A stretch of DNA of 64,000 nt from Neoroseomonas terrae (GTDB taxonomy: Bacteria; Pseudomonadota; Alphaproteobacteria; Acetobacterales; Acetobacteraceae): the NCBI RefSeq assembly GCF_018129025.1, contig NZ_JAAEDI010000019.1:62001-126000 (forward strand), given 5' to 3'. Shown here piece by piece: positions 1-64,000 of the stretch. The notes beneath the pieces are model-generated. The model had not been told where the DNA came from. It made no database searches and saw only the letters and a list, made by a program, of their open reading frames with translations. The position numbers and the translations under genes are program-made. Position 1 is the stretch's first letter. Each line of letters begins with the position of its first letter.

Positions 1-657
1 TTCGCCCTCGGCGTCGCGACCGCGTCGGAAGGCGTGACGCGCGCCATGGCGAAGCGCGACGGGACGGGGCCCGTCATCCTCGCCGACACGCAGGACAACC
101 CCGGTGGCGGCGGCCATGGCGACACGACCGGCCTGCTGGCTGAACTGATCCGCCAGGACGCGCAGGGCGCGGTGCTCGCGCCGATGAACGACGCCGACGC
201 CGCGGCGGCCTGCCACGCGGCGGGGGAGGGGGCGGAGATCATGCTCGACCTCGGCGGGAAGAGCGATGGTGCGGCGCTGCGCGTCACCGCGCGGGTTGAG
301 AAGCTGTCCGACGGCCGCTTCACGCTGAGCGGGCCGATGGGTGGCGGCAATCCGGCCAATCTCGGTCCTTCTGCGCTGATCCGCGTGGCGCCGGGCGTCC
401 GCGTCGTCGTCGTCAGCCGCAAGATGCAGGCGCATGACCAGGAGATCTTCCGCTTCCTCGGCATCGAGCCGGCCGAGCAGAAGATCGTCGCGGTGAAGTC
501 CTCGGTGCATTTCCGCGCGCATTTCCAGCCTATCGCGTCCGAGGTCATCGTGGTCACCGCGCCGGGTCCGGTGGTCGCCGATCCGGCGGTGCTGCCGTTC
601 ACCAATCTACGCCCCGGGCTTCGGCTGCGGCCGGGAGACAACCAGCGCACGGTTTAG
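1..657 (+). CDS. M81 family metallopeptidase (MlrC-like), C-terminal part
   Basis: The reading frame is open from base 1, so the start lies upstream of the window and only the last 218 residues are present. The motif DNPGGGGHGDTT near residue 35 of the visible part, followed by GGGNPANLGPSA and a YKS-like segment (VAVKSSVHFRAHF), is typical of the MlrC C-terminal domain of the M81 (microcystinase C-like) family. The metal-binding N-terminal domain is outside the window. Family members are often encoded near peptide or amino-acid transporters; no transporter is visible here. The true substrate cannot be read from the sequence. Confidence 0.85.
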   Translation, partial: FALGVATASEGVTRAMAKRDGTGPVILADTQDNPGGGGHGDTTGLLAELIRQDAQGAVLAPMNDADAAAACHAAGEGAEIMLDLGGKSDGAALRVTARVEKLSDGRFTLSGPMGGGNPANLGPSALIRVAPGVRVVVVSRKMQAHDQEIFRFLGIEPAEQKIVAVKSSVHFRAHFQPIASEVIVVTAPGPVVADPAVLPFTNLRPGLRLRPGDNQRTV

Positions 658-845
658 AGTTTTTGTTGCGACCTATGGGGGCATTTATAGAGACATACAA
701 CTAATGGTTGTTTGTCGACTCACATTGAAAGCTAAACATCACGGAGTACTGATCGTCATTTGATTGAAGTGTCTTGGCTGCGAGGTGTCGCAACTCCATT
801 CAGTGGCATAGGGTTCCCTCCGCAGACGGAAGGAAGCATTGCGCG

Positions 846-2801
846 ATGGGCCTGAACACGCTGTCGGACACGTTCACGATCGGCGTGCGCGCATCGAGCA
901 GCGGCCTGGATTACGGGCTGCAGCAATCGATGCAGGAGAGCTACACCATCAGGAGTGTCACCGGCGGCCAGTATCGGTCCGGGACAGCGCAGCAGGATCT
1001 GGTGTTCTTGCAGTACAATCAGGGCACGAGCAGCGATACCGATATCCATTTCCGGACATTCGACACCGGGTCTGGAACCTTCAACGGTTCGCTAGTGACC
1101 ACGATACCCGGCCAGTACAACTACGCCAGCACGGCCGACCTGAATAACGATGGGTTCGGGGATCTGGTTCTGCTGAATTCCCAGTTCGGCACATTGTTCG
1201 ATCGCTGGACCCAAACGACGGAGACGCCGCCGACGCTGACACTCGGCATGCTGATCGCTAGCCCTGGGGATTCGATGCCCTTCAACGGAGGCGACATCAT
1301 CCACAGCAGCATTCCCGCCGACGGTAGCCTTGGAGCCGAGGTCGCGATCACTGATTTCGATTTCGCTGACTTCAACCACGACGGCATCCTCGACATCATC
1401 GTGGCCGGCGTTGCCGCTTCCAAGCCGCTGGCTGAGGCGCCGTCGTCCTTCGACTATGACTGGGACGGCGTCTATTCGATTGGTCTCGGAAACGGTAGCG
1501 GCAGCTTCGATTTCCAGCCCCTGCAGAAGACCGGGACCGTCATTGAACAGCGCGACAGCGACCCCGTTCTTGCCCGCGTCGCGGCGATGGACATGAACGA
1601 TGACGGCTATGTCGACGTCGCCTTCGCGTATCACTTGGAAGACAATGACGAACTGCCGTCCAACGTCGCTGGCGCCTATGTCGTCTGGGGCGACGCGAAC
1701 TCGAGTTCCGGCACGCCAAGCCTGACCATCAACATGACGGATAGCAGCAGCGTCTATGCGACCTACGACTGGAACGATCCGCAGGACGTTATCGCCATCT
1801 GGCAAAGTCCCGCTCAGGGTCCCGTTTCCGTTCTTGGGAACCTCGGCGTCGCCCGGAACGGCGATTCTTATGCCGCCCTGTTCAATTACAGTAAAACGGT
1901 CTACCGTGATGACGAGATCAACAATACACCGCGCAGCCCATTCGGTCCGGCCTACGACTACGATGGCGACGGCCTCGTCGATCTGATGTATGTTGATGGC
2001 AACAGTTCCGCCATCCTTACCGGATATAATTGGTCAGTAGGAGATCCGGCGGCCCCACAGAGCCATACCGGCATCACGCTGGGAACCGACATCTTCAGCA
2101 CCGCTGCACTCGACTTCAACGGGGACGGCAAGATGGATTGGGCCGGGGGCTACAACGGCGACAACCACATCTATGCCTACGTGAACCTGACCCAGATCTC
2201 CGGGAGCGATGTCGCCGTCGAGCTGACGGAAGGTGAGGCGGTCCGTGGCACCGTCAATGGCGTCGCCGCCCATCGTATGATGGGGTCGGACTTCACCGTG
2301 TCGGTCATCGGTGGACAGGCGGCCTACGACAACGCGCTCGGCTGGTTCGAACTGCGCGCCGACGGCACCTTCGGAGATGCGCAGTTCGTCGATATCGCCG
2401 ACGGCACTTTCGACGTCGCCGGGCTCGGCGCGGGCAGCAGGCTTGCACTCTTTCTCGTTTCCAACGGCGCGGCGCTGAACGAAGACCTGACCGGCGGATT
2501 CCGCTTCGTCGACGCGGCGACGGGCGCGCCGGCACGGCTGGGGTCCGTTGCCCCGACATTGGTGAGCGCGGACCGACCCGGTCAGGCGGTGGAAGGCGAG
2601 ATCTTCCACACCGCCGATGCGAACACCTTCGATATGGTGAATCCGCTCAATACCGGCGGTCTCATCCAGACCCTATCGCGCGTGGATGCCGATGGCAGCC
2701 TGATGATCGGGTTCGAGGATCTGCTGCTCATGCAGGGCGACGCCGACTTCAACGATCTCCTCATCCGCGTGACGTCGAACGACGATATCATCCCCGTCTG
2801 A
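846..2801 (+). CDS. FG-GAP/VCBS repeat protein with C-terminal DUF4114-like domain
   Basis: 651 residues if the ATG at 846 is used. That start is preceded by GGAAGGAAG at 828-836; an in-frame start at 774 has no such signal. At least five calcium-binding type repeats are visible (DLNNDGFGD, DFNHDGILD, DMNDDGYVD, DYDGDGLVD, DFNGDGKMD), spaced as in beta-propeller FG-GAP repeats. The last 120 residues contain GFEDLLLMQGDADFNDLLIRV, the signature of DUF4114. No classical signal peptide is seen, so secretion, if any, would be by a type I or other signal-less route (inference). Such proteins are usually extracellular or surface-bound. The function is otherwise unknown. It stands alone, with a 188-base leader region upstream. 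Confidence 0.75.
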   Translation: MGLNTLSDTFTIGVRASSSGLDYGLQQSMQESYTIRSVTGGQYRSGTAQQDLVFLQYNQGTSSDTDIHFRTFDTGSGTFNGSLVTTIPGQYNYASTADLNNDGFGDLVLLNSQFGTLFDRWTQTTETPPTLTLGMLIASPGDSMPFNGGDIIHSSIPADGSLGAEVAITDFDFADFNHDGILDIIVAGVAASKPLAEAPSSFDYDWDGVYSIGLGNGSGSFDFQPLQKTGTVIEQRDSDPVLARVAAMDMNDDGYVDVAFAYHLEDNDELPSNVAGAYVVWGDANSSSGTPSLTINMTDSSSVYATYDWNDPQDVIAIWQSPAQGPVSVLGNLGVARNGDSYAALFNYSKTVYRDDEINNTPRSPFGPAYDYDGDGLVDLMYVDGNSSAILTGYNWSVGDPAAPQSHTGITLGTDIFSTAALDFNGDGKMDWAGGYNGDNHIYAYVNLTQISGSDVAVELTEGEAVRGTVNGVAAHRMMGSDFTVSVIGGQAAYDNALGWFELRADGTFGDAQFVDIADGTFDVAGLGAGSRLALFLVSNGAALNEDLTGGFRFVDAATGAPARLGSVAPTLVSADRPGQAVEGEIFHTADANTFDMVNPLNTGGLIQTLSRVDADGSLMIGFEDLLLMQGDADFNDLLIRVTSNDDIIPV

Positions 2802-2811
2802 GCAAGGCGGG

Positions 2812-3201
2812 TCAGCGGGCCGGCATTTCCAGTGCGCGGAACGCCGGTTGCAACGCTGCCGGCACGCGTCCGATGCCCCACCTCACCTGGTGCGACCAAC
2901 CGCCGCGCTGCCAGGTGATCGAGCAGGTCATGTTCGACGGTTCGCCGCGCGCCAGGCGCTCGAAACGCGCGGCTTCGAGCAGGCGGGCGACCTCCGCGTA
3001 GGTCGTGCCGCTTTCGGTCGGAACCTGTACCAACGGCGCGCCGGCGCGCGGGCGGCGCAAGGTCGTCGCGCTGCCGTCGGCGTCCAGGCGCAGGCCGCCG
3101 CCGCCGCCGGTCGCACCACCGCCGCAGTAACGGGTGATCGAATCCGCAGGCGCTTCGGCCGCCGCAAGGAGCAGCGCGAGCAGCAACAGCGCCGTTCTCA
3201 T
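2812..3201 (-). CDS. small secreted protein, unknown function
   Basis: 129 residues. The N-terminus is a clear signal peptide (Met-Arg followed by a run of Leu/Ala and an Ala-x-Ala cleavage region near residue 18-20). The mature part has a Gly-rich stretch (CGGGATGGGGG) and two cysteines, one at the mature N-terminus and one in NMTCSITW, which could form a disulfide in the periplasm. The ATG overlaps the stop of kdgK by four bases (ATGA), so the gene is probably translated as the third member of the eda-kdgK operon. I do not recognise the family. Confidence 0.65.
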   Translation of the reverse strand: MRTALLLLALLLAAAEAPADSITRYCGGGATGGGGGLRLDADGSATTLRRPRAGAPLVQVPTESGTTYAEVARLLEAARFERLARGEPSNMTCSITWQRGGWSHQVRWGIGRVPAALQPAFRALEMPAR

Positions 3202-4121
3202 CCGGCGGCCATCAGCGCACGTACCGTCACTTCCCGCGGAATGGGCGCGACGGCGCCGTAGCCGGTGGTGGACAGCGCCGCCGCCGCATTGGCGTAGCGT
3301 GCAGCCGTGACCGGATCATCCCCGGCAAGCAGCCGCGCCAGCAGCGCGCCGGCGAAGGTATCGCCAGCCCCTGTCGCGTCCACCGCCTTTACCCGATGCG
3401 CCGGGATGCGCGTGCGGCTGTCCCGGGTCGCGACGATGCAGCCATCGGCGCCGCATTTCAGCAATACGAGCGGGCAGAGCCGAAGGTAGAAATCGGCGAT
3501 GGCGTCGGGGTCCGTGAGCCCGGTCAGCGCCGTCGCGTCGTCCAGGGAAGGCAGGGTGATGTCCGCCATGCCGATCGCGGCGTGGATCACCGCGGCAGCG
3601 CGGGCGGCCGGCCACAGGCGGAGCCGAAGGTTGGTGTCGTAGGACACCTTCACCTGCGCATCCCGCGCGATGTGGATGGCGTGGAAGACGGCGTCGCAGG
3701 CGGTCTCAGAAATCGCCTGGCTGATGCCCGAGACATGCAGGATGCGCGAGGCGCGGATCGCTTCCTCGGGCACCTCCTGCGGCCGGTACAACGCGGCGGC
3801 GCTGCCGGTGCGGTAGAAGGAGAAGTGGTGCCCGCGGGCGTCGTGAGTGACGAAGTAGATCCCGGTCGGCACGCCAGGGCGGCGGATGACGGTGTTTGCA
3901 TCGACACCCTCCCTTGCCCACAGCGTCATGAAGCTGTCGCCGGCCGCGTCGGTGCCGACTGCGCTGATATATCCGGCGGAGGCGCCCGACCGCGCGGCAG
4001 CGATGGCGGCGTTGGAGGTGTCGCCGCCATGGCCCTCCAGGTAGAGCACTCGCCCGTCGGGCCCTGGCGCCTGCTGGTTGAACTCCAGCATCGGCTCGCC
4101 CATGCAGAGAAGGTCGGGCAC
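3198..4121 (-). CDS. kdgK: 2-keto-3-deoxygluconate kinase (PfkB family)
   Basis: 307 residues, starting at GTG one base after the eda stop. PfkB/ribokinase features are in order: the N-terminal substrate motif GGDTSNAAIAAARSG near residues 32-47, and the C-terminal signature DATGAGDTFAGALLARL near residues 249-266 with the catalytic Asp of GAGD. KDG kinase phosphorylates 2-keto-3-deoxygluconate (or the galactonate analogue) to KDPG/KDPGal in the cytoplasm. The adjacent aldolase gene makes this substrate much more likely than ribose or fructose. A related possibility is 2-dehydro-3-deoxygalactonokinase; the sequence alone does not separate the two sugars. Confidence 0.85.
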   Translation of the reverse strand: MPDLLCMGEPMLEFNQQAPGPDGRVLYLEGHGGDTSNAAIAAARSGASAGYISAVGTDAAGDSFMTLWAREGVDANTVIRRPGVPTGIYFVTHDARGHHFSFYRTGSAAALYRPQEVPEEAIRASRILHVSGISQAISETACDAVFHAIHIARDAQVKVSYDTNLRLRLWPAARAAAVIHAAIGMADITLPSLDDATALTGLTDPDAIADFYLRLCPLVLLKCGADGCIVATRDSRTRIPAHRVKAVDATGAGDTFAGALLARLLAGDDPVTAARYANAAAALSTTGYGAVAPIPREVTVRALMAAG

Positions 4122-4122
4122 G

Positions 4123-4749
4123 TCAGGTCCTCACGATGCCGAGGGCGTCTTCCGCTGCGCGTTGCACGGCGTCGCGGTCGCCGGCGGCTATCAGCTTTTC
4201 GTCCACCAGCCGGCCGCCGATGCCGACGAAGGCGGCGCCAGCCGCGATGTAGTCCGGCACGTTGCGAGCATCGACGCCGCCGGTCGGGCAGAAGACGACA
4301 TCTGGGAACACCGAGCGAAGCGCCCTCACATGCGCGGGACCACCGACGGAACCCGCCGGGAACACCTTCACAACATCGGCACCGGCGCTTAGGGCCGAGC
4401 GGACCTCGGTCGGCGTAAGCGCGCCCAGCATCAGGCAGGCGCCGGCCGCCTGCGCCGGGGCCGCGAGGCCGGCATCCACCCATGGCGCGACGATGAATTG
4501 CGCGCCCGCGTCGAGGCAGGCCTGGGCCTGCGCGGCGTCGGCGACCGTGCCGGCACCGACCAGCAGGGTGGGATCGGCGGCGAGCGCACGGATCAGCGCG
4601 GGCGCCTCAGGCACCGTCATGGTGATCTCGAAGATGCGCAGCCCCGCTTCCTGCAGCCAGGCGACGGCAGTGGCGGCGCGGGCCGCCGTGGATGTGCGCA
4701 CCACCGGAATGATGCGCGCCTCCCTCAGGCGAGGGATCAGGGGGTGCAT
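4123..4749 (-). CDS. eda: KDPG/KHG aldolase
   Basis: 208 residues from ATG 4749, which has GAGGAG eight bases upstream; a longer frame to 4821 lacks a good site. The short TIM-barrel class I aldolase pattern is complete: RIIPVVR at the start, the catalytic Glu in FEITMTV, LVGAGTV, the Schiff-base lysine in DVVKVFPAG, and FCPTGGV. The enzyme cleaves 2-keto-3-deoxy-6-phosphogluconate (or the galactonate isomer) to pyruvate and glyceraldehyde 3-phosphate. It is first in a coupled operon with kdgK, so together they run the lower part of an Entner-Doudoroff or De Ley-Doudoroff route for sugar acids. Confidence 0.88.
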   Translation of the reverse strand: MHPLIPRLREARIIPVVRTSTAARAATAVAWLQEAGLRIFEITMTVPEAPALIRALAADPTLLVGAGTVADAAQAQACLDAGAQFIVAPWVDAGLAAPAQAAGACLMLGALTPTEVRSALSAGADVVKVFPAGSVGGPAHVRALRSVFPDVVFCPTGGVDARNVPDYIAAGAAFVGIGGRLVDEKLIAAGDRDAVQRAAEDALGIVRT

Positions 4750-4869
4750 GGCCTCGGCTCCTCGTGACGGGCGCGGTGGCAAGGCCCGACGGCAGATCGG
4801 ATCCCGATCGTTAGGCGCCATCCTATCGTGTGAAGCTGCTGGCAGGAACGGAACCTGCAGACTGCGGCC

Positions 4870-5169
4870 CTAGGGGGCCATGCGGGCGACCGTTCCTTCG
4901 AGCCGACGAGCGGTGGCCAGCGCACGGTCGACCTCCGCGGCGGTGGTGTCGAGCGCTCCGCGATAGGTCGCGACGCTGTCGCCCAGCCGCGACATGGTAT
5001 GCGAAAGGTCACCGATAGCGTTGCGCAGGGCTGCGGTCGCAGCCGATTGCTCGCCGATCGCTTCGTCGAGGCGGCGCAGCGCGAGACGCAAACGGTCCTC
5101 GGGACGGTGCGGGAACGCCGTGACACACGACGACGCTACGGGTTCCACATCGTTCGACGAGCCAGCCAT
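4870..5169 (-). CDS. small coiled-coil protein, unknown function
   Basis: 99 residues. From about residue 22 on the protein is a nearly uninterrupted heptad pattern (RLRLALRRLDEAIGE, ALRNAIGDLSHTMSRLGDSV, EVDRALATARRLEGTVARM), so a long amphipathic helix or coiled coil is predicted. There is no signal peptide or transmembrane segment. GAGG lies about ten bases before the ATG. It is read in the same direction as eda but is separated from it by 120 bases. I do not recognise the family. It could be a scaffold or a DUF of the SlyX type, but the characteristic SlyX ending is absent. Confidence 0.55.
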   Translation of the reverse strand: MAGSSNDVEPVASSCVTAFPHRPEDRLRLALRRLDEAIGEQSAATAALRNAIGDLSHTMSRLGDSVATYRGALDTTAAEVDRALATARRLEGTVARMAP

Positions 5170-5508
5170 CGGGGTGCCTCACGCTGAGATCTTAGTAGAT
5201 CTTTAACCGATAGTTGCAGATGGCGCGAGAACTAATGTCTCGAAATTCGACTTGAGTCGCAAAACTCGGCGACGGCTAGGCTCGCTGCGTGGTGGAGCCT
5301 GAAATAAAGGCTTATAAATCAGATAACTATGAGCCTATTCTGATCCATTCAATGATCTGAGCGGTGGCAAGTCGTGATCAGCACAATCGCTGGACGAATC
5401 CGCCGCCGTCGGTTGCATACAGCGCGAGGATCGCCTCCTCAGGAGGCGCCCCGCGTTCCACCTCTCCGGCTTTTCATCTAGAAGCCGCGGCGGAGGTAAT
5501 TCACACCC
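5170..5508. other. intergenic region, no gene seen
   Basis: 339 bases between divergently read genes. It is noticeably more AT-rich than its flanks, especially 5290-5350. A weak promoter-like pair pointing right (TTGAGT at 5251-5256 and TAGGCT about 20 bases on) can be made out, but spacing and match are poor. No open frame with a ribosome site was found. Confidence 0.4.
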
Positions 5509-6804
5509 ATGGGCACCGCCCTCGAAATCGGCGTCATCATCCTGCTTGTCCTGCTGAACGGCGCCTTCGCCATGAGCGAACTGGCGATCGTCTCGTCCCG
5601 GCGGTCGCGGCTGGCTTCGCTGCAGCGCCGCGGCAGCCCCGGTGCGGACGCGGCACTCGCGCTGGCCGACGACCCGCAGCGCTTCCTTCCGACCGTCCAG
5701 GTCGGCATCACCCTGGTTGGTATCTTCGCCGGCGCCTTCGGCGGCGCCAGGTTGTCCGGCACGTTGGCCGAGGCGATGAGCGCCGTTCCGCTCATCGCGC
5801 CCTATGCCTCCGAGATCGCGTTCACCCTGGTGGTCATCGTCATCACCTACCTCAGCCTGATCCTGGGCGAACTGGTGCCGAAGCAGGTTGCCCTGCGTAA
5901 TCCGGAACGGGTCGCCGTCATCGTCGCCCGGCCGATGACTGCGTTGTCGCGCTTCTCCTCGCCGGTCGTCTGGGTGCTCAGCCGGTCCTCCGCCGCGGTG
6001 TTGCGGTTGCTTGGCCCGCCTCCGCCGGAACAGGCAGTGACGGAAGAGGAGGTGAAGGCCGTGGTCGCCGAAGGCGCCCAGGCCGGCGCCCTCGAGACCG
6101 AGGAGCAGCACATGATCGAGCGCGTGCTGCGGCTCGCCGACAAGCCGGTGCGCGCGTTGATGACGCCGCGCAACGACCTCTCCTGGCTCGACACCTCCGA
6201 CACGACGGAGGAGGTCGTGGCCCAGCTGCGCGCCAGCGACGTGACGCGCTTCGTCGTGGGCGAGGGGCGTGTGGACAATGTGGTCGGCGTGGTGGTGGCC
6301 AAGGACCTGCTGGACCAGATCCTGGCAGGCACGCCGATGTCGCTCACCGATGCGCTGCGGCATCCGCTGGTACTGCCCGACACGCTCTCGGCGCTCGATG
6401 CGCTGGAGCGGCTCCGCGGCGACACGCTCGGCATGGCGCTGGTGATGGACGAATACGGGTCCTTCGAGGGCGTCGTCACGGCCTCCGACCTGCTCGAGGC
6501 GATCGTCGGCGACCTGGGGCCTGTGGAGCCCATGCCGGACGGTGTTGCCGTCCAGCGGCACGACGGCTCCCTGCTCCTGGATGGCTCGATGCCGTCCGAC
6601 GAGCTGCGCGCCCGGCTGGAACTGCCGGAACTGCCCGGGGCCGGAACCTATCACACGGTCGGCGGGCTGATCCTTGCCCTGCTCAAGCGAGTGCCCAAGG
6701 AGGGTGACCGCATCGTCTGGGCCGGCTGGCGGTTCGAGGTGGTCGACATGGACGGCCGGCGCGTGGACAAGATCCTGGCCAGCAAGGAGAAGACGCTGGT
6801 CTGA
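5509..6804 (+). CDS. CNNM/HlyC-CorC family membrane protein with CBS domains
   Basis: 431 residues. The N-terminal 150 residues form the DUF21 (CNNM) membrane domain: GTALEIGVIILLVLLNGAFAMSE is the first helix with the conserved Asn-Gly and Ser-Glu, and others follow around residues 60-80 and 100-125. A CBS pair spans about residues 200-335 (RALMTPRNDLSWLD, VVGVVVAKDLL, MALVMDEYGSFEGVVTASDLLEAIVGD). The last 80 residues are the CorC_HlyC transporter-associated domain (LDGSMPSDELRARL, TVGGLIL, PKEGDRIVWAGWRFEVVDMDGRRV). Family members are linked to magnesium/cobalt export or resistance. Old annotations call them haemolysins, which is misleading. A GGAGG site lies 12 bases before the ATG. Confidence 0.88.
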   Translation: MGTALEIGVIILLVLLNGAFAMSELAIVSSRRSRLASLQRRGSPGADAALALADDPQRFLPTVQVGITLVGIFAGAFGGARLSGTLAEAMSAVPLIAPYASEIAFTLVVIVITYLSLILGELVPKQVALRNPERVAVIVARPMTALSRFSSPVVWVLSRSSAAVLRLLGPPPPEQAVTEEEVKAVVAEGAQAGALETEEQHMIERVLRLADKPVRALMTPRNDLSWLDTSDTTEEVVAQLRASDVTRFVVGEGRVDNVVGVVVAKDLLDQILAGTPMSLTDALRHPLVLPDTLSALDALERLRGDTLGMALVMDEYGSFEGVVTASDLLEAIVGDLGPVEPMPDGVAVQRHDGSLLLDGSMPSDELRARLELPELPGAGTYHTVGGLILALLKRVPKEGDRIVWAGWRFEVVDMDGRRVDKILASKEKTLV

Positions 6805-7281
6805 CTATTGCGCGACCGATTTCGCGATCGGCGCGATGAATTGCGGCTCGGTGTCCCAGGGGAACAGGATCCAGGTGTCCTGGGACACCTCCGTGACGAA
6901 CGTGTCCACCACCGGGTTGCCGGCCGGCTTCGCATAGACGGTGGCGAAATGCGCCTTGGGCAGCAGGCTGCGGACGACCCGGGCCGTGGTGCCGGTATCG
7001 ACCAGATCGTCCACGATCAGCCAACCCTCGCCGTCGCCGGCCGCGGAGGGCGGCTTGGCGACGCGCGGGTCGCCGCGCTTTTCCTCCTCATAGGTGATGA
7101 TCGAGACGCTCTCGATCAGTCGGCAGTCGAGCTCCCGCGCGATGATCGCCGCCGGGATCAGCCCGCCGCGGGTGATGGCGACGATGCCCCGCCACGGACC
7201 CTTTTCCAGCAGGCGCCAGGCGAGCGCCTTGCTGTCGCGGTGCAACTGGTCCCAGGTGACGGTGTAGTAGCGCGGCGCCAT
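6805..7281 (-). CDS. gpt: xanthine phosphoribosyltransferase
   Basis: 158 residues from ATG 7281, which has GGGAGGATG just upstream; an in-frame start at 7302 would sit inside the preceding gene. The type I phosphoribosyltransferase core is complete: [20 protein letters not shown] near residue 40 and the PRPP-binding motif [13 protein letters not shown] near residue 90. The C-terminal stretch [10 protein letters not shown] matches Gpt rather than Hpt. It salvages xanthine and guanine to XMP and GMP. The stop abuts the stop of the convergent CNNM gene with no spacing. It starts one base after the stop of the tRNA-binding protein gene, so the two are co-transcribed. Confidence 0.9.
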
Positions 7282-7282
7282 C

Positions 7283-7624
7283 TCAGAACATCCTCCCGCC
7301 ATTGGGCACCTGGAGGTCCGGCTTCAGCAGCACGACGGCGCCGTTCTCGTCGGGCACGCCGAGCACCAGCACCTCGCTCTCGAAACCCGCGATCCGTCGG
7401 GGCGCGAAGTTGACAACCGCCATGACCTGGCGGCCGATCAGCCGGTCCGGGGCATAATGGACCGTGACCTGAGCGGCGGAACGCTTCACGCCGATTGCGC
7501 CGCCGAAATCCACCCAGAGCCGGATGGAGGGCTTGCGCGCCTCCGGGAAGGGCTGGGCGTCGACGACGGTGCCGGCGCGGATGTCGAGGCGGTCGAAATC
7601 CTCGATGGTGGCGTGCGTGCTCAT
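7283..7624 (-). CDS. csaA: tRNA-binding domain protein (CsaA-like)
   Basis: 113 residues, the usual size of stand-alone CsaA/YgjH proteins. It is a single OB-fold tRNA-binding domain with the family's landmarks: [33 protein letters not shown] at the start, [33 protein letters not shown], and the ending PNGGRMF. CsaA proteins dimerise and bind tRNA or act as secretion-related chaperones; the cellular role is not settled. It is the first gene of a two-gene unit with gpt. Confidence 0.85.
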
Positions 7625-7681
7625 GGGCGGGCTCTAGACCGGAAACGACCGCCGCGCGAGGGGTCCGTCAGCCGATGGGCG

Positions 7682-7718
7682 GAGGGGCGTTGCCCCCCGA
7701 ACCACCCCGCCAGGAGGC
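7682..7718. repeat. GC-rich intergenic hairpin repeat, copy 1
   Basis: GAGGGGCG-TT-GCCCC at 7682-7696 folds into a small hairpin (GGGGC at 7684-7688 with GCCCC at 7692-7696). It is followed by CACCCCG-C-CAGGA. The same order of elements recurs at 22261-22297. The rest of the 7625-7866 gap shows no gene. Position next to the 3' end of the esterase gene fits a REP-like element or a terminator. Confidence 0.5.
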
Positions 7719-7866
7719 TGGGCATCCAGAACCGCAGACCCCTGGCTCAGGGCACGGCAGTCGAGGCAGGACCCGCGCTGCGCGCATTCTGCGCGGCTCC
7801 GCATCAGGGTGAATGGGCGCAAACCGCGCTTGGCGTCCCGACCCTCATGAGAACTGCGTCGGAAAC

Positions 7867-8949
7867 CTACAGCAGATGCTGCGCCAGGAACCGGCCGATC
7901 TCCTCGAAGGCTTCGGCGGTCTCCGGCACGCCGGGGGTGATGAACTGGGCGTGGCTCTGGCCCTCGAAGACCTGGAGCTCGGCAGCGACGCCGGCGCGGC
8001 GCAGCTTGCGGTGGGTGCGCACAGTGTCGCTGAGCAGCAGGTCGCGTGTGCCGGAGGTCAGGATGGCGGGCGGGAAACCTGCGAAGTCCCCGTTGATCGG
8101 CGAGAGCAGCGGCTCCGCGGGGTCTCGGCCGGCGGCGTAGAGCCGCGCAGCGCCCGACACCCAGCCGGTGTCCGCGACGAGGACATTGTCGACATAGGCG
8201 TTCGCCTGCCGTGTATCCCCGGCACCGAGCAGATCGACCCAGGGGGTGCCGGGCGCTATGGCGGCGGGCAAGGGCAGGCGCTCGCCCCTCGCCCGCAACA
8301 CCGTGGCCAGCGTAAGACCGCCGCCGGCGGAGCTGCCGAAGATCGCCATCCGGCGGGGGTCATGCTGGGCGCAGAGCGTGCGCCAGACCGCCAGGGTGTC
8401 CTCCAGCGCGGCCGGAAAGGGGTGGTCGGGGGGCATGCGGTAATCGACCGAGATGCAGCGGAAGCCACCATGGGCGGCCATCAGCATCGCCTCGCCGGCG
8501 CCGGATTCGCCGGGAAACAGGACGTAGCCGCCGCCATGAAGGTGCAGCAGCAGGCGGTCCCGGTTCTCAGGCGGCAGGGTTTCCGGCGTGACGGTGAAGA
8601 CCGGCACGCCGCCGATTCTGCTGCGCTCGACCTGCACGCGCAGGGCCGCACGCAGCGCCGGCAGGTGCGGCTCGACGGCGGCGGCACTGACCGCCTGCAA
8701 CGCGCGCCAGCCGGCCGCATCAGCGGGGATGGCGTTCCAGCCGGGCGGGTACGGGCCGGCGATCAGACGCTGCAACGCAGGGCTGACCGTGTCCGGGACG
8801 GGCAAGCGGCGGGCCGGGAGCGCGCGGGCGGCTTCAGCCAGCGGAGCGGGTAGTGGCGTGGCGGGGCGGGGTGCCTGCGCGGGTTCGGCGCGGGCGAGTG
8901 TCGGGGCAGCCAGGGCGGCGGTGAGGACCAGGCGGCGATGCAGGGCCAT
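7867..8949 (-). CDS. alpha/beta hydrolase, hormone-sensitive lipase (HSL) type
   Basis: 360 residues from ATG 8949; ATG 8982 is also possible, and neither has a strong ribosome site. The N-terminus MALHRRLVLTAALAAPTLARA is a signal peptide. The HSL hallmarks are present: oxyanion motif HLHGGGYVLF, nucleophile motif IFGSSAGGGL, an acid region SGTRDLLLSDT and the catalytic His in QSHAQF. It should hydrolyse short-chain esters or lactones in the periplasm. The substrate cannot be read from the sequence. Extending the frame to 9090 would run into the opposite-strand GGT start, so the shorter form is preferred. Confidence 0.8.
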   Translation of the reverse strand: MALHRRLVLTAALAAPTLARAEPAQAPRPATPLPAPLAEAARALPARRLPVPDTVSPALQRLIAGPYPPGWNAIPADAAGWRALQAVSAAAVEPHLPALRAALRVQVERSRIGGVPVFTVTPETLPPENRDRLLLHLHGGGYVLFPGESGAGEAMLMAAHGGFRCISVDYRMPPDHPFPAALEDTLAVWRTLCAQHDPRRMAIFGSSAGGGLTLATVLRARGERLPLPAAIAPGTPWVDLLGAGDTRQANAYVDNVLVADTGWVSGAARLYAAGRDPAEPLLSPINGDFAGFPPAILTSGTRDLLLSDTVRTHRKLRRAGVAAELQVFEGQSHAQFITPGVPETAEAFEEIGRFLAQHLL

Positions 8950-9089
8950 GCGGCGGGGGTTTCCGATGGTGAGGCTACGCATTCCAGCATCGCGCGGCCC
9001 GCGGGTCGCCCCCCTGTGCGGACTTTCCAACGCCGGCGTCCCGTTGCATGGAAGCGTCACATCCACCCAGGACGGAAACGGACACCGCA

Positions 9090-10700
9090 ATGCGCGACTT
9101 CCACCTGCCCGGCCGCAGCGCCGCCTATGGCACCAATGGCATGGCGGCGACCTCCATGCCGCAGGCGACGCTCGCCGCGCTCGACATCCTGCGGGCGGGG
9201 GGCAATGCGATGGATGCCGCCATCGCCGCCTGCGCCGTGCAATGTGTGATCGAGCCGGCCTCGACCGGCATCGGCGGCGACAATTTCTGCCTTTACGTCC
9301 CGGCGGGGTCTTCCAAGGTCATCGCGATGAACGGGTCGGGCCGTGCCCCGGCCGCGGCGACGCCCGAAGCGTTGCGCGCCGCCGGTATGACCGCGATGGT
9401 CAACACTTCCGCCCATTCCGTGACCGTGCCGGGCGCGGTCAGCGCCTGGGAGGCGCTGAACAAGGCGCATGGCAGGCTGGGGCTGGACCGCATAGTCCAG
9501 GCGGCGATCGCCTATGCCGAAGAAGGCTTCGCGATCTCCCCGCGCGTGGCGTCGGATTGGGAGGGCTCGGTCGGCAAGCTGATGAAGCATCCGGCCTCGG
9601 CGCGGCGCTTCCTGCGCGACGGCGAGGCGCCCGCGCTCGGCACCCGTTTCACCCAGCCGGAGCTGGCGAAGACGCTGCGGGCGATCGCGGCCAAGGGCAA
9701 GAAGGCGTTCTATGAGGGCGAGGTGGCGGCCGACATCGTCGCCACGCTGCGCGCCGCCGGCGGCCTGCACACCGAGGAGGATTTCGCACGCGGCGCCGAT
9801 GTGGCCGAGTTCGTCGAGCCGATCTCGATCAAGTGGCGCGGCATGGAGGTGTTCCAGTGCCCGCCGAACGGCGTCGGGATGCATGTGCTGCAGATCCTCG
9901 GCACCCTGGGCAATCTGGAGACGCCGGCGGGCGGGCCGGGCAGCGCGCTGCGCTATCATCGCCATATCGAGGCAGCGCGCTTTGCCTATCGCGACCGCGA
10001 CGCCTTCCTGGCCGATCCGTCCCAGGTGGATGTGCCGGTCGAGAAGCTGCTGAGCCCGGATTACCTGAAGCGCCTGGCCGCCGCGATCCGCGACGACGTG
10101 GCGATGACTGAGGCGGAACTGCCGGGGCCGGGCGAGAGCGACCTGAAGAAGCACAAGGACACCGTGTACCTCTGCGTGGTGGACAAGGACGGCAATGCCT
10201 GTTCCTTCATCAACTCGCTGTTCGAGGGCTTCGGGTCAGGCATCCTGGCCGAGAAGGCGGGCGTCATGCTGCAGAACCGCGGCTTCGGCTTCCGGCTGCA
10301 GGAAGGCCACGTCAACTGCATCGCGCCGAACAAGCGGCCGCTGCACACCATCATCCCGGGCATGGTGATGAAGGACGGGCAGGCCATCATGCCGTATGGC
10401 GTCATGGGCGGGCGCTTCCAGCCTACCGGGCAGTCGCTGTTCCTGACCAACCACTTCGAGTTCGGCATGGATGTGCAGGAGGCGATCGATTTCCCCCGCC
10501 TGATGCCGCAGGACGGCAAGGTGCAGATCGAGAACGGCATTCCCGGCTCCGTGGTCGACCAGCTGAATCGGCTCGGCCACGAGTGTGAGCTGATCGACAA
10601 GCCGCATGGCGGCGGGCAGGCGATCTTCATCGACCGGGAGAAGGGCTGCCTGGTGGGTGGATCGGACCCGCGGAAGGATGGGTGCGCGCTGGGGTATTGA
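9090..10700 (+). CDS. gamma-glutamyltransferase family protein (Ntn hydrolase)
   Basis: 536 residues from ATG 9090; an upstream in-frame ATG at 9048 adds 14 unlikely residues. The N-terminal fingerprint AALDILRAGGNAMDAAIAA and CVIEPASTGIGGDNF is typical of GGT. The autoprocessing site reads HKDTVYLCVVDKDGN, with Thr as the expected new N-terminus of the small subunit. NSLFEGFGSGI and RPLHTIIPGMV follow. No signal peptide is seen, so the protein may be cytoplasmic, as in GGT-like amidases of peptide or xenobiotic catabolism. A second, distinct GGT-like gene lies at 24011-25798. Confidence 0.85.
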   Translation: MRDFHLPGRSAAYGTNGMAATSMPQATLAALDILRAGGNAMDAAIAACAVQCVIEPASTGIGGDNFCLYVPAGSSKVIAMNGSGRAPAAATPEALRAAGMTAMVNTSAHSVTVPGAVSAWEALNKAHGRLGLDRIVQAAIAYAEEGFAISPRVASDWEGSVGKLMKHPASARRFLRDGEAPALGTRFTQPELAKTLRAIAAKGKKAFYEGEVAADIVATLRAAGGLHTEEDFARGADVAEFVEPISIKWRGMEVFQCPPNGVGMHVLQILGTLGNLETPAGGPGSALRYHRHIEAARFAYRDRDAFLADPSQVDVPVEKLLSPDYLKRLAAAIRDDVAMTEAELPGPGESDLKKHKDTVYLCVVDKDGNACSFINSLFEGFGSGILAEKAGVMLQNRGFGFRLQEGHVNCIAPNKRPLHTIIPGMVMKDGQAIMPYGVMGGRFQPTGQSLFLTNHFEFGMDVQEAIDFPRLMPQDGKVQIENGIPGSVVDQLNRLGHECELIDKPHGGGQAIFIDREKGCLVGGSDPRKDGCALGY

Positions 10701-10732
10701 GCGCGCCGCCGCACCAAACCGCAGCGAAACCG

Positions 10733-11497
10733 ATGACGGACACCGAGCCGCTTGGCCCCGTCATTGATCGCGTTGTCGATGCCTTTCTGCGCCGGCATCG
10801 CAGGAAGGCCTATGCGGCCTTCGTTCGCGCCCGACCGCGGACAATGGAAGAGGCTTTCGAGCGCTATGTGCCCTTCTGGGCATTCCTCGATGCTCTGCGC
10901 GATCCGGGCGTCGGTACGGGGATACGCCGCGACTATCTGCGTGCCGCAGCGACGCTCCGATTGGATGAGAGGTTGATACCGCCGGCCAGGCCCGATCCGC
11001 CGACGTTCGCTCTTCTTCTCTGGCCGATTGTCCTCGTCGGCCTGATCCGCCTTTGGTTGAGGCTGAAGCTCGTTTCGGGGCACGGTGCGATCCCCGCACC
11101 GCCGTTCCGCCAGGTCGTTGCTGCAGGGCCATGGCGTAGGAAGAGGTCGGGATCGCAGCTTGCAGCACCGGCAACCGCATCTCCTGATCCCAGGACGAAA
11201 CACGACGCCGCTCTGCGGATGATCGAGCTTCTCGTGGAACGGCGGCCCGACCTCATGCGGGAGCTGGCGGCGGCGATGCTCGATCCAGCGCGGGGCGCTG
11301 ATGATGATGACCGGGTTGTCTACGAGGTGCACCCCAAGCTCGTGGCATTTTGGGAAGAAGAGGGCTTTCCCTATGAGAAGCAGCCGCTGTGGCTCTTCCA
11401 TACCCTGCAGAAGGTCTGCCTCATGATTGCACTCGGCTATGGTTCACCGGAAGCCGAACGCGCGACCAGTATACCAAATCGCCGGAAGCAACCTTGA
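10733..11497 (+). CDS. hypothetical protein with one membrane segment
   Basis: 254 residues from ATG 10733; 17 more residues are open upstream but would overlap the GGT gene. One hydrophobic segment is visible near residues 90-106 (TFALLLWPIVLVGLIRLWLRL). The N-terminal part is helical and charged (VDAFLRRHRRKAYAAFVRARPRTMEEAFERYVPFW). The C-terminal part ends in a stretch rich in charged residues, then WEEEGFPYEKQPLWLFHTLQKVCLMIAL. I do not recognise a family. Base composition is slightly lower in GC than its neighbours. Confidence 0.6.
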   Translation: MTDTEPLGPVIDRVVDAFLRRHRRKAYAAFVRARPRTMEEAFERYVPFWAFLDALRDPGVGTGIRRDYLRAAATLRLDERLIPPARPDPPTFALLLWPIVLVGLIRLWLRLKLVSGHGAIPAPPFRQVVAAGPWRRKRSGSQLAAPATASPDPRTKHDAALRMIELLVERRPDLMRELAAAMLDPARGADDDDRVVYEVHPKLVAFWEEEGFPYEKQPLWLFHTLQKVCLMIALGYGSPEAERATSIPNRRKQP

Positions 11498-11555
11498 CCA
11501 ACCTGTTGTCCGATCATCGGGCAATTCCGCTGAGGGAAAGCCTTTGTCGCCTCGG

Positions 11556-12014
11556 TCAGTTCGCCGCGACCACGCGCCGCCCTTCGACCCGCAGCCGGGT
11601 GCTGCTGCGGACCGAGGGGCAGCAGCGGCCGTCCGTCGCCGCGTAGCCCAATCCGTTGACCTCGATCACCGTGTTGTTCACGCGGGCTTCCTCGACCACG
11701 AAGGTCGGCGGGTCGGGCTGGACGTACTCGACCACGCGGCCGCCTTCCTCCGAGAAGACCCCGAGCTGGCGCACCCAGTTGTTGCCGCCGCCGCAGCCTT
11801 CCACCGTGTAGACGGCGATGACGACATGGCCGGCCGCGCCGGGCAGGGCGCCGCGATAGGCTTCTTCGAGGCGAGCCACCTCGCATCCGGGGTTCTCGCT
11901 CGCGATGTGGCTGCGGATGGCCACCAGACTCTGGGCCTGGCCAACCGCGGGCAGGACCAGCGCTGCCAGACCCAGGCCGGCCGCCAATATCCGGGGATGC
12001 GGGAATGGTCGCAT
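11556..12014 (-). CDS. secreted protein, unknown function
   Basis: 152 residues from ATG 12014, with GAGGAGG nine bases upstream. A signal peptide ends near AVGQAQS (residues 1-27). The mature protein has about 125 residues with three cysteines (NPGCEVARLEEAYRG, VEGCGGGNNW, DGRCCPSV gives two adjacent), suggesting disulfides in the periplasm. The remainder alternates short beta-like segments (HVVIAVYTVEG, RVVEYVQPDPPTFVVEEARVNNTVIEVNGLGY). I do not recognise the family. Confidence 0.65.
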   Translation of the reverse strand: MRPFPHPRILAAGLGLAALVLPAVGQAQSLVAIRSHIASENPGCEVARLEEAYRGALPGAAGHVVIAVYTVEGCGGGNNWVRQLGVFSEEGGRVVEYVQPDPPTFVVEEARVNNTVIEVNGLGYAATDGRCCPSVRSSTRLRVEGRRVVAAN

Positions 12015-12175
12015 GGGCTGCCTCCTCGGTGTGATGACTGGCGAACGCATGAACGCCGTATCCGTTGCGAGGCGCTCGATCCTGTGACCGATTGCCGGCG
12101 CGGCGACGGCGGAGGATGGTGCGGCGGTCGGCGCGGTTCGCGCCGCGACCAGCACACGTGGAAGGAAGGCGGCGC

Positions 12176-13672
12176 ATGACCGAACCCTGCGATCTGACGG
12201 CTTTGGAGGCGCGCCGGTTGATCGGGCGGAAGGCGCTCTCGCCGGTCGAGCTGATGGACTCCTGCCTGAAGCGCATCGGGGCGGTGAATCATGCCGTGAA
12301 CGCCATGGTCGCGATCGACGAACCCGCCGCGCGCGCCGGGGCGAGGGCGGCCGAGGCGGCGGTGATGCAGGGTGGGCCGCTCGGCCCGCTGCATGGTCTG
12401 CCGGTGGGCATCAAGGATCTGGAGGAGACGAAGGGGCTGCGGACCACCTATGGCAGCCCGATCTTCAAGGAGTTCGTGCCGGAGGCGGATTGCCTCATGG
12501 TCGCGAACCTGCGCGACGCCGGCGCGGTGGTGATCGGCAAGACCAACACGCCGGAATTCGGCGCCGGGGCGAATACGCGCAACGCCGTCTATGGGGTCAC
12601 CGGCAACCCGTTCGACACGACGAAGTCGGCCGCGGGGTCGTCCGGCGGGTCAGGCGTGGCGCTGGCCTGCGGCATGGCGCCCATCTGCTCGGGCTCGGAC
12701 ACCGGCGGGTCGCTGCGCAACCCGGCAGCCTTCAACGGCGTCGTCGGCTACCGGCCGTCACCGGGGCTGGTGCCGTCCGAGAAGCGGGCGCATGGCTGGT
12801 CCGGCCTGCCGGTGCTCGGACCGATGGCGCGCAACGTGCCGGATGCGGCGCTGATGCTTTCCGCCATGGCGTCGGACGATTCGATGGACCCGCTGGCCTA
12901 CACCCTGCCGGAAGGGCCTGTGCGCGGCGTGCCGGAAGCCTTCTTCCCGTTGCAGCCCATTGATCTCGCCTCGCTGCGGCTCGCGATCAGCGCCGATTTC
13001 GGGCAGGCACCAGTCGAGAAGCTGATCCGCGAAGCCTTCGCCATCCGTGCCAAGGCAATCGCGCCGTTGTTCGGCGCGGCCGAGGAGGCCGACCCGGATT
13101 GCCGCGGCGGCGATGAGGCGTTCGAGGTCCTACGCGCGACCGGCTTCCTGACCTCCCACCTCCAGAAGGTGCGGGAGCGGCCGCAGGATGTCGGGCCGAA
13201 TGTGCGGGCGAATGTCGAGGAAGGGCTGCGCTACACGCTGGAGGACGCGGCCAAGGCGGCTGCCGCGCAGACCCGCATGTACCGCGCCTGGCAGCATTTC
13301 TTCTTCCACCACGACGTGCTGATCACCCCGGCGATCACCCTGTCACCGCGGCGGTGGAAGGAACTCTATCCGGCGGAGATCGACGGCAAACCGACGCGGA
13401 CCTATTTCCATTGGCTTGCCTGCGCCTACTACGTGACGCTGTGCGGGCATCCCGCGATCTCGCTGCCAATGGGCGTGGACAAGCTCGGCATGCCCTTCGG
13501 GCTGCAGATCGTCGGCCCGCGCGGGGGCGACGCGCTGGTGCTGCGCGTGGCCGCGGCGATCGAGGACGCCTTTGCGGCCGATCCGGTGCTGCGCCGTCCC
13601 GTGCCCGACCTCGCCGCCCTGGCGGCGGCGGAAGCGGTGACGTCGATGCCGGGCGCCGTCGGCTGGGATTGA
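12176..13672 (+). CDS. amidase (amidase signature family)
   Basis: 498 residues from ATG 12176, which follows GGAAGGAAGG at good spacing. The Ser-cisSer-Lys triad of the amidase signature family is complete: Lys in LPVGIKDLEET, the cis-Ser region KSAAGSSGGSG and the nucleophile in SGSDTGGSLRNPAA. Length and ending (ALPMG-like SLPMGVDKLGMPFGLQIVGPRG) match stand-alone amidases rather than GatA, which is encoded separately at 38429. It is expected to hydrolyse an amide in the cytoplasm. The substrate is unknown and neighbours give no clue. Confidence 0.88.
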   Translation: MTEPCDLTALEARRLIGRKALSPVELMDSCLKRIGAVNHAVNAMVAIDEPAARAGARAAEAAVMQGGPLGPLHGLPVGIKDLEETKGLRTTYGSPIFKEFVPEADCLMVANLRDAGAVVIGKTNTPEFGAGANTRNAVYGVTGNPFDTTKSAAGSSGGSGVALACGMAPICSGSDTGGSLRNPAAFNGVVGYRPSPGLVPSEKRAHGWSGLPVLGPMARNVPDAALMLSAMASDDSMDPLAYTLPEGPVRGVPEAFFPLQPIDLASLRLAISADFGQAPVEKLIREAFAIRAKAIAPLFGAAEEADPDCRGGDEAFEVLRATGFLTSHLQKVRERPQDVGPNVRANVEEGLRYTLEDAAKAAAAQTRMYRAWQHFFFHHDVLITPAITLSPRRWKELYPAEIDGKPTRTYFHWLACAYYVTLCGHPAISLPMGVDKLGMPFGLQIVGPRGGDALVLRVAAAIEDAFAADPVLRRPVPDLAALAAAEAVTSMPGAVGWD

Positions 13673-13679
13673 GCCCGGC

Positions 13680-13937
13680 CTACCAGCGGCGATAGGGCCC
13701 GTCGCGATAAGCATAGCGCGGGCCGCCGCGATGGTAGCGCGGCTGCCGGTAGTAGCCGTCGTTGCGGTAGTACCGGTTGTTATTGTTGTTGTTGCTCGCG
13801 GCGATGACGAGGCCCGTCACCGCCGCCGCGCCGATGCCGAGCGCGGCCGTGCTGCCCCAGTCGGTCGTGCCGTCCGGATACTGGCAGGCGCCGAGGGCGA
13901 GGGACGCGGAAAGGGCGAGAGCTGGAAGTACACGCAT
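13680..13937 (-). CDS. small lipoprotein with Asn run and Tyr/Arg-rich tail
   Basis: 85 residues from ATG 13937, preceded by AGGAGG. The N-terminus ends in a lipobox (LALGAC) at residues 17-22, so the protein should be lipidated and held in the membrane. A Gly/Ala-rich hydrophobic stretch (STAALGIGAAAVTGLVIAAS) may be a glycine-zipper helix. It is followed by six Asn and a 35-residue tail of Tyr, Arg and Gly. Similar short Gly-zipper lipoproteins are common in Acetobacteraceae; function is unknown. Confidence 0.65.
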   Translation of the reverse strand: MRVLPALALSASLALGACQYPDGTTDWGSTAALGIGAAAVTGLVIAASNNNNNNRYYRNDGYYRQPRYHRGGPRYAYRDGPYRRW

Positions 13938-14038
13938 GGCAAGCAACCTCCTATGGTGGGGAGATTGCCCGGGCGTCATGTCCGGCGCGCGGCGCAGTCA
14001 GGGCGGGGGTGTGGCGCCTTGGGGCGGCTTCGCCACAA

Positions 14039-14194
14039 TCAGCGCGATTGCGACACGAACCCGCCCGACATGCCGACATAGCCGCCGGTGCCGACGGTGA
14101 GCGAGCCGGGCCGCAGCGTGTCGGCCGGTGCGGTGTCGCGGCAGCCAGCCAAAAGGACCGCGGCGACCAGAATTGCGGGCAGGACGCGGATCAT
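14039..14194 (-). CDS. 51-residue lipoprotein
   Basis: A very short gene. It starts at ATG 14194, overlapping the stop of the RAM-domain gene by ATGA, and ends at TGA 14039. Residues 1-18 read MIRVLPAILVAAVLLAGC, a clean lipoprotein signal with lipobox LAGC. The 33-residue mature part (RDTAPADTLRPGSLTVG onward) is Gly/Ser-rich. The overlap argues that it is translated with the gene upstream. I do not recognise the family. Confidence 0.6.
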   Translation of the reverse strand: MIRVLPAILVAAVLLAGCRDTAPADTLRPGSLTVGTGGYVGMSGGFVSQSR

Positions 14195-14445
14195 CCGCGC
14201 TGGCCCGAGAAGGCGTTGAAGGTTTGCAGCGTATAGGTGTCCTTGATGCCGGGGACGGTCTGCACCGTCTCGACCACGAACTGGCCGATGTCGCGGTCGG
14301 TCTCGAGATAGAATTTCCCGAGCAGGTCATATTGGCCGGAAATGGAATGCATCTCCGACAATTCCTGGATCGTGTCGGCCATGTCGCGGGCCACACGATA
14401 GGCTTGGCCCATGTCGCATTTGATCATCACGAAAATCGCGCGCAT
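14191..14445 (-). CDS. stand-alone Lrp/AsnC ligand-binding (RAM) domain protein
   Basis: 84 residues from ATG 14445. The sequence is one complete RAM domain with no DNA-binding helix-turn-helix: MRAIFVMIKCDMGQAY, VARDMADTIQELSEMHSISGQYDLLGKFYLETDRDIGQFVVETVQTVPGIKDTYTLQTF. Proteins of this type form ring-like multimers and may sense amino acids or modulate full Lrp proteins. A frame open to 14757 has no support in codon style. The next gene is the coupled 51-residue lipoprotein. Confidence 0.75.
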   Translation of the reverse strand: MRAIFVMIKCDMGQAYRVARDMADTIQELSEMHSISGQYDLLGKFYLETDRDIGQFVVETVQTVPGIKDTYTLQTFNAFSGQRG

Positions 14446-15051
14446 CGCCGGTTCCGTCGCTGCGGCGCGGCGTGGATGCCGGCGCCTCGGTTGCCGGTTT
14501 GTACAGCAGGCGGGCGCTGGCGTCGTCCTGAACGAACCGCCGGCAACGGGCGAGCCGGTTCGCCTGCCTTCCGGCCGCCCGGCCCGCACGCACTGCGCCA
14601 GTCGCCGCGCGGAAGCGCCAACTGTGCAATTCGGGTGGGGTCGCCGAAATGATGGCTCGCTAGACGCTCGCGTGGGTTGTCTTGCAGGGTTGATTGGCGC
14701 GTCTTGATTGCGGCTTGGCTCGACTGCGAACCAAGCGACGACCATAGCCGGTGCCATGATGCAGACTCAGGCGCTGCGGCTGTCGGCATTGCTGGAAAGC
14801 AAGGCAGAGTCGGCGTTTCACCTGCCAATGACTGCCCCGCGGCACGGGCGATTGCTGCCCGAACCGCCATAATCCGTGCCGGGCGGCGCGTCTTCGGCCG
14901 CGGAGCGCATCTGGGGTGCTTGAGATGCGCGCCGGGCGGGGCGGAAGAATGTTCGACCGTCAACGCGACTGACGGGTAATACAGGGCTGCGAGGCGCTTG
15001 CCGAACGCTCGCGACAGCGTCATCTATTCCATATTCGCGGGCAGGCTCACG
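14446..15051. other. intergenic region between divergent genes
   Basis: 606 bases. No frame with a ribosome site and plausible composition was found on either strand, although several overlapping open frames exist because of high GC. It should contain the promoters of the RAM-domain gene (leftward) and the RND efflux genes (rightward), but no clear -35/-10 pair or operator was recognised. Confidence 0.4.
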
Positions 15052-16173
15052 ATGAAGACGGTTACACAGGTGGCGGTCCTCGCCGTCCTCGGTGCGGCGG
15101 GTGCAGGCTGGCACTACTACGGTGAGCAGGTCGGCCTGCCGCCGCCGATGGAGTTGATCGGGCTTCGGTCGAATACCTCGCAGGCCGCGACGGGCGGCGG
15201 TGGCGGCGCTGCCGGCCCCGTTAGCGTGATCGTGCAGCCCGTCCGGGTCGGGCAGGTGGTTGACCGGGTGGAGAGCGTCGGCACGGTCCGCGCCCGTGAG
15301 GCCGTCACCATCACCACCAAGGTCGCCGGCATCGTCGAAGCGATCCGCTTCAGCGAAGGGCAGCGCGTGGAGGCGGGCGCAACGCTGGTGCAGCTCGACG
15401 CCGCGGCGCTGCGCGCGGAACTCGACCAGGCACGCGCGCTGCTCGACGATGCACGCAGCCAGCTTCAACGCGGGCGCCAGCTCCAGGCCGGTGCCACCAT
15501 CGCCGCCCAGCGTCTCGAGACATTGGAAGCTCTGGCCCGTCAGGCGGAAGGCCGGGTGCGCCAGGCTGAGGCGCGCCTTGAGGAGTTGCGCGTGACCGCG
15601 CCCTTCAGCGGCCGCGTCGGGCTGCGCCAGGTAAGCCCCGGCGCGCTGATCCAGCCGGGCACCGTGATCACCACGCTGGACGACACCGCGAAGGTGCGTG
15701 TCGAGTTCTCGGTGCCTGAGGTGCATCTCGCGCGCATCCGCGTCGGCAGCAGTGTGACCGCGCGCAGCAGCGCCTATGAAGGCCGCCGCTTCCAGGGCAC
15801 CGTGGCGGTGATCGACACCCGCATCGACCCGGCGACGCGGTCAGTGCGGGTGATCAGCGAGTTCGACAACGCGGACGAGGCGCTGCGCCCGGGCCTGTTC
15901 CTGACCGTGGAAATGGTGCTCGAGGAACGCGAGCGCGCCCTGCTGGTCGCGGAGGAGGCGATCGATCCGGTCGGCGACCGCGCCTATGTCTATGTCGTGC
16001 GGGACGGGCGGGCACGCCGGCAGGAGGTGCGGCTGGGTCTCCGCCTGCCCGGCGAGGTTGAGATCCGCCAGGGCGTGAATGCCGGCGAGCCAGTGGTGGT
16101 GCGGGGCGTCCAGCGGTTGCGCAACGATCTGCCGGTTCGGGTGACGGAGTCCGTCAGCCGCCCGACGAGCTGA
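15052..16173 (+). CDS. RND efflux periplasmic adaptor subunit
   Basis: 373 residues from ATG 15052. An N-terminal signal anchor (TVTQVAVLAVLGAAGAGWHYY) is followed by a Gly-rich linker. The barrel-sandwich half motifs VRAREAVTITTKVAGIVEAIRFSEGQRVEAG and LRVTAPFSGRVGLRQVSPGALIQPG flank a helical hairpin (AALRAELDQARALLDDARSQLQRGRQL). Beta-barrel and membrane-proximal domains complete the HlyD/MdtA-like family. It links the inner-membrane pump, encoded 18 bases downstream, to an outer-membrane channel. No outer-membrane factor gene is in the window. Confidence 0.92.
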   Translation: MKTVTQVAVLAVLGAAGAGWHYYGEQVGLPPPMELIGLRSNTSQAATGGGGGAAGPVSVIVQPVRVGQVVDRVESVGTVRAREAVTITTKVAGIVEAIRFSEGQRVEAGATLVQLDAAALRAELDQARALLDDARSQLQRGRQLQAGATIAAQRLETLEALARQAEGRVRQAEARLEELRVTAPFSGRVGLRQVSPGALIQPGTVITTLDDTAKVRVEFSVPEVHLARIRVGSSVTARSSAYEGRRFQGTVAVIDTRIDPATRSVRVISEFDNADEALRPGLFLTVEMVLEERERALLVAEEAIDPVGDRAYVYVVRDGRARRQEVRLGLRLPGEVEIRQGVNAGEPVVVRGVQRLRNDLPVRVTESVSRPTS

Positions 16174-16191
16174 GGCGGGGAGTCGACGGCG

Positions 16192-19100
16192 ATGGTGCTT
16201 TCCGACGTCTCGATCAAGCGACCGGTCTTTGCCATGGTCATCAGCCTGCTGCTGACCGTGCTCGGCCTGTTCGCGCTGATGCGCATGCCGATCCGCGAGT
16301 ATCCGAAGATCGACCCGCCGATCATCCAGGTCATCACCACCTATACGGGCGCCTCGGCGCCGGTGGTGGATAGCCAGATCACCGAGTTGCTGGAATCGGC
16401 CGTCGCGGGCATCGAGGGCATCAAGACCATCACCTCGACCTCGCGCGACGAGCGCAGCGTCATCACGCTTGAGTTCCACCTGTCGCGCGATGTGGATGCG
16501 GCGGCGAACGACGTCCGCGACAAGGTGGCGCGCGCGCTCGCGCGCCTGCCGGACCAGGCGGAGACGCCGATCGTACAGAAGGTCGATGGCGACAGCCGAC
16601 CGATCCTGTGGATCGCGCTGGTTTCCGACCGCCTGACACCGCTCGACCTGACCGACCTCGCGCAACGGCGCATCGTCGACCGCCTCGCCATCGTCGAGGG
16701 GGTGGCGCAGGTACTGATCCAGGGCGAGCGTCGCTTCTCCATGCGGGTCTGGCTGGACCGCCAGGCGCTCGCCGCCCGTAACCTGACGGTGCAGGACGTC
16801 GAAGACGCCATCCGGCGCGAGAATGTCGAACTGCCCGGCGGCCGTATCGAGAGCAATGCGCGCGAACTGACCGTGCGCACCGATACGCGCATGTCCCGGC
16901 CGGAACAGTTCCGCGAGATGGTCGTTCGGCGCGGCGAAGGCGGCGCCCAGGTGCTGCTGGGCGAGGTGGCGCGCATCGAGATCGGCGCGGAGGACACGCG
17001 CGGCGGCTACCGGATCAACGGCAGGCCGGCGATCGGGCTCGGCATACTGCGCCAGTCCACGGCGAACACGCTGTCGGTCGCCGATGGCGTGAAGGCGGAA
17101 ATGGAGCGCATCCGCCCGTCCCTGCCCGAAGGCGTGGACACCATCATCGGCTACGACGAGAGCCTGTTCATCAGCCAATCGATCTACGAGGTCGAGCACG
17201 CGCTGATGATCGCCCTCGCTCTCGTCATCGGCGTTATCTTCCTGTTCCTGCGGTCGGTGCGGGCGACGATCATCCCGGCGGTGGCGATCCCCGTCTCGAT
17301 CATCGCCTCCTTCATCGCCATGGCGGCGCTCGGCTTCTCGGTGAATGTGCTGACGCTGCTGGGGTTGGTGCTGGCGATCGGCCTCGTCGTGGATGATGCC
17401 ATCGTGGTGCTGGAGAACATCCACCGCCGCATCGAGGGCGGCGAGCCGGTGCTCCTCGCCTCGATCTATGGCGCGAGGGAGATCGCCTTCGCGGTCATCG
17501 CGACGACGTTGGTGTTGGTCGCGGTGTTCGTGCCGCTGTCGTTCATGGGCGGCAACACCGGGCGTCTGTTCACTGAATTCGGACTGGCGCTGGCCGCCTC
17601 GGTGCTGTTTTCCGGCCTGATCGCGCTGACGCTGACGCCGATGATGTGCTCCAAGCTGCTCAAGCCGCACCAGGGCGAGACCTGGCTGATCCGGGCGACG
17701 GAGCCGTTCTTCCTCGGCATGAATGGTGGTCTGCGCTGGACGCTGTCGCGCGCCTTGCGCGCCCCGCTGATCACCCTGGCGGCCTCGGCGCTGCTCTGTC
17801 TGTTCGGCGTCGCCCTGTATGGGGCGCTGCCCAAGGAATTCGCACCGACCGAGGATCGCGGTGTCGTCATCATCCCGACCACTGGCCCGGAAGGTGCCTC
17901 CTTCGGCTATACGATGGAGCATGTGACGCAGATCGAGCGGCTGCTGCAGCGCTATGTCGACAATGGCGAGGCGGCCGCGGTCTTCTCCACGGTGGGCGGC
18001 TTCCAGCGGCCGGCGATCGGCAACGTCGCCAACATCTTCATCCGCCTGTCGCCCTGGGCGGACCGGCAGCGGAGCCAGCAGACCATCGCCGCCGAGGTCT
18101 TTCCCGACATCGCCGCCATTCCGGGCGTGCGGGGCTTCGCCTTGAACCCGCCCTCGCTCGGTGCCCGGGGCTTCCAGCCGCCGGTGCAGTTCGTCATCGG
18201 CGGGCCGGATTATGAGACGCTGGTCGATTGGCGCGACCGCTTCCTGGCTCGCGCGCGGGAGAATCCCCGGCTGCTGAACCTCGACCACAACTTCAAGGAG
18301 ACGAAGCCCGAGGTCCGCGTCGAGATCGACCGCCGCAAGGCAGCCGATCTCGGCATTTCCATCGCTGCGGTGGGCCGGACCATCGAGACGATGATGGGCT
18401 CGCGCGAGGTCACGACCTATGTCGTCGGCGGGCAGGAATACAAGGTGCTGCTGCAGGCGCCGACCGAGATGCGCATCTCGCCCTATGACCTGCAGAACGT
18501 CTTCGTGCGCACCGGGTCGGGCGGGTTGGTGCCGCTGTCGAACGTGGTGCAACTCACCGAGCGCGCCCGCGCCCAGACATTGTCGCGCGAGGACCGGGTG
18601 CGCGCCATCACCATCACGGCGTCGCTTGCGCCGGGCTATTCGCTGGGTGATGCGCTGAACTACCTGGATGGCGTGGCGCGGGAGGTGCTGCCGTCCGACG
18701 CCCGCATTTCCTATCGTGGCCAGTCGCTGGAGTTCAAGGAATCCTCAGGCGCGCTCTATGTCACCTTCGCCATGGCGCTGCTCGTCGTGTTCCTGGTGCT
18801 GGCGGCGCAGTTCGAGAGCTTCGTCCATCCCTTCGTCATCCTGCTTTCCACGCCGCTCGCCATCACCGGCGGGCTGTTGGCGCTGTGGTTGACGGGGCAG
18901 TCGCTGAATATCTTCAGCCAGATCGGCATGATCCTGCTGATCGGGCTGATGGCGAAGAACGGCATCCTCGTCGTCGAGTTCGCGAACCAGCTCCGCGACC
19001 GCGGGCTCTCCATCCACGATGCCATTCTCGAGGCCTCGGTCGTGCGGCTGCGGCCGATCCTGATGACCTCGATCGCGACTGTGCTCGGCGCGGTGCCGCT

Positions 19101-19335
19101 GGCCGTGGCGACGGGGGCGGGGGCGGAAAGCCGCTCGGCGCTGGGTGTGGTGATCGTCGGTGGCATCACGCTATCGACCTTCGTCACCCTTTATGCCGTG
19201 CCGGCGCTGTATCTGCTGCTTGCGCCCTATACCAAGCCGATCGGGGCGATCGCGGCGAAGCTCGCCGATCTCGAGGCCGAGCAGCGGCGCAGTGGCGGCA
19301 AGGGCCATGGGCACGGGCCCCAGCCGGCGGAGTGA
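16192..19335 (+). CDS. RND family efflux transporter permease
   Basis: 1047 residues, the usual size of an AcrB/MexF-type pump. It starts with LSDVSIKRPVFAMVISLLLTVLGLFAL and has two large periplasmic loops (about 40-330 and 560-870) with membrane bundles after each. The proton-relay Asp pair is in GLVVDDAIVVLENIHR (TM4) and the second bundle carries LMAKNGILVVEFANQLRDRG. SLSM-like pore features are less clear, so the substrate is open: drugs, dyes or solvents. Composition is typical for the chromosome. It forms an operon with the adaptor gene. Confidence 0.93.
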   Translation: MVLSDVSIKRPVFAMVISLLLTVLGLFALMRMPIREYPKIDPPIIQVITTYTGASAPVVDSQITELLESAVAGIEGIKTITSTSRDERSVITLEFHLSRDVDAAANDVRDKVARALARLPDQAETPIVQKVDGDSRPILWIALVSDRLTPLDLTDLAQRRIVDRLAIVEGVAQVLIQGERRFSMRVWLDRQALAARNLTVQDVEDAIRRENVELPGGRIESNARELTVRTDTRMSRPEQFREMVVRRGEGGAQVLLGEVARIEIGAEDTRGGYRINGRPAIGLGILRQSTANTLSVADGVKAEMERIRPSLPEGVDTIIGYDESLFISQSIYEVEHALMIALALVIGVIFLFLRSVRATIIPAVAIPVSIIASFIAMAALGFSVNVLTLLGLVLAIGLVVDDAIVVLENIHRRIEGGEPVLLASIYGAREIAFAVIATTLVLVAVFVPLSFMGGNTGRLFTEFGLALAASVLFSGLIALTLTPMMCSKLLKPHQGETWLIRATEPFFLGMNGGLRWTLSRALRAPLITLAASALLCLFGVALYGALPKEFAPTEDRGVVIIPTTGPEGASFGYTMEHVTQIERLLQRYVDNGEAAAVFSTVGGFQRPAIGNVANIFIRLSPWADRQRSQQTIAAEVFPDIAAIPGVRGFALNPPSLGARGFQPPVQFVIGGPDYETLVDWRDRFLARARENPRLLNLDHNFKETKPEVRVEIDRRKAADLGISIAAVGRTIETMMGSREVTTYVVGGQEYKVLLQAPTEMRISPYDLQNVFVRTGSGGLVPLSNVVQLTERARAQTLSREDRVRAITITASLAPGYSLGDALNYLDGVAREVLPSDARISYRGQSLEFKESSGALYVTFAMALLVVFLVLAAQFESFVHPFVILLSTPLAITGGLLALWLTGQSLNIFSQIGMILLIGLMAKNGILVVEFANQLRDRGLSIHDAILEASVVRLRPILMTSIATVLGAVPLAVATGAGAESRSALGVVIVGGITLSTFVTLYAVPALYLLLAPYTKPIGAIAAKLADLEAEQRRSGGKGHGHGPQPAE

Positions 19336-19400
19336 CGAGGGGGGCGCGACGGTCTAGCCTCCGCGCCCACTGTTGAGTGAATCGTGGGAAGGATGTCCGT

Positions 19401-21167
19401 ATGACTGAGGGTCGGCGCGCGGCTGCGGGGCGCACGGGGGGCAAGCTGCTGGCGGATGCGCTGGTGGCGCAGGGTGTCACGCACGCCTTCTGCGTGCCGG
19501 GTGAATCCTATCTCGATCTGCTGGACGGGCTGTATTCGGTGCGCAACCGGCTGCAGCTGGTCACCTGCCGTTTCGAGGCCGGCGCGGTCCACATGGCCGA
19601 AGCCTATGGCAAGCTGACCGGTAAGCCGGGGGTTGCGATCGTGACGCGCGGGCCTGGTGCCTGCCACGCCTCGATCGGCGTGCATGTCGCCTTCCAGGAT
19701 TCGACGCCGCTGGTGCTCCTGGTGGGCCAGATCCCGGTCGAGGAAACCGACCGCGAGACCTTCCAGGAAGTCGACTACCGACAGATGTTCGGCCCGCTCG
19801 CGAAGTGGGTCACGCAGATCGACGACGAGAAGCGCATCCCCGAGCTTATGGCGCACGCGTTCGATGTGGCGACCTCCGGTCGGCCGGGGCCTGTGGTCGT
19901 CGCGATCAGCGAGGAGATGCAGAAGCGTCTTTCGACCGCGCCGGACATCGGGCCGGCCGAGGTGTTGCCGCCGCACCCCGCGCCCGACGCGATGGACCGC
20001 GTGATGAAGATGCTGGGGGCGGCGAAGAAGCCCCTCGCGGTGTTGGGTGGGTCGCGCTGGACGGAGCAGGGCCGGGCGGACATCCGCGACTGGCTGCTCG
20101 CGAACGACCTGCCGGTGTCGGTCGCCTTCCGCCGCATGGGGCTGTTCGACGGGACGTCGGCGAACTATGTCGGCGACCTTGGCGTCGGCGCGGATGGTGC
20201 ACTTGTCGCGAAGGCGAAGGAATCGGACCTGATCCTCGCCATAGGCACCCGCATCGGGGAGCCGGTGAGCCAAGGCTACACGCTGCTCGACATGGCGGGT
20301 GCGACGCCCATCGTCCATGTCTATCCCGACCAGGCGGAGATCGGTCGGGTGTATCGGCCGGCGCTCGGGATCGTGTCCGAGGTGAATGCATTCGCCGCCG
20401 CAGCGAAGGCTGCCGGCGCGGTGAAGAAGCCGGCCTGGAGCGGCTGGACGAAGGAACTGCGCGCCGCGCGGCTCGCCCAGGCCAAGCCGCAGGACTACGA
20501 AGGCCCGCTGAACCTCGCCACCGCCTTGCAGGCGCTGGAGAAGGAGCTGCCGCCCGACACCATCTTCACGACCGACGCCGGCAATTTCGCGACCTGGCCG
20601 AACCGCTTCATGCATTTCAGCGAGAAGCAGGACTTCCTCGGCCCGACCAACGGCGCGATGGGCTATTCGGTGCCGGCGGCGATCGGCGCGAAGATCACGC
20701 ATCCGGACCGGACCGTGATCGCCTTCGTCGGCGACGGCGGGTTCCTGATGACCGGGCAGGAGATCGCGACGGCGTTCCATCACTCGGTGAACCCCATCAT
20801 CCTGGTGTTCAACAATCAGATGTACGGCACGATCCGCATGTACCAGGAGCGGGTCTATCCGGCGCGCGTCTCCGGCACTGCGCTGACCAACCCCGACTTC
20901 GCGAAGTTCATCGAGGCCTTCGGCGGCCATGGCGAGATTGTCGAGACGACGGACGAACTCGTACCCGCGGTGAAGCGCGCCATGGCGTCCGGGAAGCCCG
21001 CGATCGTCGAGGTGCGGACGAACCCCGAGCAGGTGACGAACCGCGCGACGATCGCCGACCTGCGGGCGCAGGCGGCGAAGGCGGCCGGTGCGACCGAGGC
21101 GGCCCAACCCGCGCAGGCCGCCCGCACGACGCCGGCGCCGCGGCGCACCGGGCCGCGCCTGCGCTGA
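19401..21167 (+). CDS. thiamine diphosphate-dependent enzyme, acetolactate synthase-like
   Basis: 588 residues from ATG 19401 (AAGGA upstream); a GTG at 19377 is a weaker option. Three ThDP-enzyme domains are visible: the N-terminal PYR domain with the catalytic Glu in CRFEAGAVHMAEAYGK, a central domain, and the C-terminal PP domain with the cofactor motif GDGGFLMTGQEIATA and NNQMYGTIRMYQE. The close homologues of this layout are often annotated as acetolactate synthase large subunit, but no small-subunit gene is next to it and it could be a decarboxylase or oxalyl-CoA type enzyme. The Ala/Arg-rich tail after residue 560 is not part of the fold. Confidence 0.85.
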   Translation: MTEGRRAAAGRTGGKLLADALVAQGVTHAFCVPGESYLDLLDGLYSVRNRLQLVTCRFEAGAVHMAEAYGKLTGKPGVAIVTRGPGACHASIGVHVAFQDSTPLVLLVGQIPVEETDRETFQEVDYRQMFGPLAKWVTQIDDEKRIPELMAHAFDVATSGRPGPVVVAISEEMQKRLSTAPDIGPAEVLPPHPAPDAMDRVMKMLGAAKKPLAVLGGSRWTEQGRADIRDWLLANDLPVSVAFRRMGLFDGTSANYVGDLGVGADGALVAKAKESDLILAIGTRIGEPVSQGYTLLDMAGATPIVHVYPDQAEIGRVYRPALGIVSEVNAFAAAAKAAGAVKKPAWSGWTKELRAARLAQAKPQDYEGPLNLATALQALEKELPPDTIFTTDAGNFATWPNRFMHFSEKQDFLGPTNGAMGYSVPAAIGAKITHPDRTVIAFVGDGGFLMTGQEIATAFHHSVNPIILVFNNQMYGTIRMYQERVYPARVSGTALTNPDFAKFIEAFGGHGEIVETTDELVPAVKRAMASGKPAIVEVRTNPEQVTNRATIADLRAQAAKAAGATEAAQPAQAARTTPAPRRTGPRLR

Positions 21168-21171
21168 GGGT

Positions 21172-21570
21172 TCAGGGTGCTGCGCCGACCTCGCGCAGCA
21201 CCTCCTCCGCCGTGCGCATGGCCGCGATGGCGGCGGGGAAACCCGCATAGGCGCAGGCGTGGGTGATGACCTCGGCAATTTCGGCCGGCGTGCAGCCATT
21301 GTTCAGGGCGCCGACGAGATGGCCGCGCAGTTCGTGATGCTGGCTCATCGCCACCAGCATGCCGATGGTGACCATGCTGCGCTCCCGCCGGGTGATGACG
21401 TCCCGCGTCCAGAGCGTGGCGTAGGGGAATTCCTCCGACAGATGGCGCAGCGCCTGGTTCAGCGGCGTGGTGCTGGCGTCGCGCTTTGCCACGTAGGCAT
21501 CGCCCAGGACCTCCTTCATCGTCTGGCGTCCCGTGGATTGCAGCGCGCCATGCGCGTCTGTGTCGGTCAT
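21172..21570 (-). CDS. carboxymuconolactone decarboxylase family protein
   Basis: 132 residues from ATG 21570 with GGAGGAA nine bases upstream. The CMD core is seen in TRDVITRRERSMVTIGMLVAMSQHHELRGHLVGALNNGCTPAEIAEVITHACAYAGFPAA, which matches PcaC-like proteins. The peroxidase Cys-x-x-Cys of AhpD is absent (only the Cys of NNGC and of HACAY). It may act as 4-carboxymuconolactone decarboxylase or on a related lactone; no other protocatechuate genes are near. The gene converges with the ThDP enzyme and is divergent to the flavodoxin-like gene. Confidence 0.8.
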   Translation of the reverse strand: MTDTDAHGALQSTGRQTMKEVLGDAYVAKRDASTTPLNQALRHLSEEFPYATLWTRDVITRRERSMVTIGMLVAMSQHHELRGHLVGALNNGCTPAEIAEVITHACAYAGFPAAIAAMRTAEEVLREVGAAP

Positions 21571-21620
21571 CGCGGTTCCTCCTGCATGATGATGCGGGAG
21601 CATAGGCACGGGCCGTTCCG

Positions 21621-22112
21621 ATGACGAAGACGCTGCTGGTAGTCTTCCATTCCATGACCGGCGGAACCCGGCAGATGGCCGAGGCCGCGGCGCGCGCGGC
21701 GGAAGGCGAGGGCGTGGCCGTGCGGCTGTTGGAGGCGTGCGACGCCGGGCCCGCGGATGTGCTCGGCGCCGATGCGTTCATCTTCGCGACGCCGGAGAAT
21801 CTCGCCGCGATGGCGGGGATGATGAAGGACTTCTTCGATCGGACCTATTACGCCGCGCTCGGACGGATCGAAGGGCGTGCCTACGGGCTGATGGTCTGCG
21901 CCGGCAGCGACGGGACCAACGCTGTGCGGCAGGTGGCGCGCATCGCGATAGGGTGGCGACTGCGGGCGGCGGCGGAACCGATCATCGTATGCACACACGC
22001 GCAGACGCCGGAGGCGATCCTCGCGGCGAAGGTGATCCCGCCGGATGAGATCGCTCGCTGTGAAGAACTGGGAGCGACCATCGCCGCCGGATTGGCGATC
22101 GGGATGTTCTGA
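21621..22112 (+). CDS. flavodoxin-like NAD(P)H-dependent oxidoreductase
   Basis: 163 residues. The flavodoxin fold starts with the FMN-phosphate loop VVFHSMTGGTRQMAEAAARAAE, then DAFIFATPENLAAMAGMMKDFFDRTYY and a third strand YGLMVCAGSDGTNAVRQVARI. This is the family of WrbA-like or NADPH-FMN reductases. It may be a quinone or flavin reductase in the cytoplasm. The 184-base gap after it contains the hairpin repeats described separately. Confidence 0.75.
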   Translation: MTKTLLVVFHSMTGGTRQMAEAAARAAEGEGVAVRLLEACDAGPADVLGADAFIFATPENLAAMAGMMKDFFDRTYYAALGRIEGRAYGLMVCAGSDGTNAVRQVARIAIGWRLRAAAEPIIVCTHAQTPEAILAAKVIPPDEIARCEELGATIAAGLAIGMF

Positions 22113-22260
22113 GCCCCATCGGATCGCGGCCACGCCGCGATCCGCGAGCGCACAGCGCGACCGCGCCCAGACCGACCGTGGTCGTCAGAGCGGCAGTGCA
22201 GGGCGCGAAAGCCAAGCCGGCGGAATGCCGGCGCCGGCGTCCGAGGCACAGAAAAGCATC

Positions 22261-22333
22261 GAGGGGCGCCGCCCCTCGAGCACCCCGGCAGGAAACTCAG
22301 TTTCCTGCACCTTCGGGCGATTGCTGCGCAATC
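22261..22333. repeat. cluster of three hairpins, GC-rich intergenic repeat copy 2
   Basis: Three consecutive perfect or near-perfect inverted repeats: GAGGGGCGCCGCCCCTC (22261-22277), GCAGGAAACT-c-AGTTTCCTGC (22288-22308) and GATTGC-tgc-GCAATC (22319-22333). The first part matches copy 1 at 7682-7718 almost base for base. The cluster lies between the converging flavodoxin and amidohydrolase genes and runs into the last codons of the latter. It could serve as a bidirectional terminator; REP-like origin is an inference. Confidence 0.6.
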
Positions 22334-23145
22334 GGGTGCCAGCCGATCCAGTCGCGGATGGCCGGGCCCATCACCCGCGTGAGGGTATCGCCCTGCAGCC
22401 AAGGCAGTTCCTCGGTGAACAGGGTGATGCATTGCTTCCAGGAGCACGGCATGCGCGTGATGTCGGTGCCCCAGAAGAAACGGTCTGGGCCGAAGGCGTC
22501 GTACAGCCGGTGCAGCCCGTCATGGATGTCGCGGAAGGGATAGCCCTGCTGCGAGTAGCCCGGCGCACCCGTTGCCTTCAGCGCGACATTCGGAAAGCGC
22601 GCCAGCGCCGTGACGGCATCGATGTTCGCGAAGGCCGCCGCACCCTTCTCCTGCCGGATCAGCCCGCAATGGTCGATGATCAAGCGCAACGCCGGGTGGC
22701 GTTCGGCGATGCGCGCGAATTCGGGCAGGAAGCGCCAGGCCATGGTGGCGATCGGCAGGCCTTCCGCCTCGGCAACTGGCCACAACCAGTCGAGCGTGCC
22801 GTCGAACGGCCAGTTCTGCTGGTCCGCGCGCACCAGCGGATAGCGGAGCCCGCACTGGCCGGGCCGCTTGCGCCAGTTCTTTAGAAGCTCGCGGCTGGTC
22901 TGCTGTGCATCCAGCGGCACCTGGCCGAGCACCGCGAAGCGGTTGGGAAAGCGTGCGGAGGCGTCCTCGGCCAGGGCATTGGACTCCGGGTCCCAGGAGA
23001 CCGGCGGGTGGATCACGGCGGCGTCGACACCGGCCTCGTCCATCTCCGCGATCAGGTCCTCGACCGTGAAAGCGGAGACCTGTCGGTGGTCGTGGCCGGG
23101 CTTGCCGCTGGCCCAGATATGGACCTGCGCGTCGGTGATGATCAT
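22297..23145 (-). CDS. amidohydrolase family protein (TIM barrel)
   Basis: 282 residues. It begins with IITDAQVHIWASGKPGHDHR, the usual opening of amidohydrolase_2 proteins, and carries LRLIIDHCGLIRQEKG with the strand-5/6 His and FFWGTDITRMPCSW with the conserved Asp near the end. These are the metal or acid-base residues of the ACMSD/LigY-like group. The start overlaps the upstream stop by ATGA, so it is the third gene of a coupled operon with the GGT-like gene. The last 13 residues are encoded within hairpin repeats. The substrate is unknown. Confidence 0.8.
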   Translation of the reverse strand: MIITDAQVHIWASGKPGHDHRQVSAFTVEDLIAEMDEAGVDAAVIHPPVSWDPESNALAEDASARFPNRFAVLGQVPLDAQQTSRELLKNWRKRPGQCGLRYPLVRADQQNWPFDGTLDWLWPVAEAEGLPIATMAWRFLPEFARIAERHPALRLIIDHCGLIRQEKGAAAFANIDAVTALARFPNVALKATGAPGYSQQGYPFRDIHDGLHRLYDAFGPDRFFWGTDITRMPCSWKQCITLFTEELPWLQGDTLTRVMGPAIRDWIGWHPIAQQSPEGAGN

Positions 23146-24011
23146 GGCGTTCCTCCCGCTCCCGGCAGTTTCATCGCGGAGAAGCGGCTGTCGAGATGCT
23201 CGATTTCGAGGAAGCCGGCATCGGGTCCGAAAGCCTTGTAGATCGGGAACACCTTCAGCACGGCGAGCGTCGCTGCGCTTTCCAGCGGCGAGATGAAGGA
23301 GCAGTCGAGATCGAGGAAGGTCGGCTGGCGCATCCAGTGGGCCAGTTGCGCCGCCGACAGCGCGAAGAAGCCGGAATGCGGGTTCAGCGCGCGGCGGAAG
23401 GCGACCAGTGCACGGCCGGGCAGGGGCAGGTGAAGGAACTCCTCATCCGGCAGCGGGTCCCGCCAGCGCTCCGTTGCACCTGGGCGGAGGTCGCCATCGA
23501 TCCAGGTCTTCAGCGTGGGGCCGTTGGGGTTCCATTCGAAGCGGTTCGGCATCAGCAGCCGCTTCCAGCCGAAACTGTCCTGGAAGGCACGCAGCCGGTC
23601 CACGAAGCCGGGGTCGGCGATGCGCAGATCGTCCTCGGAATAGCAGAACAGGTCGTAGGCGTTGCGCGTCTCGGCGAACAGGCGATGGGCGGCGAAGCCC
23701 AGCATCCGCGGATTGTCCACCTGCGCCTTCACGTGACGGACGCCTCGGCTTCGGATGAACTCCTCATCCAGCAGATGGTCGCTGCCGTTGGTGATGACGA
23801 CGATGTCGAGGGAATCGACGGCGCCGCGCACACGGTCGAAACGCTTCGTCTCGATGGTCAGGGATGTCGTCGCGCCGAGATTGCCGCGCCAGGAATCCAC
23901 CGCGCGGCGCAGCACCGCCGCGCGCTGGTCGCGGCGATGCGCGTCGGTGGACGAATGGGTCGAGCCCTCCTCGGCCTTGAAGTAGTGGACCAGGGCGAGG
24001 AGGACGCGCAT
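23142..24011 (-). CDS. glycosyltransferase-like protein, unknown specificity
   Basis: 289 residues from ATG 24011, overlapping the GGT-like stop by ATGA. The N-terminus MRVLLALVHYFKAEEGSTHSS, the following VDSWRGNLG and the acidic cluster LFCYSEDDLRIADPGFVDRLRAF resemble the GT-A fold with a DxD-like site, where SEDDL would bind a metal-nucleotide. Other strong features are GWKRLLMPNRFEWNP and LNPHSGFFALSAAQLAHWM. The gene sits between a peptidase-like and an amidohydrolase gene, which does not explain a sugar transfer role. The family name is my best reading, not a firm identification. Confidence 0.5.
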   Translation of the reverse strand: MRVLLALVHYFKAEEGSTHSSTDAHRRDQRAAVLRRAVDSWRGNLGATTSLTIETKRFDRVRGAVDSLDIVVITNGSDHLLDEEFIRSRGVRHVKAQVDNPRMLGFAAHRLFAETRNAYDLFCYSEDDLRIADPGFVDRLRAFQDSFGWKRLLMPNRFEWNPNGPTLKTWIDGDLRPGATERWRDPLPDEEFLHLPLPGRALVAFRRALNPHSGFFALSAAQLAHWMRQPTFLDLDCSFISPLESAATLAVLKVFPIYKAFGPDAGFLEIEHLDSRFSAMKLPGAGGTP

Positions 24012-25798
24012 CAGCGGCCGACCGCGTAGCCCTGCATGCCGCGCGGATTGGCGCCGGCGCGGATGGTGCCGTCCGGTTCCTTCCGTACGCCGGTCAGCCG
24101 GCCTTCCGACCACTCGCCGCCCATCTCCGCGACATGGCCGCGGGCGATCAGGTCTTCCAGAACCTCGGGGGGATAACGGCCCTCGATGACGGCCTTGCCG
24201 GGCTTCGCGCCTCGCGGCCAGAAGCTGCTGATCCAGTGCTCGGAATGGAAGGATGGCAGGTCGATCGCCTGCTGGATGTTGAAGCCGTGGTGGATCATGC
24301 GCATCAGCATGATGGGCTGCCACTGGTCCTGCTGCTCGCCGCCCGGCGTGCCGAAGGACATCCAGGGCTTGCCGTCCCGCAGCACCATCGACGGGGAGAG
24401 CGTGGTGCGCGGACGCTTGCCGGGCTTCAGCCCGTTGGGCAGCGTCTCATCCAGCCAGAACATCTGGCAGCGGGAGCCGAGGCAAAAGCCGAGCTCCGGG
24501 ATGGCCGGGGAGGATTGCAGCCAGCCGGCGGAGGGCGTGGCGCTGACCATGTTGCCGTCCTTGTCGATGACATCGACATGGCAGGTGTCGCCGCCCGAGG
24601 CGCCGAGGCGCGAGACGGTGGGCTCGCCCGAGCCCATCGCCGCGGCGAGCTGCTTCGACCGCAGGATCGCCGCGGCGTAGTCGGTCCGCGGCGTCAGGCC
24701 GTCCGGGCTGCCGGGGCGGAACTCCATCGACGCCTGCTTCCCGATCAGCGCACGGCGTGCATCGTTGTAGGCGGCCGAGAGCAGCGTCGAGACCGGCACA
24801 TCCGCGAATTTCGGATCGCCGTAGAACGCCTCGCGATCGGCGAAGGCGAGCTTCTGTGCCTCGATGACATGGTGGATGAAGTCGGCGCCGACCGGGTCCA
24901 TCGCTGCGACATCGAAGCCCGCCATCAGCGCCATGGTCTGGAGCATGGCGGGGCCCTGGCTCCACGGTCCGCATTTCAGGACGGTGTGGCCGTGGTAGTC
25001 GAGCGTGGTCGGGGCCTCGATCGGTGCGGACCAACGCGCCATGTCGTCGGCCGTCAGCACGCCCTTGTTGCGGCGGCCGGAGGTATCCATCGATTCCGTC
25101 GTGGCAACGAACTTGCCGATCGCCTCGGCCACGAAGCCGCGATACCAGGCGGCGCGGGCGGCATCGACCTGCTTCTCCCGGCTGCCACCGGCGGCCTCGG
25201 CTTCCTTCACCACGCGCTCATACGTGTCGGCGAGCACGGGGTTGGCGTAGACGCCGTCCGGTTCCGGTCCCCCATTGCGCAGCCACAGCGCGGCGGAGGT
25301 CTTCCACTCGGCCTCGAACAGCGGGCGGACGCTTTCGATGGTGGCGCGAATGCGCGGGACCATCGGTGCGCCGTGGCGCGCATAGCCGATGGCGTAGGAC
25401 AGCACGTCCCGCACCGACCAGGTGCCGTGGTCGCGCAGCATCACCATCCAGGCGTCGAACGCGCCGGGGACGGGTGTGGCGAGCAAGCCGGTGCCGGGCA
25501 TGATGTCCATGCCGAGGCCATCCCGCACATGCGCGACGGTTAGGCCGGAGGGAGCCGGGCCTTGGCCGCAGATCACCTGCTGCGCGCCGGTCGCGGCGCT
25601 GTGCACGATGATCGGGCAGTCGCCGCCCGGGCCATTCAGATGCGGCTCGACGATCTGCAGCGCGAAGCCGGCCGCCGCCGCGGCATCGAAGGCGTTGCCG
25701 CCACGTTCCAGCACAGACATGCCGACCTGGCTGGCGATCCAATGCGTCGAGGCGACGGCGCCGAAGGTGCCGATGATCTCGGGGCGGGTGGTGAACAT
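24011..25798 (-). CDS. gamma-glutamyltransferase family protein, second copy
   Basis: 595 residues from ATG 25798, chosen because AAGGAGG lies eight bases upstream; ATG 25852 is a possible longer start. The GGT pattern is complete: ASTHWIASQVGMSVLERGGNAFDAAAAAGF, EPHLNGPGGDCPII, the Thr nucleophile in GGDTCHVDVIDKDGN, and RPRTTLSPSMVLRDGKPWMSFGTPGGEQQDQWQ. It differs strongly from the copy at 9090-10700, so it is not a recent duplicate. It leads a coupled three-gene operon with a glycosyltransferase-like protein and an amidohydrolase, suggesting a shared catabolic role. Confidence 0.82.
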   Translation of the reverse strand: MFTTRPEIIGTFGAVASTHWIASQVGMSVLERGGNAFDAAAAAGFALQIVEPHLNGPGGDCPIIVHSAATGAQQVICGQGPAPSGLTVAHVRDGLGMDIMPGTGLLATPVPGAFDAWMVMLRDHGTWSVRDVLSYAIGYARHGAPMVPRIRATIESVRPLFEAEWKTSAALWLRNGGPEPDGVYANPVLADTYERVVKEAEAAGGSREKQVDAARAAWYRGFVAEAIGKFVATTESMDTSGRRNKGVLTADDMARWSAPIEAPTTLDYHGHTVLKCGPWSQGPAMLQTMALMAGFDVAAMDPVGADFIHHVIEAQKLAFADREAFYGDPKFADVPVSTLLSAAYNDARRALIGKQASMEFRPGSPDGLTPRTDYAAAILRSKQLAAAMGSGEPTVSRLGASGGDTCHVDVIDKDGNMVSATPSAGWLQSSPAIPELGFCLGSRCQMFWLDETLPNGLKPGKRPRTTLSPSMVLRDGKPWMSFGTPGGEQQDQWQPIMLMRMIHHGFNIQQAIDLPSFHSEHWISSFWPRGAKPGKAVIEGRYPPEVLEDLIARGHVAEMGGEWSEGRLTGVRKEPDGTIRAGANPRGMQGYAVGR

Positions 25799-25933
25799 GC
25801 TGGGCGCCTCCTTAGCGGGGAAGCCGATCATCTCCGGCGTCACAGTGGACATGTGTCCGGTTCCTCGGTCTTGCAGCGAAACTCGTCGCGCGGCAGACGG
25901 GGCACGTCAATCCTGCAGGGGCGCGTGCGACGG

Positions 25934-26485
25934 ATGCTGGTGGCGGTGGTGGGTCCCTCGGGCGCCGGAAAGGATACGCTGATGGCGCTCGCCCGGGCAC
26001 GGCTGCAGGGCGATGCGCGTTTCCGCTTCGTGCAGCGCGCCATCACCCGGCCGGCTGCGGCGGGCGGGGAGGCGCATCGGGCGCTCGATGTCGCGGGGTT
26101 CGAGGCCGAGCGCGACGCTGGCCGCTTCGCCTTGTGGTGGAATGTGCACGGGCTGTTCTACGGCATTCCGCGCGACATCGAGGGCGACCTGTCCGCCGGT
26201 CGCGTGGCCGTCGCGAACCTGTCGCGCGGGGTGCTGGCGGACGCCGCAGCGCGCTATCGGCTGCGCGTGCTCGTCATCACCGCGCCGGTAGCGGTGCTGG
26301 CCGCGAGGCTCGCGGCGCGCGGGCGCGAGACGGCGGAGGACATCGAGGCGCGACTTGCGCGCGAGATGACGCTCGCGCCGGGCCTCGACGTGGTGACGGT
26401 GATGAACGACGCGACGCCGGTAGACGGTGCGGCGCGCGTCGCCGCCGAACTCACCCGCGCAGCGGCAGACGCTCGGCGATCGTGA
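25934..26485 (+). CDS. phnN: ribose 1,5-bisphosphokinase
   Basis: 183 residues from ATG 25934. The guanylate-kinase-like fold begins with Walker A GPSGAGKDT (residues 7-15) and has FVQRAITRPAAAGGEAH and the lid FALWWNVHGLFYGIP typical of PhnN. The enzyme makes PRPP from ribose 1,5-bisphosphate at the end of the C-P lyase pathway. It is read toward the main phn operon and its last 35 bases overlap the end of the DUF1045 gene on the other strand, so the two cannot be separated by a terminator. Confidence 0.9.
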   Translation: MLVAVVGPSGAGKDTLMALARARLQGDARFRFVQRAITRPAAAGGEAHRALDVAGFEAERDAGRFALWWNVHGLFYGIPRDIEGDLSAGRVAVANLSRGVLADAAARYRLRVLVITAPVAVLAARLAARGRETAEDIEARLAREMTLAPGLDVVTVMNDATPVDGAARVAAELTRAAADARRS

Positions 26486-27131
26486 AAGGCGCGCCCGGCG
26501 AGGGCTGGACGAACAGGCTGATGGCGGAGACGCGGCGCGGCACACCCGGCACGTCGCCCAGATAGGCCGTGACGGCAGGCATCACGATCGCCTTTTCCCC
26601 GGCCGTCAGGCGGCGCGTCAGCGTGACGTGGAAGCGCCATTCGCCGAAGACGTACGGGTAGCCCCAGCGCGCCAGGTGCTCACGCTGCGCCTCCGTCAGC
26701 CGTTCCGGGCGGCGGCGGGCGATCTCGGCCGCGTCGGCCGGGGTGCGGTGGTCGTCCAACCTGGTGACGCAGGCGTCCGCGAAGGCGTGCAGCGCGGGGC
26801 AGGGGGCATCCTCCCGCAGCGCCAGGAAGCCGTCGAGGTCATGCACGGATAGTGGCGGCAGCTCGAAGGGCGCGGTGCTCGCCGCAAGCGCCGCCGCGGC
26901 CTCCCTCGCCGCCGCGTAGCCATGGGCGAGGCGGAACGGCGGCTTCAGTGTCGCATGCAGCCCATAGCCGCGCGGATCGGCGGTGAGTTGCGCGAGATCC
27001 ACGCCATCCACCGCGGGCTGCGCCATTGCCTCCCCCGTCGCGGCATCGCGGCCAAGCCAGGTCGAGCCTTGCACATGCAGCGCATCGTCCTGCTCCGGCG
27101 CCCAGTAGAGCGCCAGCCGGTAGGGGGTCAT
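26451..27131 (-). CDS. DUF1045 protein, 2H phosphoesterase-like
   Basis: 226 residues from ATG 27131, overlapping the phnM stop by ATGA. The two half-sites of the 2H phosphoesterase fold are visible: GYGLHATLKPPFRLA (His-x-Thr, near residue 58) and RFHVTLTRRLTA (His-x-Thr, near residue 163). This family is regularly found in alphaproteobacterial phn operons. Because 2H enzymes open cyclic phosphodiesters and no phnP is present in this window, it is a candidate for hydrolysing the cyclic ribose phosphate formed by PhnJ (inference). Confidence 0.85.
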   Translation of the reverse strand: MTPYRLALYWAPEQDDALHVQGSTWLGRDAATGEAMAQPAVDGVDLAQLTADPRGYGLHATLKPPFRLAHGYAAAREAAAALAASTAPFELPPLSVHDLDGFLALREDAPCPALHAFADACVTRLDDHRTPADAAEIARRRPERLTEAQREHLARWGYPYVFGEWRFHVTLTRRLTAGEKAIVMPAVTAYLGDVPGVPRRVSAISLFVQPSPGAPFTIAERLPLRG

Positions 27132-28270
27132 GCGACGCGGCTGCCCTCGCGCCACACGCGGCGCACCACCGGAATCTCCCCCACCGGCCGCACCTGCGCG
27201 AGATCCGCGCGCAGCCCCGTTTCCAGCCGGCCCCGATCGGGCAGGCGGGTCATGCGGGCGGGGGCGTCGGTGATCATCGCGACGGCGGCGGGCAGGGTGA
27301 TGCCTGTCTCGGCGACGGTACGCCAGGCGGCCTCGATCATCGCGGCGGGGACGTAGTCGGAGGCGAAGGCATCCGCCGCCTTGGCGCGCACGAGGTCGGC
27401 GGCGGCGACGTTGCCGGAATGGCTGCCGCCGCGGACGATGTTCGGTGCGCCGGCGATGACCGCGACGCCGGCATCGCGCGCTGCCTCGGCGGCTTCCATC
27501 GCGACCGGGAACTCGCTGATGGCGATGCCATCGGCGAGGTTGCGGCGGACTTCCTCGGCTGATTCGTCATCGTGGGAGGCGATCGGCAGATCGCGGTGGC
27601 GGATGCGGTCGAGGAGCCAGGTCCGCTGCGGTTCGCGCAGGCGTTCGCGCTGGGCGAGCAGGTCGGCGATGCGGTTCTGCACTTCCTCAAGCGTCATGCT
27701 CGTCTGCTTGCGGCGCATGACGACGTAGCGTTCAAGGTCGCGATACTGGCCCACGCCCGGCGAGTGATCCATCAGGCTGATCATGCGCACCAGCGTATGG
27801 TCGGCCACCGGATCGAGCGCTGGGACCATGTCGGCGGCAGGAAGCTCGCAGCGCAGGTGCAGGAAGTGCTCGGCCCGCAACACGCCGGCGTCGGCCAGCG
27901 CGTCGAGATCGGCGACGCCATCGAGGAAGGTCTGCCCGCGCCCCTGGTCGAAGCCGAGATCGCCGAGGCAGAGCGCGTCGAAGACCGTGGTGACGCCGGC
28001 CGCCGCGCATTGCGCGTCATGCGCGATCATCGCCGACCGTGACGGCCAGCGGGCGTTCTGCCGCGGCTGCACCTGGCGTTCGAGATTGTCGGTATGCACG
28101 TCAACCGCGCCGGGGATCAGGTAGTCGCCTTCCAGGTCGCGTGCCGTCGAGGCGTGGCTGCGGCCGGGCTGCACCTCCGCGATGCGGCCGTCGCGGATGA
28201 CCAGCGTGCCGGGGATCGCCTCATCCGGCAGGACGAGGATGGCGTTGGTGATGATGGTCTCGTCGGTCAT
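27128..28270 (-). CDS. phnM: alpha-D-ribose 1-methylphosphonate 5-triphosphate diphosphatase
   Basis: 380 residues. Amidohydrolase-superfamily enzyme with the PhnM metal motif VDVHTDNLERQVQPR near residue 56 and later ASHDDESAEEV, GAPNIVRGGSHSGN and ASDYVPAAMIEAAW. It removes diphosphate from ribose 1-methylphosphonate 5-triphosphate, giving the PhnJ substrate. It overlaps phnL by ATGA. This copy is the one in the main C-P lyase operon; a more distant PhnM-like protein is encoded at 33534-34679. Confidence 0.92.
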   Translation of the reverse strand: MTDETIITNAILVLPDEAIPGTLVIRDGRIAEVQPGRSHASTARDLEGDYLIPGAVDVHTDNLERQVQPRQNARWPSRSAMIAHDAQCAAAGVTTVFDALCLGDLGFDQGRGQTFLDGVADLDALADAGVLRAEHFLHLRCELPAADMVPALDPVADHTLVRMISLMDHSPGVGQYRDLERYVVMRRKQTSMTLEEVQNRIADLLAQRERLREPQRTWLLDRIRHRDLPIASHDDESAEEVRRNLADGIAISEFPVAMEAAEAARDAGVAVIAGAPNIVRGGSHSGNVAAADLVRAKAADAFASDYVPAAMIEAAWRTVAETGITLPAAVAMITDAPARMTRLPDRGRLETGLRADLAQVRPVGEIPVVRRVWREGSRVA

Positions 28271-28965
28271 GCGGCATCCTGTTGGGGGAGCACGTCGAAT
28301 AGGCGATCCGCGACCGCCTCGCGCACCTCGGCATCGTGGAAGATCCCGATGATGGCGGCGCCGGCGGCCTTGGCCTCGCGGATCAGGTCCAGCACGACGG
28401 CGCGGTTGGCTGCGTCGAGGCTGGCGGTCGGTTCATCCAGCAGCAGCACCGGGTAGAACGGGGCGAAGCCGCGGGCAAGGTTCACCCGCTGCTGCTCGCC
28501 GCCCGAGAAGGTGGCGGGCGGCAGTCCGTGCAGCCGCTCCGGCAGGTTGAGCCGGCGGAGGAGGGCGTTGGCGCGATCCAGGGCTTCATCACGGGCCATG
28601 CCGCGGGCCATCAGCGGCTCGGCGACGATGTCGCGCGTGGCGACGCGCGGGATGACGCGCAGGAACTGGGAGACGTAGCCCAGCGTCTCCCGCCGCACCT
28701 CGATCACCTGGCGCGGGTCGGCGGTGGCGAGGTCGAGATCGGCGCCGCGATGGCGCAGCATGATGCGCCCCGCCCCGGCACCGTAATTGCCGTAGAGGCA
28801 GCGCATGAGGGTGGACTTGCCCGCCCCCGACGGGCCCCATAGGGCTACGCATTCGCCGGCATGCACCGCCAGGTCGACGCCGCCGAGGACCGGGATATGC
28901 GTCCCGCCCTGGAGATGCAGGGTGAAGGCCTTGCCGAGGCCTTCCGTGCGCAGCGCCGCGCTCAT
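28267..28965 (-). CDS. phnL: C-P lyase ABC-type subunit PhnL
   Basis: 232 residues. ABC ATPase with Walker A GPSGAGKSTLMRCL near residue 45, signature FSGGEQQRVNLARGF, and Walker B PVLLLDEPTASLDAAN. PhnL is required for phosphonate breakdown and, unlike transporter ATPases, has no membrane partner in the operon. It overlaps phnM and phnK by four bases each, so equal translation of the set is likely. Confidence 0.92.
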   Translation of the reverse strand: MSAALRTEGLGKAFTLHLQGGTHIPVLGGVDLAVHAGECVALWGPSGAGKSTLMRCLYGNYGAGAGRIMLRHRGADLDLATADPRQVIEVRRETLGYVSQFLRVIPRVATRDIVAEPLMARGMARDEALDRANALLRRLNLPERLHGLPPATFSGGEQQRVNLARGFAPFYPVLLLDEPTASLDAANRAVVLDLIREAKAAGAAIIGIFHDAEVREAVADRLFDVLPQQDAA

Positions 28966-29720
28966 GCCGCGAGCACCGAGGAGACGAGGAGCTGCGTGTA
29001 GGGATGCTGCGGATCGTCCAGCACCCGGTCGGTCAGCCCCTGTTCCACCACCTGGCCGCGCCGCATCACCAGGATACGGTCGGCGAGCAGCCTTGCGGCC
29101 GCGATGTCATGCGTCACGATCAGCACCGAAAGCCCCAGTTCGCGGGAGAGCGAGCGGATCAGGTCGAGCAGTCGCGCCTGCACCGACACGTCGAGCCCGC
29201 CCGTGGGTTCGTCCATGAAGACCAGCTTCGGATGCGTCACCAGCGTGCGGGCGATCTGGAGGCGCTGCTGCATGCCACCCGAGAAGGTGCGCGGCAGGTC
29301 GTCGATGCGCGACGCGTCGATCTCGACCTTGGCGAGCCAGGACAGCGCCTCGGCCCGGATGTTGCCGTAGTGGCGCGCGCCGACGGCCATCAGCCTTTCG
29401 CCGACATTGCCGCCGGCCGAGACGCCGAGGCGCAGCCCGTCGCGCGGGTTCTGGTGGACATAGCCCCATTCGGTTCGCATCAGACGGCGGCGGGCGGCCT
29501 CGCCCATGGCGAGCACGTCCTGGCCGAGCCACAGCACGTCACCGGCGTCGGGTGCCATCATGCCCGACAGCACGCGCAGCAATGTGGTCTTCCCCGATCC
29601 TGATTCACCGACGATGGCGACGACCTCCCCGGCGGCGACGTCGATCGCGACATCGACCAGCGCCGGGATCGCGCCGAACCGCAGGTTCAGGCCGGTGGCC
29701 TTCAGCAATGGCGTGGTCAT
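28962..29720 (-). CDS. phnK: C-P lyase ABC-type subunit PhnK
   Basis: 252 residues. ABC ATPase with Walker A GESGSGKTTLLRVLSG, signature TFSGGMQQRLQIARTL and Walker B LVFMDEPTGGLDVSVQARLLDLIR. The GLDVSVQ sequence is typical of PhnK and peptide-transporter-type ATPases. In known systems PhnK binds the PhnGHIJ core complex at PhnJ. ATGA overlaps connect it to phnJ upstream and phnL downstream. Confidence 0.92.
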   Translation of the reverse strand: MTTPLLKATGLNLRFGAIPALVDVAIDVAAGEVVAIVGESGSGKTTLLRVLSGMMAPDAGDVLWLGQDVLAMGEAARRRLMRTEWGYVHQNPRDGLRLGVSAGGNVGERLMAVGARHYGNIRAEALSWLAKVEIDASRIDDLPRTFSGGMQQRLQIARTLVTHPKLVFMDEPTGGLDVSVQARLLDLIRSLSRELGLSVLIVTHDIAAARLLADRILVMRRGQVVEQGLTDRVLDDPQHPYTQLLVSSVLAA

Positions 29721-30601
29721 TCGGCGGCCTCCTTCGCCGAGTCCGCCTGGCGTTCGGCGCAGAAATCGGTGTCGGAGCAGACGAAGAGCCGCCCACCGGC
29801 ATCGTCGGTGATGACCTCGTCCAGATAGGTGTCGCGGCTGCCGCAGAGCGCGCAGGCATGGGGCGCGCGGATCGGGCGGAAGGGATGGTCCTCGAAGTCG
29901 AGGCTGCGCACTTCCGTGTAGGGCGGGATGGCATAGATGCGCTTCTCGCGCCCCGCGCCGAACAACTGCAGCGCGGGCATGCGGTGCATCTTCGGGTTGT
30001 CGAAGGCCGGGATCGGGGAAGGCGACATCAGGTATCGCCGGTTCACCATCACCGGATAGTCATAGGCTTTCGCGATATGGCCGAGCCGCGCGATGTCCTC
30101 ATACAGCCGTACATGCATCAGCCCGTAGTCGGCGAGCGCGTGCAGGCGCTTCGTCTCCATGCGCCGCGGCTCCAGCCGGAACAGCGGCTCCGGCTGCGGA
30201 ACCTGATAGACGATGATCTGGTCCTCGCGCAGCGTGCGTTCCGGGATGCGGTGCCGGGTCTGCACGACCGTCGCTTCCGCCGTGTGCTCGGTGGTGGCGA
30301 CGCCGGCCACGCGGGTGAAGAAGCGGCGGATCGAGATAGCGTTGGTGGTGTCGTCCGCGCCCTGGTCGATCACCTTCAGGGTGTCGGTCGGCCCCAGGAT
30401 GGAGGCCGTCACCTGGATGCCGCCGGTGCCCCAACCATAGGGCAGCGGCATCTCCCGCGCACCGAACGGGATCTGATGGCCCGGGATGGCAACGGCCTTC
30501 AGCAGCGCGCGGCGGATCATCCGCTTCGTCGCTTCGTCCAGATAGGCGAAGTTGTAGCCTTCGAGCGTGCTGGGGGCGGGTGGTACCACGGTGATGGTCA
30601 T
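29717..30601 (-). CDS. phnJ: carbon-phosphorus lyase, radical SAM subunit
   Basis: 294 residues from ATG 30601, overlapping the phnI stop. The four cysteines essential for the enzyme are at residues 250, 253, 275 and 281 (CALCGS and CSDTDFC), i.e. the CX2C-X21-CX5C pattern in which three ligate the 4Fe-4S cluster and the last forms the thiyl radical. The body includes YNFAYLDEATKRMIRR and PFGAREMPLPYGWGTGG. It cleaves ribose 1-methylphosphonate 5-phosphate to methane and the 1,2-cyclic phosphate. A longer frame upstream is only shadow within phnI. Confidence 0.95.
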   Translation of the reverse strand: MTITVVPPAPSTLEGYNFAYLDEATKRMIRRALLKAVAIPGHQIPFGAREMPLPYGWGTGGIQVTASILGPTDTLKVIDQGADDTTNAISIRRFFTRVAGVATTEHTAEATVVQTRHRIPERTLREDQIIVYQVPQPEPLFRLEPRRMETKRLHALADYGLMHVRLYEDIARLGHIAKAYDYPVMVNRRYLMSPSPIPAFDNPKMHRMPALQLFGAGREKRIYAIPPYTEVRSLDFEDHPFRPIRAPHACALCGSRDTYLDEVITDDAGGRLFVCSDTDFCAERQADSAKEAAE

Positions 30602-31683
30602 TCGGCGGCCTCCTGCCTCGCCTGTTCGGCGGTGCGGCGGATGGTGCGGAGGTTCTCCAGCTCCGACTGGAAATCGACGTAGTGCGGCAGCTTCAGATGC
30701 TCGACGAAGCCCGTCGCCTCGATGTTGTCGGAATGGTAGAGGACGAACTCCTCGTCCTGCGCCGGGGCGGTGATGTCCTCGTCGAGTTCCCGCGCCCGCA
30801 GCCCGCGGTCCACCAGCGCCATCGACATCGCGCGCCGCTCGCCATGGCCGAAGACCAGGCCGTAGCCGCGGGTGAACTGCGCGGGTTCGGTGCGGCTGCC
30901 CTTGAACTGGTTCACCATCTGGCATTCGGTGATGCCGATCTCGCCGAGTTCGATCGGGAAGCCCAGTTCCGGCGGCGTGAACTCCACGGCGATGTGCCCG
31001 ACGCGGATCTCGCCGACGAAGGGATGCGCGTTGCCGTAGCCGCGCTGCGTGGAGTAGCCGAGGGCGAGCAGGAAGCCCTCGTCGCCACGGGCGAGGTTCT
31101 GCAGCCGCACCGGCCGTTCCGCCGGGAAGGTGAGCGGCTGGCGCGTCAGGTCGCCAGGTTCGGCTTCCGACGTCGCCTCCCGCTGCATCAGCCCTTCGCG
31201 CGCCAGCAGCTCCGTCACGCGCGGCACGTCGGCGACAGGCGAGGCCGCTTCCGGCGCCGCCGGGCATTCGCTGCCCTCGGCCGCGAGTGCGAAGTCGAGC
31301 AGGCGATGCGTGTAGTCGAAGGTCGGCCCGAGCACCTGCCCACCCGGCAAGTCCTTGTAGGTCGCGCTGATGCGCCGCCGCAGCCGCATCGCCGTGGTCT
31401 CAAGCGGCTCGGAGGCGCCGAAGCGAGGCAGGGTGGTGCGATACGCGCGCAGCAGGAAAGCGGCCTCGATCAGATCGCCCTTGGCCTGCTTGATCGCGAG
31501 CGCCGCGAGGAAGCGGTCATGACAGGACCCTTCTGCCATCACCCGGTCCACCGCGAGGCCCATCTGCTGCTCGATCTGCGCGACCGTCAGCTCCGGCACG
31601 GCCGGGTCGCCACGCCGTGTCTCGTCCAGCCAGGCATGAGCGGCGCTGATCGCCCGCTCGCCGCCCTTGACCGCGACATACAT
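30598..31683 (-). CDS. phnI: C-P lyase core complex subunit PhnI
   Basis: 361 residues. It starts MYVAVKGGERAISAAHAWLDE and has HDRFLAALAIKQAKGDLIEAAFLLRAYRTTLPR and GEIGITECQMVNQFKGSRTEPAQFTRGYGLVFGHGERRAMSMALVDR, all typical of PhnI. With PhnG, PhnH and PhnL it exchanges adenine of ATP for the phosphonate, giving the 5-triphosphate substrate of PhnM. It lies three bases after phnH and overlaps phnJ by ATGA. Confidence 0.94.
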   Translation of the reverse strand: MYVAVKGGERAISAAHAWLDETRRGDPAVPELTVAQIEQQMGLAVDRVMAEGSCHDRFLAALAIKQAKGDLIEAAFLLRAYRTTLPRFGASEPLETTAMRLRRRISATYKDLPGGQVLGPTFDYTHRLLDFALAAEGSECPAAPEAASPVADVPRVTELLAREGLMQREATSEAEPGDLTRQPLTFPAERPVRLQNLARGDEGFLLALGYSTQRGYGNAHPFVGEIRVGHIAVEFTPPELGFPIELGEIGITECQMVNQFKGSRTEPAQFTRGYGLVFGHGERRAMSMALVDRGLRARELDEDITAPAQDEEFVLYHSDNIEATGFVEHLKLPHYVDFQSELENLRTIRRTAEQARQEAAE

Positions 31684-31686
31684 GGC

Positions 31687-32259
31687 TCAGCCCTCCGCGA
31701 TCATGACGGTGCGGGGCAGGGCGGCGAGCCTGTCCCCGGCACAGAGCACCACATCGACGCCGCAGGGGAAGCCAGCGCGGTTCGCGGCCCACGCAGCAAC
31801 GAAGCCTTCGGGCGCGCCATCGACACGCAGGCGGTGCTCGGTCTCGATCCCTGGCCCCGTGAGGTGCCAGCCCTCGTCTTCCGCGAGGCCCGCCACCTGG
31901 ATCACCAACGTGGCGCTGGCCTGCGGTTCCTCCTCGCTGCCCTGGCACAACGTGGCGAGCGCGGGCGGAGCGCCGGTGGCGAGCACGAAGGTCGCCTCAC
32001 CGGCCGGCACGAGCGGCATGCCACAGTGGAAGCGCAGCCAGGCTTCGGCGGCCGCGCCGGCATCATGGGCGAAGCCCGTGTCGGCATCGGCCAGGGCCAG
32101 CAGCACGGCGGCCGTCGCCTGCCCCAGCGGGGCGGGGAGATGCAAGCTGCTGCCGGTGCGCTGGATGCGGCCGGGGCGGCTCATTGCCTCCAGCACTGCG
32201 CGGAAGCTTGCCTGCGCGTCGAGGGCGGGGTCGGCAAAGCCGGGGGTCAGGCCAGTCAT
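31687..32259 (-). CDS. phnH: C-P lyase core complex subunit PhnH
   Basis: 190 residues. The opening GLTPGFADPALDAQASFRAVLEAMSRPGRI is the family signature, followed by LCQGSEEEPQASATLVIQV and LTGPGIE. PhnH is a structural partner in the PhnGHIJ complex. The start overlaps the phnG stop by ATGA and phnI follows after three bases. Confidence 0.93.
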   Translation of the reverse strand: MTGLTPGFADPALDAQASFRAVLEAMSRPGRIQRTGSSLHLPAPLGQATAAVLLALADADTGFAHDAGAAAEAWLRFHCGMPLVPAGEATFVLATGAPPALATLCQGSEEEPQASATLVIQVAGLAEDEGWHLTGPGIETEHRLRVDGAPEGFVAAWAANRAGFPCGVDVVLCAGDRLAALPRTVMIAEG

Positions 32260-32711
32260 CGCGTGGTCTGCATGGCAAGGAAGTCCACCCGCGTGGCCGC
32301 CGCGCGGCGTGCATCCGCATCGCGCAGCGCCCGTTGCCGCTCGGCGAGCGGGGCGATGATGCCGTCCATCAGCGCGCCGCGACGTGCCGGGTCCTGGAGC
32401 GCGGCGTCGAGCAGCGCGGCGAGCTCGGCCTGACGCTTGTCGCGGCCGGCGACATAGGCATGGCCAACGGCCTCGCCGAGCCGCACCGCGCAGCGGGTCA
32501 CGGTCATCTCGCCGAGGTTGAAGGGCGCGCCGTCGCCGCCGGCGCGGCCGCGCACCATGACCAGTCCGGTCTCGGGCGGCCGTAGCTTCTCATGTGGCGG
32601 CAACGCCGGCAGCGGGGCGAGCAGGGCGGCGATCGCCTCCCCATCGGCGCGGGCGAGAACGGCCATCCAGTGGCGGCGCTCGGGATCAGGGGGCATGGCA
32701 TTTCGGGTCAT
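32256..32711 (-). CDS. phnG: C-P lyase core complex subunit PhnG
   Basis: 151 residues if ATG 32711 is used; ATG 32696 (MPPDPERRHW) is an alternative. Neither start has a clear ribosome site. The family pattern is complete: RRHWMAVLARADGEAI, LRPPETGLVMVRGRAGGDGAPFNLGEMTVTRCAVRL, GHAYVAGRDKRQAELAALLDAALQD. It is the first gene of the C-P lyase operon and lies only a few bases from the twin palindromes that probably bind PhnF. Confidence 0.92.
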   Translation of the reverse strand: MTRNAMPPDPERRHWMAVLARADGEAIAALLAPLPALPPHEKLRPPETGLVMVRGRAGGDGAPFNLGEMTVTRCAVRLGEAVGHAYVAGRDKRQAELAALLDAALQDPARRGALMDGIIAPLAERQRALRDADARRAAATRVDFLAMQTTR

Positions 32712-32716
32712 TGATT

Positions 32717-32738
32717 TGTCTAGACAGTTAGACGTCTA
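32717..32738. promoter_or_regulatory. twin palindromic operator between phnG and phnF
   Basis: Two perfect 10-base palindromes lie two bases apart: TGTCTAGACA (32717-32726) and TAGACGTCTA (32729-32738). They share the core TAGAC/GTCTA. GntR/HutC-type PhnF regulators bind short inverted repeats with a TAGAC-like half-site. The location between the divergent phnG and phnF starts fits repression of both units by PhnF. The first palindrome starts five bases before the phnG ATG, so binding could also hinder ribosome or polymerase access there. Confidence 0.75.
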
Positions 32739-32782
32739 CCCGTCAGAAAGTCCACACGGATATCCCACGGACATGATCGGTG

Positions 32783-33529
32783 ATGGTTGAAGTTTCGATG
32801 ACAGGTCCGCCGCTCGCCCGGGGTCAGGGGGTGGCGCTTTGGCGGCAGATCGCCGCGGCCATCGAGGGCGAGATCGCCCAGGGCGCCAAGGCTGCCGGCG
32901 AACGATTGCCGACCGAGGCCGCGCTGACCGCGCGTTTCGGCGTGAACCGCCATACCGTGCGCCGTGCGCTGGAGGACCTCGAGGCGCGCGGGCTGATCCG
33001 TGTCGAGCAGGGCCGCGGCGCCTTCGTCGCGGAGGACGTGGTGGACTACCGGCTCGGCCCGCGCACCCGGTTCTCCGAACTGGTGCGGCGTGAGAACCGC
33101 GAGCCGGCGGGTCGCATCCTCCGGATCGGCGAAGTGCCTGCCGAGACGCAACTCGCCGAGGCGCTCGGCATTCGGCGCGGCCGGTTGGTGCTGCGCATCG
33201 ACCGGCTGGGTCTCGCCAATGGCAGGCCCGTCGTTCTCGGCGTGCACCACCTGCCGCTGCCGCGCTGCGCCGCGGCGGCGGAGGTGCTTGGGACGAATTC
33301 GTCGATCACCGCGGCGCTCGAGGCGAGCGGCATTCCCGACTACCGCCGGCAATCCTCCCGCATCACCGCGCGGCTGCCGACGCCGGAGGAGGCCGACCTG
33401 CTGCAGCAGTCGCGCTCCCGCCCGGTGCTCGTCGCGGAATCGCTGAATGTCGATCCGGAAGGCCAGCCGGTGGACTGGACCATGGCGATCTACGCGGCTG
33501 GCCGCGTGCAGTTGGTGGTGGAGCCCTGA
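32783..33529 (+). CDS. phnF: phosphonate metabolism GntR/HutC-type regulator
   Basis: 248 residues from ATG 32783; GTG 32780 and ATG 32798 are close alternatives. The N-terminal winged helix-turn-helix (ALWRQIAAAIEGEIAQ, GERLPTEAALTARFGVNRHTVRRALEDLEARGLIRVEQGRGAFV) occupies about residues 12-77, and a UTRA effector domain follows (LAEALGIRRGRLVLRIDRLGLANGRPV). It should repress the phn genes in the absence of phosphonate or its derivative. The phnM-like gene follows after four bases in the same unit. Confidence 0.9.
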   Translation: MVEVSMTGPPLARGQGVALWRQIAAAIEGEIAQGAKAAGERLPTEAALTARFGVNRHTVRRALEDLEARGLIRVEQGRGAFVAEDVVDYRLGPRTRFSELVRRENREPAGRILRIGEVPAETQLAEALGIRRGRLVLRIDRLGLANGRPVVLGVHHLPLPRCAAAAEVLGTNSSITAALEASGIPDYRRQSSRITARLPTPEEADLLQQSRSRPVLVAESLNVDPEGQPVDWTMAIYAAGRVQLVVEP

Positions 33530-33533
33530 GCTT

Positions 33534-34679
33534 ATGGATTGGATTCTGAGCGGCGGCGCCGTCCTGCGGGACGGGGCAATGGCCGAAGGCGTACTTGCAC
33601 TCAGCGATGGCGTGGTGGCGGAGACGGCCGCACCCGCCGCGTCGCGCTTCGATGCGACGGGATTGCTCGTCATGCCCGGCCTGGTGGACATCCACGGCGA
33701 TGCGCATGAGCGGCAGCTCCAGCCGCGCCCCGGCGTCGACCTGCCGGTCAGCCTGGCGCTGCGCGATTCCGCGGCGCAGCTCATCGCCTGCGGCATCACC
33801 ACCGCCTATCTCGGCGTCACGCTGTCGTGGGAGCCGGGGTTGCGGTCGCTTGCCGCGTGGCGGGCGCTGAAGGCAGCACTGCCGGCGGCACGCGAAGACT
33901 CCGCCACCGACCTCCGCGTGCATCTTCGCTTCGAAGCCGACAATTTCGACGCGCTTGACGACGCCCTCGCCGGCATCGCTGACGGATCCGTGCATCTGCT
34001 CGGCTTCAACGACCACACGATGGCCATCGTGAAGAAGCTGGATGACGCCGTGCAGACGGCGAAATACGCGGGCCGAGCGGGCGTGAAGACGGAGACCTTC
34101 CGTGCGCTGGCCGAATCCGCGGCGGCGCGCCGCGGCGAGATCCCTGCGGCGCGCATGCGGCTTGCCGACGCGGCGCGCGCGGCGGGCATACCGATGCTGA
34201 GCCATGACGACGCGACCCTCGACGATCGCGCGCTGTTCCGGGGCGTCGGCGCCACGATCTGTGAGTTCCCGATGGCCGAGGCGGTCGCCGCCGACGCGCG
34301 CGAGGCGGGCGAACCGGTGGTCATGGGCGCACCGAACGTGGTGCGCGGCGGCAGCCATCTCGGCTGGGCATCGGCGGCGCCGCTGGCCGAGCGCGGCCTC
34401 GTCACAGTGCTCGCCTCCGACTACGTCTGGCCGGCGATGATGGAGGCGGCGTTCGCGATGGCGACGCGCGGCGTGCTCGACCTGCCGCGGGCCTGGGCGC
34501 TGGTCTCCGCCAATCCCGCCGAGGCCTGCGGCCTGACGGACCGTGGGCGGCTCGACCCGGGTCTGCGCGGGGATGTGGTGGCGGTGGACCCGGATCGGCG
34601 GGCGCCGGCGGCGGTCTTCGCCGCGGGCCGGCTCGCCTGGCTTGCCCCGGGGGCGGCGGGGCGGCTGCGACGCGCGTAG
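33534..34679 (+). CDS. PhnM-like amidohydrolase, second copy
   Basis: 381 residues from ATG 33534. It has the PhnM-like metal motif DIHGDAHERQLQPRPGVD near residue 55, then SHDDATLDDRALF, GAPNVVRGGSHLGW and ASDYVWPAMMEAAF. It differs from the operon PhnM at the first motif (HGDAHER instead of HTDNLER), which marks a separate subgroup. Co-transcription with phnF suggests a role in phosphonate use, possibly on another ribosyl phosphonate or as an isozyme with other affinity (inference). Confidence 0.82.
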   Translation: MDWILSGGAVLRDGAMAEGVLALSDGVVAETAAPAASRFDATGLLVMPGLVDIHGDAHERQLQPRPGVDLPVSLALRDSAAQLIACGITTAYLGVTLSWEPGLRSLAAWRALKAALPAAREDSATDLRVHLRFEADNFDALDDALAGIADGSVHLLGFNDHTMAIVKKLDDAVQTAKYAGRAGVKTETFRALAESAAARRGEIPAARMRLADAARAAGIPMLSHDDATLDDRALFRGVGATICEFPMAEAVAADAREAGEPVVMGAPNVVRGGSHLGWASAAPLAERGLVTVLASDYVWPAMMEAAFAMATRGVLDLPRAWALVSANPAEACGLTDRGRLDPGLRGDVVAVDPDRRAPAAVFAAGRLAWLAPGAAGRLRRA

Positions 34680-34805
34680 GGAGTGCTCTCTCGCCGTGCC
34701 GCGGCGTGGCTTTCGACGCCACCCCGTAACCCGGCTATGTCGGCGGCCGCACCGCCGTGGCAGCATCCGGCGCGCCGGGTGACGCGTGACGGGGAGGCTG
34801 GAGCG

Positions 34806-35663
34806 ATGGGCAAGAAGGGCAAGGAGAAGCGGGACGAGGTGGCGGCCGCGCCCGATCCGGGCTTCCGCGGCGACGGTCGCCTGGGCCGCAAGGCATACGA
34901 GCATGCGCTGGCCGAGCTGCATGTGGAGCTGGTGAAGCTGCAGATGTGGGTGCAGCAGAGCGGCGCGAAGGTTTGCATCGTCTTCGAAGGACGCGACGGC
35001 GCCGGCAAGGGTGGCACCATCAAGGCCATCACCGAGCGGGTCAGCCCGCGGGTGTTCCGCGTGGTTGCCCTGCCGGCGCCGACGGAACGCGAGAAGTCGC
35101 AGATGTACATGCAGCGCTACGTCGAGCACCTGCCGGCCGGCGGCGAGATCGTGATCTTCGACCGGTCCTGGTACAATCGCGCCGGTGTCGAGCGCGTGAT
35201 GGGATTCGCCACCGAGAAGCAGGTCGAGCGCTTTCTCGAGACCGTCCCGTCCTATGAGAAGGCGCTCGTCGATTCCGGGATCATCCTGCTGAAATACTGG
35301 CTGGAGGTGAGCCCGGAGGAACAGACGCGACGGCTTGAGGCCCGGATCGAGGATGGCCGGAAGCTTTGGAAGCTCTCGCCCATGGACCTGAAGTCGTACA
35401 GCCGCTGGTACGAGTATTCACGCGCGCGGGATGCGATGTTCATGGCGAGCGACATGGCCTGGGCGCCGTGGTTCGTCGCGCAGTCGGACGACAAGAGGCG
35501 CGCGCGGCTGAACATCATCCGCCATCTGCTGCGCCAGATCCCTTACGAGGCGCCGAAGCGGCAGAAGATCACGCTGCCGGAGCGGCAGAAGAAGGGCGGG
35601 TACGTCGCGCCGGAGTATCAGTACAAGACAATCCCGGACACGATGGGCGAGCAGGCCGCCTGA
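34806..35663 (+). CDS. ppk2: polyphosphate kinase 2
   Basis: 285 residues from ATG 34806 with GGGGAGG upstream. The one-domain PPK2 fold has Walker A FEGRDGAGKGGTIKAI near residue 62, the lid ERVSPRVFRVVALPAPTEREKSQMYMQRY, and Walker B EIVIFDRSWYNRAGVERVMGF. The N-terminal 30 residues are charged and probably disordered. It phosphorylates GDP or ADP with polyphosphate. The stop overlaps the ATG of the next gene (TGATG), so a glycosyltransferase is translated with it. Confidence 0.92.
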   Translation: MGKKGKEKRDEVAAAPDPGFRGDGRLGRKAYEHALAELHVELVKLQMWVQQSGAKVCIVFEGRDGAGKGGTIKAITERVSPRVFRVVALPAPTEREKSQMYMQRYVEHLPAGGEIVIFDRSWYNRAGVERVMGFATEKQVERFLETVPSYEKALVDSGIILLKYWLEVSPEEQTRRLEARIEDGRKLWKLSPMDLKSYSRWYEYSRARDAMFMASDMAWAPWFVAQSDDKRRARLNIIRHLLRQIPYEAPKRQKITLPERQKKGGYVAPEYQYKTIPDTMGEQAA

Positions 35664-36820
35664 TGACGGAGGGGGCGGCGCTGACGCTGCTGATCGAAGG
35701 CTGGCGCGGGATCAACCAATCCTACGCCGTCGTGAACCAGTGGCAGATGCTCGAACTGGCGCGACGCGGCGTGGCGCTGCGCTTCCGTGACGTTCCCTAT
35801 TTCAAGCCCGGCTGGAATCAACGCGACAACGCCGCCGGCTTCGACGCGGAGCAGGTCGCGCTGATCGCCGGGCTGCACCCGCCATTGTCGGGGGAGGCGA
35901 TCGGGGCGACCTTCCGCATCGCCTACCCCTATGATTTCTCACCCGCGAGGACGGAACGCCTGCTGGTCTTCGGCACGTCCGAGGACGGTTTCATCGACGG
36001 GATGGTGCGCGACGGGACCGATGTCGCGACGGCGCGGCGCAACCGCGTTCGTATCATGACGCCCTCCAACTGGTCGCGCGTGGGCTTCCTGGCCTACGGC
36101 TTCAGGGAGGAGGAGGTCGCGGTGATTCCGCATGGCGTCGATACCGCCATCTTTCGCCCCGCCGGTCCGGCCGACCGGGCGCGACTGCGTGCCATGCTGC
36201 GCTTCGCGCCGGACGATTTCGTGCTGCTGTCGGTTGGCAGCATGGCGCGCGGCAAGGGCATCGACCTGCTGCTGCGGGCCTATGCGACGCTGAAGCCACG
36301 GCATCCGCAGCTGCGCCTGGCATTGAAGGATTCCGCCGACCTCTATGGCTGGCAGGCGCAGACCGTGCTGCGCAACCTGATGGACGGGCCGCATGGCCGC
36401 CTGTTCACCGAGGCTGCGCTCAGCGGGATCCGCTTCATCTCGCGCAACCTGACGATGCGGCAGATGCAGGCGCTGTACGTCGCGGCGGATTGCTATGCCT
36501 CACCCTACCGCGCGGAGGGCTTCAACATGCCGCCGCTCGAAGCCGCCGCCTGCGGCGTGCCGATCATCGTCACGCGGGGCGGCGCCACGGACGACTATTT
36601 CGACCCCTTGCTGGGCCATCAGGTCGAAAGCCGAGTCGTCCCGGACGACAAGGGTCGCAGCCTGGAGCCGGACTTCGATTCGCTGATCCAGGCCATCGAG
36701 GCAGTGTTGGCGAGTCCGGGCGCGACCGGCGGCGAGACCGGCAGCCGGCTGGTCCATGAGCGTTTCTCCTGGGCCGCGGTCTGCGACCGGCTGATGCCGG
36801 CGATCCTCGGCATGGCCTGA
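35663..36820 (+). CDS. glycosyltransferase family 4 (GT1-type)
   Basis: 385 residues from ATG 35663. The GT-B fold is supported by VIPHGVDTAIFRP near residue 155, the start of the second Rossmann domain DDFVLLSVGSMARGKGIDLLLRAYATLK, and the donor-binding E-x7-E motif in SPYRAEGFNMPPLEAAACGVPIIVTRGG near residue 285. The acceptor is unknown. The overlap with ppk2 is unusual; an FkbM-type methyltransferase gene converges just after it. Confidence 0.85.
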   Translation: MTEGAALTLLIEGWRGINQSYAVVNQWQMLELARRGVALRFRDVPYFKPGWNQRDNAAGFDAEQVALIAGLHPPLSGEAIGATFRIAYPYDFSPARTERLLVFGTSEDGFIDGMVRDGTDVATARRNRVRIMTPSNWSRVGFLAYGFREEEVAVIPHGVDTAIFRPAGPADRARLRAMLRFAPDDFVLLSVGSMARGKGIDLLLRAYATLKPRHPQLRLALKDSADLYGWQAQTVLRNLMDGPHGRLFTEAALSGIRFISRNLTMRQMQALYVAADCYASPYRAEGFNMPPLEAAACGVPIIVTRGGATDDYFDPLLGHQVESRVVPDDKGRSLEPDFDSLIQAIEAVLASPGATGGETGSRLVHERFSWAAVCDRLMPAILGMA

Positions 36821-36829
36821 CGGCGGCCG

Positions 36830-37609
36830 TCACGCGGGCAGGAAGATCCAGTTGAACACGTAGTCCGCCGCCGGGACGTTGGGGCCGTGCAGGCGCGGCA
36901 GCTCCGCCTCCTGTACCGCGACCAGCTGGCCGGCCTGCAGATAATGCGGCCGGTAGCCATAGGCCGCGACCTCGGCGATGGCGCCGGCAATCGGGCGGTG
37001 GAGGTGCTTCTCCTCCATTTCGATCACCAGCACCGGGCGGCAGCGCGCGATCAGCCCGGCGGCGCCGCGCAGCACCGCGAATTCGTGGCCCTCGACGTCG
37101 ATCTTGATGAAGCCCACGTCGCCGGTGTCGATCTCGTCCAGCCTGCGTGTCGAAACGGTCAGGGCGCCATAGGCGCCTTCGCCAAGGCTGTCATGCGCGA
37201 GCGTCGCGCCCTGGTTGGAGTAGCCGCGGCGGCGGCGCGGCACGCGCAGCTCCGCCTCCCCGGTGCAATCCGACAGGGCGTAGGGCAGGGCGGAGGCGCC
37301 GCGGCCGAGGCGGCGGGACAACTCACGGAACAGCTTCGGATTCGGCTCGAACGCCAGCACGGAGCGGGAGTGGCGCCGCAGCATCTCGGTCCAGACGCCG
37401 CGGTTGGCCCCGACATCGATCGAGGTCCGGCTCCGGTCCGCCAGCGACGGAACGAGATGCAGCTCGCGTTCCCCGCGCCGCAGGGCCTGGAACAGGTCCC
37501 AGCGCAGCGCCAGGCGCGGCGGGATGCAGGCGCTGCGTAGCCGTTCCTCGATCGAGGAGGGCGGCACCCAGCCTGCCGGGCTCGGCATCGGCGTGTGACG
37601 ACTGGTCAT
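36830..37609 (-). CDS. FkbM family methyltransferase
   Basis: 259 residues. The SAM-binding motif I is RTSIDVGANRGVWTEMLRRHSRSVLAFEPNPKLFREL (residues 60-97) and the FkbM core includes FIKIDVEGHEFAVLRGA and PVLVIEMEEKH. It is a probable O-methyltransferase acting on a sugar or glycan, which agrees with the neighbouring glycosyltransferase. The start overlaps the ruvX stop by ATGA, so expression is probably tied to that housekeeping gene. Confidence 0.85.
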   Translation of the reverse strand: MTSRHTPMPSPAGWVPPSSIEERLRSACIPPRLALRWDLFQALRRGERELHLVPSLADRSRTSIDVGANRGVWTEMLRRHSRSVLAFEPNPKLFRELSRRLGRGASALPYALSDCTGEAELRVPRRRRGYSNQGATLAHDSLGEGAYGALTVSTRRLDEIDTGDVGFIKIDVEGHEFAVLRGAAGLIARCRPVLVIEMEEKHLHRPIAGAIAEVAAYGYRPHYLQAGQLVAVQEAELPRLHGPNVPAADYVFNWIFLPA

Positions 37610-38088
37610 GGTTCCTCGGGCTCCATTGCGCGCGAGGCATCCAGCGCGGCCTGCAGCATATACGCCGCCGCGGCGCGATCGACAGCCTCCGCGCGCCGGG
37701 CGCGCGTCAGGTCGGCCTCGGCGATCAGCATGCGATTCACGGCGGCCGAGGACAGGCGCTCATCGAACAGGGCGCAGGGCAGGGCGGTGACGTCCGAAAC
37801 CGCCCGTGCCCAATCCTTGGCCGCCTGGGCGGCGGGGCCCATGGAGCCGTCCATCGACAGGGGCAGGCCGACGACCAGACCGGCCGCGTCCTCCTTGCGG
37901 GCGATGGCGGCGATCTCCGCGGCATTGGCGGCGAGCTTGCCGCGCTTGAGGGCGGCATAGGGACTCGCCAGCATCAGCGTAACGTCCGACAGCGCGACGC
38001 CGATGGTCTTGCTGCCCGGGTCGAGCCCGATCAGGCGCTGGTGGCGCCCGAGCCCGGCCCGGAGGTCCTTCAGGTTGATGATGGCCAT
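37606..38088 (-). CDS. ruvX: pre-16S rRNA nuclease / Holliday junction resolvase-like YqgF
   Basis: 160 residues from ATG 38088; a longer frame to 38139 would overlap gatC. The RNase H-like motifs are LIGLDPGSKTIGVALSD near residue 20, GLVVGLPLSMDGSMGPAAQ and FDERLSSAAVNRML, with DRAAAAYMLQ near the end holding the last Asp. YqgF acts in 16S rRNA 5' maturation; it was earlier described as a resolvase. The start is 45 bases from the divergent gatC. Confidence 0.9.
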   Translation of the reverse strand: MAIINLKDLRAGLGRHQRLIGLDPGSKTIGVALSDVTLMLASPYAALKRGKLAANAAEIAAIARKEDAAGLVVGLPLSMDGSMGPAAQAAKDWARAVSDVTALPCALFDERLSSAAVNRMLIAEADLTRARRAEAVDRAAAAYMLQAALDASRAMEPEEP

Positions 38089-38132
38089 GGCGGGGCTTAT
38101 GGTCCGCGCCCCGTTCCCCTGGAAGAGCCTTG

Positions 38133-38429
38133 ATGTCACTCGATACCGCCACCGTGCGGCGCGTCGCCGCCCTTGCCCGGATCCGCCTGGAGGAGGAGGA
38201 GGTCGCCCGCGTCCAGGGCGAGCTCAACGGAATCCTTGGCTGGATCGAGCAATTGCAGGCGGTGAATACGGACGGCGTGGAGCCCATGGCGGGCGGCAAC
38301 CCGGAAGGGATCGCGGCCATGCCCTTGCGTGACGATGTGGTGACCGATGGCGGCCAGGCCGCGAAGGTCCTGGCGAACGCCCCGGATCGCGAGGGCGAGT
38401 ATTTCGGCGTGCCGAAGGTGGTCGAGTGA
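38133..38429 (+). CDS. gatC: Asp-tRNA(Asn)/Glu-tRNA(Gln) amidotransferase subunit C
   Basis: 98 residues from ATG 38133 with GGAAGAG upstream. The sequence [36 protein letters not shown] and the ending [19 protein letters not shown] are diagnostic of GatC, which wraps around GatA. Its stop TGA shares one base with the gatA ATG. It heads the gatCAB operon. Confidence 0.95.
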
Positions 38430-39916
38430 TGCATCCGACGGATTTCACCATCGCCGGCGCCGTCGCCGCGTTGGAAGAGGGCGTGATCTCGGCCGAAGAG
38501 CTGACCCGTGCCCATGTCGCGGCGATCGAGGCGCTGAACCCGAAGATCAATGCACTGATCACGGTGACGGCCGAGCACGCCATCGAGGCGGCGAAGGCTT
38601 CCGACACCCGGCGCGCCCGGGGCGAGGCGGGGCCGCTGGAGGGGATTCCCCTGGCGGTGAAGGACCTGTTCTGCACCGAGGGCGTGCCGACGACCGCCGG
38701 GTCGAAGATCCTGGAGGGGTTCGTGCCGCCCTATGAGAGCACGGTCACGACCCGGCTGAAGCGCGACGGGGCGGTGTTCGTCGGCAAGGCGAATCTCGAT
38801 GAGTTCGCCATGGGATCGTCCAACCTCACCTCGGCCTATGGCGGCGTGCTGAACCCATGGTCCCGGCGGAACGATCCGCAGGCGCGGCTCGTGCCAGGCG
38901 GGTCGTCCGGCGGGTCGGCGGCCGCGGTAGCGGCGCGGATGGCGCTGGGGGCCACGGGTACGGATACCGGCGGGTCGATCCGCCAGCCGGCGGCGTTCTG
39001 CGGCATTGCCGGTATCAAGCCGACCTATGGACGGTGCTCGCGCTTCGGGATCGTGGCCTTTGCCTCCTCGCTCGACCAGGCGGGGCCCTTCGCTCGGACG
39101 GTGGAGGATTGCGCCGTCCTGCTGCGGTCCATGGCCGGGCATGACCCGAAGGATTCGACCAGCGCGGACAAGCCGGTGCCGGATTTCGTCGCCTCCTGCG
39201 GGCAGTCGGTGAAGGGGCTGCGGATCGGCGTGCCGCGGGAATATCACATCGACGGCATGCCGGCCGAGATCGAGAAGCTGTGGCGGCAGGGGCTAGAATG
39301 GCTTCGCGACGCCGGCGCCGAGATCGTCGAGATCTCCCTGCCGCATGCGGAGTACGCGCTGCCGACCTACTACATCGTCGCACCCGCCGAGGCGTCCTCG
39401 AACCTTGCGCGGTATGACGGGGTGCGGTTCGGCAAGCGCGTGGCGGAGAGCAATTCCGACCTGCGAGACCTGTATGAGCGGACGCGGGCCGCCGGCTTCG
39501 GGCCGGAGGTACGGCGGCGCATCATGATCGGGACCTACGTCCTGTCGGCAGGATACTACGACGCCTACTATCTGAAGGCACAGAAGGTGCGAGCGCTGAT
39601 CGCGCGCGACTTCCGGGAAGCGTGGTCGAAGGTCGATGCCATCGTGACGCCGGCGACGCCGTCCGCTGCCTTCGCGGAGGGCGAGAACAGCGACGACCCG
39701 TTGCAGATGTACCTGAACGACGTGTTCACCGTGACGGCGAACCTCGCCGGGCTGCCGGGGCTGTCGGTGCCGGCGGGGCTCGACCCGCAGGGGCTGCCGC
39801 TGGGGCTGCAGGTGCTGGGGCGGCCCTTCGACGAGGAGACGGTGTTCGCCGTCGGTGCGGCGTTGGAACGCGCAGCCGACTTCAAGGCATTGCCGGGCAT
39901 GAGGGCCGGAGCATGA
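38429..39916 (+). CDS. gatA: Asp-tRNA(Asn)/Glu-tRNA(Gln) amidotransferase subunit A
   Basis: 495 residues from ATG 38429. Amidase signature family with Lys in [13 protein letters not shown], cis-Ser in [37 protein letters not shown] and the Ser nucleophile in the same block. [11 protein letters not shown] and [25 protein letters not shown] are typical of GatA. It releases ammonia from glutamine for transamidation of mischarged tRNA. It overlaps gatB by ATGA. Confidence 0.96.
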
Positions 39917-41364
39917 GCTACACCATCGACGGCGAAACCGGCCCCTGGGAGCTGGTCATCGGGCTGGAAGTCCATGCCCAGGTCGTGTCCAACGCCAAGC
40001 TGTTCTCGGGTGCCGCGACGGAATTCGGCGCTGAGCCGAACAGCCAGGTGTCGTTCATCGATGCCGGCTTCCCCGGTATGCTGCCCGTCATCAACCGCGA
40101 ATGCGTGGCGCAGGCCGTTCGCACGGGGCTGGGACTGAATGCGCAGGTGAATTTGTGGTCGCGCTTCGACCGCAAGAACTACTTCTACGCCGACCTGCCG
40201 CAGGGCTATCAGATCAGCCAGTTCGCGCATCCGATCATCGGCACGGGCGAGATCGAGATCGCGCTGCAGGACGGCTCCACCAAGGTCATCGGCATCACGC
40301 GGCTGCATCTGGAACAGGATGCGGGCAAGTCGCTGCATGACCAGCATCCCAGCAAGTCCTTCATCGACCTGAACCGGTCGGGCATCGCGCTGATGGAGAT
40401 CGTGTCGGAACCCGACATGCGGTCCCCGGAAGAAGCCGGTGCGTATCTGACGAAGCTGCGGCAGATCCTGCGCTACCTCGGCACCTGCGACGGCAATATG
40501 GAGGAAGGGTCCATGCGCGCCGACGTAAACGTCTCCGTCCGCAAGGCGGGGGAGGGGTTCCGTACGCGCTGCGAGGTGAAGAACGTCAACTCCATCAGGT
40601 TCGTCATGCAGGCGGTCGAGGCCGAGGCATGGCGCCAGATCGAGGTGTGGGAGTCGGGCGGCACGGTGGAGCAGGAGACGCGCCTGTTCGATACCGGGCG
40701 CGGCATCACGCGGTCCATGCGGTCCAAGGAGGATGCGCATGACTACCGCTACTTCCCCGATCCCGACCTGCCGCCGCTGGTGTTCGAGCAATCCTGGGTG
40801 GACGAGTTGAAGGCCGCGCTGCCGGAACTGCCCGATCAGCGGCGCGCGCGGTATGTCGCCGATTATGGCGTCACCCCGTATGACGCGCATGTGCTGACGC
40901 TCGAGAAGGAGACGGCTGCCTACTACGAGGCCGTCGCCAAGGGACGCGATGCGAAGCAGGCGGCGAATTGGGTGATGGGCGACCTGTTCGCCGCCATCAA
41001 CCGCACCAAGACGTCCATTGCGGAGCCGCCAGTGTCGGCCGCCGATCTCGGGGCACTGCTGGACCTGATGGCTGACAGCACCCTGTCGGGGAAACTCGCC
41101 AAGGAAGTGTTCGAGGTGATGGTCGAGACCGGCCGCGCCCCGGGGGTGATCGTCGAGGAACGTGGCCTGCGCCAGGTGACCGATACCGGAGCGATCGAGA
41201 CGGTGATCGACGAGGTGCTCGCGAAGAACGCCGACAAGGTCGCCGAGTACAGGTCGGGCAAGGACAAGCTGTTCGGCTTCTTCGTCGGCCAGACGATGCG
41301 GGCCATGCAGGGCAAGGGCAACCCGGCCCTGGTGAATGAGGTGCTGAAGAAGAAGCTCGGCTGA
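39913..41364 (+). CDS. gatB: Asp-tRNA(Asn)/Glu-tRNA(Gln) amidotransferase subunit B
   Basis: 483 residues from ATG 39913. GatB signatures: [22 protein letters not shown], the zinc/magnesium region and [43 protein letters not shown], and the C-terminal tRNA-binding tail helical domain ([15 protein letters not shown] to the end). It phosphorylates and amidates the aminoacyl group on the tRNA. It is the last gene of gatCAB. Confidence 0.96.
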
Positions 41365-41366
41365 CG

Positions 41367-41389
41367 GCCCGCTTCCCCGGAGGGCGGGC
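41367..41389 (+). terminator. hairpin after gatB
   Basis: GCCCGC (41367-41372) pairs with GCGGGC (41384-41389) just after the gatB stop. There is no T run, so intrinsic termination is uncertain. Confidence 0.35.
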
Positions 41390-41427
41390 GGCGTGCTTGG
41401 CTCCGCCCGCAACGGGTGGGGGTGGTC

Positions 41428-42540
41428 ATGGCAGCCGAGTCGGACGGGCAGGGCGGCGCGCCGCAGGCCGGCCATGCGGGGACAGTGCTGATCGCAGAGC
41501 GGGCGGCCGTCCTGCTGATGCTGGCGTTGCTGCTGTATGGCGTGGGACGGGTGCTGGAACCCTTTGCCCTCGCTATCGCGCTTGGCGCCTTCATCGCCAT
41601 CGGCACCTGGCCGGCCCGGGAGGCGCTGGTATCGCGCGGTGTGCGGCCCGCCTTGGCCTCAATGGTGCTGCTCCTGGTGCTGATCCTGGCCGTGGCGTTG
41701 CCGGCGACCCTGATCGTGCCGGATCTCGGCGACCAGGTGGTGGCGACGGTGACGGTGGCGCGGAATGCGCTGGAACGCCTGTCCCCAACGCCCCCGGCCT
41801 GGGTAACCGACCTGCCGCTTGTCGGTTCTGGCGCTGGTCGGCTGTGGGCGCAGCTGGAAGGCGCGCGGGGCAACTTCACCGAGGTGATCCGGCCCTATAG
41901 CGGGGCGATCGCGTCGATGCTGGTGTCGCTGGGACAGGCGGCGGCAGCGAGCCTGATGCAAATTCTGTTGTCGCTGCTGGTGGCGGCCATGTGCTGGACC
42001 GGCGGCGACCGGACCGTGGCGCAACTGCGCGAGATCGCGGGGCGGCTCGGCGGGCAGACGGGGATCGACGCCGTCGACGCCGCGGGTGGCGCCGTGCGGG
42101 GCGTTGCCTGGGGCGTCGTGGGTACGGGGCTGATCCAGGGCGTGCTGATGGGTGTGGGCCTTGCCATCGCCGGCGTGCCGGGTGCGGTCGTACTGGGGTT
42201 CCTGGCGATGATCTTTTCCATCAGCCAGGTGCTGGGGCCGCTGATCGTCGTGATGTGGCTGGCCGCGGCGGCGTGGCTGTATTCGCAGGGCAGTACGGGC
42301 TGGGCGATCTTCATGGTGGTGTGGGGGCTGGTCCCGGTGTCGGGCAGCGACAACATCGTGCGTCCGCTGCTGATCCAGCGCGGGAGCGCCATGCCGCTGG
42401 GGTTGATCATCATCGGCGTGTTCGGCGGGATGATCGCCTTCGGCTTCCTGGGTCTGTTCGTGGGGCCCGCGCTGCTGGCCGTGGCGCATGGGCTGCTGCA
42501 GGCGTGGCGGCAGGCGGGGGTTCCGGCGCGCGGCACGTAG
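41428..42540 (+). CDS. AI-2E family (PerM-like) membrane transporter
   Basis: 370 residues from ATG 41428; a GTG at 41416 is less likely. Several hydrophobic segments are seen: residues 22-60, 70-95 (ASMVLLLVLILAVALPATLIVP), about 150-185, and a cluster from 215 to the end including GVLMGVGLAIAGVPGAVVLGFLAMIFSISQVLGPLIVVMWL and PVSGSDNIVRPLLIQRGSAMPLGLIIIGVFGGMIAFG. This is the AI-2E transporter family (PF01594), a group of exporters or antiporters; the substrate is not predictable. Confidence 0.85.
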   Translation: MAAESDGQGGAPQAGHAGTVLIAERAAVLLMLALLLYGVGRVLEPFALAIALGAFIAIGTWPAREALVSRGVRPALASMVLLLVLILAVALPATLIVPDLGDQVVATVTVARNALERLSPTPPAWVTDLPLVGSGAGRLWAQLEGARGNFTEVIRPYSGAIASMLVSLGQAAAASLMQILLSLLVAAMCWTGGDRTVAQLREIAGRLGGQTGIDAVDAAGGAVRGVAWGVVGTGLIQGVLMGVGLAIAGVPGAVVLGFLAMIFSISQVLGPLIVVMWLAAAAWLYSQGSTGWAIFMVVWGLVPVSGSDNIVRPLLIQRGSAMPLGLIIIGVFGGMIAFGFLGLFVGPALLAVAHGLLQAWRQAGVPARGT

Positions 42541-42600
42541 TGGACGGGCGCGGCGGGCCATGCGACTCCTCGGGCCAGGAACGGACGAGGATGCCGACGC

Positions 42601-43245
42601 ATGGCGATCGAGCTTTGGACCTGGAACACGCCGAACGGCCGGAAAATCAGCGTGGCGCTGGAGGAGATGGGGCTGCCCTACACGGTCAAGACCGTGAACA
42701 TCGGGAAGGATGAGCAGTTCAATCCGGAATTCCTGGCCTTCAGCCCGAACAACCGCATTCCGGCGATCAGGGATCCGGACGGGCCGGACGGCCAGCCGAT
42801 CACGGTTTTTGAAAGCGGGGCGATCCTTCTCTACCTCGCCGAGAAGACGGGCCGATTCCTGCCGACGTCCTTGCGTGACCGCGTGCCGGTCTACGAATGG
42901 CTGATGTGGCAGATGGGCGGCTTCGGGCCGATGCCGGGCCAGGTGCACCATTTCATGATGCGTCCCGACGGGCCGGCGAAGGAATACGGGCTGGAGCGAT
43001 ATGGGAAGGAGACGCTGCGGCTGTACGGCGTGCTCGACAAGCGGCTGGCGGGGCGGGATTTCGTGGCGACGGATGGCGAACCATCGGTCGCGGATTTCGC
43101 GATTCTCGGCTGGGCCTGGCGGGCGGAGCGGCATCTGCCGACGCAGGGGAAGGCTATCACCGACTACCCGAACGTGGCGCGGTGGTACGACACGATGATG
43201 GCGCGGCCTGCAACGAAGCGAGGCTTCGAGGTGGCATTGTCCTGA
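42601..43245 (+). CDS. glutathione S-transferase, YfcG-like
   Basis: 214 residues. Thioredoxin-fold N-terminal domain with IELWTWNTPNGRKISVALEEMGLPY and the glutathione-binding FESGAILLYLAEKTGRFLP; the helical domain contains WLMWQMGGFGPMPGQVHHF, the hallmark of YfcG/YghU disulfide-bond oxidoreductases. It may reduce disulfides or organic peroxides in the cytoplasm using two glutathione molecules. It is the last chromosomal gene before the tRNA-Ser island edge. Confidence 0.9.
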   Translation: MAIELWTWNTPNGRKISVALEEMGLPYTVKTVNIGKDEQFNPEFLAFSPNNRIPAIRDPDGPDGQPITVFESGAILLYLAEKTGRFLPTSLRDRVPVYEWLMWQMGGFGPMPGQVHHFMMRPDGPAKEYGLERYGKETLRLYGVLDKRLAGRDFVATDGEPSVADFAILGWAWRAERHLPTQGKAITDYPNVARWYDTMMARPATKRGFEVALS

Positions 43246-43272
43246 TTTGCGCGAGGCGGGGCGCGGGGAGGT

Positions 43273-43301
43273 TTGACGGGCCGCGTCCCCGCCGGTAGAA
43301 G
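43273..43301 (+). promoter_or_regulatory. promoter of tRNA-Ser
   Basis: TTGACG (43273-43278), 17 bases, TAGAAG (43296-43301). Spacing is ideal and transcription would begin around 43308, about 30 bases before the mature tRNA. Confidence 0.6.
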
Positions 43302-43338
43302 CAGCGCCCTGCAACGCCGTGTGACTTTCCACTCCTGC

Positions 43339-43431
43339 GGAGGGGTGGCCGAGTGGCCGAAGGCGGCGGTTTGCTAAACCGTTATAGGATGTCAAGTCCT
43401 ATCGTGGGTTCGAATCCCATCCCCTCCGCCA
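43339..43431 (+). tRNA. tRNA-Ser (GCT), CCA encoded
   Basis: Class II tRNA. The acceptor stem GGAGGGG (43339-43345) pairs with CCCCTCC (43421-43427), followed by discriminator G and CCA. The anticodon loop TTGCTAA gives anticodon GCT, which reads AGC/AGT serine codons. A long variable arm (ATAGGAT/GTCCTAT) and the T loop TTCGAAT are present. The 3' end is the likely integration site of the island that follows. Confidence 0.96.
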
Positions 43432-43474
43432 GTTTCCTAGGTTTTCCTTGGCTTTCCGGGCGATTTGAGAGCCC

Positions 43475-43530
43475 TTTACCCGCGTTTTTACCCGCGCAGA
43501 TGGCGCGATGCGGTGAGACCGGGTGAGACC
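43475..43530. repeat. direct repeats next to tRNA-Ser, possible integrase arm sites
   Basis: Two copies of TTTACCCGCG (43475-43484 and 43487-43496, 12 bases apart) and two copies of GGTGAGACC (43512-43520 and 43522-43530, 10 bases apart) lie within 100 bases of the tRNA 3' end. Short direct repeats next to a tRNA attachment site are typical of the arm-type binding sites of tyrosine integrases. Confidence 0.45.
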
Positions 43531-43588
43531 TAATCGGGGCGAGCCCGCGTGCTACCGTTCCGGACCCTGAACCCGTCCGGAGTCGTCA

Positions 43589-43849
43589 ATGTCCGCGTCC
43601 ATACCGTCCCTACAGCACCCTGTTTCCTTCGCGGCCAACATCCTGCTCGCGAACCTAGTGGGCCTGATGCGCGCGAAAGGAATGCTCACCGACGCGGACA
43701 CGGAACACCTGTTTAGCGGGACCGATAGCCGGCTGATCGGCACCAACATCGGGGACAACGTCCTGTATGAAACCGTGGTCACGGAGGCGCTGTCGATGAT
43801 GCGCGGGATCGCGTTGAACTTTCCGGCGCCGGAGGCGGAGCCGGACTAG
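43589..43849 (+). CDS. hypothetical protein, 86 residues
   Basis: Starts at ATG 43589 with GGAGTC upstream. The sequence (SFAANILLANLVGLMRAKGMLTDADTEHLF, NVLYETVVTEALSMMRGIALNF) is helical with no membrane or signal segment. Its stop overlaps the stop of the opposite-strand GIY-YIG gene by four bases. I do not recognise the family. It is the first gene inside the island. Confidence 0.6.
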   Translation: MSASIPSLQHPVSFAANILLANLVGLMRAKGMLTDADTEHLFSGTDSRLIGTNIGDNVLYETVVTEALSMMRGIALNFPAPEAEPD

Positions 43850-44697
43850 CCGGCGCAGCCCAGCGCCCCGATGTGGCGAAGGAGGTCCGCCCGCCTGCGA
43901 GCAAAACCGGCGAGCGCGGCCTTCAGGTCAGAGCCCAAGACGGCGCGGAAGGTGTCGAGGTCATGCGCTCCGGCTGCGCGTAGTGCCTCGCGGGCGGCTT
44001 CGTATCCCCGGACTTCGATCGCGAGCCGGACCAGCGCGGCGCCTCGGGGGCGATCGGCGGCGGGAAGGCGATGGCCCACGAAGTTCTTAGACTTGAAGGC
44101 GGGGTCGGCGTGCTGAGACTGCGCTACGGCTTTGCGCCTTGCGCGCGCCTCGGGCCGCAACGTAGCGAGCCTGAGCCCGGTTAGATATCGCTCCCGAAAC
44201 TCCGGGTCAGCATGAAGGCGTTGAATTGCGGCCCGGTGATGAGCCTTGAACTCTGGCTGCGCGTGGTTGCGCTTCATATCCTCAGACGTGGCGCCGTCCC
44301 CGCCGTCCGACCTGTTGAGAAGCGAACCCGTCCCGAGGTCTTCGCGCCCGAGGCGTCTGATCCACTGGCGCTCCCGCGCGTTCGCCTCCGCAGCGGCCAG
44401 GCCCTCCACGAGGATGCGGACTTCGATCGTCGCACCTTCGCGAAGCCTCTTGGCGACGGTCCTCTGCCATTTTGGATTGACATACCCTGGCACCACTTGT
44501 GACCGTCCCGCTTGGCGAGCGGCATTCAGGCCGTGCGCGTAGCGAAGGTGGTCCCAGCATCGCCGGCCGCTCCCCTTCCCGACATATCGGGGGACCCCAG
44601 CGAGGATGTAGCAGTAGACGTATGCCCCATCGGGGGCGGGGTCCGCTTCGCTGATCTGACGGCCAAACACGCGCTGCGTTCCATCCGGCGCGCCCAT
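43846..44697 (-). CDS. GIY-YIG nuclease-like protein
   Basis: 283 residues from ATG 44697 with GGAGAGG upstream. Near residue 25 the protein reads GAYVYCYILAGVPRYVGKGSGRRCWDHL, matching the GIY...YVG core of GIY-YIG nucleases, followed by Arg; a Glu is in AAAEANARERQWIRRLGRED (near residue 110). After residue 135 there are two to three repeats of the kind H-A-[D/Q]-P-x-F-[K/R] (HAQPEFKAHHRAA, HADPEFRERYL, HADPAFKSKNF) that resemble modules of homing endonucleases. It could be a homing nuclease or a defence nuclease; no intron or intein is visible nearby. Confidence 0.65.
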   Translation of the reverse strand: MGAPDGTQRVFGRQISEADPAPDGAYVYCYILAGVPRYVGKGSGRRCWDHLRYAHGLNAARQAGRSQVVPGYVNPKWQRTVAKRLREGATIEVRILVEGLAAAEANARERQWIRRLGREDLGTGSLLNRSDGGDGATSEDMKRNHAQPEFKAHHRAAIQRLHADPEFRERYLTGLRLATLRPEARARRKAVAQSQHADPAFKSKNFVGHRLPAADRPRGAALVRLAIEVRGYEAAREALRAAGAHDLDTFRAVLGSDLKAALAGFARRRADLLRHIGALGCAG

Positions 44698-45308
44698 TCG
44701 CGCCGCCTCTCCGGCCTAGCCGGCGCGCGGAAAGGAGGGAAGGAAAACGTCAATGCGGGCGGCGAAACTGCACTTGCGCAGAAACACATCAAGGATGCGC
44801 GTAGGGCTGTGTCAGCGATTTGGCTTGGCGGAGGTATGGGCACATCGCCAAAACTCAGAAATCAAGGGAGCGTTGAGACTCCCGCAGGCTACCCGGCCAT
44901 GTCGGGATCGACAGGCGCACCGTCCGCGATCGCCACGAGACGCGCCGCGACAGCGCGTAGGACGTTCGCCCGGCGCGCCTCGGTGAGCCCGGGGAACTGG
45001 TCGCGGACCGTCGCTGCCATCCCGTCCCCGAACATCGAGCCGAGCAACGCGGGATCGAGCCCGACATTCCCCATCGCCTCGGCGATCCCGGTGTCGCACG
45101 TCCGCGCAAGGCCCGAATGGCGTGCTGGCTATTCCGCTCCCGCTTACCCTATTCACTCAATTACGCGGTGATCCTAATGAGCTGCGACTGGTTGATCAGG
45201 CTGCGTGCGGATAAGCTCAATTTCATCGCCGCATAGAGCCAGAGTGCCAGGACTCGCATCTTCCTATCGACGCTGTAACCTATCATCTCATGAATACGGG
45301 GCGGACGT
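44698..45308. other. non-coding or decayed region in the island
   Basis: 611 bases, with a drop in GC from about 45140. A minus-strand open frame at 44889-45126 (containing GNVGLDPALLGSMFGDGMAATVRDQFPGLTEARRANVLRAVAARLV) has a protein-like helical pattern but no ribosome site, and looks like a fragment of a longer gene. The last 150 bases lead to the phosphatase gene and should hold its promoter; none was clear. Confidence 0.4.
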
Positions 45309-46472
45309 TTGATCGAGCGGATACAAAACAGATTGGCGAAAGCCTTAGAGGCTCAAGGCTCAGCGAAAGTCGTCCGCACGCAAAGCGGGGCAGCAATCGG
45401 ATCAAGTGTCGGATTGGTGCGAAAACGCAATGAAGACTGCTGTCTGGTCGTGCGAGCCTCCTATCCACATGGTGGCCGCGCGAATTTCACCATAGCGATG
45501 GTTTGCGATGGCCTGGGCGGGATGAGTCAGGGGCGGGAAGCCGCTATCCTTGCTGCGAGCGCCTTTACCGCTCACTTGTTTTGCATCGCAGCCACTAGCT
45601 GCGAGGCAAGCATTTCTCGCGCGATATCTTATGCGAACACGCAGGTTTATGGGCAGCTCCGCGGTGACGGCGGCACAACGCTTTCTGCGGTAATTTCATC
45701 CCATAGTGGGGCGATGTTCTGTCATGTCGGCGACAGTCGCATCTACGGTGTTATGCCGGACCGTGCGCTAGAGCAACTAAGTCGCGACGACACTATTAAC
45801 GCAGCACTAAAACGGCGAGAGGCGGAAGCTGGAGCCCCGAAGGATTCCCGGCTGCTACAGTTTGTCGGTATGGGTGACGAAATGGAGGCTCAAATCGCCG
45901 GCGTTCCGGTTCATTGCCGCTCCGTTCTCCTGACATCTGACGGCGCGCATGATGTTCCGCATTCTGTATTCCAACGTGTCGTCAGTGCCGCTGCGGGAGG
46001 AAGTGATCTAATCCGCAAATTGCTTACGCTGGCTGATATGACGGGCGGCCGCGACAACGCTTCTGCTATTCTTCTTCCCATCGGAACCGAGACGGAGTTT
46101 TACGAAGACAGCGGAGAGCACGAGCTTCTCGTCGTCCTCCCCAATGATACGATGGCGATTTACATCGCCGGGCCCGATGCTTGGGAGCGGTCGGACAATA
46201 GGGGCCATTCGCCGCCGAATCATCCGGTTCGTGAGACGAGCAGGCCCCTTGAAGAGGCACGCGCTCCGGCAAGTATCGACCGAAGTGAACCTGAGCCCAA
46301 AGTGCTCCCCCCGAAGAGTAAAGGAACGGCAACGAAGGCGCGCAGGCCAAGGCGAAGTGCAGCGCGCCCTAAGACGGACGCAGCCGAACGCCTGCCGCTT
46401 GATGAGCCCGGCAATAAAGTCGATGTGAAGTTTTCTACTCCGGCCAACCAATCGGAAGAGGACCAGCAATGA
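45309..46472 (+). CDS. PP2C-family Ser/Thr protein phosphatase
   Basis: 387 residues from TTG 45309 with GGGGCGG upstream. All PP2C metal-site motifs are present: GLVRKRNEDC (Asp 43), VCDGLGGMSQGREAA (Asp 67), GGTTLSAV, HVGDSRIY, LLTSDGAHD (Asp 211) and GGRDNAS (Asp 249). The fold ends about residue 258. The remaining 130 residues are a low-complexity basic tail (KSKGTATKARRPRRSA). It should remove phosphate from Ser/Thr residues set by the two kinases encoded directly after it. Its stop overlaps the next ATG (ATGA). GC content is about 15 points below that of the core genes, a sign of transfer. Confidence 0.9.
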   Translation: MIERIQNRLAKALEAQGSAKVVRTQSGAAIGSSVGLVRKRNEDCCLVVRASYPHGGRANFTIAMVCDGLGGMSQGREAAILAASAFTAHLFCIAATSCEASISRAISYANTQVYGQLRGDGGTTLSAVISSHSGAMFCHVGDSRIYGVMPDRALEQLSRDDTINAALKRREAEAGAPKDSRLLQFVGMGDEMEAQIAGVPVHCRSVLLTSDGAHDVPHSVFQRVVSAAAGGSDLIRKLLTLADMTGGRDNASAILLPIGTETEFYEDSGEHELLVVLPNDTMAIYIAGPDAWERSDNRGHSPPNHPVRETSRPLEEARAPASIDRSEPEPKVLPPKSKGTATKARRPRRSAARPKTDAAERLPLDEPGNKVDVKFSTPANQSEEDQQ

Positions 46473-47539
46473 AATTGCCCGCTCGTTACGAGGCAGTCGG
46501 TTCTCCGTTTTCCGGTGGGGGAATGTCGACGGCGTTCAAATGCAAAGATAAGCATCTTGACCGCCATGTTCTCGTGAAGGTGCTGCAAGAAGGTATCGAC
46601 CAGAAGCGTATTCTCGACGAAGTCAAAGCACTCAGCGCAATTCGCTCAAAGCATGTTGTTCAGATCTATGATGTTCTTAAGGACCGCTCCGGCGCGGTCA
46701 CGGCACTCGTGGAGGAATTCCTTCCAGGCCAAGATCTAGATGATGTACTACCGATAACGGACACGTCGACTTTCCTGCGTCATATTTACGCGATTGCCTG
46801 CGGTCTCGCCGATATTCATGCAGTGGGAGTTGTACACCGCGATATAAAGCCTAATAATATGAAGATTGATGCAGAAGGCTGTCTCCGAATATTTGATTTC
46901 GGGCTATCCCGCACGGACGGCGTCAACAGCGAGACGATAGGGACCATCGGAACACTGGGCTACATCGCTCCAGAACTCTGTGCTCCGGCGAATCAAAAGG
47001 TTAGCTTCACATTGGCCGTCGATGTTTTTGCATTTGGTGCTACGGCGCTCAAGCTGGTTCGTGGCAGGTTGCCTAGCGATCTCCGCGCGATCCCACCGAA
47101 TCTGCCAGCCACCGATGCAGACTTTACCAAGCAAACGCTTGCTCTTCCGCCCGCGATTGCAGCAACTTTAAATCAATGCCTTTCAAAAAAGCCGATGACG
47201 CGACCCAGTATGGAAACAGTCCGGAATATTATTGGCCGTCACCTGCTCCATGGTCGGCATAAGGCGACTATGATCGCTGGCGACAAGATACATTATCTTG
47301 AGAAGATCGGACAGTCCGTGAAGCTCAGTGCGGGATCGCTAGGATCAGTGGATGTTAGTTATGACGGTTACGATTTCATTGCGACTAACGTCACGGGCGA
47401 CGTCTATATAAACAACATGGGAATCATACCGCCGCAAAAATTGCCTGGCGCATCCGTTATTACTCTCGGCGCGCCAAGCCTCGGCTTTCAACGGCAGTAC
47501 ATCACTTTTGATGTAACGCATCCGGAGGTGATACTTTGA
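46469..47539 (+). CDS. Ser/Thr protein kinase with C-terminal beta-rich (FHA-like) domain
   Basis: 356 residues. The kinase core is complete: Gly-rich loop FSGGGMSTAF, Lys 37 in VLVKVL, Glu 51, catalytic HRDIKPNN (residues 123-130), DFG at 143-145 and IAPEL at 166-170. From about residue 268 the chain turns beta-rich (VKLSAGSLGSVDVSYDGYDF, TGDVYINNMGI, KLPGASVITLG), reminiscent of the core of FHA phosphothreonine-binding domains, although the usual Arg/Ser contacts are not clear. It overlaps the phosphatase gene by ATGA and the next kinase by TTGA, so the three proteins are made together. Confidence 0.88.
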   Translation: MKLPARYEAVGSPFSGGGMSTAFKCKDKHLDRHVLVKVLQEGIDQKRILDEVKALSAIRSKHVVQIYDVLKDRSGAVTALVEEFLPGQDLDDVLPITDTSTFLRHIYAIACGLADIHAVGVVHRDIKPNNMKIDAEGCLRIFDFGLSRTDGVNSETIGTIGTLGYIAPELCAPANQKVSFTLAVDVFAFGATALKLVRGRLPSDLRAIPPNLPATDADFTKQTLALPPAIAATLNQCLSKKPMTRPSMETVRNIIGRHLLHGRHKATMIAGDKIHYLEKIGQSVKLSAGSLGSVDVSYDGYDFIATNVTGDVYINNMGIIPPQKLPGASVITLGAPSLGFQRQYITFDVTHPEVIL

Positions 47540-48609
47540 GTGGAGTGCTACATACGGCTGGCGACATCGTCGGCGATCGCTACGAAGTCACGACCTATAT
47601 CGGCCAAGGCGGTATGCAGGAAGTATACCGCGTTCACGATCGTTTGCTTGAACGGGACGCTGTCCTAAAGTCTCCGAAAAATCCATCGGCGAAGAAGCGA
47701 TTCAATAGAAGTGCTACCCTAAGCGCTCGCGTCAACCACGACAACGTGGCGAAAACGCTTGACTACGTTGAGGATGGTGATCGCTTTTACTTGATTGAGG
47801 AGCTCATTGAGGGTTGCGATCTAGGATATTTTTTAAAGAACTATGTAAGTATTCTGGATCCTTTCGCTGCTGGCCGAGTGATGCATCATCTGGCTAAGGG
47901 GCTAGCCGCTTCCCACCGTGTCAACGTTGTTCATCGCGATCTGAAGCCGACAAACGTCATGGTTGTGGGTGGTCAAAATTTCACAGGCTTTAAGATCACT
48001 GACTTCGGCATCGCAAAGATGGCGCAGGAAGAGATTGGAGAAGCCGTGGCCGGTGATGAAGAAGGATTAACCAGTTCTCAGACCGCGCTCGGAGCCCTTC
48101 CATACATGGCGCCTGAGACGATCGACGACATGCAGAATGCAGGCAAGCCGGCGGATGTTTGGGCGATCGGCGCGCTAACCTTTGAAGTTCTAACCGGCAA
48201 TCGGCCCTTTGGCTTCGGGTACAGAGCCGTTCCGCTCATTCAGGCAGCTAAGGTACCTCCGCTGCCTAGTCCATTGACAAGCAACACGCAATTCGCTCCG
48301 TTTGCGAGAGCGGTATTCGATCTTATCACTGCGTGCATGCAGAAGAATCCGGCGGCGCGCCCCACTGCCGACCAACTCGTCACAACCTGCGAGGGCTTAT
48401 ATTACTCAACAGTTCCGCGCGAATTCGGAACGATAAGAAGATTCGATAATAGTAACTGGGGTTTCGCTGGTGCGCCGAGTGGCGCTGTTTTTTGCCATGT
48501 GAAATCAGTCTTTGCGGCGTCTAGCTTGGCCGTTGGCGAACGCATTTGGATGACGACATATCCGGGCTCTCCTTCCCGCCGAGCCTTTCCTATCGTGAAG
48601 GCCGTGTAG
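47536..48609 (+). CDS. Ser/Thr protein kinase fused to cold-shock-like domain
   Basis: 357 residues from TTG 47536, with GGAGGTGAT (47525-47533) as a strong ribosome site. Kinase motifs: GQGGMQEVYRV, Lys 45, HRDLKPTN (133-140), DFG (156-158), MAPET (191-195) and DVWAIGALTFEVLTGNRPF. After residue 295 the sequence reads EFGTIRRFDNSNWGFAG, GAVFCHVKSV and LAVGERIWM, matching the order of a cold-shock OB fold (G-T-I-x-x-F ... GF ... VF-x-H ... L-x-x-G). This would couple kinase activity to single-stranded RNA or DNA binding. Low GC like its partners. The CSD reading is mine from pattern only. Confidence 0.85.
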   Translation: MSGVLHTAGDIVGDRYEVTTYIGQGGMQEVYRVHDRLLERDAVLKSPKNPSAKKRFNRSATLSARVNHDNVAKTLDYVEDGDRFYLIEELIEGCDLGYFLKNYVSILDPFAAGRVMHHLAKGLAASHRVNVVHRDLKPTNVMVVGGQNFTGFKITDFGIAKMAQEEIGEAVAGDEEGLTSSQTALGALPYMAPETIDDMQNAGKPADVWAIGALTFEVLTGNRPFGFGYRAVPLIQAAKVPPLPSPLTSNTQFAPFARAVFDLITACMQKNPAARPTADQLVTTCEGLYYSTVPREFGTIRRFDNSNWGFAGAPSGAVFCHVKSVFAASSLAVGERIWMTTYPGSPSRRAFPIVKAV

Positions 48610-48662
48610 ACGGTCGACGCTACGGCGTTTTCAGAAGGTTTAGCTGTTGGTCGTGGCGCCGC

Positions 48663-49061
48663 TCACCGCACCGACCCCCCGACCTCGCGGATGGCCATAC
48701 TGAGGGTTACCGCGCGACCGCCGGAGCGAAGATCACCGCGCGCGTCGATGGACAAGAGGACCGTGCGCGGGTCCTTCCCGGTGATCGGCTCCGCCTTGAC
48801 GATCGCGACGTGCACGCCGCCCTTGCCGTCATGCGACGCGGTCGGGAGGACGGTCGCGCCCCAGGCCAGTCGGCGCGTCAGCCGTTCGGCCAGATCGGCG
48901 CGCAGCCGGGCGGCTGCTGCGTTCGCTGCTGCGGTCGGGTAGCTGATCCCCGGCGCGACGGCGCGCGAGGCGGCGACGGCGGCCGCGGCGCGGGCCCGGA
49001 GTTCGCGGAGACGCTTCTGGCGGAGGATCGTCGCGACGATGGGTGCGGGATCGTAGGGCAT
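48663..49061 (-). CDS. hypothetical protein, 132 residues
   Basis: Starts at ATG 49061, overlapping the upstream stop by ATGA. The N-terminal half is Ala/Arg-rich helix (ATILRQKRLRELRARAAAAVAAS, AAANAAAARLRADLAERLTRRLAW); the C-terminal half has a strand-like AIVKAEPITGKDPRTVLLSIDARGDLRSGG. It is last in a four-gene minus-strand operon. No family is recognised. The style resembles accessory genes of phage-like elements. Confidence 0.6.
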   Translation of the reverse strand: MPYDPAPIVATILRQKRLRELRARAAAAVAASRAVAPGISYPTAAANAAAARLRADLAERLTRRLAWGATVLPTASHDGKGGVHVAIVKAEPITGKDPRTVLLSIDARGDLRSGGRAVTLSMAIREVGGSVR

Positions 49062-49426
49062 CACGCCGCCTCCCCTTCCTGCGCAATACACAGATCGAGC
49101 CAATGACTCAGGGCCCGGACCTCTTCGCCGAAGGCGGCCGCCGTGCGCGCGATGCGCGCCGCGCGGTCTTCCTCCACGATGCGGGCGAAGCCCTGCACTT
49201 CGCCGATTGCGGTCTTGGCCTCGCGGACGGCCAGGCCGTTCTCCGCCTCCACGCGGGCGAGGCCGGCGCTCAGGTCGCGCTCGACTCTCGCGATGTTCGC
49301 GCTGATGTCGCGGACGTGGACCGCGAGGGAGGATTCGAGTTTCCGCCCCAGCGCGGTGATCTCCCCGCCGAAAAAGTCGCGGACGGCACCGATGATGGCG
49401 GCGTCGCGGTCATCAAGGTTAGCCAT
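49061..49426 (-). CDS. coiled-coil hypothetical protein, 121 residues
   Basis: ATG 49426 lies inside the end of the upstream gene (8-base overlap). The sequence is almost all heptads (EITALGRKLESSLAVHVRDISANIARVERDLSAGLARVEAENGLAVREAKTAIGEVQGFARIVEED), so a rod-like coiled coil is expected. It is third in the operon. Unknown function. Confidence 0.62.
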   Translation of the reverse strand: MANLDDRDAAIIGAVRDFFGGEITALGRKLESSLAVHVRDISANIARVERDLSAGLARVEAENGLAVREAKTAIGEVQGFARIVEEDRAARIARTAAAFGEEVRALSHWLDLCIAQEGEAA

Positions 49427-50015
49427 TGTCGGTCATCCCGTAGGTGGAGAGGACGCGGGCGCGGAGGCGGTCGCCATCCTTCACGCCGCGCGCGACGGCG
49501 ACGGCATCCGCGATCGCGCGGAGGTCGGTTGCGGCGCGAAGGAAGAGGGCGGAGACACGCTCCACTTCCTGGCGGATGGCCGCCCTTGCTGCCGGGTCGG
49601 CGAGGCCGGCGGGGGAAAGCAGGTCGGCGCGGAACTCAATGAGTTTTCGCGCCTCCTTCGATCCCCGCCCGGGTCCATCGGGCAGCAGCTTCCCGGTGTC
49701 ATTCGATAGGAGGGCGGCCGCGGCGGCGCGGAAGGAGACGACCTGGAAATCAAGCTGACAAAGATAGTCGCGCAGGACCTCGGAACGCCGCGCGACCTCG
49801 GCAGGATCGTCGCCGGCTTCGCCGAACCACTTGAGCGCCTTCTCACTCTCCCCGAGGGTCAGCGGGCGGTCGGAAGACCAGCGGCGCCAATTGCCTTCGT
49901 CGCGGCCGAAGTCGCCGATGAGGAACAGCGCCTCATCAATTCGGCGAATCTCGTCAGCGGTAATGCCGTTGTCCTCGCCCGTGGGCGGGAGCGGGGGGAA
50001 CGGAACAACGGTCAT
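49419..50015 (-). CDS. hypothetical protein, 198 residues
   Basis: Starts at ATG 50015, overlapping the metalloprotease-like gene by ATGA. Mostly helical (DEIRRIDEALFLIGDFGRDEGNWRRW, SEKALKWFGEAGDDPAEVARRSEVLRDYLCQLDFQV, SKEARKLIEFRADLL). No known motif seen. It is second in the operon. Confidence 0.62.
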   Translation of the reverse strand: MTVVPFPPLPPTGEDNGITADEIRRIDEALFLIGDFGRDEGNWRRWSSDRPLTLGESEKALKWFGEAGDDPAEVARRSEVLRDYLCQLDFQVVSFRAAAAALLSNDTGKLLPDGPGRGSKEARKLIEFRADLLSPAGLADPAARAAIRQEVERVSALFLRAATDLRAIADAVAVARGVKDGDRLRARVLSTYGMTDNG

Positions 50016-50653
50016 GCGACTGACCTCCACAGGTTGATGCGGCGAAGGTTCCCCGCGGCGTCCACTTCGATCCGCGCGGGCGGCGCGAGTTCGGCGCGCA
50101 CGTGATCCGCGATCGTTCGGATCAGCGTCACTGACTCAGGCCCCTGACCTTCCGGCCAGTGGTTGAGGTCCTTCGCGGTATCGAGGGGACGATTGAACAG
50201 CGTGCGCGAGGCGCCGCCGATCGCGGCGCGGTAGGAGGGGCGCGATGCATCGTCGGGGTATCGGTCCAGATCGTCGCGCACGAGTTCGGCGGAGCCGGTG
50301 CGGGAAAATTCGATGAGGTGGACGATTTCGTGCAGGAGGATCGCGGCGAATTGACGCGGCGATATTCCGTGCGTCTTCGCCGGGCCCGCATCGGCGGCGC
50401 TTCCGGCGGCGGGAAGGATCACGGTCAGCGTCGGCGCTTCCGTGAAGCCCAATGAATGCTCGCTGCGCCAGTAGCCGTTCGGGATGACCTTCACTGAAGG
50501 CGATGCGTAGGGCCGGGGGTGCGGCAGACGGGCGAGAACGTGGATGAGGGTCGCGTCGGCGATGAACTGTTGCGCGGCGATGGCGCGCTGCTGATCGAAG
50601 GGGACCAGACCGGCGAGGGCGATGACGTCTTCCAGCGGCGGTGCGTTCGGCAT
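50012..50653 (-). CDS. HEXXH-containing protein, probable metallopeptidase-like
   Basis: 213 residues. The motif ILLHEIVHLIEFSRTG near residue 107 is a zincin HEXXH with hydrophobic surroundings as in true metallopeptidases; Glu in AELVRDDLDRYPDD could be the third ligand. The N-terminal part (DQQRAIAAQQFIADATLIHVLARLPHP) is helical. It leads the coupled four-gene set at 48663-50653. No signal peptide, so it should act in the cytoplasm. The family is not recognised. Confidence 0.65.
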   Translation of the reverse strand: MPNAPPLEDVIALAGLVPFDQQRAIAAQQFIADATLIHVLARLPHPRPYASPSVKVIPNGYWRSEHSLGFTEAPTLTVILPAAGSAADAGPAKTHGISPRQFAAILLHEIVHLIEFSRTGSAELVRDDLDRYPDDASRPSYRAAIGGASRTLFNRPLDTAKDLNHWPEGQGPESVTLIRTIADHVRAELAPPARIEVDAAGNLRRINLWRSVA

Positions 50654-50674
50654 GGCGGCGTCTCCGTATGGTTC

Positions 50675-50756
50675 GGCGGGAGAGGCCCCTGGGGACCTTG
50701 GGGAGGACCACTGACCTCTCCCGCCTATCGCCCTCGGGAGAGCCCCCCCCCGAGGG
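50675..50756. repeat. two GC-rich hairpins between 50653 and 50765
   Basis: An 11-base perfect inverted repeat GGCGGGAGAGG (50675-50685) / CCTCTCCCGCC (50715-50725) with a 29-base loop, and CCCTCGGG (50731-50738) / CCCGAGGG (50749-50756). The second follows the 94-residue gene directly and may end its transcript. Confidence 0.55.
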
Positions 50757-50764
50757 TGAAGGGT

Positions 50765-51049
50765 TCAGGCTGCTTCCGGCGACGGGGCGATGCTCATCAC
50801 GATGGTGTCCCCGGCGGAGCCGTCCGGAAGCCGTTCCTGGAAAACGGTCGCGCCGTCCTCGGTCGTGACCTCGACATTGGCGCCGGGAACGTCGCTGCCA
50901 ATCGTCATGGCGCCATCGGCCGGGCCGATCACGGCCAGTTCGCGGCGACGGGTCGGGAAGGCGGCGCGGGTGACGGCGGCGGCCGCGATCGGGGCGCCGC
51001 GCGAGCCGGCGGTGAAGTCACGGCGGCCGTAGCCGAAATTGCGATCCAT
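50765..51049 (-). CDS. hypothetical protein, 94 residues
   Basis: ATG 51049 with GGAGGATCC upstream, a strong ribosome site. MDRNFGYGRRDFTAGSRGAPIAAAAVTRAAFPTRR is basic and flexible; the second half looks like a small beta domain (TIGSDVPGANVEVTTEDGATVFQERLPDGSAGDTIVM). It is divergent from the HTH gene at 51151, which may regulate it. Unknown family. Confidence 0.6.
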   Translation of the reverse strand: MDRNFGYGRRDFTAGSRGAPIAAAAVTRAAFPTRRRELAVIGPADGAMTIGSDVPGANVEVTTEDGATVFQERLPDGSAGDTIVMSIAPSPEAA

Positions 51050-51150
51050 CTGGATCCTCCACATCGGGGGCGTCGAATGGCCGGGAGGCTAGGCCGCGAT
51101 GCAGAAATCCCGGAATAGACCTTAAGTAACTTCCGAGATACTATCCCCGA

Positions 51151-51402
51151 ATGTTGGTCATCGAGACAAACAACGTCAAGTATGACTCCCCAAGGCTACT
51201 CGCTATCTCAATAAAGGCGGCGAGGGTCAAGGGTCGATTGTCGCACGACAATATCGCAGCAAAGGCCGGGGTTAGCCGTCTGACGGTCATCCGGGCGGAG
51301 AAGCCAGACCGGATCGGCCGGTGCCAACTCGGGATCGTCCTGCTGATCCTTGAGGCTCTTGCAATGCTTGGAAGCCCTGTGGAGGTTTACGACCATGAAT
51401 GA
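51151..51402 (+). CDS. XRE-like helix-turn-helix protein
   Basis: 83 residues. LLAISIKAARVKGRLSHDNIAAKAGVSRLTVIRAEKPDRIGRCQLGIVLLILEALAMLG matches the Cro/C1-type HTH, although the helix spacing is slightly unusual. Likely a DNA-binding regulator of the divergent small-gene operons. The 100-base gap between it and 51049 contains GGAATAG and CTATCCC as a loose inverted pair that may be its operator (weak). An IS5 remnant begins right after the stop. Confidence 0.65.
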   Translation: MLVIETNNVKYDSPRLLAISIKAARVKGRLSHDNIAAKAGVSRLTVIRAEKPDRIGRCQLGIVLLILEALAMLGSPVEVYDHE

Positions 51403-51429
51403 GCAGGAAGCCATCGCCGAACGCCGCAG

Positions 51430-51735
51430 GTGCGCAGGCTGTCCCCCTTCATCCAGCGCATCATCGGCGGCGCAGGCTATCAGGGCCCGACGATGGCTGC
51501 GGCGGCAGCCCGCACCAGCACATGGACGATGAAGATCGTGCGCCGCTGCGGCCGGCATCGCTTCGTCGTGCTGCCGAAGCGCTGGATTGTCGAGCGCACC
51601 CTGGGCTGGAGCAGGCGCGCCCGACGGCTGACCCGTGACTTCGAGCGGCAATGCCGCATCGCCGCCGCCTTCGTCCGGATGGCAATGATCCGCACATGCT
51701 CCGCCGCCTCGCAGCAAAGCTTTCAGTGTGAATTC
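51430..51735 (+). pseudogene. IS5-type transposase, C-terminal remnant
   Basis: The frame carries GGAGYQGPTMAAAAARTSTW, then RHRFVVLPKRWIVERTLGWSRRARRLTRDFE and AAFVRMAMIR, the last third of an IS5-group DDE transposase. The N-terminal two-thirds, including the first Asp residues, are missing, and the end runs into the helicase gene. It is a dead fragment. A similar 3' end is at 54605-54704. Confidence 0.75.
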
Positions 51736-54440
51736 ATACTTCCCGGATCACCTTTGAGTGGGATGTTGGCCGTGGCCTTGCAGCCGTCGCGAAAGCGCGA
51801 GCATCCATAGAAGGGACCGTTGCTACCCTTCTTCTCCTGGATCACGCCCTTCTCGCACACGGGGCAAATTTGTCCGGCGACCACTGGCACCGTAATCCGC
51901 TCGGAACGTCGCACAGGTGCCGTATTCATTACTTTGCGCGTTCGGTTGCAGGCCGGAAAGTGCGAACAGCCAAGGAAAGTGCCGTCGCCACGCGGCACCA
52001 TGACGCCCCCACAGCCTGGCCGGGCGCACGGTTCCACGCCCTCTCCGTCCAAAGGTTCGATCGCCAAGTGTTCGCGCTTGACCAGTTCCACCAGGAACTG
52101 GGAGGGCTGAGTCAGGAGGGTATAGAAGCGTACCTGTTTGCTGGCGCGGGTCATGGCCACGTAGAACAAGCGGCGCTCTTCGGCGAACGGGTATGGGTCG
52201 GGAGCGGGCATGGCCAACTGGAGCGCGGGGTCGTCCTGGATCTGGCTAGGAAAGCCATGGGTGCCTTCGAGGACGTTGAGGACGAAGACGTATTCGGCTT
52301 CCAACCCCTTGGAACCGTGCGCTGTCTTGAAGTCGATCTTCAACCGGTCGCCGAACCGCTGTTGCCACCGGGCCAACGAGGCCGGAATGTCGCGCCGATA
52401 GCGACCCAGTAGCAAGATCGTGATTTGGGCACCTTTAGCTGGCTTGAGTTTGCCCGCAGCGGCGTAGCGATGCATGTCGGCCAGCTGCTGTTCGATGTGG
52501 CCGGGAATCGCGTCTTCCTGGGCGAACCCATACGCCAGCATCGGCGTTTTTGTTAGCGGATTGGTGGTTTTGACGGTCTTTTTGATCTGGGCGGGGTTCG
52601 CCTGGATGAATTGGCTGGACACATCGCACAGGTGCTGCGGACAGCGGAACGTCGTGTTGAGCGTCAAGCGCGTGGCGTAATCAAAAGTCTTCTCGAACTC
52701 CGTCATGACCGAGATATCAGAGCCTGCGAACCGATTGATCCCCTGCCAATCGTCGCCAACCACGCACAGGTGGGTGGGCACGCCTGGGTTTCCGGCTAAC
52801 GCCTTCAACAACCGGACGCGAGCGCTGGAACTGTCCTGGAACTCGTCGGCCAGGATAAGGATGAAGGGGCTCCTGTAGGCCCCGGACTCCACATGTGTGG
52901 CCGCCTGGATGAGCATGTCCTCGAAGTCGATGAACCGACCCGCCCGTAGACGACGCTCCCATTCGCCCTCGATACGTTCGTAGAGGGCCAGGTACATGCT
53001 CAGGCGGGCGCCGTACCCGTCAGTGGACTGCTCGTTCAAGGCTGCTTGCAGCTGGGCGTGAGTCAGGCCGTTGTTCTTTACGTGCTGCTGGAACACCCGG
53101 AACGACCTAGCTAGGTCCTGCTCGTCGACGGGGGCCAACCCTACGACTTTCCGCGTGGGATTGAACACCGGCTTAACACCGCGAGCGATCAACGCCTGTT
53201 CCAGGTCGGCAATGGCCCGCCCAGTCAACAAGCCATGTGAGGTGGTCTCGACCAGCGCAGTGCACTTGTCGACGTGGAGTTGGCGCTTCCACTCCACGCC
53301 TTTGAGGTAGTCCTTGAAGGCCTTGGGCGCCTCGCCCTTTCCATTCAAGGCGAAGTGTTCGTGGTAGAGATTGGCGTCTGGATAATAAAAATCCGGAAAG
53401 TATTGGCGGTACTGGTTGTCAGATGTATCGTATTCGTAGGCGCGCTCGTACTCGTAGGCCACGCCGTTGTAGAACAACCAGTCCGCGATTATCCGCTCTT
53501 CCTTGCTCTTGACGATCTCGCCGTGGGCCGTGAGAAACCCCCGCCGGCCGTCCGCATAGGCGTCAGGCTCCTGGTCCTGACCCCACTTGCCAACGTCGCG
53601 CGCATAGATCGTGCGGAACTGGTCCCAGTCGCGCTTGAATGCCGCGTCCTGGTCCGACAAAGTTTTGATGATTTCGGACACTTCCCGGATGTCGGCGCCG
53701 GGGTTGTCAGGGCTTACCCAAGGCGCAAGCGCCGGCCTCTTGCCGGTGGCCTTTCCGATGACTTCGATGCCGAAGGCGTGGAAAGTATTGGAGCGCACCT
53801 TGCTCACGTTAGGCACACTACGCAGTCGCTCGGTGATCCGCTGACCGAGTTCTTCGGAGGTGGCTTTGTTGAACGCCAGCAACAGGATTTGCTCGGGCGC
53901 GGCCAGTTTTTCGTGGAGGGCGTAGCCGGTCTTGGCCACCATGGTAGAGGTTTTGCCCGAGCCGGCGGCGGCCACGACCATGACGCTATCGTCCATACAG
54001 ATACAGGCATGGATCTGCTCGTCGGTCAGCGGGTTCTTCTCCACCGTGTTGAAGAAGTCCCTTCGCACTACCTTCTGGCGTGCTAGGTGGCTGGCGTTCA
54101 CCTTATCGAACTGGATCCGCACGCTCTCTTCAGGCGATGACGCACCGACCGCCTGCCTCCAGGTCTTTCGCGGGTGCTTGGGCGCTGGGTACTTGGCCAG
54201 AAATCGCGGCGCGGCTCCCTTGGGGATCCATCTATCACTGCCAGCCAAGGCCGACAGATGCCCCTCCCACTGCTTGAACGCTCCTTGAAATGTGTCGTCA
54301 TCCCTCTTTTGGTTGGCTCGTCGTTCGGCTTCCACTGCAGGATCGATCGCTGGCTTGGCTGGAGGATCGTTCCGAGGTGTCTTGATGCCGACTATCTTCC
54401 CGATGATCCATAGCAGACCAATGAGTATCAAATACTCCAT
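51723..54440 (-). CDS. UvrD/HelD-type helicase with embedded PD-(D/E)XK-like domain and zinc fingers
   Basis: 905 residues. Order: an N-terminal membrane-like segment (residues 2-18), Walker A AAAGSGKT (157-164), an inserted nuclease-like region (EERIIADWLFYNGVAYEYE near 315-332, YFPDFYYPD with Asp 350, then LVETTS with Glu 398), motif II LADEFQDSS, motifs TTFRCPQH and GSKGLEAEYVFVL, and ERRLFYVAMTRA. Two C4 zinc ribbons end the chain (CARPGCGG..CSHFPAC and CPVCEKG..CSRFRDGC), like topoisomerase C-terminal fingers. It unwinds DNA and may cut it. GC is lower than its neighbours and IS5 fragments flank it, so it seems to have come in separately. Confidence 0.85.
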   Translation of the reverse strand: MEYLILIGLLWIIGKIVGIKTPRNDPPAKPAIDPAVEAERRANQKRDDDTFQGAFKQWEGHLSALAGSDRWIPKGAAPRFLAKYPAPKHPRKTWRQAVGASSPEESVRIQFDKVNASHLARQKVVRRDFFNTVEKNPLTDEQIHACICMDDSVMVVAAAGSGKTSTMVAKTGYALHEKLAAPEQILLLAFNKATSEELGQRITERLRSVPNVSKVRSNTFHAFGIEVIGKATGKRPALAPWVSPDNPGADIREVSEIIKTLSDQDAAFKRDWDQFRTIYARDVGKWGQDQEPDAYADGRRGFLTAHGEIVKSKEERIIADWLFYNGVAYEYERAYEYDTSDNQYRQYFPDFYYPDANLYHEHFALNGKGEAPKAFKDYLKGVEWKRQLHVDKCTALVETTSHGLLTGRAIADLEQALIARGVKPVFNPTRKVVGLAPVDEQDLARSFRVFQQHVKNNGLTHAQLQAALNEQSTDGYGARLSMYLALYERIEGEWERRLRAGRFIDFEDMLIQAATHVESGAYRSPFILILADEFQDSSSARVRLLKALAGNPGVPTHLCVVGDDWQGINRFAGSDISVMTEFEKTFDYATRLTLNTTFRCPQHLCDVSSQFIQANPAQIKKTVKTTNPLTKTPMLAYGFAQEDAIPGHIEQQLADMHRYAAAGKLKPAKGAQITILLLGRYRRDIPASLARWQQRFGDRLKIDFKTAHGSKGLEAEYVFVLNVLEGTHGFPSQIQDDPALQLAMPAPDPYPFAEERRLFYVAMTRASKQVRFYTLLTQPSQFLVELVKREHLAIEPLDGEGVEPCARPGCGGVMVPRGDGTFLGCSHFPACNRTRKVMNTAPVRRSERITVPVVAGQICPVCEKGVIQEKKGSNGPFYGCSRFRDGCKATANIPLKGDPGSMNSH

Positions 54441-54604
54441 TTCACCCCCCTGGCGGATTGGGTGGGGAAAAGATCAGCTTGTTCTGACTCCGATGCTACG
54501 TCTCTTGTTTTCATGATGTTAGTGCGGTCCCTAGACGGGGGCCTTGGATACGGCGCGGAACTTTGCCGAAGGCGTGAGCGGGATCTTATTTCTGGACACA
54601 TGAT

Positions 54605-54704
54605 CTCGTGTAATTTCGTCCGAGTGTCCATGATCCGCATCATGCTTCCGCCGCCTCGTAGCAAAGCCCTCAGCGTCAGTCCAAACTTGCGGGGTGGGCT
54701 CTAA
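54605..54704 (+). mobile_element. IS5-type transposase 3' end, second fragment
   Basis: About 100 bases encode FVRVSMIRIMLPPP and resemble the end of the remnant at 51660-51725, in the same orientation. GTGGGCTC at the very end could be the terminal inverted repeat of the IS. With the first fragment it brackets the helicase gene. Confidence 0.6.
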
Positions 54705-55065
54705 TACCAATTCCTGCTGATCGAAACACATGTGCCCATTCGCGCAATCCGATGGACATGATGCGCCACGGCTGATCGACGAGGCGCTGCCGGTGGTGGC
54801 AGTAGTGATCGACGATACCGTCGTTGTCGTGGAACACCCGGTTCGACTGCAAACTGTCGCGCATGAACTGCCAGACGTTATCCACGACGTTCAGCTCGGT
54901 CCATTTAGCCGGCAGCGGCAGCAGCAGGGTGACGTTGTCGGACAAGGCGACGTGGCCGGAGAGGTGTCAGTCGGCCTGGTCGAGCAGCAGCACGGCGCGC
55001 CTGCCTGCGCAGGCGGGATCGTCCGGACGCGGGGCTTCTTCCCGTTCCTCCCAATACGGCCGCGG
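54676..55065 (-). pseudogene. IS630-type transposase, interrupted C-terminal part
   Basis: Read leftward, DDPACAGRRAVLLLDQAD is followed by an in-frame TGA (54967-54969), then HLSGHVALSDNVTLLLPLPAKWTELNVVDNVWQFMRDSLQSNRVF and LVDQPWRIMSIGLREW. This is the end of an IS630 transposase; family members have Trp at the position of the stop, so a TGG-to-TGA change is likely. The N-terminal part is absent. Confidence 0.75.
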
Positions 55066-55407
55066 CGCTGGTGGCGGCCGCGTGGGGATAGGTCGGGCGA
55101 CCAGTTCCCGCACGCGCCGGCACAGCCCGAGCGCCCGGCCGGCCCTTCGGGGGCCGGGGAAGGCCGGAGGGGCCTAGGCGCTGTTCTCCGGGGATCGCCC
55201 GGGTTCGGTAGAATTGTCAGATAGAAATTCCCGCAATAGGCGAATGAGCCCCGCGTCCGGGCTGGCCGGCGCGCGCGATCGGCGCAAGAGGGCTGCGTCC
55301 GATGAGCGCCGGCACAGGTCTAGGCTCCGGGGGTGTAGTGAGGACCGGCGGAGGCCTCGGCGGCGACTGAGGTGTGCGCCGATCGCGGTTGCATCTGAGC
55401 GAGCCGA
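55066..55407. other. non-coding stretch after the IS630 remnant
   Basis: About 340 bases, very GC-rich, with no supported gene on either strand. It may be decayed transposon sequence. Confidence 0.4.
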
Positions 55408-55956
55408 TCAGGCGCGCTTGATGATGTCTTTCCAGATCGGCAGGCCGCGCGCGACAAGATCGGCGGGGGAGAAGATTTCAAGCGCATCGTTTGGCGACAG
55501 ACCGCCCGCGTCGCCGGGGTTCCGATTTCGCCGGCCGCCCTGGCTCATGTCGTAGAGCCCGAACCACGGCACATCACCCCTCTTCTTGGCGTAGGCGACA
55601 AGCACGAAGTTGACGCGATCGGTCGTCACCCCCGTGTAAGCGTCGATGAACATTTCGCCCGTTCGCTTCGCACCGCCAGCGGACGTGAAGCCGCGAAGCG
55701 GGAGGCGCTGGTTGCCGGGGACGGATTTCGACAAGGCGATAAAGGGCTGCATGACGTCCTCGACCTCGCCCGAAGTCCATTGCTTTATGAGCCGGCGCGT
55801 CTTCGGGTTCATCAGGCCTCGCCGCATCAGTTCGGCCTCCGCACGCGCCGCGGTGGCGGCGGCGAGCGAATTGTTCGGGTCCTTCTGCACTTGCCCGCGG
55901 GAGCCTTCGTAGACCTCGCGCACGGCGCCGTCGGGCTTCGTCTCAAAGTTCGTCAT
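55408..55956 (-). CDS. hypothetical protein, 182 residues
   Basis: ATG 55956. Helical N-terminal part (NSLAAATAARAEAELMRRGLMNPKTRRLIKQW) followed by a mixed region with PFIALSKSVPGNQRLPLRGF, DRVNFVLVAYAKKRGDVPWFGLYDMSQGG and DALEIFSPADLVARGLPIWKDIIKRA. No known motif. GC and codon use fit the high-GC part of the island. Confidence 0.6.
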   Translation of the reverse strand: MTNFETKPDGAVREVYEGSRGQVQKDPNNSLAAATAARAEAELMRRGLMNPKTRRLIKQWTSGEVEDVMQPFIALSKSVPGNQRLPLRGFTSAGGAKRTGEMFIDAYTGVTTDRVNFVLVAYAKKRGDVPWFGLYDMSQGGRRNRNPGDAGGLSPNDALEIFSPADLVARGLPIWKDIIKRA

Positions 55957-56025
55957 GGTCGAGAGGATATTCCCGAGAATGGCTGCCGGGCGAGCGTGCG
56001 GTGTTCGTCGCCTGTGCGACGGAAC

Positions 56026-56751
56026 CTAGAAATCTGATCGATGGATCCAGACGTCGTCGCTGAGATAAGCCGACCCTCCAAGGCCGTCCGTGATGGCGTC
56101 GTAGATATCCTTCAGATCATTGCGTTCCCATGAGCCCTTGGGCCTACGCTCCCCTTTCGAGACGAAGAACGGCGCGCAATCGTTTGACAGATCTTCGGCG
56201 GCTTGGGCGAAGTCCAGGCAGTACTGGTAAAGGTCGACACCTGAATTGTAATAAGAATGCCGAACAAATTTTCCATTACCGACGGATATGTAAATCTTCC
56301 TGCCTTCGGTATGCGGCAATGAACCTTGTATTATCTGGAAATCGATTCCGTTTTTTCGGGAGGCGATGAGTGCAGTACGCTGACGGGTCGTCTTGAGGTA
56401 GACTCCTCGCCACACATTGGATGAGGGGTGATACAATCTCCAGTTGCGCGCAAGGAGCGCGCGCCCCACGTCCTGAGGGGTGTCCGGGACCGATGTATTT
56501 TTGGGCCTCCGATTGACCGTATACTCCTGATTCGGAAGGTAAGTGACTTCTGATTCAACCCCAATGATCGTATTAACGCAGTTCCAATTGAGAAACTGAA
56601 CTTCATCAACGACGGCATTTCGCAACTTCTCGGCGCGATTGGGCATATGCACAATGACATGTTCGCCGGCATTGATATCCGAGCGGGGACAGTTAACAGG
56701 ATACTTCCGTTCGTCCGGCGTGAACCGCACCAGCGCTATGCGATACGTCAC
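56026..56751 (-). CDS. hypothetical protein of low GC, about 241 residues
   Basis: GTG 56751 is preferred (MTYRIALVRFTPDERKYPVNCPRSD); GTG 56757 is two codons longer. AAGGCGAG lies upstream. It is rich in Asn, Tyr and Ser, with segments FLNWNCVNTIIGVESEVTYLPNQEY and WRLYHPSSNVWRGVYLKTTRQRTALIASRKNG. GC near 48 percent stands out against neighbours and points to a different origin. No family recognised. Confidence 0.6.
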   Translation of the reverse strand: MTYRIALVRFTPDERKYPVNCPRSDINAGEHVIVHMPNRAEKLRNAVVDEVQFLNWNCVNTIIGVESEVTYLPNQEYTVNRRPKNTSVPDTPQDVGRALLARNWRLYHPSSNVWRGVYLKTTRQRTALIASRKNGIDFQIIQGSLPHTEGRKIYISVGNGKFVRHSYYNSGVDLYQYCLDFAQAAEDLSNDCAPFFVSKGERRPKGSWERNDLKDIYDAITDGLGGSAYLSDDVWIHRSDF

Positions 56752-56757
56752 AAGCAC

Positions 56758-57207
56758 CTCGCCTTTATCTTAGAAACCCTCGGCAGCAGAAAGCCACAGG
56801 CACATGGTATCGGTGCTACGGCCAGAGTGGAAAGATTGGCACTGCGGTATTTGGGGGATGGTGCTGACTTCCCGGCTGTTGAACTCGAAGATCGACAACC
56901 CCCGCCGGTTTGGGGGACCCACCCCCCTCCCAAGTTGGAGGCCCCCCCGGGTGTCTAGGGCTAGGGCCCGCCCCACGTCTAAATTGGGGCTAGTGGGCCG
57001 GAACGATCTTGGTGGACCAACCAGCAAGCCCGGCGGCGAGGGGCCATGCGCGCCGAGCCCAATCACGGCCGGCGACGTAGCCTGAGCGCCGGGATCGCGC
57101 GCCAAACCGGGGAAGGACACGGCGGGGTGGTTTGATTCTCCTTCCGACCCGACCCGGCCGGCCCTGACCCTACCCGCCCTTCCCCCTAAGGGGGGAAGGG
57201 GCGCGGG
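56758..57207. other. non-coding region before the iteron array
   Basis: 450 bases, GC-rich, with G/C runs (for example GGGGGACCCACCCCC at 56911-56925, and TTCCCCCTAAGGGGGGAA at 57181-57198, a near-perfect hairpin). These could act as terminators for the rightmost minus-strand operon or belong to the replication region next door. No gene found. Confidence 0.4.
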
Positions 57208-57443
57208 ATAGCGGGTCGCGAGGGGGCGAAAATACCGGGTCGATACCGGGTCGCTGATAGCGGGTCGCCCGCCGTTTCCCTGGTTTAGCGCGAAGTGAGA
57301 CATAGAAAACCACAGCGGGTCCTGGCCTAAATACCGGGTCGCTCGCGCTATGCCGCGGATTTCCTCGATTTTTCCTTGGCATCCCGCGAGAGGCGACCCG
57401 GTATCTGACTCGTTCGAAAATACCGGGTCGCGCGACCCGCTAT
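57208..57443. repeat. array of 12-base iteron-like repeats
   Basis: The unit ATA[C/G]CGGGTCG[C/A] occurs at 57208-57219, 57232-57243, 57243-57254, 57257-57268, 57331-57342 and 57420-57431, and in inverted form at 57393-57404 and 57432-57443; a weaker copy is at 57312-57322. The last two units face each other and form a long palindrome that covers the stop codon of the replication protein gene. Short, evenly built repeats beside a primase/helicase gene resemble the iterons of a replication origin or autoregulatory sites. Confidence 0.7.
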
Positions 57444-59761
57444 TTTTCCACAACGCCTTCGGCCTTTTCGAGTGCCGCGCGGCCTGCCCGGGTGATGAAC
57501 GTCTTCCCCTTCGACTCCCCCTTCGTCGCCACGCGGAGCAGCCCCGTCTTCACCAGCCGGGCAATCGCCCGCTGATAGGTCGTGAGCGCAACGCCCACCG
57601 CCTCGGCAAGGTCCCGCTGCGAAGCATCCTTCCCCGCTGCGTCAACCGCACGGAGGATCGCCCGGTCATCCTCAGGGTCCGCACGCCGCCGATCTGCCTT
57701 GCCCGCCTCCTTCACGTCCGGAAGGTCTTCCTTCGCGCGCGCCGCCTCGACATTGTCGACGATCAGCGCCGAGCCTTCCTGCACACGCCCGCTCGGATAT
57801 CGGACGTTGAGCCATTCGCGCCCGTCCACGCGGGCGAGGCGGACGGTGAGCAGGTGCCCGTCCACCGCATCCGCCCGGAACTTCGTGCCCTTGAGGGTCG
57901 ATACCTTTCCGGTTGGTTGCGGCGCATCTTTCGGCCGGACCGGCAGCGTGTTCTTCGCATCCGTCTTCGTCGGCTCCAGGATCAGGATGAAATCCAGGTC
58001 GCCATCGAACGCCATCGAGCCGCGCAGCCGATCCGTCTCCTTCCGGCCGGGGTGCGCCAGGACCAGGACGGTGGCGCCCGGGAACGCCAGCGCGACATCT
58101 CGCGCCGAGTTCATCATATCGCCCGCGTCGGCGGCGCTGTTCTCATCGAGCCCGGGTGCCCGATGCCGCGCGAGGGTGTCGAAGACAAACAGACGGAACG
58201 GGCGCCGCCGCCGGAGTTCGGTGAGGCGCAGAACGTCGATGATCTGCGCCGTCGCCTTCGGGTCGCCGAGCCGGGCGGAGAGGCTGTCCATGACGAAGAA
58301 GCCGGCCTGCCGGAGCCCGTCCCGGCCTTCAATGCCGAGGGCTTCTAGCTGCGCGCGGAAGCGGTGGTGCACGCCCGTCGCATCTTCGCCTGCGAAGTAG
58401 CCGACCATCCCGCATTCCTCTTCGATCGGCTCAAGCCCCGCGACCGGACGGGCGAGACAGACCGCCGCGGATAGGCCGATCGCCAGCGCCGTCTTGCCGG
58501 TGTTCGGCAGCGCCACCAGCGCACCGACCATGCCGGCGGGCAGGATGCCGGGGACGATGTAGCGGGCGGGCAGCCGGTCCATTGCGAGTTCGGTGCTCTC
58601 GAAAGCCCCGAGGTAGAAAGCGCCGTCACCCCGTTGCAGCGAGGTGGTCAGCCGCGCAATCTTGTCCCGGTCCCCCTGGCGCGCCTCCGCCGTCGCGCGC
58701 TCCGCGTCCGTCAACGCGCGGAAAGGAGACAGGCTGGTGGTGAATGCTCTCGCCTTCTCCGGATCGCCGCCGCCGACATAGTCCGCGGCTGCCGCCTCCG
58801 CGGCCGCGAGGTCGCCACTATGCTCCAGGCGCACATACGCGGACCAGGGATCGAACAGGCCGCGCAGCGGATCGTCGGTGTCGTGGCAGAAGTAGAGGTC
58901 CGTGGTGCCGCGGATGTGCTTGATGCCGGCGTTGCCGCGCGAGCCCGGGCCACTCCATCGGTCGCCATGCTGCTCATAGCCATTATCTTCCAGAATGCCC
59001 TCCGCCGTCACCGCCGCGTTGAAGTGGTTCCGGTAGCGCGAGCGATACGGCAGGGTGTTCTCCCCCGCAGTGTCGTCGCCGGGGTCGTCAGGTGGCACGC
59101 CGAGCGCATCGCGCAGTTTCGGCAGCATGGCCTCATAGCCCTGCCAGAGCCGCAGCAGCCCGGCCGGCAGCGGGGCAATGCGGATCGGCCCGGCGCGGTA
59201 GGGGTTGCCCGTGTCGGGGTGGACCGAGGGCGGCGCGACCGATTGCAGGTTCATGACTTCACCCTTCGCGTCATAGCCGGAGCGCAGCTCAAAGACGGTG
59301 CGGCGGCGATGCGGCTTGTCCGGGGTCGGGTCCGGGATCGTGAAGCGGTAAGTCGGCAGCGTCATGCCCTCTGGCGCAGCGAAGACGATCCGCGTCCCGC
59401 GCCCGTGAATCGCCCAGCCCGAGGCGATCAGCGCCGCGACGCTCACCCCGGCGGCGCCGAGGGCCTTGCGGGCGAGTTCCACCGCATCGAGGTCCAGTTC
59501 AACCACGCCCGAGGCGGCCAGGTGGTAGCCGATGTTGGGCGGCGGGACGGCGCCGAAGACCTCCCGCGCGGCGTCTTCCGTGACCACCAGGCGGCCCGGC
59601 AGATACCAGCCTGTCTGCGTCGGGCGCTTGCCTTCCAGCGGGACCAGCGAGAAGCCCCGCCGAATGTAAATCACGGCGGGGACGGCCATGCTCGGCGTAG
59701 ACGGCGCAGCTTCGGTCCGGGTAATATTCGCCCCGCTAGTCGCCTTCTTTGACTTGTTCAT
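57440..59761 (-). CDS. replication protein: Prim-Pol domain, RepA-like AAA ATPase and C-terminal winged helix
   Basis: 773 residues. Residues 30-200 are the bifunctional primase/polymerase (Prim-Pol) domain with VVELDLDAVELARK as the metal-binding strand and IHGRGTRIVF. Residues 400-620 are a RecA/RepA-type ATPase with Walker A VALPNTGKTAL (415-425) and Walker B RLFVFDTLARHRAPG. The C-terminal 80 residues carry an HTH (SQRDLAEAVGVALTTYQRAIARLVKTGLL). Such proteins start replication of plasmids, satellites and integrative elements. The iteron-like array at its 3' end fits that role. Confidence 0.88.
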   Translation of the reverse strand: MNKSKKATSGANITRTEAAPSTPSMAVPAVIYIRRGFSLVPLEGKRPTQTGWYLPGRLVVTEDAAREVFGAVPPPNIGYHLAASGVVELDLDAVELARKALGAAGVSVAALIASGWAIHGRGTRIVFAAPEGMTLPTYRFTIPDPTPDKPHRRRTVFELRSGYDAKGEVMNLQSVAPPSVHPDTGNPYRAGPIRIAPLPAGLLRLWQGYEAMLPKLRDALGVPPDDPGDDTAGENTLPYRSRYRNHFNAAVTAEGILEDNGYEQHGDRWSGPGSRGNAGIKHIRGTTDLYFCHDTDDPLRGLFDPWSAYVRLEHSGDLAAAEAAAADYVGGGDPEKARAFTTSLSPFRALTDAERATAEARQGDRDKIARLTTSLQRGDGAFYLGAFESTELAMDRLPARYIVPGILPAGMVGALVALPNTGKTALAIGLSAAVCLARPVAGLEPIEEECGMVGYFAGEDATGVHHRFRAQLEALGIEGRDGLRQAGFFVMDSLSARLGDPKATAQIIDVLRLTELRRRRPFRLFVFDTLARHRAPGLDENSAADAGDMMNSARDVALAFPGATVLVLAHPGRKETDRLRGSMAFDGDLDFILILEPTKTDAKNTLPVRPKDAPQPTGKVSTLKGTKFRADAVDGHLLTVRLARVDGREWLNVRYPSGRVQEGSALIVDNVEAARAKEDLPDVKEAGKADRRRADPEDDRAILRAVDAAGKDASQRDLAEAVGVALTTYQRAIARLVKTGLLRVATKGESKGKTFITRAGRAALEKAEGVVEK

Positions 59762-59845
59762 CTGATCCTCCGTTCGAGGTTCGGGTGTTTTTGATCCAAC
59801 GCAAGTAACTAAGCCCCGCCACGTCCCCCGCGGCGGGGCGCTTCT

Positions 59846-60169
59846 TTATTCCAATGCTCCACTGACTGTTCGATCGGCCAGCGCGGCTAGCACCTCGCGG
59901 GGCAGCCCGTTGCAGGCCTCGGCAACCCGCTGCGCGGCATCGAGGCGTCCAGCCTGGGCGAGGGCGACAGCGAGCATTCCGACCCCACCGGCCAGACCGC
60001 CGACCGCCACGGCGATCGTCGCTGCACCGGCCAGTGTGTTCTGATCGAGCCGCGCCACGGCCTGCGCGCGGAGACGGATGGCGGCGCCTAGGGCGCGAGC
60101 CTCCGCCAGCGCCAGCCCCACCGCGGGGGCCTCTGTTGGCTCGTTGGGCTTTCGGCCTTCCAGCCTCAT
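59846..60169 (-). CDS. small Ala-rich protein, 107 residues
   Basis: ATG 60169, overlapping the upstream stop by ATGA. A central hydrophobic segment (TLAGAATIAVAVGGLAGGVGMLAVALAQAG) may be membrane-inserted. The rest is helical (GLALAEARALGAAIRLRAQAVARLDQ). No family recognised. A longer frame to 60370 is only shadow. Confidence 0.55.
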   Translation of the reverse strand: MRLEGRKPNEPTEAPAVGLALAEARALGAAIRLRAQAVARLDQNTLAGAATIAVAVGGLAGGVGMLAVALAQAGRLDAAQRVAEACNGLPREVLAALADRTVSGALE

Positions 60170-60555
60170 GGCCGGTCTTTCCGCGCGGCGGCAGCAGCGG
60201 CAGCGGCGAAGGCGGCGGCCGCCTTCGCGGCGGGCCGGGGGTAGATGCGCCGCCGCACCGTGATCTCGACAGGCGCGACCTCCTGGACCCGAGGGGGCGG
60301 CGGCAGGCGCGCGCCTGGGGCTGGCCTGCCGCCGGGCGGGTCGCCTCTGTAGGGATACTTCTGCAGCCACGCATCGAGGTCGCGGGGCGTGAAAAAGAAG
60401 GGGAAGGGGTAGCGGGTGGCCAGCCTGTAATTGTCGGGTCCATCTTTAAATCCGACATAGGCCATCAGCGTATTCTTCGCGCTGCCAGTGTAGAGTGCTG
60501 CCTCATATGGCTCCAAAGCGCCGAGCGGCAATTGCATAACCCATCGTGTTTTCAT
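60166..60555 (-). CDS. hypothetical protein, 129 residues
   Basis: ATG 60555 with GGAG 12 bases upstream. The first 75 residues look folded (LGALEPYEAALYTGSAKNTLMAYVGFKDGPDNYRLATRYPFPFFFTPRDLDAWLQKYP); the last 50 are Pro/Ala/Arg-rich. It leads a two-gene unit with the Ala-rich protein. CTCCG ... CGGAG flank the region just before the start and may be an operator. Confidence 0.58.
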   Translation of the reverse strand: MKTRWVMQLPLGALEPYEAALYTGSAKNTLMAYVGFKDGPDNYRLATRYPFPFFFTPRDLDAWLQKYPYRGDPPGGRPAPGARLPPPPRVQEVAPVEITVRRRIYPRPAAKAAAAFAAAAAAAARKDRP

Positions 60556-60632
60556 TGACGCTACTCCGCGTTACAGTACACGGAGAATAGATCGGAACTG
60601 TCTTTGGCGTATATTGTTAAGTAGGCGGGAAT

Positions 60633-60659
60633 CGAAAGGCAGGACGAACCTGCCTTTCG
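60633..60659. terminator. strong hairpin between two minus-strand units
   Basis: CGAAAGGCAGG (60633-60643) and CCTGCCTTTCG (60649-60659) form an 11-base perfect stem with loop ACGAA. It lies upstream of the 60555 gene and 14 bases after the stop of 60673-61131 is not possible, since that gene ends at 60673 on the other side; the hairpin is therefore 14 bases beyond that stop in the direction of transcription. It fits the terminator of the 60673-61442 pair. No T run follows. Confidence 0.65.
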
Positions 60660-60672
60660 GTGTCAAGTATTA

Positions 60673-61131
60673 TCAAATATCCTTCGGCCGGCTCGCGAAC
60701 ATCAGAAGCCCATCGACGTGCTCGACCATGTCCTCAAGTTCCGCCTGTTGAACCGAGGACATGCCGTCGATGTCGTCCTGCTTGAGGCGCCGGACGGACT
60801 GGACCGCCCGGCTATGGGCCATCGAGTTCTTCCGCATGATCTCGCACGCCTCAGCCCAGTAGAAGTCGCCGCAGGCGTTGGCGACATTCTCTGCAACCTC
60901 GGAATTGCGGAAGCCGTTTCCGGCGGGCCACAGCTGGTCGGCCTCATCATTTGCCAGAATCAGCAGGTCATCACGGAAGCCGTCAGGCGCTTCGTCCTTG
61001 ACCTCAAAAAGCTGGCGATGCTTTTCAGCCAGGCCGAGCAGCAGCCCAGCAGAGTTGAGCGTCCTCCGCGCCCGGCGTGACAGGGTGCGCTCCGCCGACT
61101 TGGGCGGGAAATCGGGCGCCATGTAGTTCAT
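60673..61131 (-). CDS. hypothetical protein, 152 residues
   Basis: ATG 61131 overlaps the upstream stop by ATGA. Entirely helical, with TLSRRARRTLNSAGLLLGLAEKHRQLFEVKDEAPDGFRDDLLILANDEADQLWPAG and VQSVRRLKQDDIDGMSSVQQAELEDMVEHVDGLLMFA. No known motif. Terminator hairpin 60633-60659 follows. Confidence 0.6.
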   Translation of the reverse strand: MNYMAPDFPPKSAERTLSRRARRTLNSAGLLLGLAEKHRQLFEVKDEAPDGFRDDLLILANDEADQLWPAGNGFRNSEVAENVANACGDFYWAEACEIMRKNSMAHSRAVQSVRRLKQDDIDGMSSVQQAELEDMVEHVDGLLMFASRPKDI

Positions 61132-61442
61132 GCCCGGCCTCCCCGTTCGGCGACCTTCGCGAGCAGCAGCGCGGCCGCGTGCAGATTGCCCATGTTCGCG
61201 GTGATGAACCGGCGCAGCAGCGGCCGGTCGTTGTCTTCGTCGCGCCCATCCGGGCTCGGGTAGGCGGCGACCGCGTGCTTGCGCCACAGCGCCGACGCGA
61301 AGCCCATATCGGGCGCAGGAAATTGCTGTACCGCTTCGATAAGATCGCAGCAGCCCAGCATGTGCAGGAGCAAGGCACCGGTGTCGGCTACCTCCTGCGG
61401 CGGCAGCGCTGGCCCCAGGCCCAGCGGGTCGAGTTCGCGCAT
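61128..61442 (-). CDS. hypothetical protein, 104 residues
   Basis: ATG 61442 with GGAGGATGGAG upstream, a strong site. Helical, with GALLLHMLGCCDLIEAVQQFPAPDMGFASALWRKHAVAAY and RRFITANMGNLHAAALLLAKVAE. It is the first member of a coupled pair. Unknown family. Confidence 0.62.
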   Translation of the reverse strand: MRELDPLGLGPALPPQEVADTGALLLHMLGCCDLIEAVQQFPAPDMGFASALWRKHAVAAYPSPDGRDEDNDRPLLRRFITANMGNLHAAALLLAKVAERGGRA

Positions 61443-61508
61443 TCTCCATCCTCCATCGGTTGCGCCAGCACGCGCCGGCAGGGCGAGCCCCACCGGCGCG
61501 TCCGGTCG

Positions 61509-61838
61509 TCACACGTCCAGGGCGATGTCGTCGTGACGGCGGCCACGACGCGGATCACCCCGCCGATCCGGCTCACGGCCGTTCGGGGCGGGCGCCGGCT
61601 CGCGCCGGTTGGCTTCCAGCACGTCGAACATGCGCTGGATGCTCCGCGCGATCGGTTCCAGCATCACCGCCGCTGCACGGACCTCGGCGGGATCAACCGT
61701 CACGCCGTGGTTTCCCGCGTGCGTTTCGAGGGCTTCCGCAAGCGCCGTCTCGGAAAGCCCCCTGGCCGCCGCAGAAGCGAGGTTGTCGAGGCCCACCTGG
61801 TCATGCAGGAAGTCAATGAAGTCGTCGTTCTTAGGCAT
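61509..61838 (-). CDS. hypothetical protein, 109 residues
   Basis: ATG 61838 with AAGGAGAAA upstream. MPKNDDFIDFLHDQVGLDNLASAAARGLSETALAEALETHAGNHGVTVDPAEVRAAAVMLEPIARSIQRMFDVLEANRR is a compact helical domain; the last 30 residues are charged and disordered. Unknown family. Same style as its neighbours. Confidence 0.6.
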   Translation of the reverse strand: MPKNDDFIDFLHDQVGLDNLASAAARGLSETALAEALETHAGNHGVTVDPAEVRAAAVMLEPIARSIQRMFDVLEANRREPAPAPNGREPDRRGDPRRGRRHDDIALDV

Positions 61839-61901
61839 GTCGGTTTCTCCTTCGATCGCCGGCACGCGCCGCGGCATCACCGCGACGCGGGCCGGTTGGG
61901 T

Positions 61902-62078
61902 TCAGGCGGTTTCGATTTCGGTGTTGAGGCGGTCCTGTTCCGCCGCGAGAGCGGCCTCACGAAGGCGTCCGATCACTTCCTCAAGACGCTCCACGCGGGC
62001 TGCGATTGGCACCAGCGCGTCCCGGATCATCTGTCTGATCGCCTCCTCAATATCGATAGGCTCATCGGTGTCAGGCAT
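61902..62078 (-). CDS. small coiled-coil protein, 58 residues
   Basis: ATG 62078 with GGAGATG upstream. DIEEAIRQMIRDALVPIAARVERLEEVIGRLREAALAAEQDRLNTEIE is one long amphipathic helix. First gene of the minus-strand series reading away from the AlpA-like gene. Confidence 0.58.
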   Translation of the reverse strand: MPDTDEPIDIEEAIRQMIRDALVPIAARVERLEEVIGRLREAALAAEQDRLNTEIETA

Positions 62079-62098
62079 ATTCACATCTCCAACGAACA

Positions 62099-62189
62099 GC
62101 GTGCGGAATGGCCCGCACGCATGATCATCCAAGCGCAGTCACGACGTGCTGTGAGGATAGGCGTTTGAGCGACGCTCGATGCCCTATCC
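62099..62189. promoter_or_regulatory. hairpins in the divergent region before the AlpA-like gene
   Basis: GCGTGCGG (62099-62106) pairs with CCGCACGC (62113-62120). GGATAGG (62155-62161) pairs with CCTATCC (62183-62189), with an inner stem GAGC-gac-GCTC (62167-62177). They lie between the divergent starts at 62078 and 62245, where an excisionase-like protein or regulator would be expected to bind. Confidence 0.5.
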
Positions 62190-62244
62190 GGCGCTGCACC
62201 AACGTCGCGGCTAGAACGGAGCGAGACGGAACGGGACTCCCGCC

Positions 62245-62436
62245 ATGGAGCGCATCGCCTACAGCATCGCAGAGACGACTAAGCTGCTCGGCGTCGGCAG
62301 GGCGACCCTCTACCGCTGGATCAGCGCCGGCACGCTCCGGGTCCGCCGCGTCGGCGGCAGGACGTTGGTGCCGGCCGCCGAAATCTCGCGCCTGGTCGGT
62401 GGTGATGGTGGTGATGGTGAGGCGAAGGAGGGCTAG
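62245..62436 (+). CDS. AlpA/excisionase-type helix-turn-helix protein
   Basis: 63 residues. RIAYSIAETTKLLGVGRATLYRWISAGTLRVRRVGGRTLVPAAEISRLV is a complete MerR-like HTH_17 domain, as found in excisionases and AlpA regulators. It is transcribed opposite to its neighbours and lies less than 600 bases from the integrase gene, so it probably controls excision or integrase expression. The last ten residues are Gly/Asp-rich. Its stop overlaps the stop of the next gene. Confidence 0.8.
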   Translation: MERIAYSIAETTKLLGVGRATLYRWISAGTLRVRRVGGRTLVPAAEISRLVGGDGGDGEAKEG

Positions 62437-62990
62437 CCATCATCTTTGCGACGGGGCGGATGCAGGAACAGCGGCAGCGCGAGGATTGCCTTTCGCGTCT
62501 TCGGACTGCCGAACCAACGCCGCCGCATCGTCGCCTCGGTGAGCCCGCTCGCGGCCGCGACGGCGCGAAGGATTTGCGTCATGTTCGGGCTCGGCCCTGC
62601 CAGCCGGCGCCGATGCAGGATCGCCCGCTCCACGCTGGTGCGCCATTCGATCGGCGGCTCATCGTCGCCTTCCCAGATCGGCGGCTCGATTTCCCTCGGC
62701 TCACCGATAAAGCCTGCGGCCCGCCGCCTTGCCGTCTCCGCGCCCCCCGCCTTGCCGGCTGCAACAGCGTCGGCGGATCGCTTCTCCGCGGCGGCGGTCT
62801 TCGCCGCATCGGCGGCGGCGACCTCGCCGGACAAGCCGGCGAGCACGGCAGCGAGTTTGGCCTTCGCAGCGTCCAGCGCCTTCGCGACCTCATCGGCGCG
62901 GCCGGCGTAACGCGGCACCGTGCGCAGCCTCTCCGCCTCCGCGGCGAGCGCGGCGATGCGGTCGATGAGGTCGTCAGTCTCACTCGCCAT
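62433..62990 (-). CDS. hypothetical protein with coiled coil, 185 residues
   Basis: ATG 62990, inside the last bases of the integrase gene (11-base overlap). The N-terminal half is a coiled coil (LIDRIAALAAEAERLRTVPRYAGRADEVAKALDAAKAKLAAVLAGL). The C-terminal half contains an HTH-like NMTQILRAVAAASGLTEATMRRRWFGSPKTRKAIL, so it may bind DNA. It is translated with the integrase. Unknown family. Confidence 0.62.
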   Translation of the reverse strand: MASETDDLIDRIAALAAEAERLRTVPRYAGRADEVAKALDAAKAKLAAVLAGLSGEVAAADAAKTAAAEKRSADAVAAGKAGGAETARRRAAGFIGEPREIEPPIWEGDDEPPIEWRTSVERAILHRRRLAGPSPNMTQILRAVAAASGLTEATMRRRWFGSPKTRKAILALPLFLHPPRRKDDG

Positions 62991-64000
62991 CTGCCGCCGC
63001 TCCCTTCTTCACCTTCGTTCCGGTGGAGAACGCGCCCCATCGCGTCATGAGCGCACGCCGCTGGTCCAAAAGATCGCTTCGCAGGTAAGCCCGAACAACA
63101 CCATCGCCGACCGTGTGCGCCAACGACATTTCTGCGGCCGTCCAATCCTCTCCGCGCTCCGCGCACCAGTCGCGGAAGGTGCTGCGGAAACCGTGCACCG
63201 TCAGGCCGGCAAATCCCTTCTTCCGTAGCATCATCGCCAACGCCATGTTTGACAGGTGGCCCGCGCCGCCCCGAGACGGGAAGACCGGGGCAGCCGGATC
63301 GTCGGACAGGCGCATCTCCGCAGCCGCAGCGAGCACAGCGAGGGCAGGGGCGGAGAGGGGAACCCGGTGCGGCCGTCCCGCCTTCATCCGCTCGCCCGGC
63401 ACGGTCCAGACCTTCGCCTTGAGGTCCATCTCTCCCCACTTCGCGCCGATCGTCTCGCCCGTCCGCGCCGCGGTCAGGATCGTGAAACGAAGCGCCAAGG
63501 GAGCGGAGCCGCGGGTCGCAGTCATTACCTTCACGATTGTCGGAACATCGGCGGCGGCGGCCGCGGCGTGGTGCTTCACCGTCGCGACCCGCGAGCGCGG
63601 AGGAAGGAGCCGCGCCATTGCGCCCTTCCACCGCGCGGGATTGTCGCCGGAGCGAAGGCCGCGCGCCGATGCGGCATCTAGGACAGCCTCAACGCGACCA
63701 CGCACGCGCGTCGCTGTCTCGGGCTTTGTGCTCCAGATCGGCGAGAGGATCGTCAACATATCCTCCGCCGTGATCGCGTCCACGGGACGATCGCCGATCG
63801 TCGGATAGGCATAGGTTTCGAGCGTCGTGCCCCACTGTGCCGCGTGCTTCGCATTGCGCCAGGAAGGCGTCATGGCGGTGAGGTAGTCCCTCGCAACCTC
63901 CTTGAAGGTTGGAGTCGCTTTCGGCGCCTCGCGGGTCCTCATCGCCTGCGGATCATCGCCGCGGGCGAGCGCAGCGCGAGCCTCGCCGGCCTTCTCCCGC
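62980..64000 (-). CDS. P4-type tyrosine integrase, N-terminus outside the window
   Basis: The frame is open to the right edge; 339 residues are visible. It lacks only the N-terminal DUF4102-like arm domain. The core includes the SAM-like TFKEVARDYLTAMTPSWRNAKHAAQW, the catalytic Arg in ILTAARTGETIGAKW, HGFRSTFRDWCAE (His-x-x-Arg), and LAHTVGDGVVRAYLRSDLLDQRRALM with the nucleophile Tyr in AYLRSD. It should integrate the island into the 3' end of a tRNA gene, here probably tRNA-Ser(GCT). It reads inward from the far end of the island. Confidence 0.93.
   Translation of the reverse strand, partial: REKAGEARAALARGDDPQAMRTREAPKATPTFKEVARDYLTAMTPSWRNAKHAAQWGTTLETYAYPTIGDRPVDAITAEDMLTILSPIWSTKPETATRVRGRVEAVLDAASARGLRSGDNPARWKGAMARLLPPRSRVATVKHHAAAAAADVPTIVKVMTATRGSAPLALRFTILTAARTGETIGAKWGEMDLKAKVWTVPGERMKAGRPHRVPLSAPALAVLAAAAEMRLSDDPAAPVFPSRGGAGHLSNMALAMMLRKKGFAGLTVHGFRSTFRDWCAERGEDWTAAEMSLAHTVGDGVVRAYLRSDLLDQRRALMTRWGAFSTGTKVKKGAAADGE

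Follow-up and report, generated by a model that had tools for sequence, protein, structure and literature searches.

The three overlapping genes at positions 45309-48609 of the window, i.e. the stretch of 64,000 nucleotides from a Neoroseomonas terrae contig (NZ_JAAEDI010000019.1) that we analysed, very probably form a KKP module (PfpC, PfkB, PfkA) carried as cargo by an integrative element at a tRNA-Ser gene. KKP has been introduced as a tripartite toxin-antitoxin and anti-phage module with the composition PfpC-PfkB-PfkA (Guo et al. 2024, Nat Commun, PMC11341870). The original prediction of a mobile phosphatase-kinase-kinase module without a vWA protein, considered a candidate new system, thus stands as to the module and not as to its novelty, since KKP had been published in 2024 (PMC11341870): the trio is a new copy of an already published module and no new system.

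All three genes lie on the forward strand. The first (45309-46472, TTG start) encodes a PfpC-like PP2C Ser/Thr phosphatase of 387 amino acids, the proposed antitoxin, which matches the Pfam model PP2C_2 with an E-value of 5.7e-7 (29.7 bits against a cut-off of 24) and retrieves phosphatases from the PDB, with 2jfr as the top match (E 8e-9). It is followed by genes for a PfkB-like Ser/Thr kinase (46469-47539, ATG start, 356 amino acids) and a PfkA-like Ser/Thr kinase (47536-48609, TTG start, 357 amino acids), both matching the Pfam Pkinase model (E 1.2e-33 and 4.6e-43, respectively). The genes are joined as predicted, by an ATGA overlap at 46469 between PfpC and PfkB and a TTGA overlap at 47536 between PfkB and PfkA. 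The catalytic residues claimed earlier were likewise found, namely the complete set of four metal-site aspartates in PfpC (Asp 43, 67, 211 and 249), Lys37, the HRD Asp125 and the DFG Asp143 in PfkB, and Lys45, the HRD Asp135 and the DFG Asp156 in PfkA; GGM, HRD and DFG motifs are present in both kinases. PfkB has Glu51 in helix C. In PfkA, Ser59 occupies the expected position of the helix-C glutamate, a point missing from the original prediction. The number of promoter- and terminator-like sites was not above that in shuffled sequence.

The published KKP survey filtered for a PF13672 gene followed by two PF00069 genes on one strand, each of 900-1300 bp (PMC11341870), and the trio consists of a PP2C gene followed by two kinase genes on one strand with lengths of 1164, 1071 and 1074 bp. 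The likeness to KKP was established against the published description, and the sequences compared were those of related E. coli P2-prophage trios; the window proteins are 37% (PfkB) and 48% (PfkA) identical to these E. coli proteins. PADLOC matches of the kinases (PD-T4-6, mad6, PglW and others) and NCBIfam matches, all of them under the curated cut-offs, were set aside as general kinase similarity rather than membership.

The mobile island postulated earlier proved to be an element of 20.9 kb, delimited by a tRNA-Ser att repeat and encoding a tyrosine integrase. The integration target is a tRNA-Ser (GCT) gene on the forward strand (43339-43431, ARAGORN). The left att copy (43415-43437, forward strand) is an exact repeat (23/23) of 23 bp that comprises the end of the tRNA-Ser gene and six more bases, and the second copy lies past the end of the window at a position equal to 64353-64375, so that one unit measures 20,938 bp. 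The gene for the integrase (404 amino acids; Phage_integrase, Phage_int_M and Arm-DNA-bind_3; phrog_1, E 1.3e-45) adjoins the far, right att copy on the reverse strand, occupying 62980-64000 within the window and running on to 64194. Also encoded between the att copies are a Prim-Pol/AAA_25 replication protein (57440-59761, reverse strand; AAA_25 E 2.1e-23, Prim-Pol E 1.4e-11) and a UvrD-type helicase, whose PADLOC matches (GajB and others) we read as general helicase similarity. As ten element proteins scanned gave no PHROG match to capsid, tail or portal, we call it an integrative element and not a complete prophage. No known defence genes were found within the element, which counts against the KKP reading. 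The neighbouring gene previously described as GIY-YIG nuclease-like has a weak PHROG match to a homing endonuclease (E 3.7e-4) in favour of that description and no Pfam match.

The trio stands out from this element by its composition, as had been noted before: its GC content is 0.542 compared to 0.651 for the remaining element and 0.689 for the left flank (33 kb), and the lowest value among 723 segments of 3301 bases (step 100) along 75.5 kb belongs to the segment starting at 45201. Eleven relatives (L059-L069) lack the element sequence in about 1.5 kb rightward of their tRNA-Ser locus. This lends weak support to an empty site, because just two of them match the right flank (89-90 bp, 74-77%), a flank that the left junction of the element itself also matches over 60 bp. 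Repeats within 43432-51200 looked like chance GC-rich matches.

At 26 further loci a PP2C phosphatase gene is likewise followed by two kinase genes; several of these loci are near-identical E. coli copies. The 4-bp overlap between PfkB and PfkA is preserved in 26 of these 26 loci, and the recurrence of trio and overlap indicates more than a chance arrangement. Across the loci, identity to the window proteins ranges from 39 to 83% for PfkA and from 36 to 85% for PfkB, where many of the trios are related, so that row counts are not independent. The trio is found on plasmids of Rhizobium (one of them a Ti plasmid), Agrobacterium, Xanthobacter, Pantoea and E. coli, in a sample of six of the nine plasmid records with a PfkB match, and in the same three-gene order in a Klebsiella phage record, the one taken, at a coverage of at least 80% of the query, from 27 matching phage records with the other 26 left out. 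Four of ten genome-contig loci hold it (L014-L017), the other six containing other kinases, as do 14 of 31 viral-contig loci (none in the remaining 17); the surroundings of the four genome-contig trios gave no match to 13 reference proteins. Individual loci depart from the pattern: in L012 an annotated transposase gene lies between phosphatase and kinase, and the frames are shortened for PfkB in L015 and for the phosphatase in L030 and L007. L025, a repeat of the same E. coli trio, did not enter the residue and identity comparison.

The location of these relatives further supports a mobile habit. In eight of the 14 viral-contig trios the module is flanked by the P2 replication gene A (gpA) on one side and the portal gene Q on the other, and the two E. 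coli chromosomes that we read likewise carry it between gene A and gene Q. This gpA-portal interval of P2 is described as a hotspot of anti-phage systems (PMC9122126), and KKP has been reported from it too (PMC11341870). Among 5426 complete E. coli genomes, 14 contain the trio at an identity of at least 99%, and rhizobial copies have Shedu or ABC three-component genes as neighbours. The search for PfkA at E <= 1e-60 gave a match in one of 99 genomes, namely its own, and in none of 98 relatives, 34 of which belong to the same genus. A location of the homologues mainly in conserved chromosomal loci would have spoken against the original prediction; the trios were instead found on plasmids and predicted viral contigs, within P2-like prophages and in one phage record. 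A tree of 28 PfkA rows plus an outgroup, with long branches for several other rows, places the window protein in a group of ten rows (support 99/100) with proteins from Gluconacetobacter, Gluconobacter, Pleomorphomonas and metagenomes; a Sphingomonas MAG is also among the close relatives. This adds a group of close relatives to KKP, here on a tRNA-Ser element, as compared with more than 90% of published clusters in prophages.

According to the published description, the C-terminal part of PfkA is a cold-shock domain that contains a GFI/A motif, and that of PfkB an FHA domain (PMC11341870). The PfkA tail of the window (about 48418-48606) contains a GFA motif at residues 309-311, and GF is present in 41 of 43 PfkA sequences. 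A profile built from 20 PfkA tails matches cold-shock proteins (top E 1.3e-7), and Pfam recognises a CSD domain in 13 of 20 tails, though not in the window's own tail. The assignment of a cold-shock-like tail to PfkA is therefore supported at the level of the family profile. For the PfkB tail (approximately residues 260-356), FHA (PF00498) was found by Pfam in none of 26 proteins and none of 19 tails, nor was it found by a PDB sequence profile search, and hhalign against 11 FHA domains from the same genome and its relatives returned a probability of 0.4, the same as the control. Pfam searches with the two isolated kinase tails of the window yielded nothing useful. The PfkB tail is matched by 43 proteins, and residues 271-340 are predicted to be mostly strands (block pLDDT 62-81) in a poor AlphaFold model with a mean of 54.8; the models were built on shallow alignments, with mean pLDDT values of 54.8 and 38.4. 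Structural comparison of the model listed kinases and barely covered the tail, which makes it uninformative on FHA. The missing FHA match counts against the KKP assignment, as does the lack of a Pfam CSD match for the window's PfkA tail. As the tails of P2-like prophage trios give no FHA match either, we tentatively read this as divergence of the PfkB tail in this family. From the model and its position, the tail may be beta-rich and FHA-like.

In protein kinases a glutamate of helix C normally clamps the lysine of the ATP site. This residue is missing in all 43 PfkA sequences (the window, the 26 loci and 16 homologues), which have Ser in 42 cases and Gly in one, and PDB alignments pair Ser59 of the window protein with the corresponding Glu of StkP (9ruk) and of the kinase chain 9ymt. 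In PfkB, Glu is found in 65 of the 66 sequences with a residue at this position, the remaining one having Lys, and three more are gapped. The rows for both kinases are often related, so that these counts show conservation and not independent events. As a control, 23 other kinases of the fetched loci were taken, 21 of which aligned; 18 have a residue at the position (17 Glu, 1 Asn) in an alignment that is gappy near the Lys. The terms "glutamate", "salt bridge" and "pseudokinase" are absent from the main text of the KKP paper (PMC11341870), which states that neither PfkA nor PfkB phosphorylates appreciably alone (PMC11341870).

As judged from the sequences, the missing helix-C glutamate of PfkA may be the reason why the two kinases need each other, and the conservation pattern suggests that PfkB completes the PfkA active site. 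Given also that no FHA phosphopeptide signature was detected in the PfkB tail, we tentatively put forward the possible, though doubtful, picture of KKP as an obligate two-kinase machine, in which the PfkB tail docks onto PfkA and completes its active site and the cold-shock tail of PfkA could sense nucleic acid. Completion of the PfkA active site by PfkB would explain both why neither kinase works alone and why the 4-bp overlap is kept throughout the 26 loci. Through nucleic-acid sensing by the PfkA tail the module could have another trigger in addition to the inhibition of PfpC by phage. Against completion of the PfkA active site by PfkB stands the fact that some other kinases are active without this glutamate. 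In addition, both KKP kinase domains are described as having similar activity (PMC11341870). With PfkA lacking the helix-C glutamate and PfkB retaining it, the family poses a concrete question on kinase interdependence.

For related modules, toxicity, phosphoproteomic and phage-plating data have been published (PMC11341870). As reported there, PfkA and PfkB are jointly toxic in the tested KKPs, which include those of Pf6 (MPAO1) and E. coli 15EC039, and the phosphatase counters this toxicity (PMC11341870). The tested modules protect against T4 and some T-odd phages, where T4 Gp59 binds PfpC as the trigger (PMC11341870). For the window we established the genes, their motifs and order, the mobile setting and the homologous trios, and by analogy we infer a KKP-like working of this copy in its own host. 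Acting together, PfkA and PfkB would gain Ser/Thr kinase activity, phosphorylate a large number of essential proteins of the host and halt growth, with PfpC silencing the pair by phosphate removal. An infecting phage protein that binds or disables PfpC would release the kinases, and the cell would be arrested before the phage could spread.

We considered whether the trio could instead serve another purpose. It might be a secretion-associated host signalling pair of the PpkA/PppA type that came to lie on the element by chance, as PfpC is distantly similar to PppA (6jkv, E 1.8e-6) and both kinases are distantly similar to PknB-type kinases. Host signalling is very unlikely given that PfkA is absent from 98 of 98 relatives, that no secretion gene was found among the element proteins scanned, and that contig 11, away from the trio, holds the second PP2C match in the genome along with one of two FHA matches. 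Harder still to credit is a kinship with the TerY-P conflict triad in a form devoid of vWA. In TerY-P a vWA protein (TerY) stands beside a phosphatase and a kinase, and the combination of PP2C and kinase on a mobile element is common to both. No vWA protein was matched among the neighbours scanned, in agreement with the original prediction, and here two kinases with characteristic tails form, together with the phosphatase, a unit that recurs as a whole in 26 loci.

A more serious alternative, which we still regard as rather improbable, is that the KKP module mainly keeps or regulates its element, by addiction or by control of excision or of co-resident elements via phosphorylation of a host silencer, phage defence being a secondary effect. 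The element that carries the trio does encode an integrase, and the KKP of P. aeruginosa controls Pf prophages through phosphorylation of MvaU (PMC11341870); PfiA has been added as a further KKP phosphorylation target in a 2026 paper (PMC13048266). The KKP authors leave open whether non-prophage copies serve in defence alone or in interactions between mobile elements (PMC11341870). On the other hand, KKPs from four unrelated prophages protected E. coli against T4 (PMC11341870). No protein of the H-NS family (PF00816) was found in the window's own genome by a model that may not detect MvaU, and the published MvaU silencing route may thus be inapplicable here. A MucR/Ros regulator is present in this genome.

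Placed among known systems, the KKP module of the window shares with TerY-P a PP2C phosphatase and a kinase in one mobile cluster, while TerY-P has one kinase where two are present here and its vWA protein was not found. With Stk2 of Staphylococcus, a single host-encoded Ser/Thr kinase in phage defence (PMC11341870), it has in common a Ser/Thr kinase with a proposed role of this kind. Stk2 is a stand-alone host kinase, in contrast to the mobile, overlapping three-gene unit of the window, which combines a phosphatase with two kinases. The KKP authors suggest a kinship with type VII toxin-antitoxin systems (PMC11341870), and by analogy the likeness would lie in an antitoxin proposed to strip a chemical group from the toxin. 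The closest counterpart is KKP itself, of which more than 1200 clusters have been counted, over 90% of them in prophages including P2 and P4 (PMC11341870). The agreement extends over gene order, gene lengths, the PF13672/PF00069 composition, the GGM, HRD and DFG motifs, the GF(I/A) motif in the cold-shock tail of PfkA, the mobile setting and the P2 gpA-portal location of related trios. The window copy differs from it in residing on a tRNA-Ser integrative element and not a recognised prophage, in having GFA instead of GFI, and in a PfkB tail that neither Pfam nor hhalign recognises as FHA.

Near the ends of the tRNA-Ser integrative element that carries the KKP trio (a pfpC-like phosphatase with pfkB-like and pfkA-like kinases) we found an exact 25-bp direct repeat. 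One copy (window 43473-43497) lies immediately internal to the left att copy, and the other (L026:2202-2226, in a locus of the same contig that runs past the window end) is located immediately upstream of the integrase start. The two copies are possible integrase arm-binding sites.

Past the right att copy, outside the window, the same contig carries a gene (L026:4430-10564) whose 2044-aa product combines DUF4011, AAA and MTES_1575 REase domains and matches the PADLOC candidate PDC-S37 with 1204 bits. This gene is possibly a second defence gene adjoining the element.

Within the element, a UvrD-type helicase of 905 aa with C-terminal topoisomerase zinc ribbons is encoded at window 51723-54440. 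A 126-aa frame at window 51430-51810 weakly resembles a DDE transposase and may be a remnant. The frame at window 43846-44697 gives a weak homing-endonuclease-like PHROG match (E 3.7e-4) and no match in a Pfam search. By eye, an HExxH-like stretch can be seen in the frame at window 50012-50653, which has neither a Pfam nor a PHROG match.

On three rhizobial plasmids a KKP trio adjoins Shedu or ABC three-component genes. Shedu SduA (L008:6178-7626, PADLOC E 4.6e-138) lies directly upstream of a trio on a Rhizobium plasmid, and genes annotated as ABC three-component genes follow KKP immediately downstream on two rhizobial plasmids (L009:11401-14954 and L013:11398-14951). Among the phage records matched in the search with PfkB, Planktothrix phage PaV-LD (H11/H12) encodes at 21216-22010 a kinase with 46% identity to PfkB across 74% of its length.
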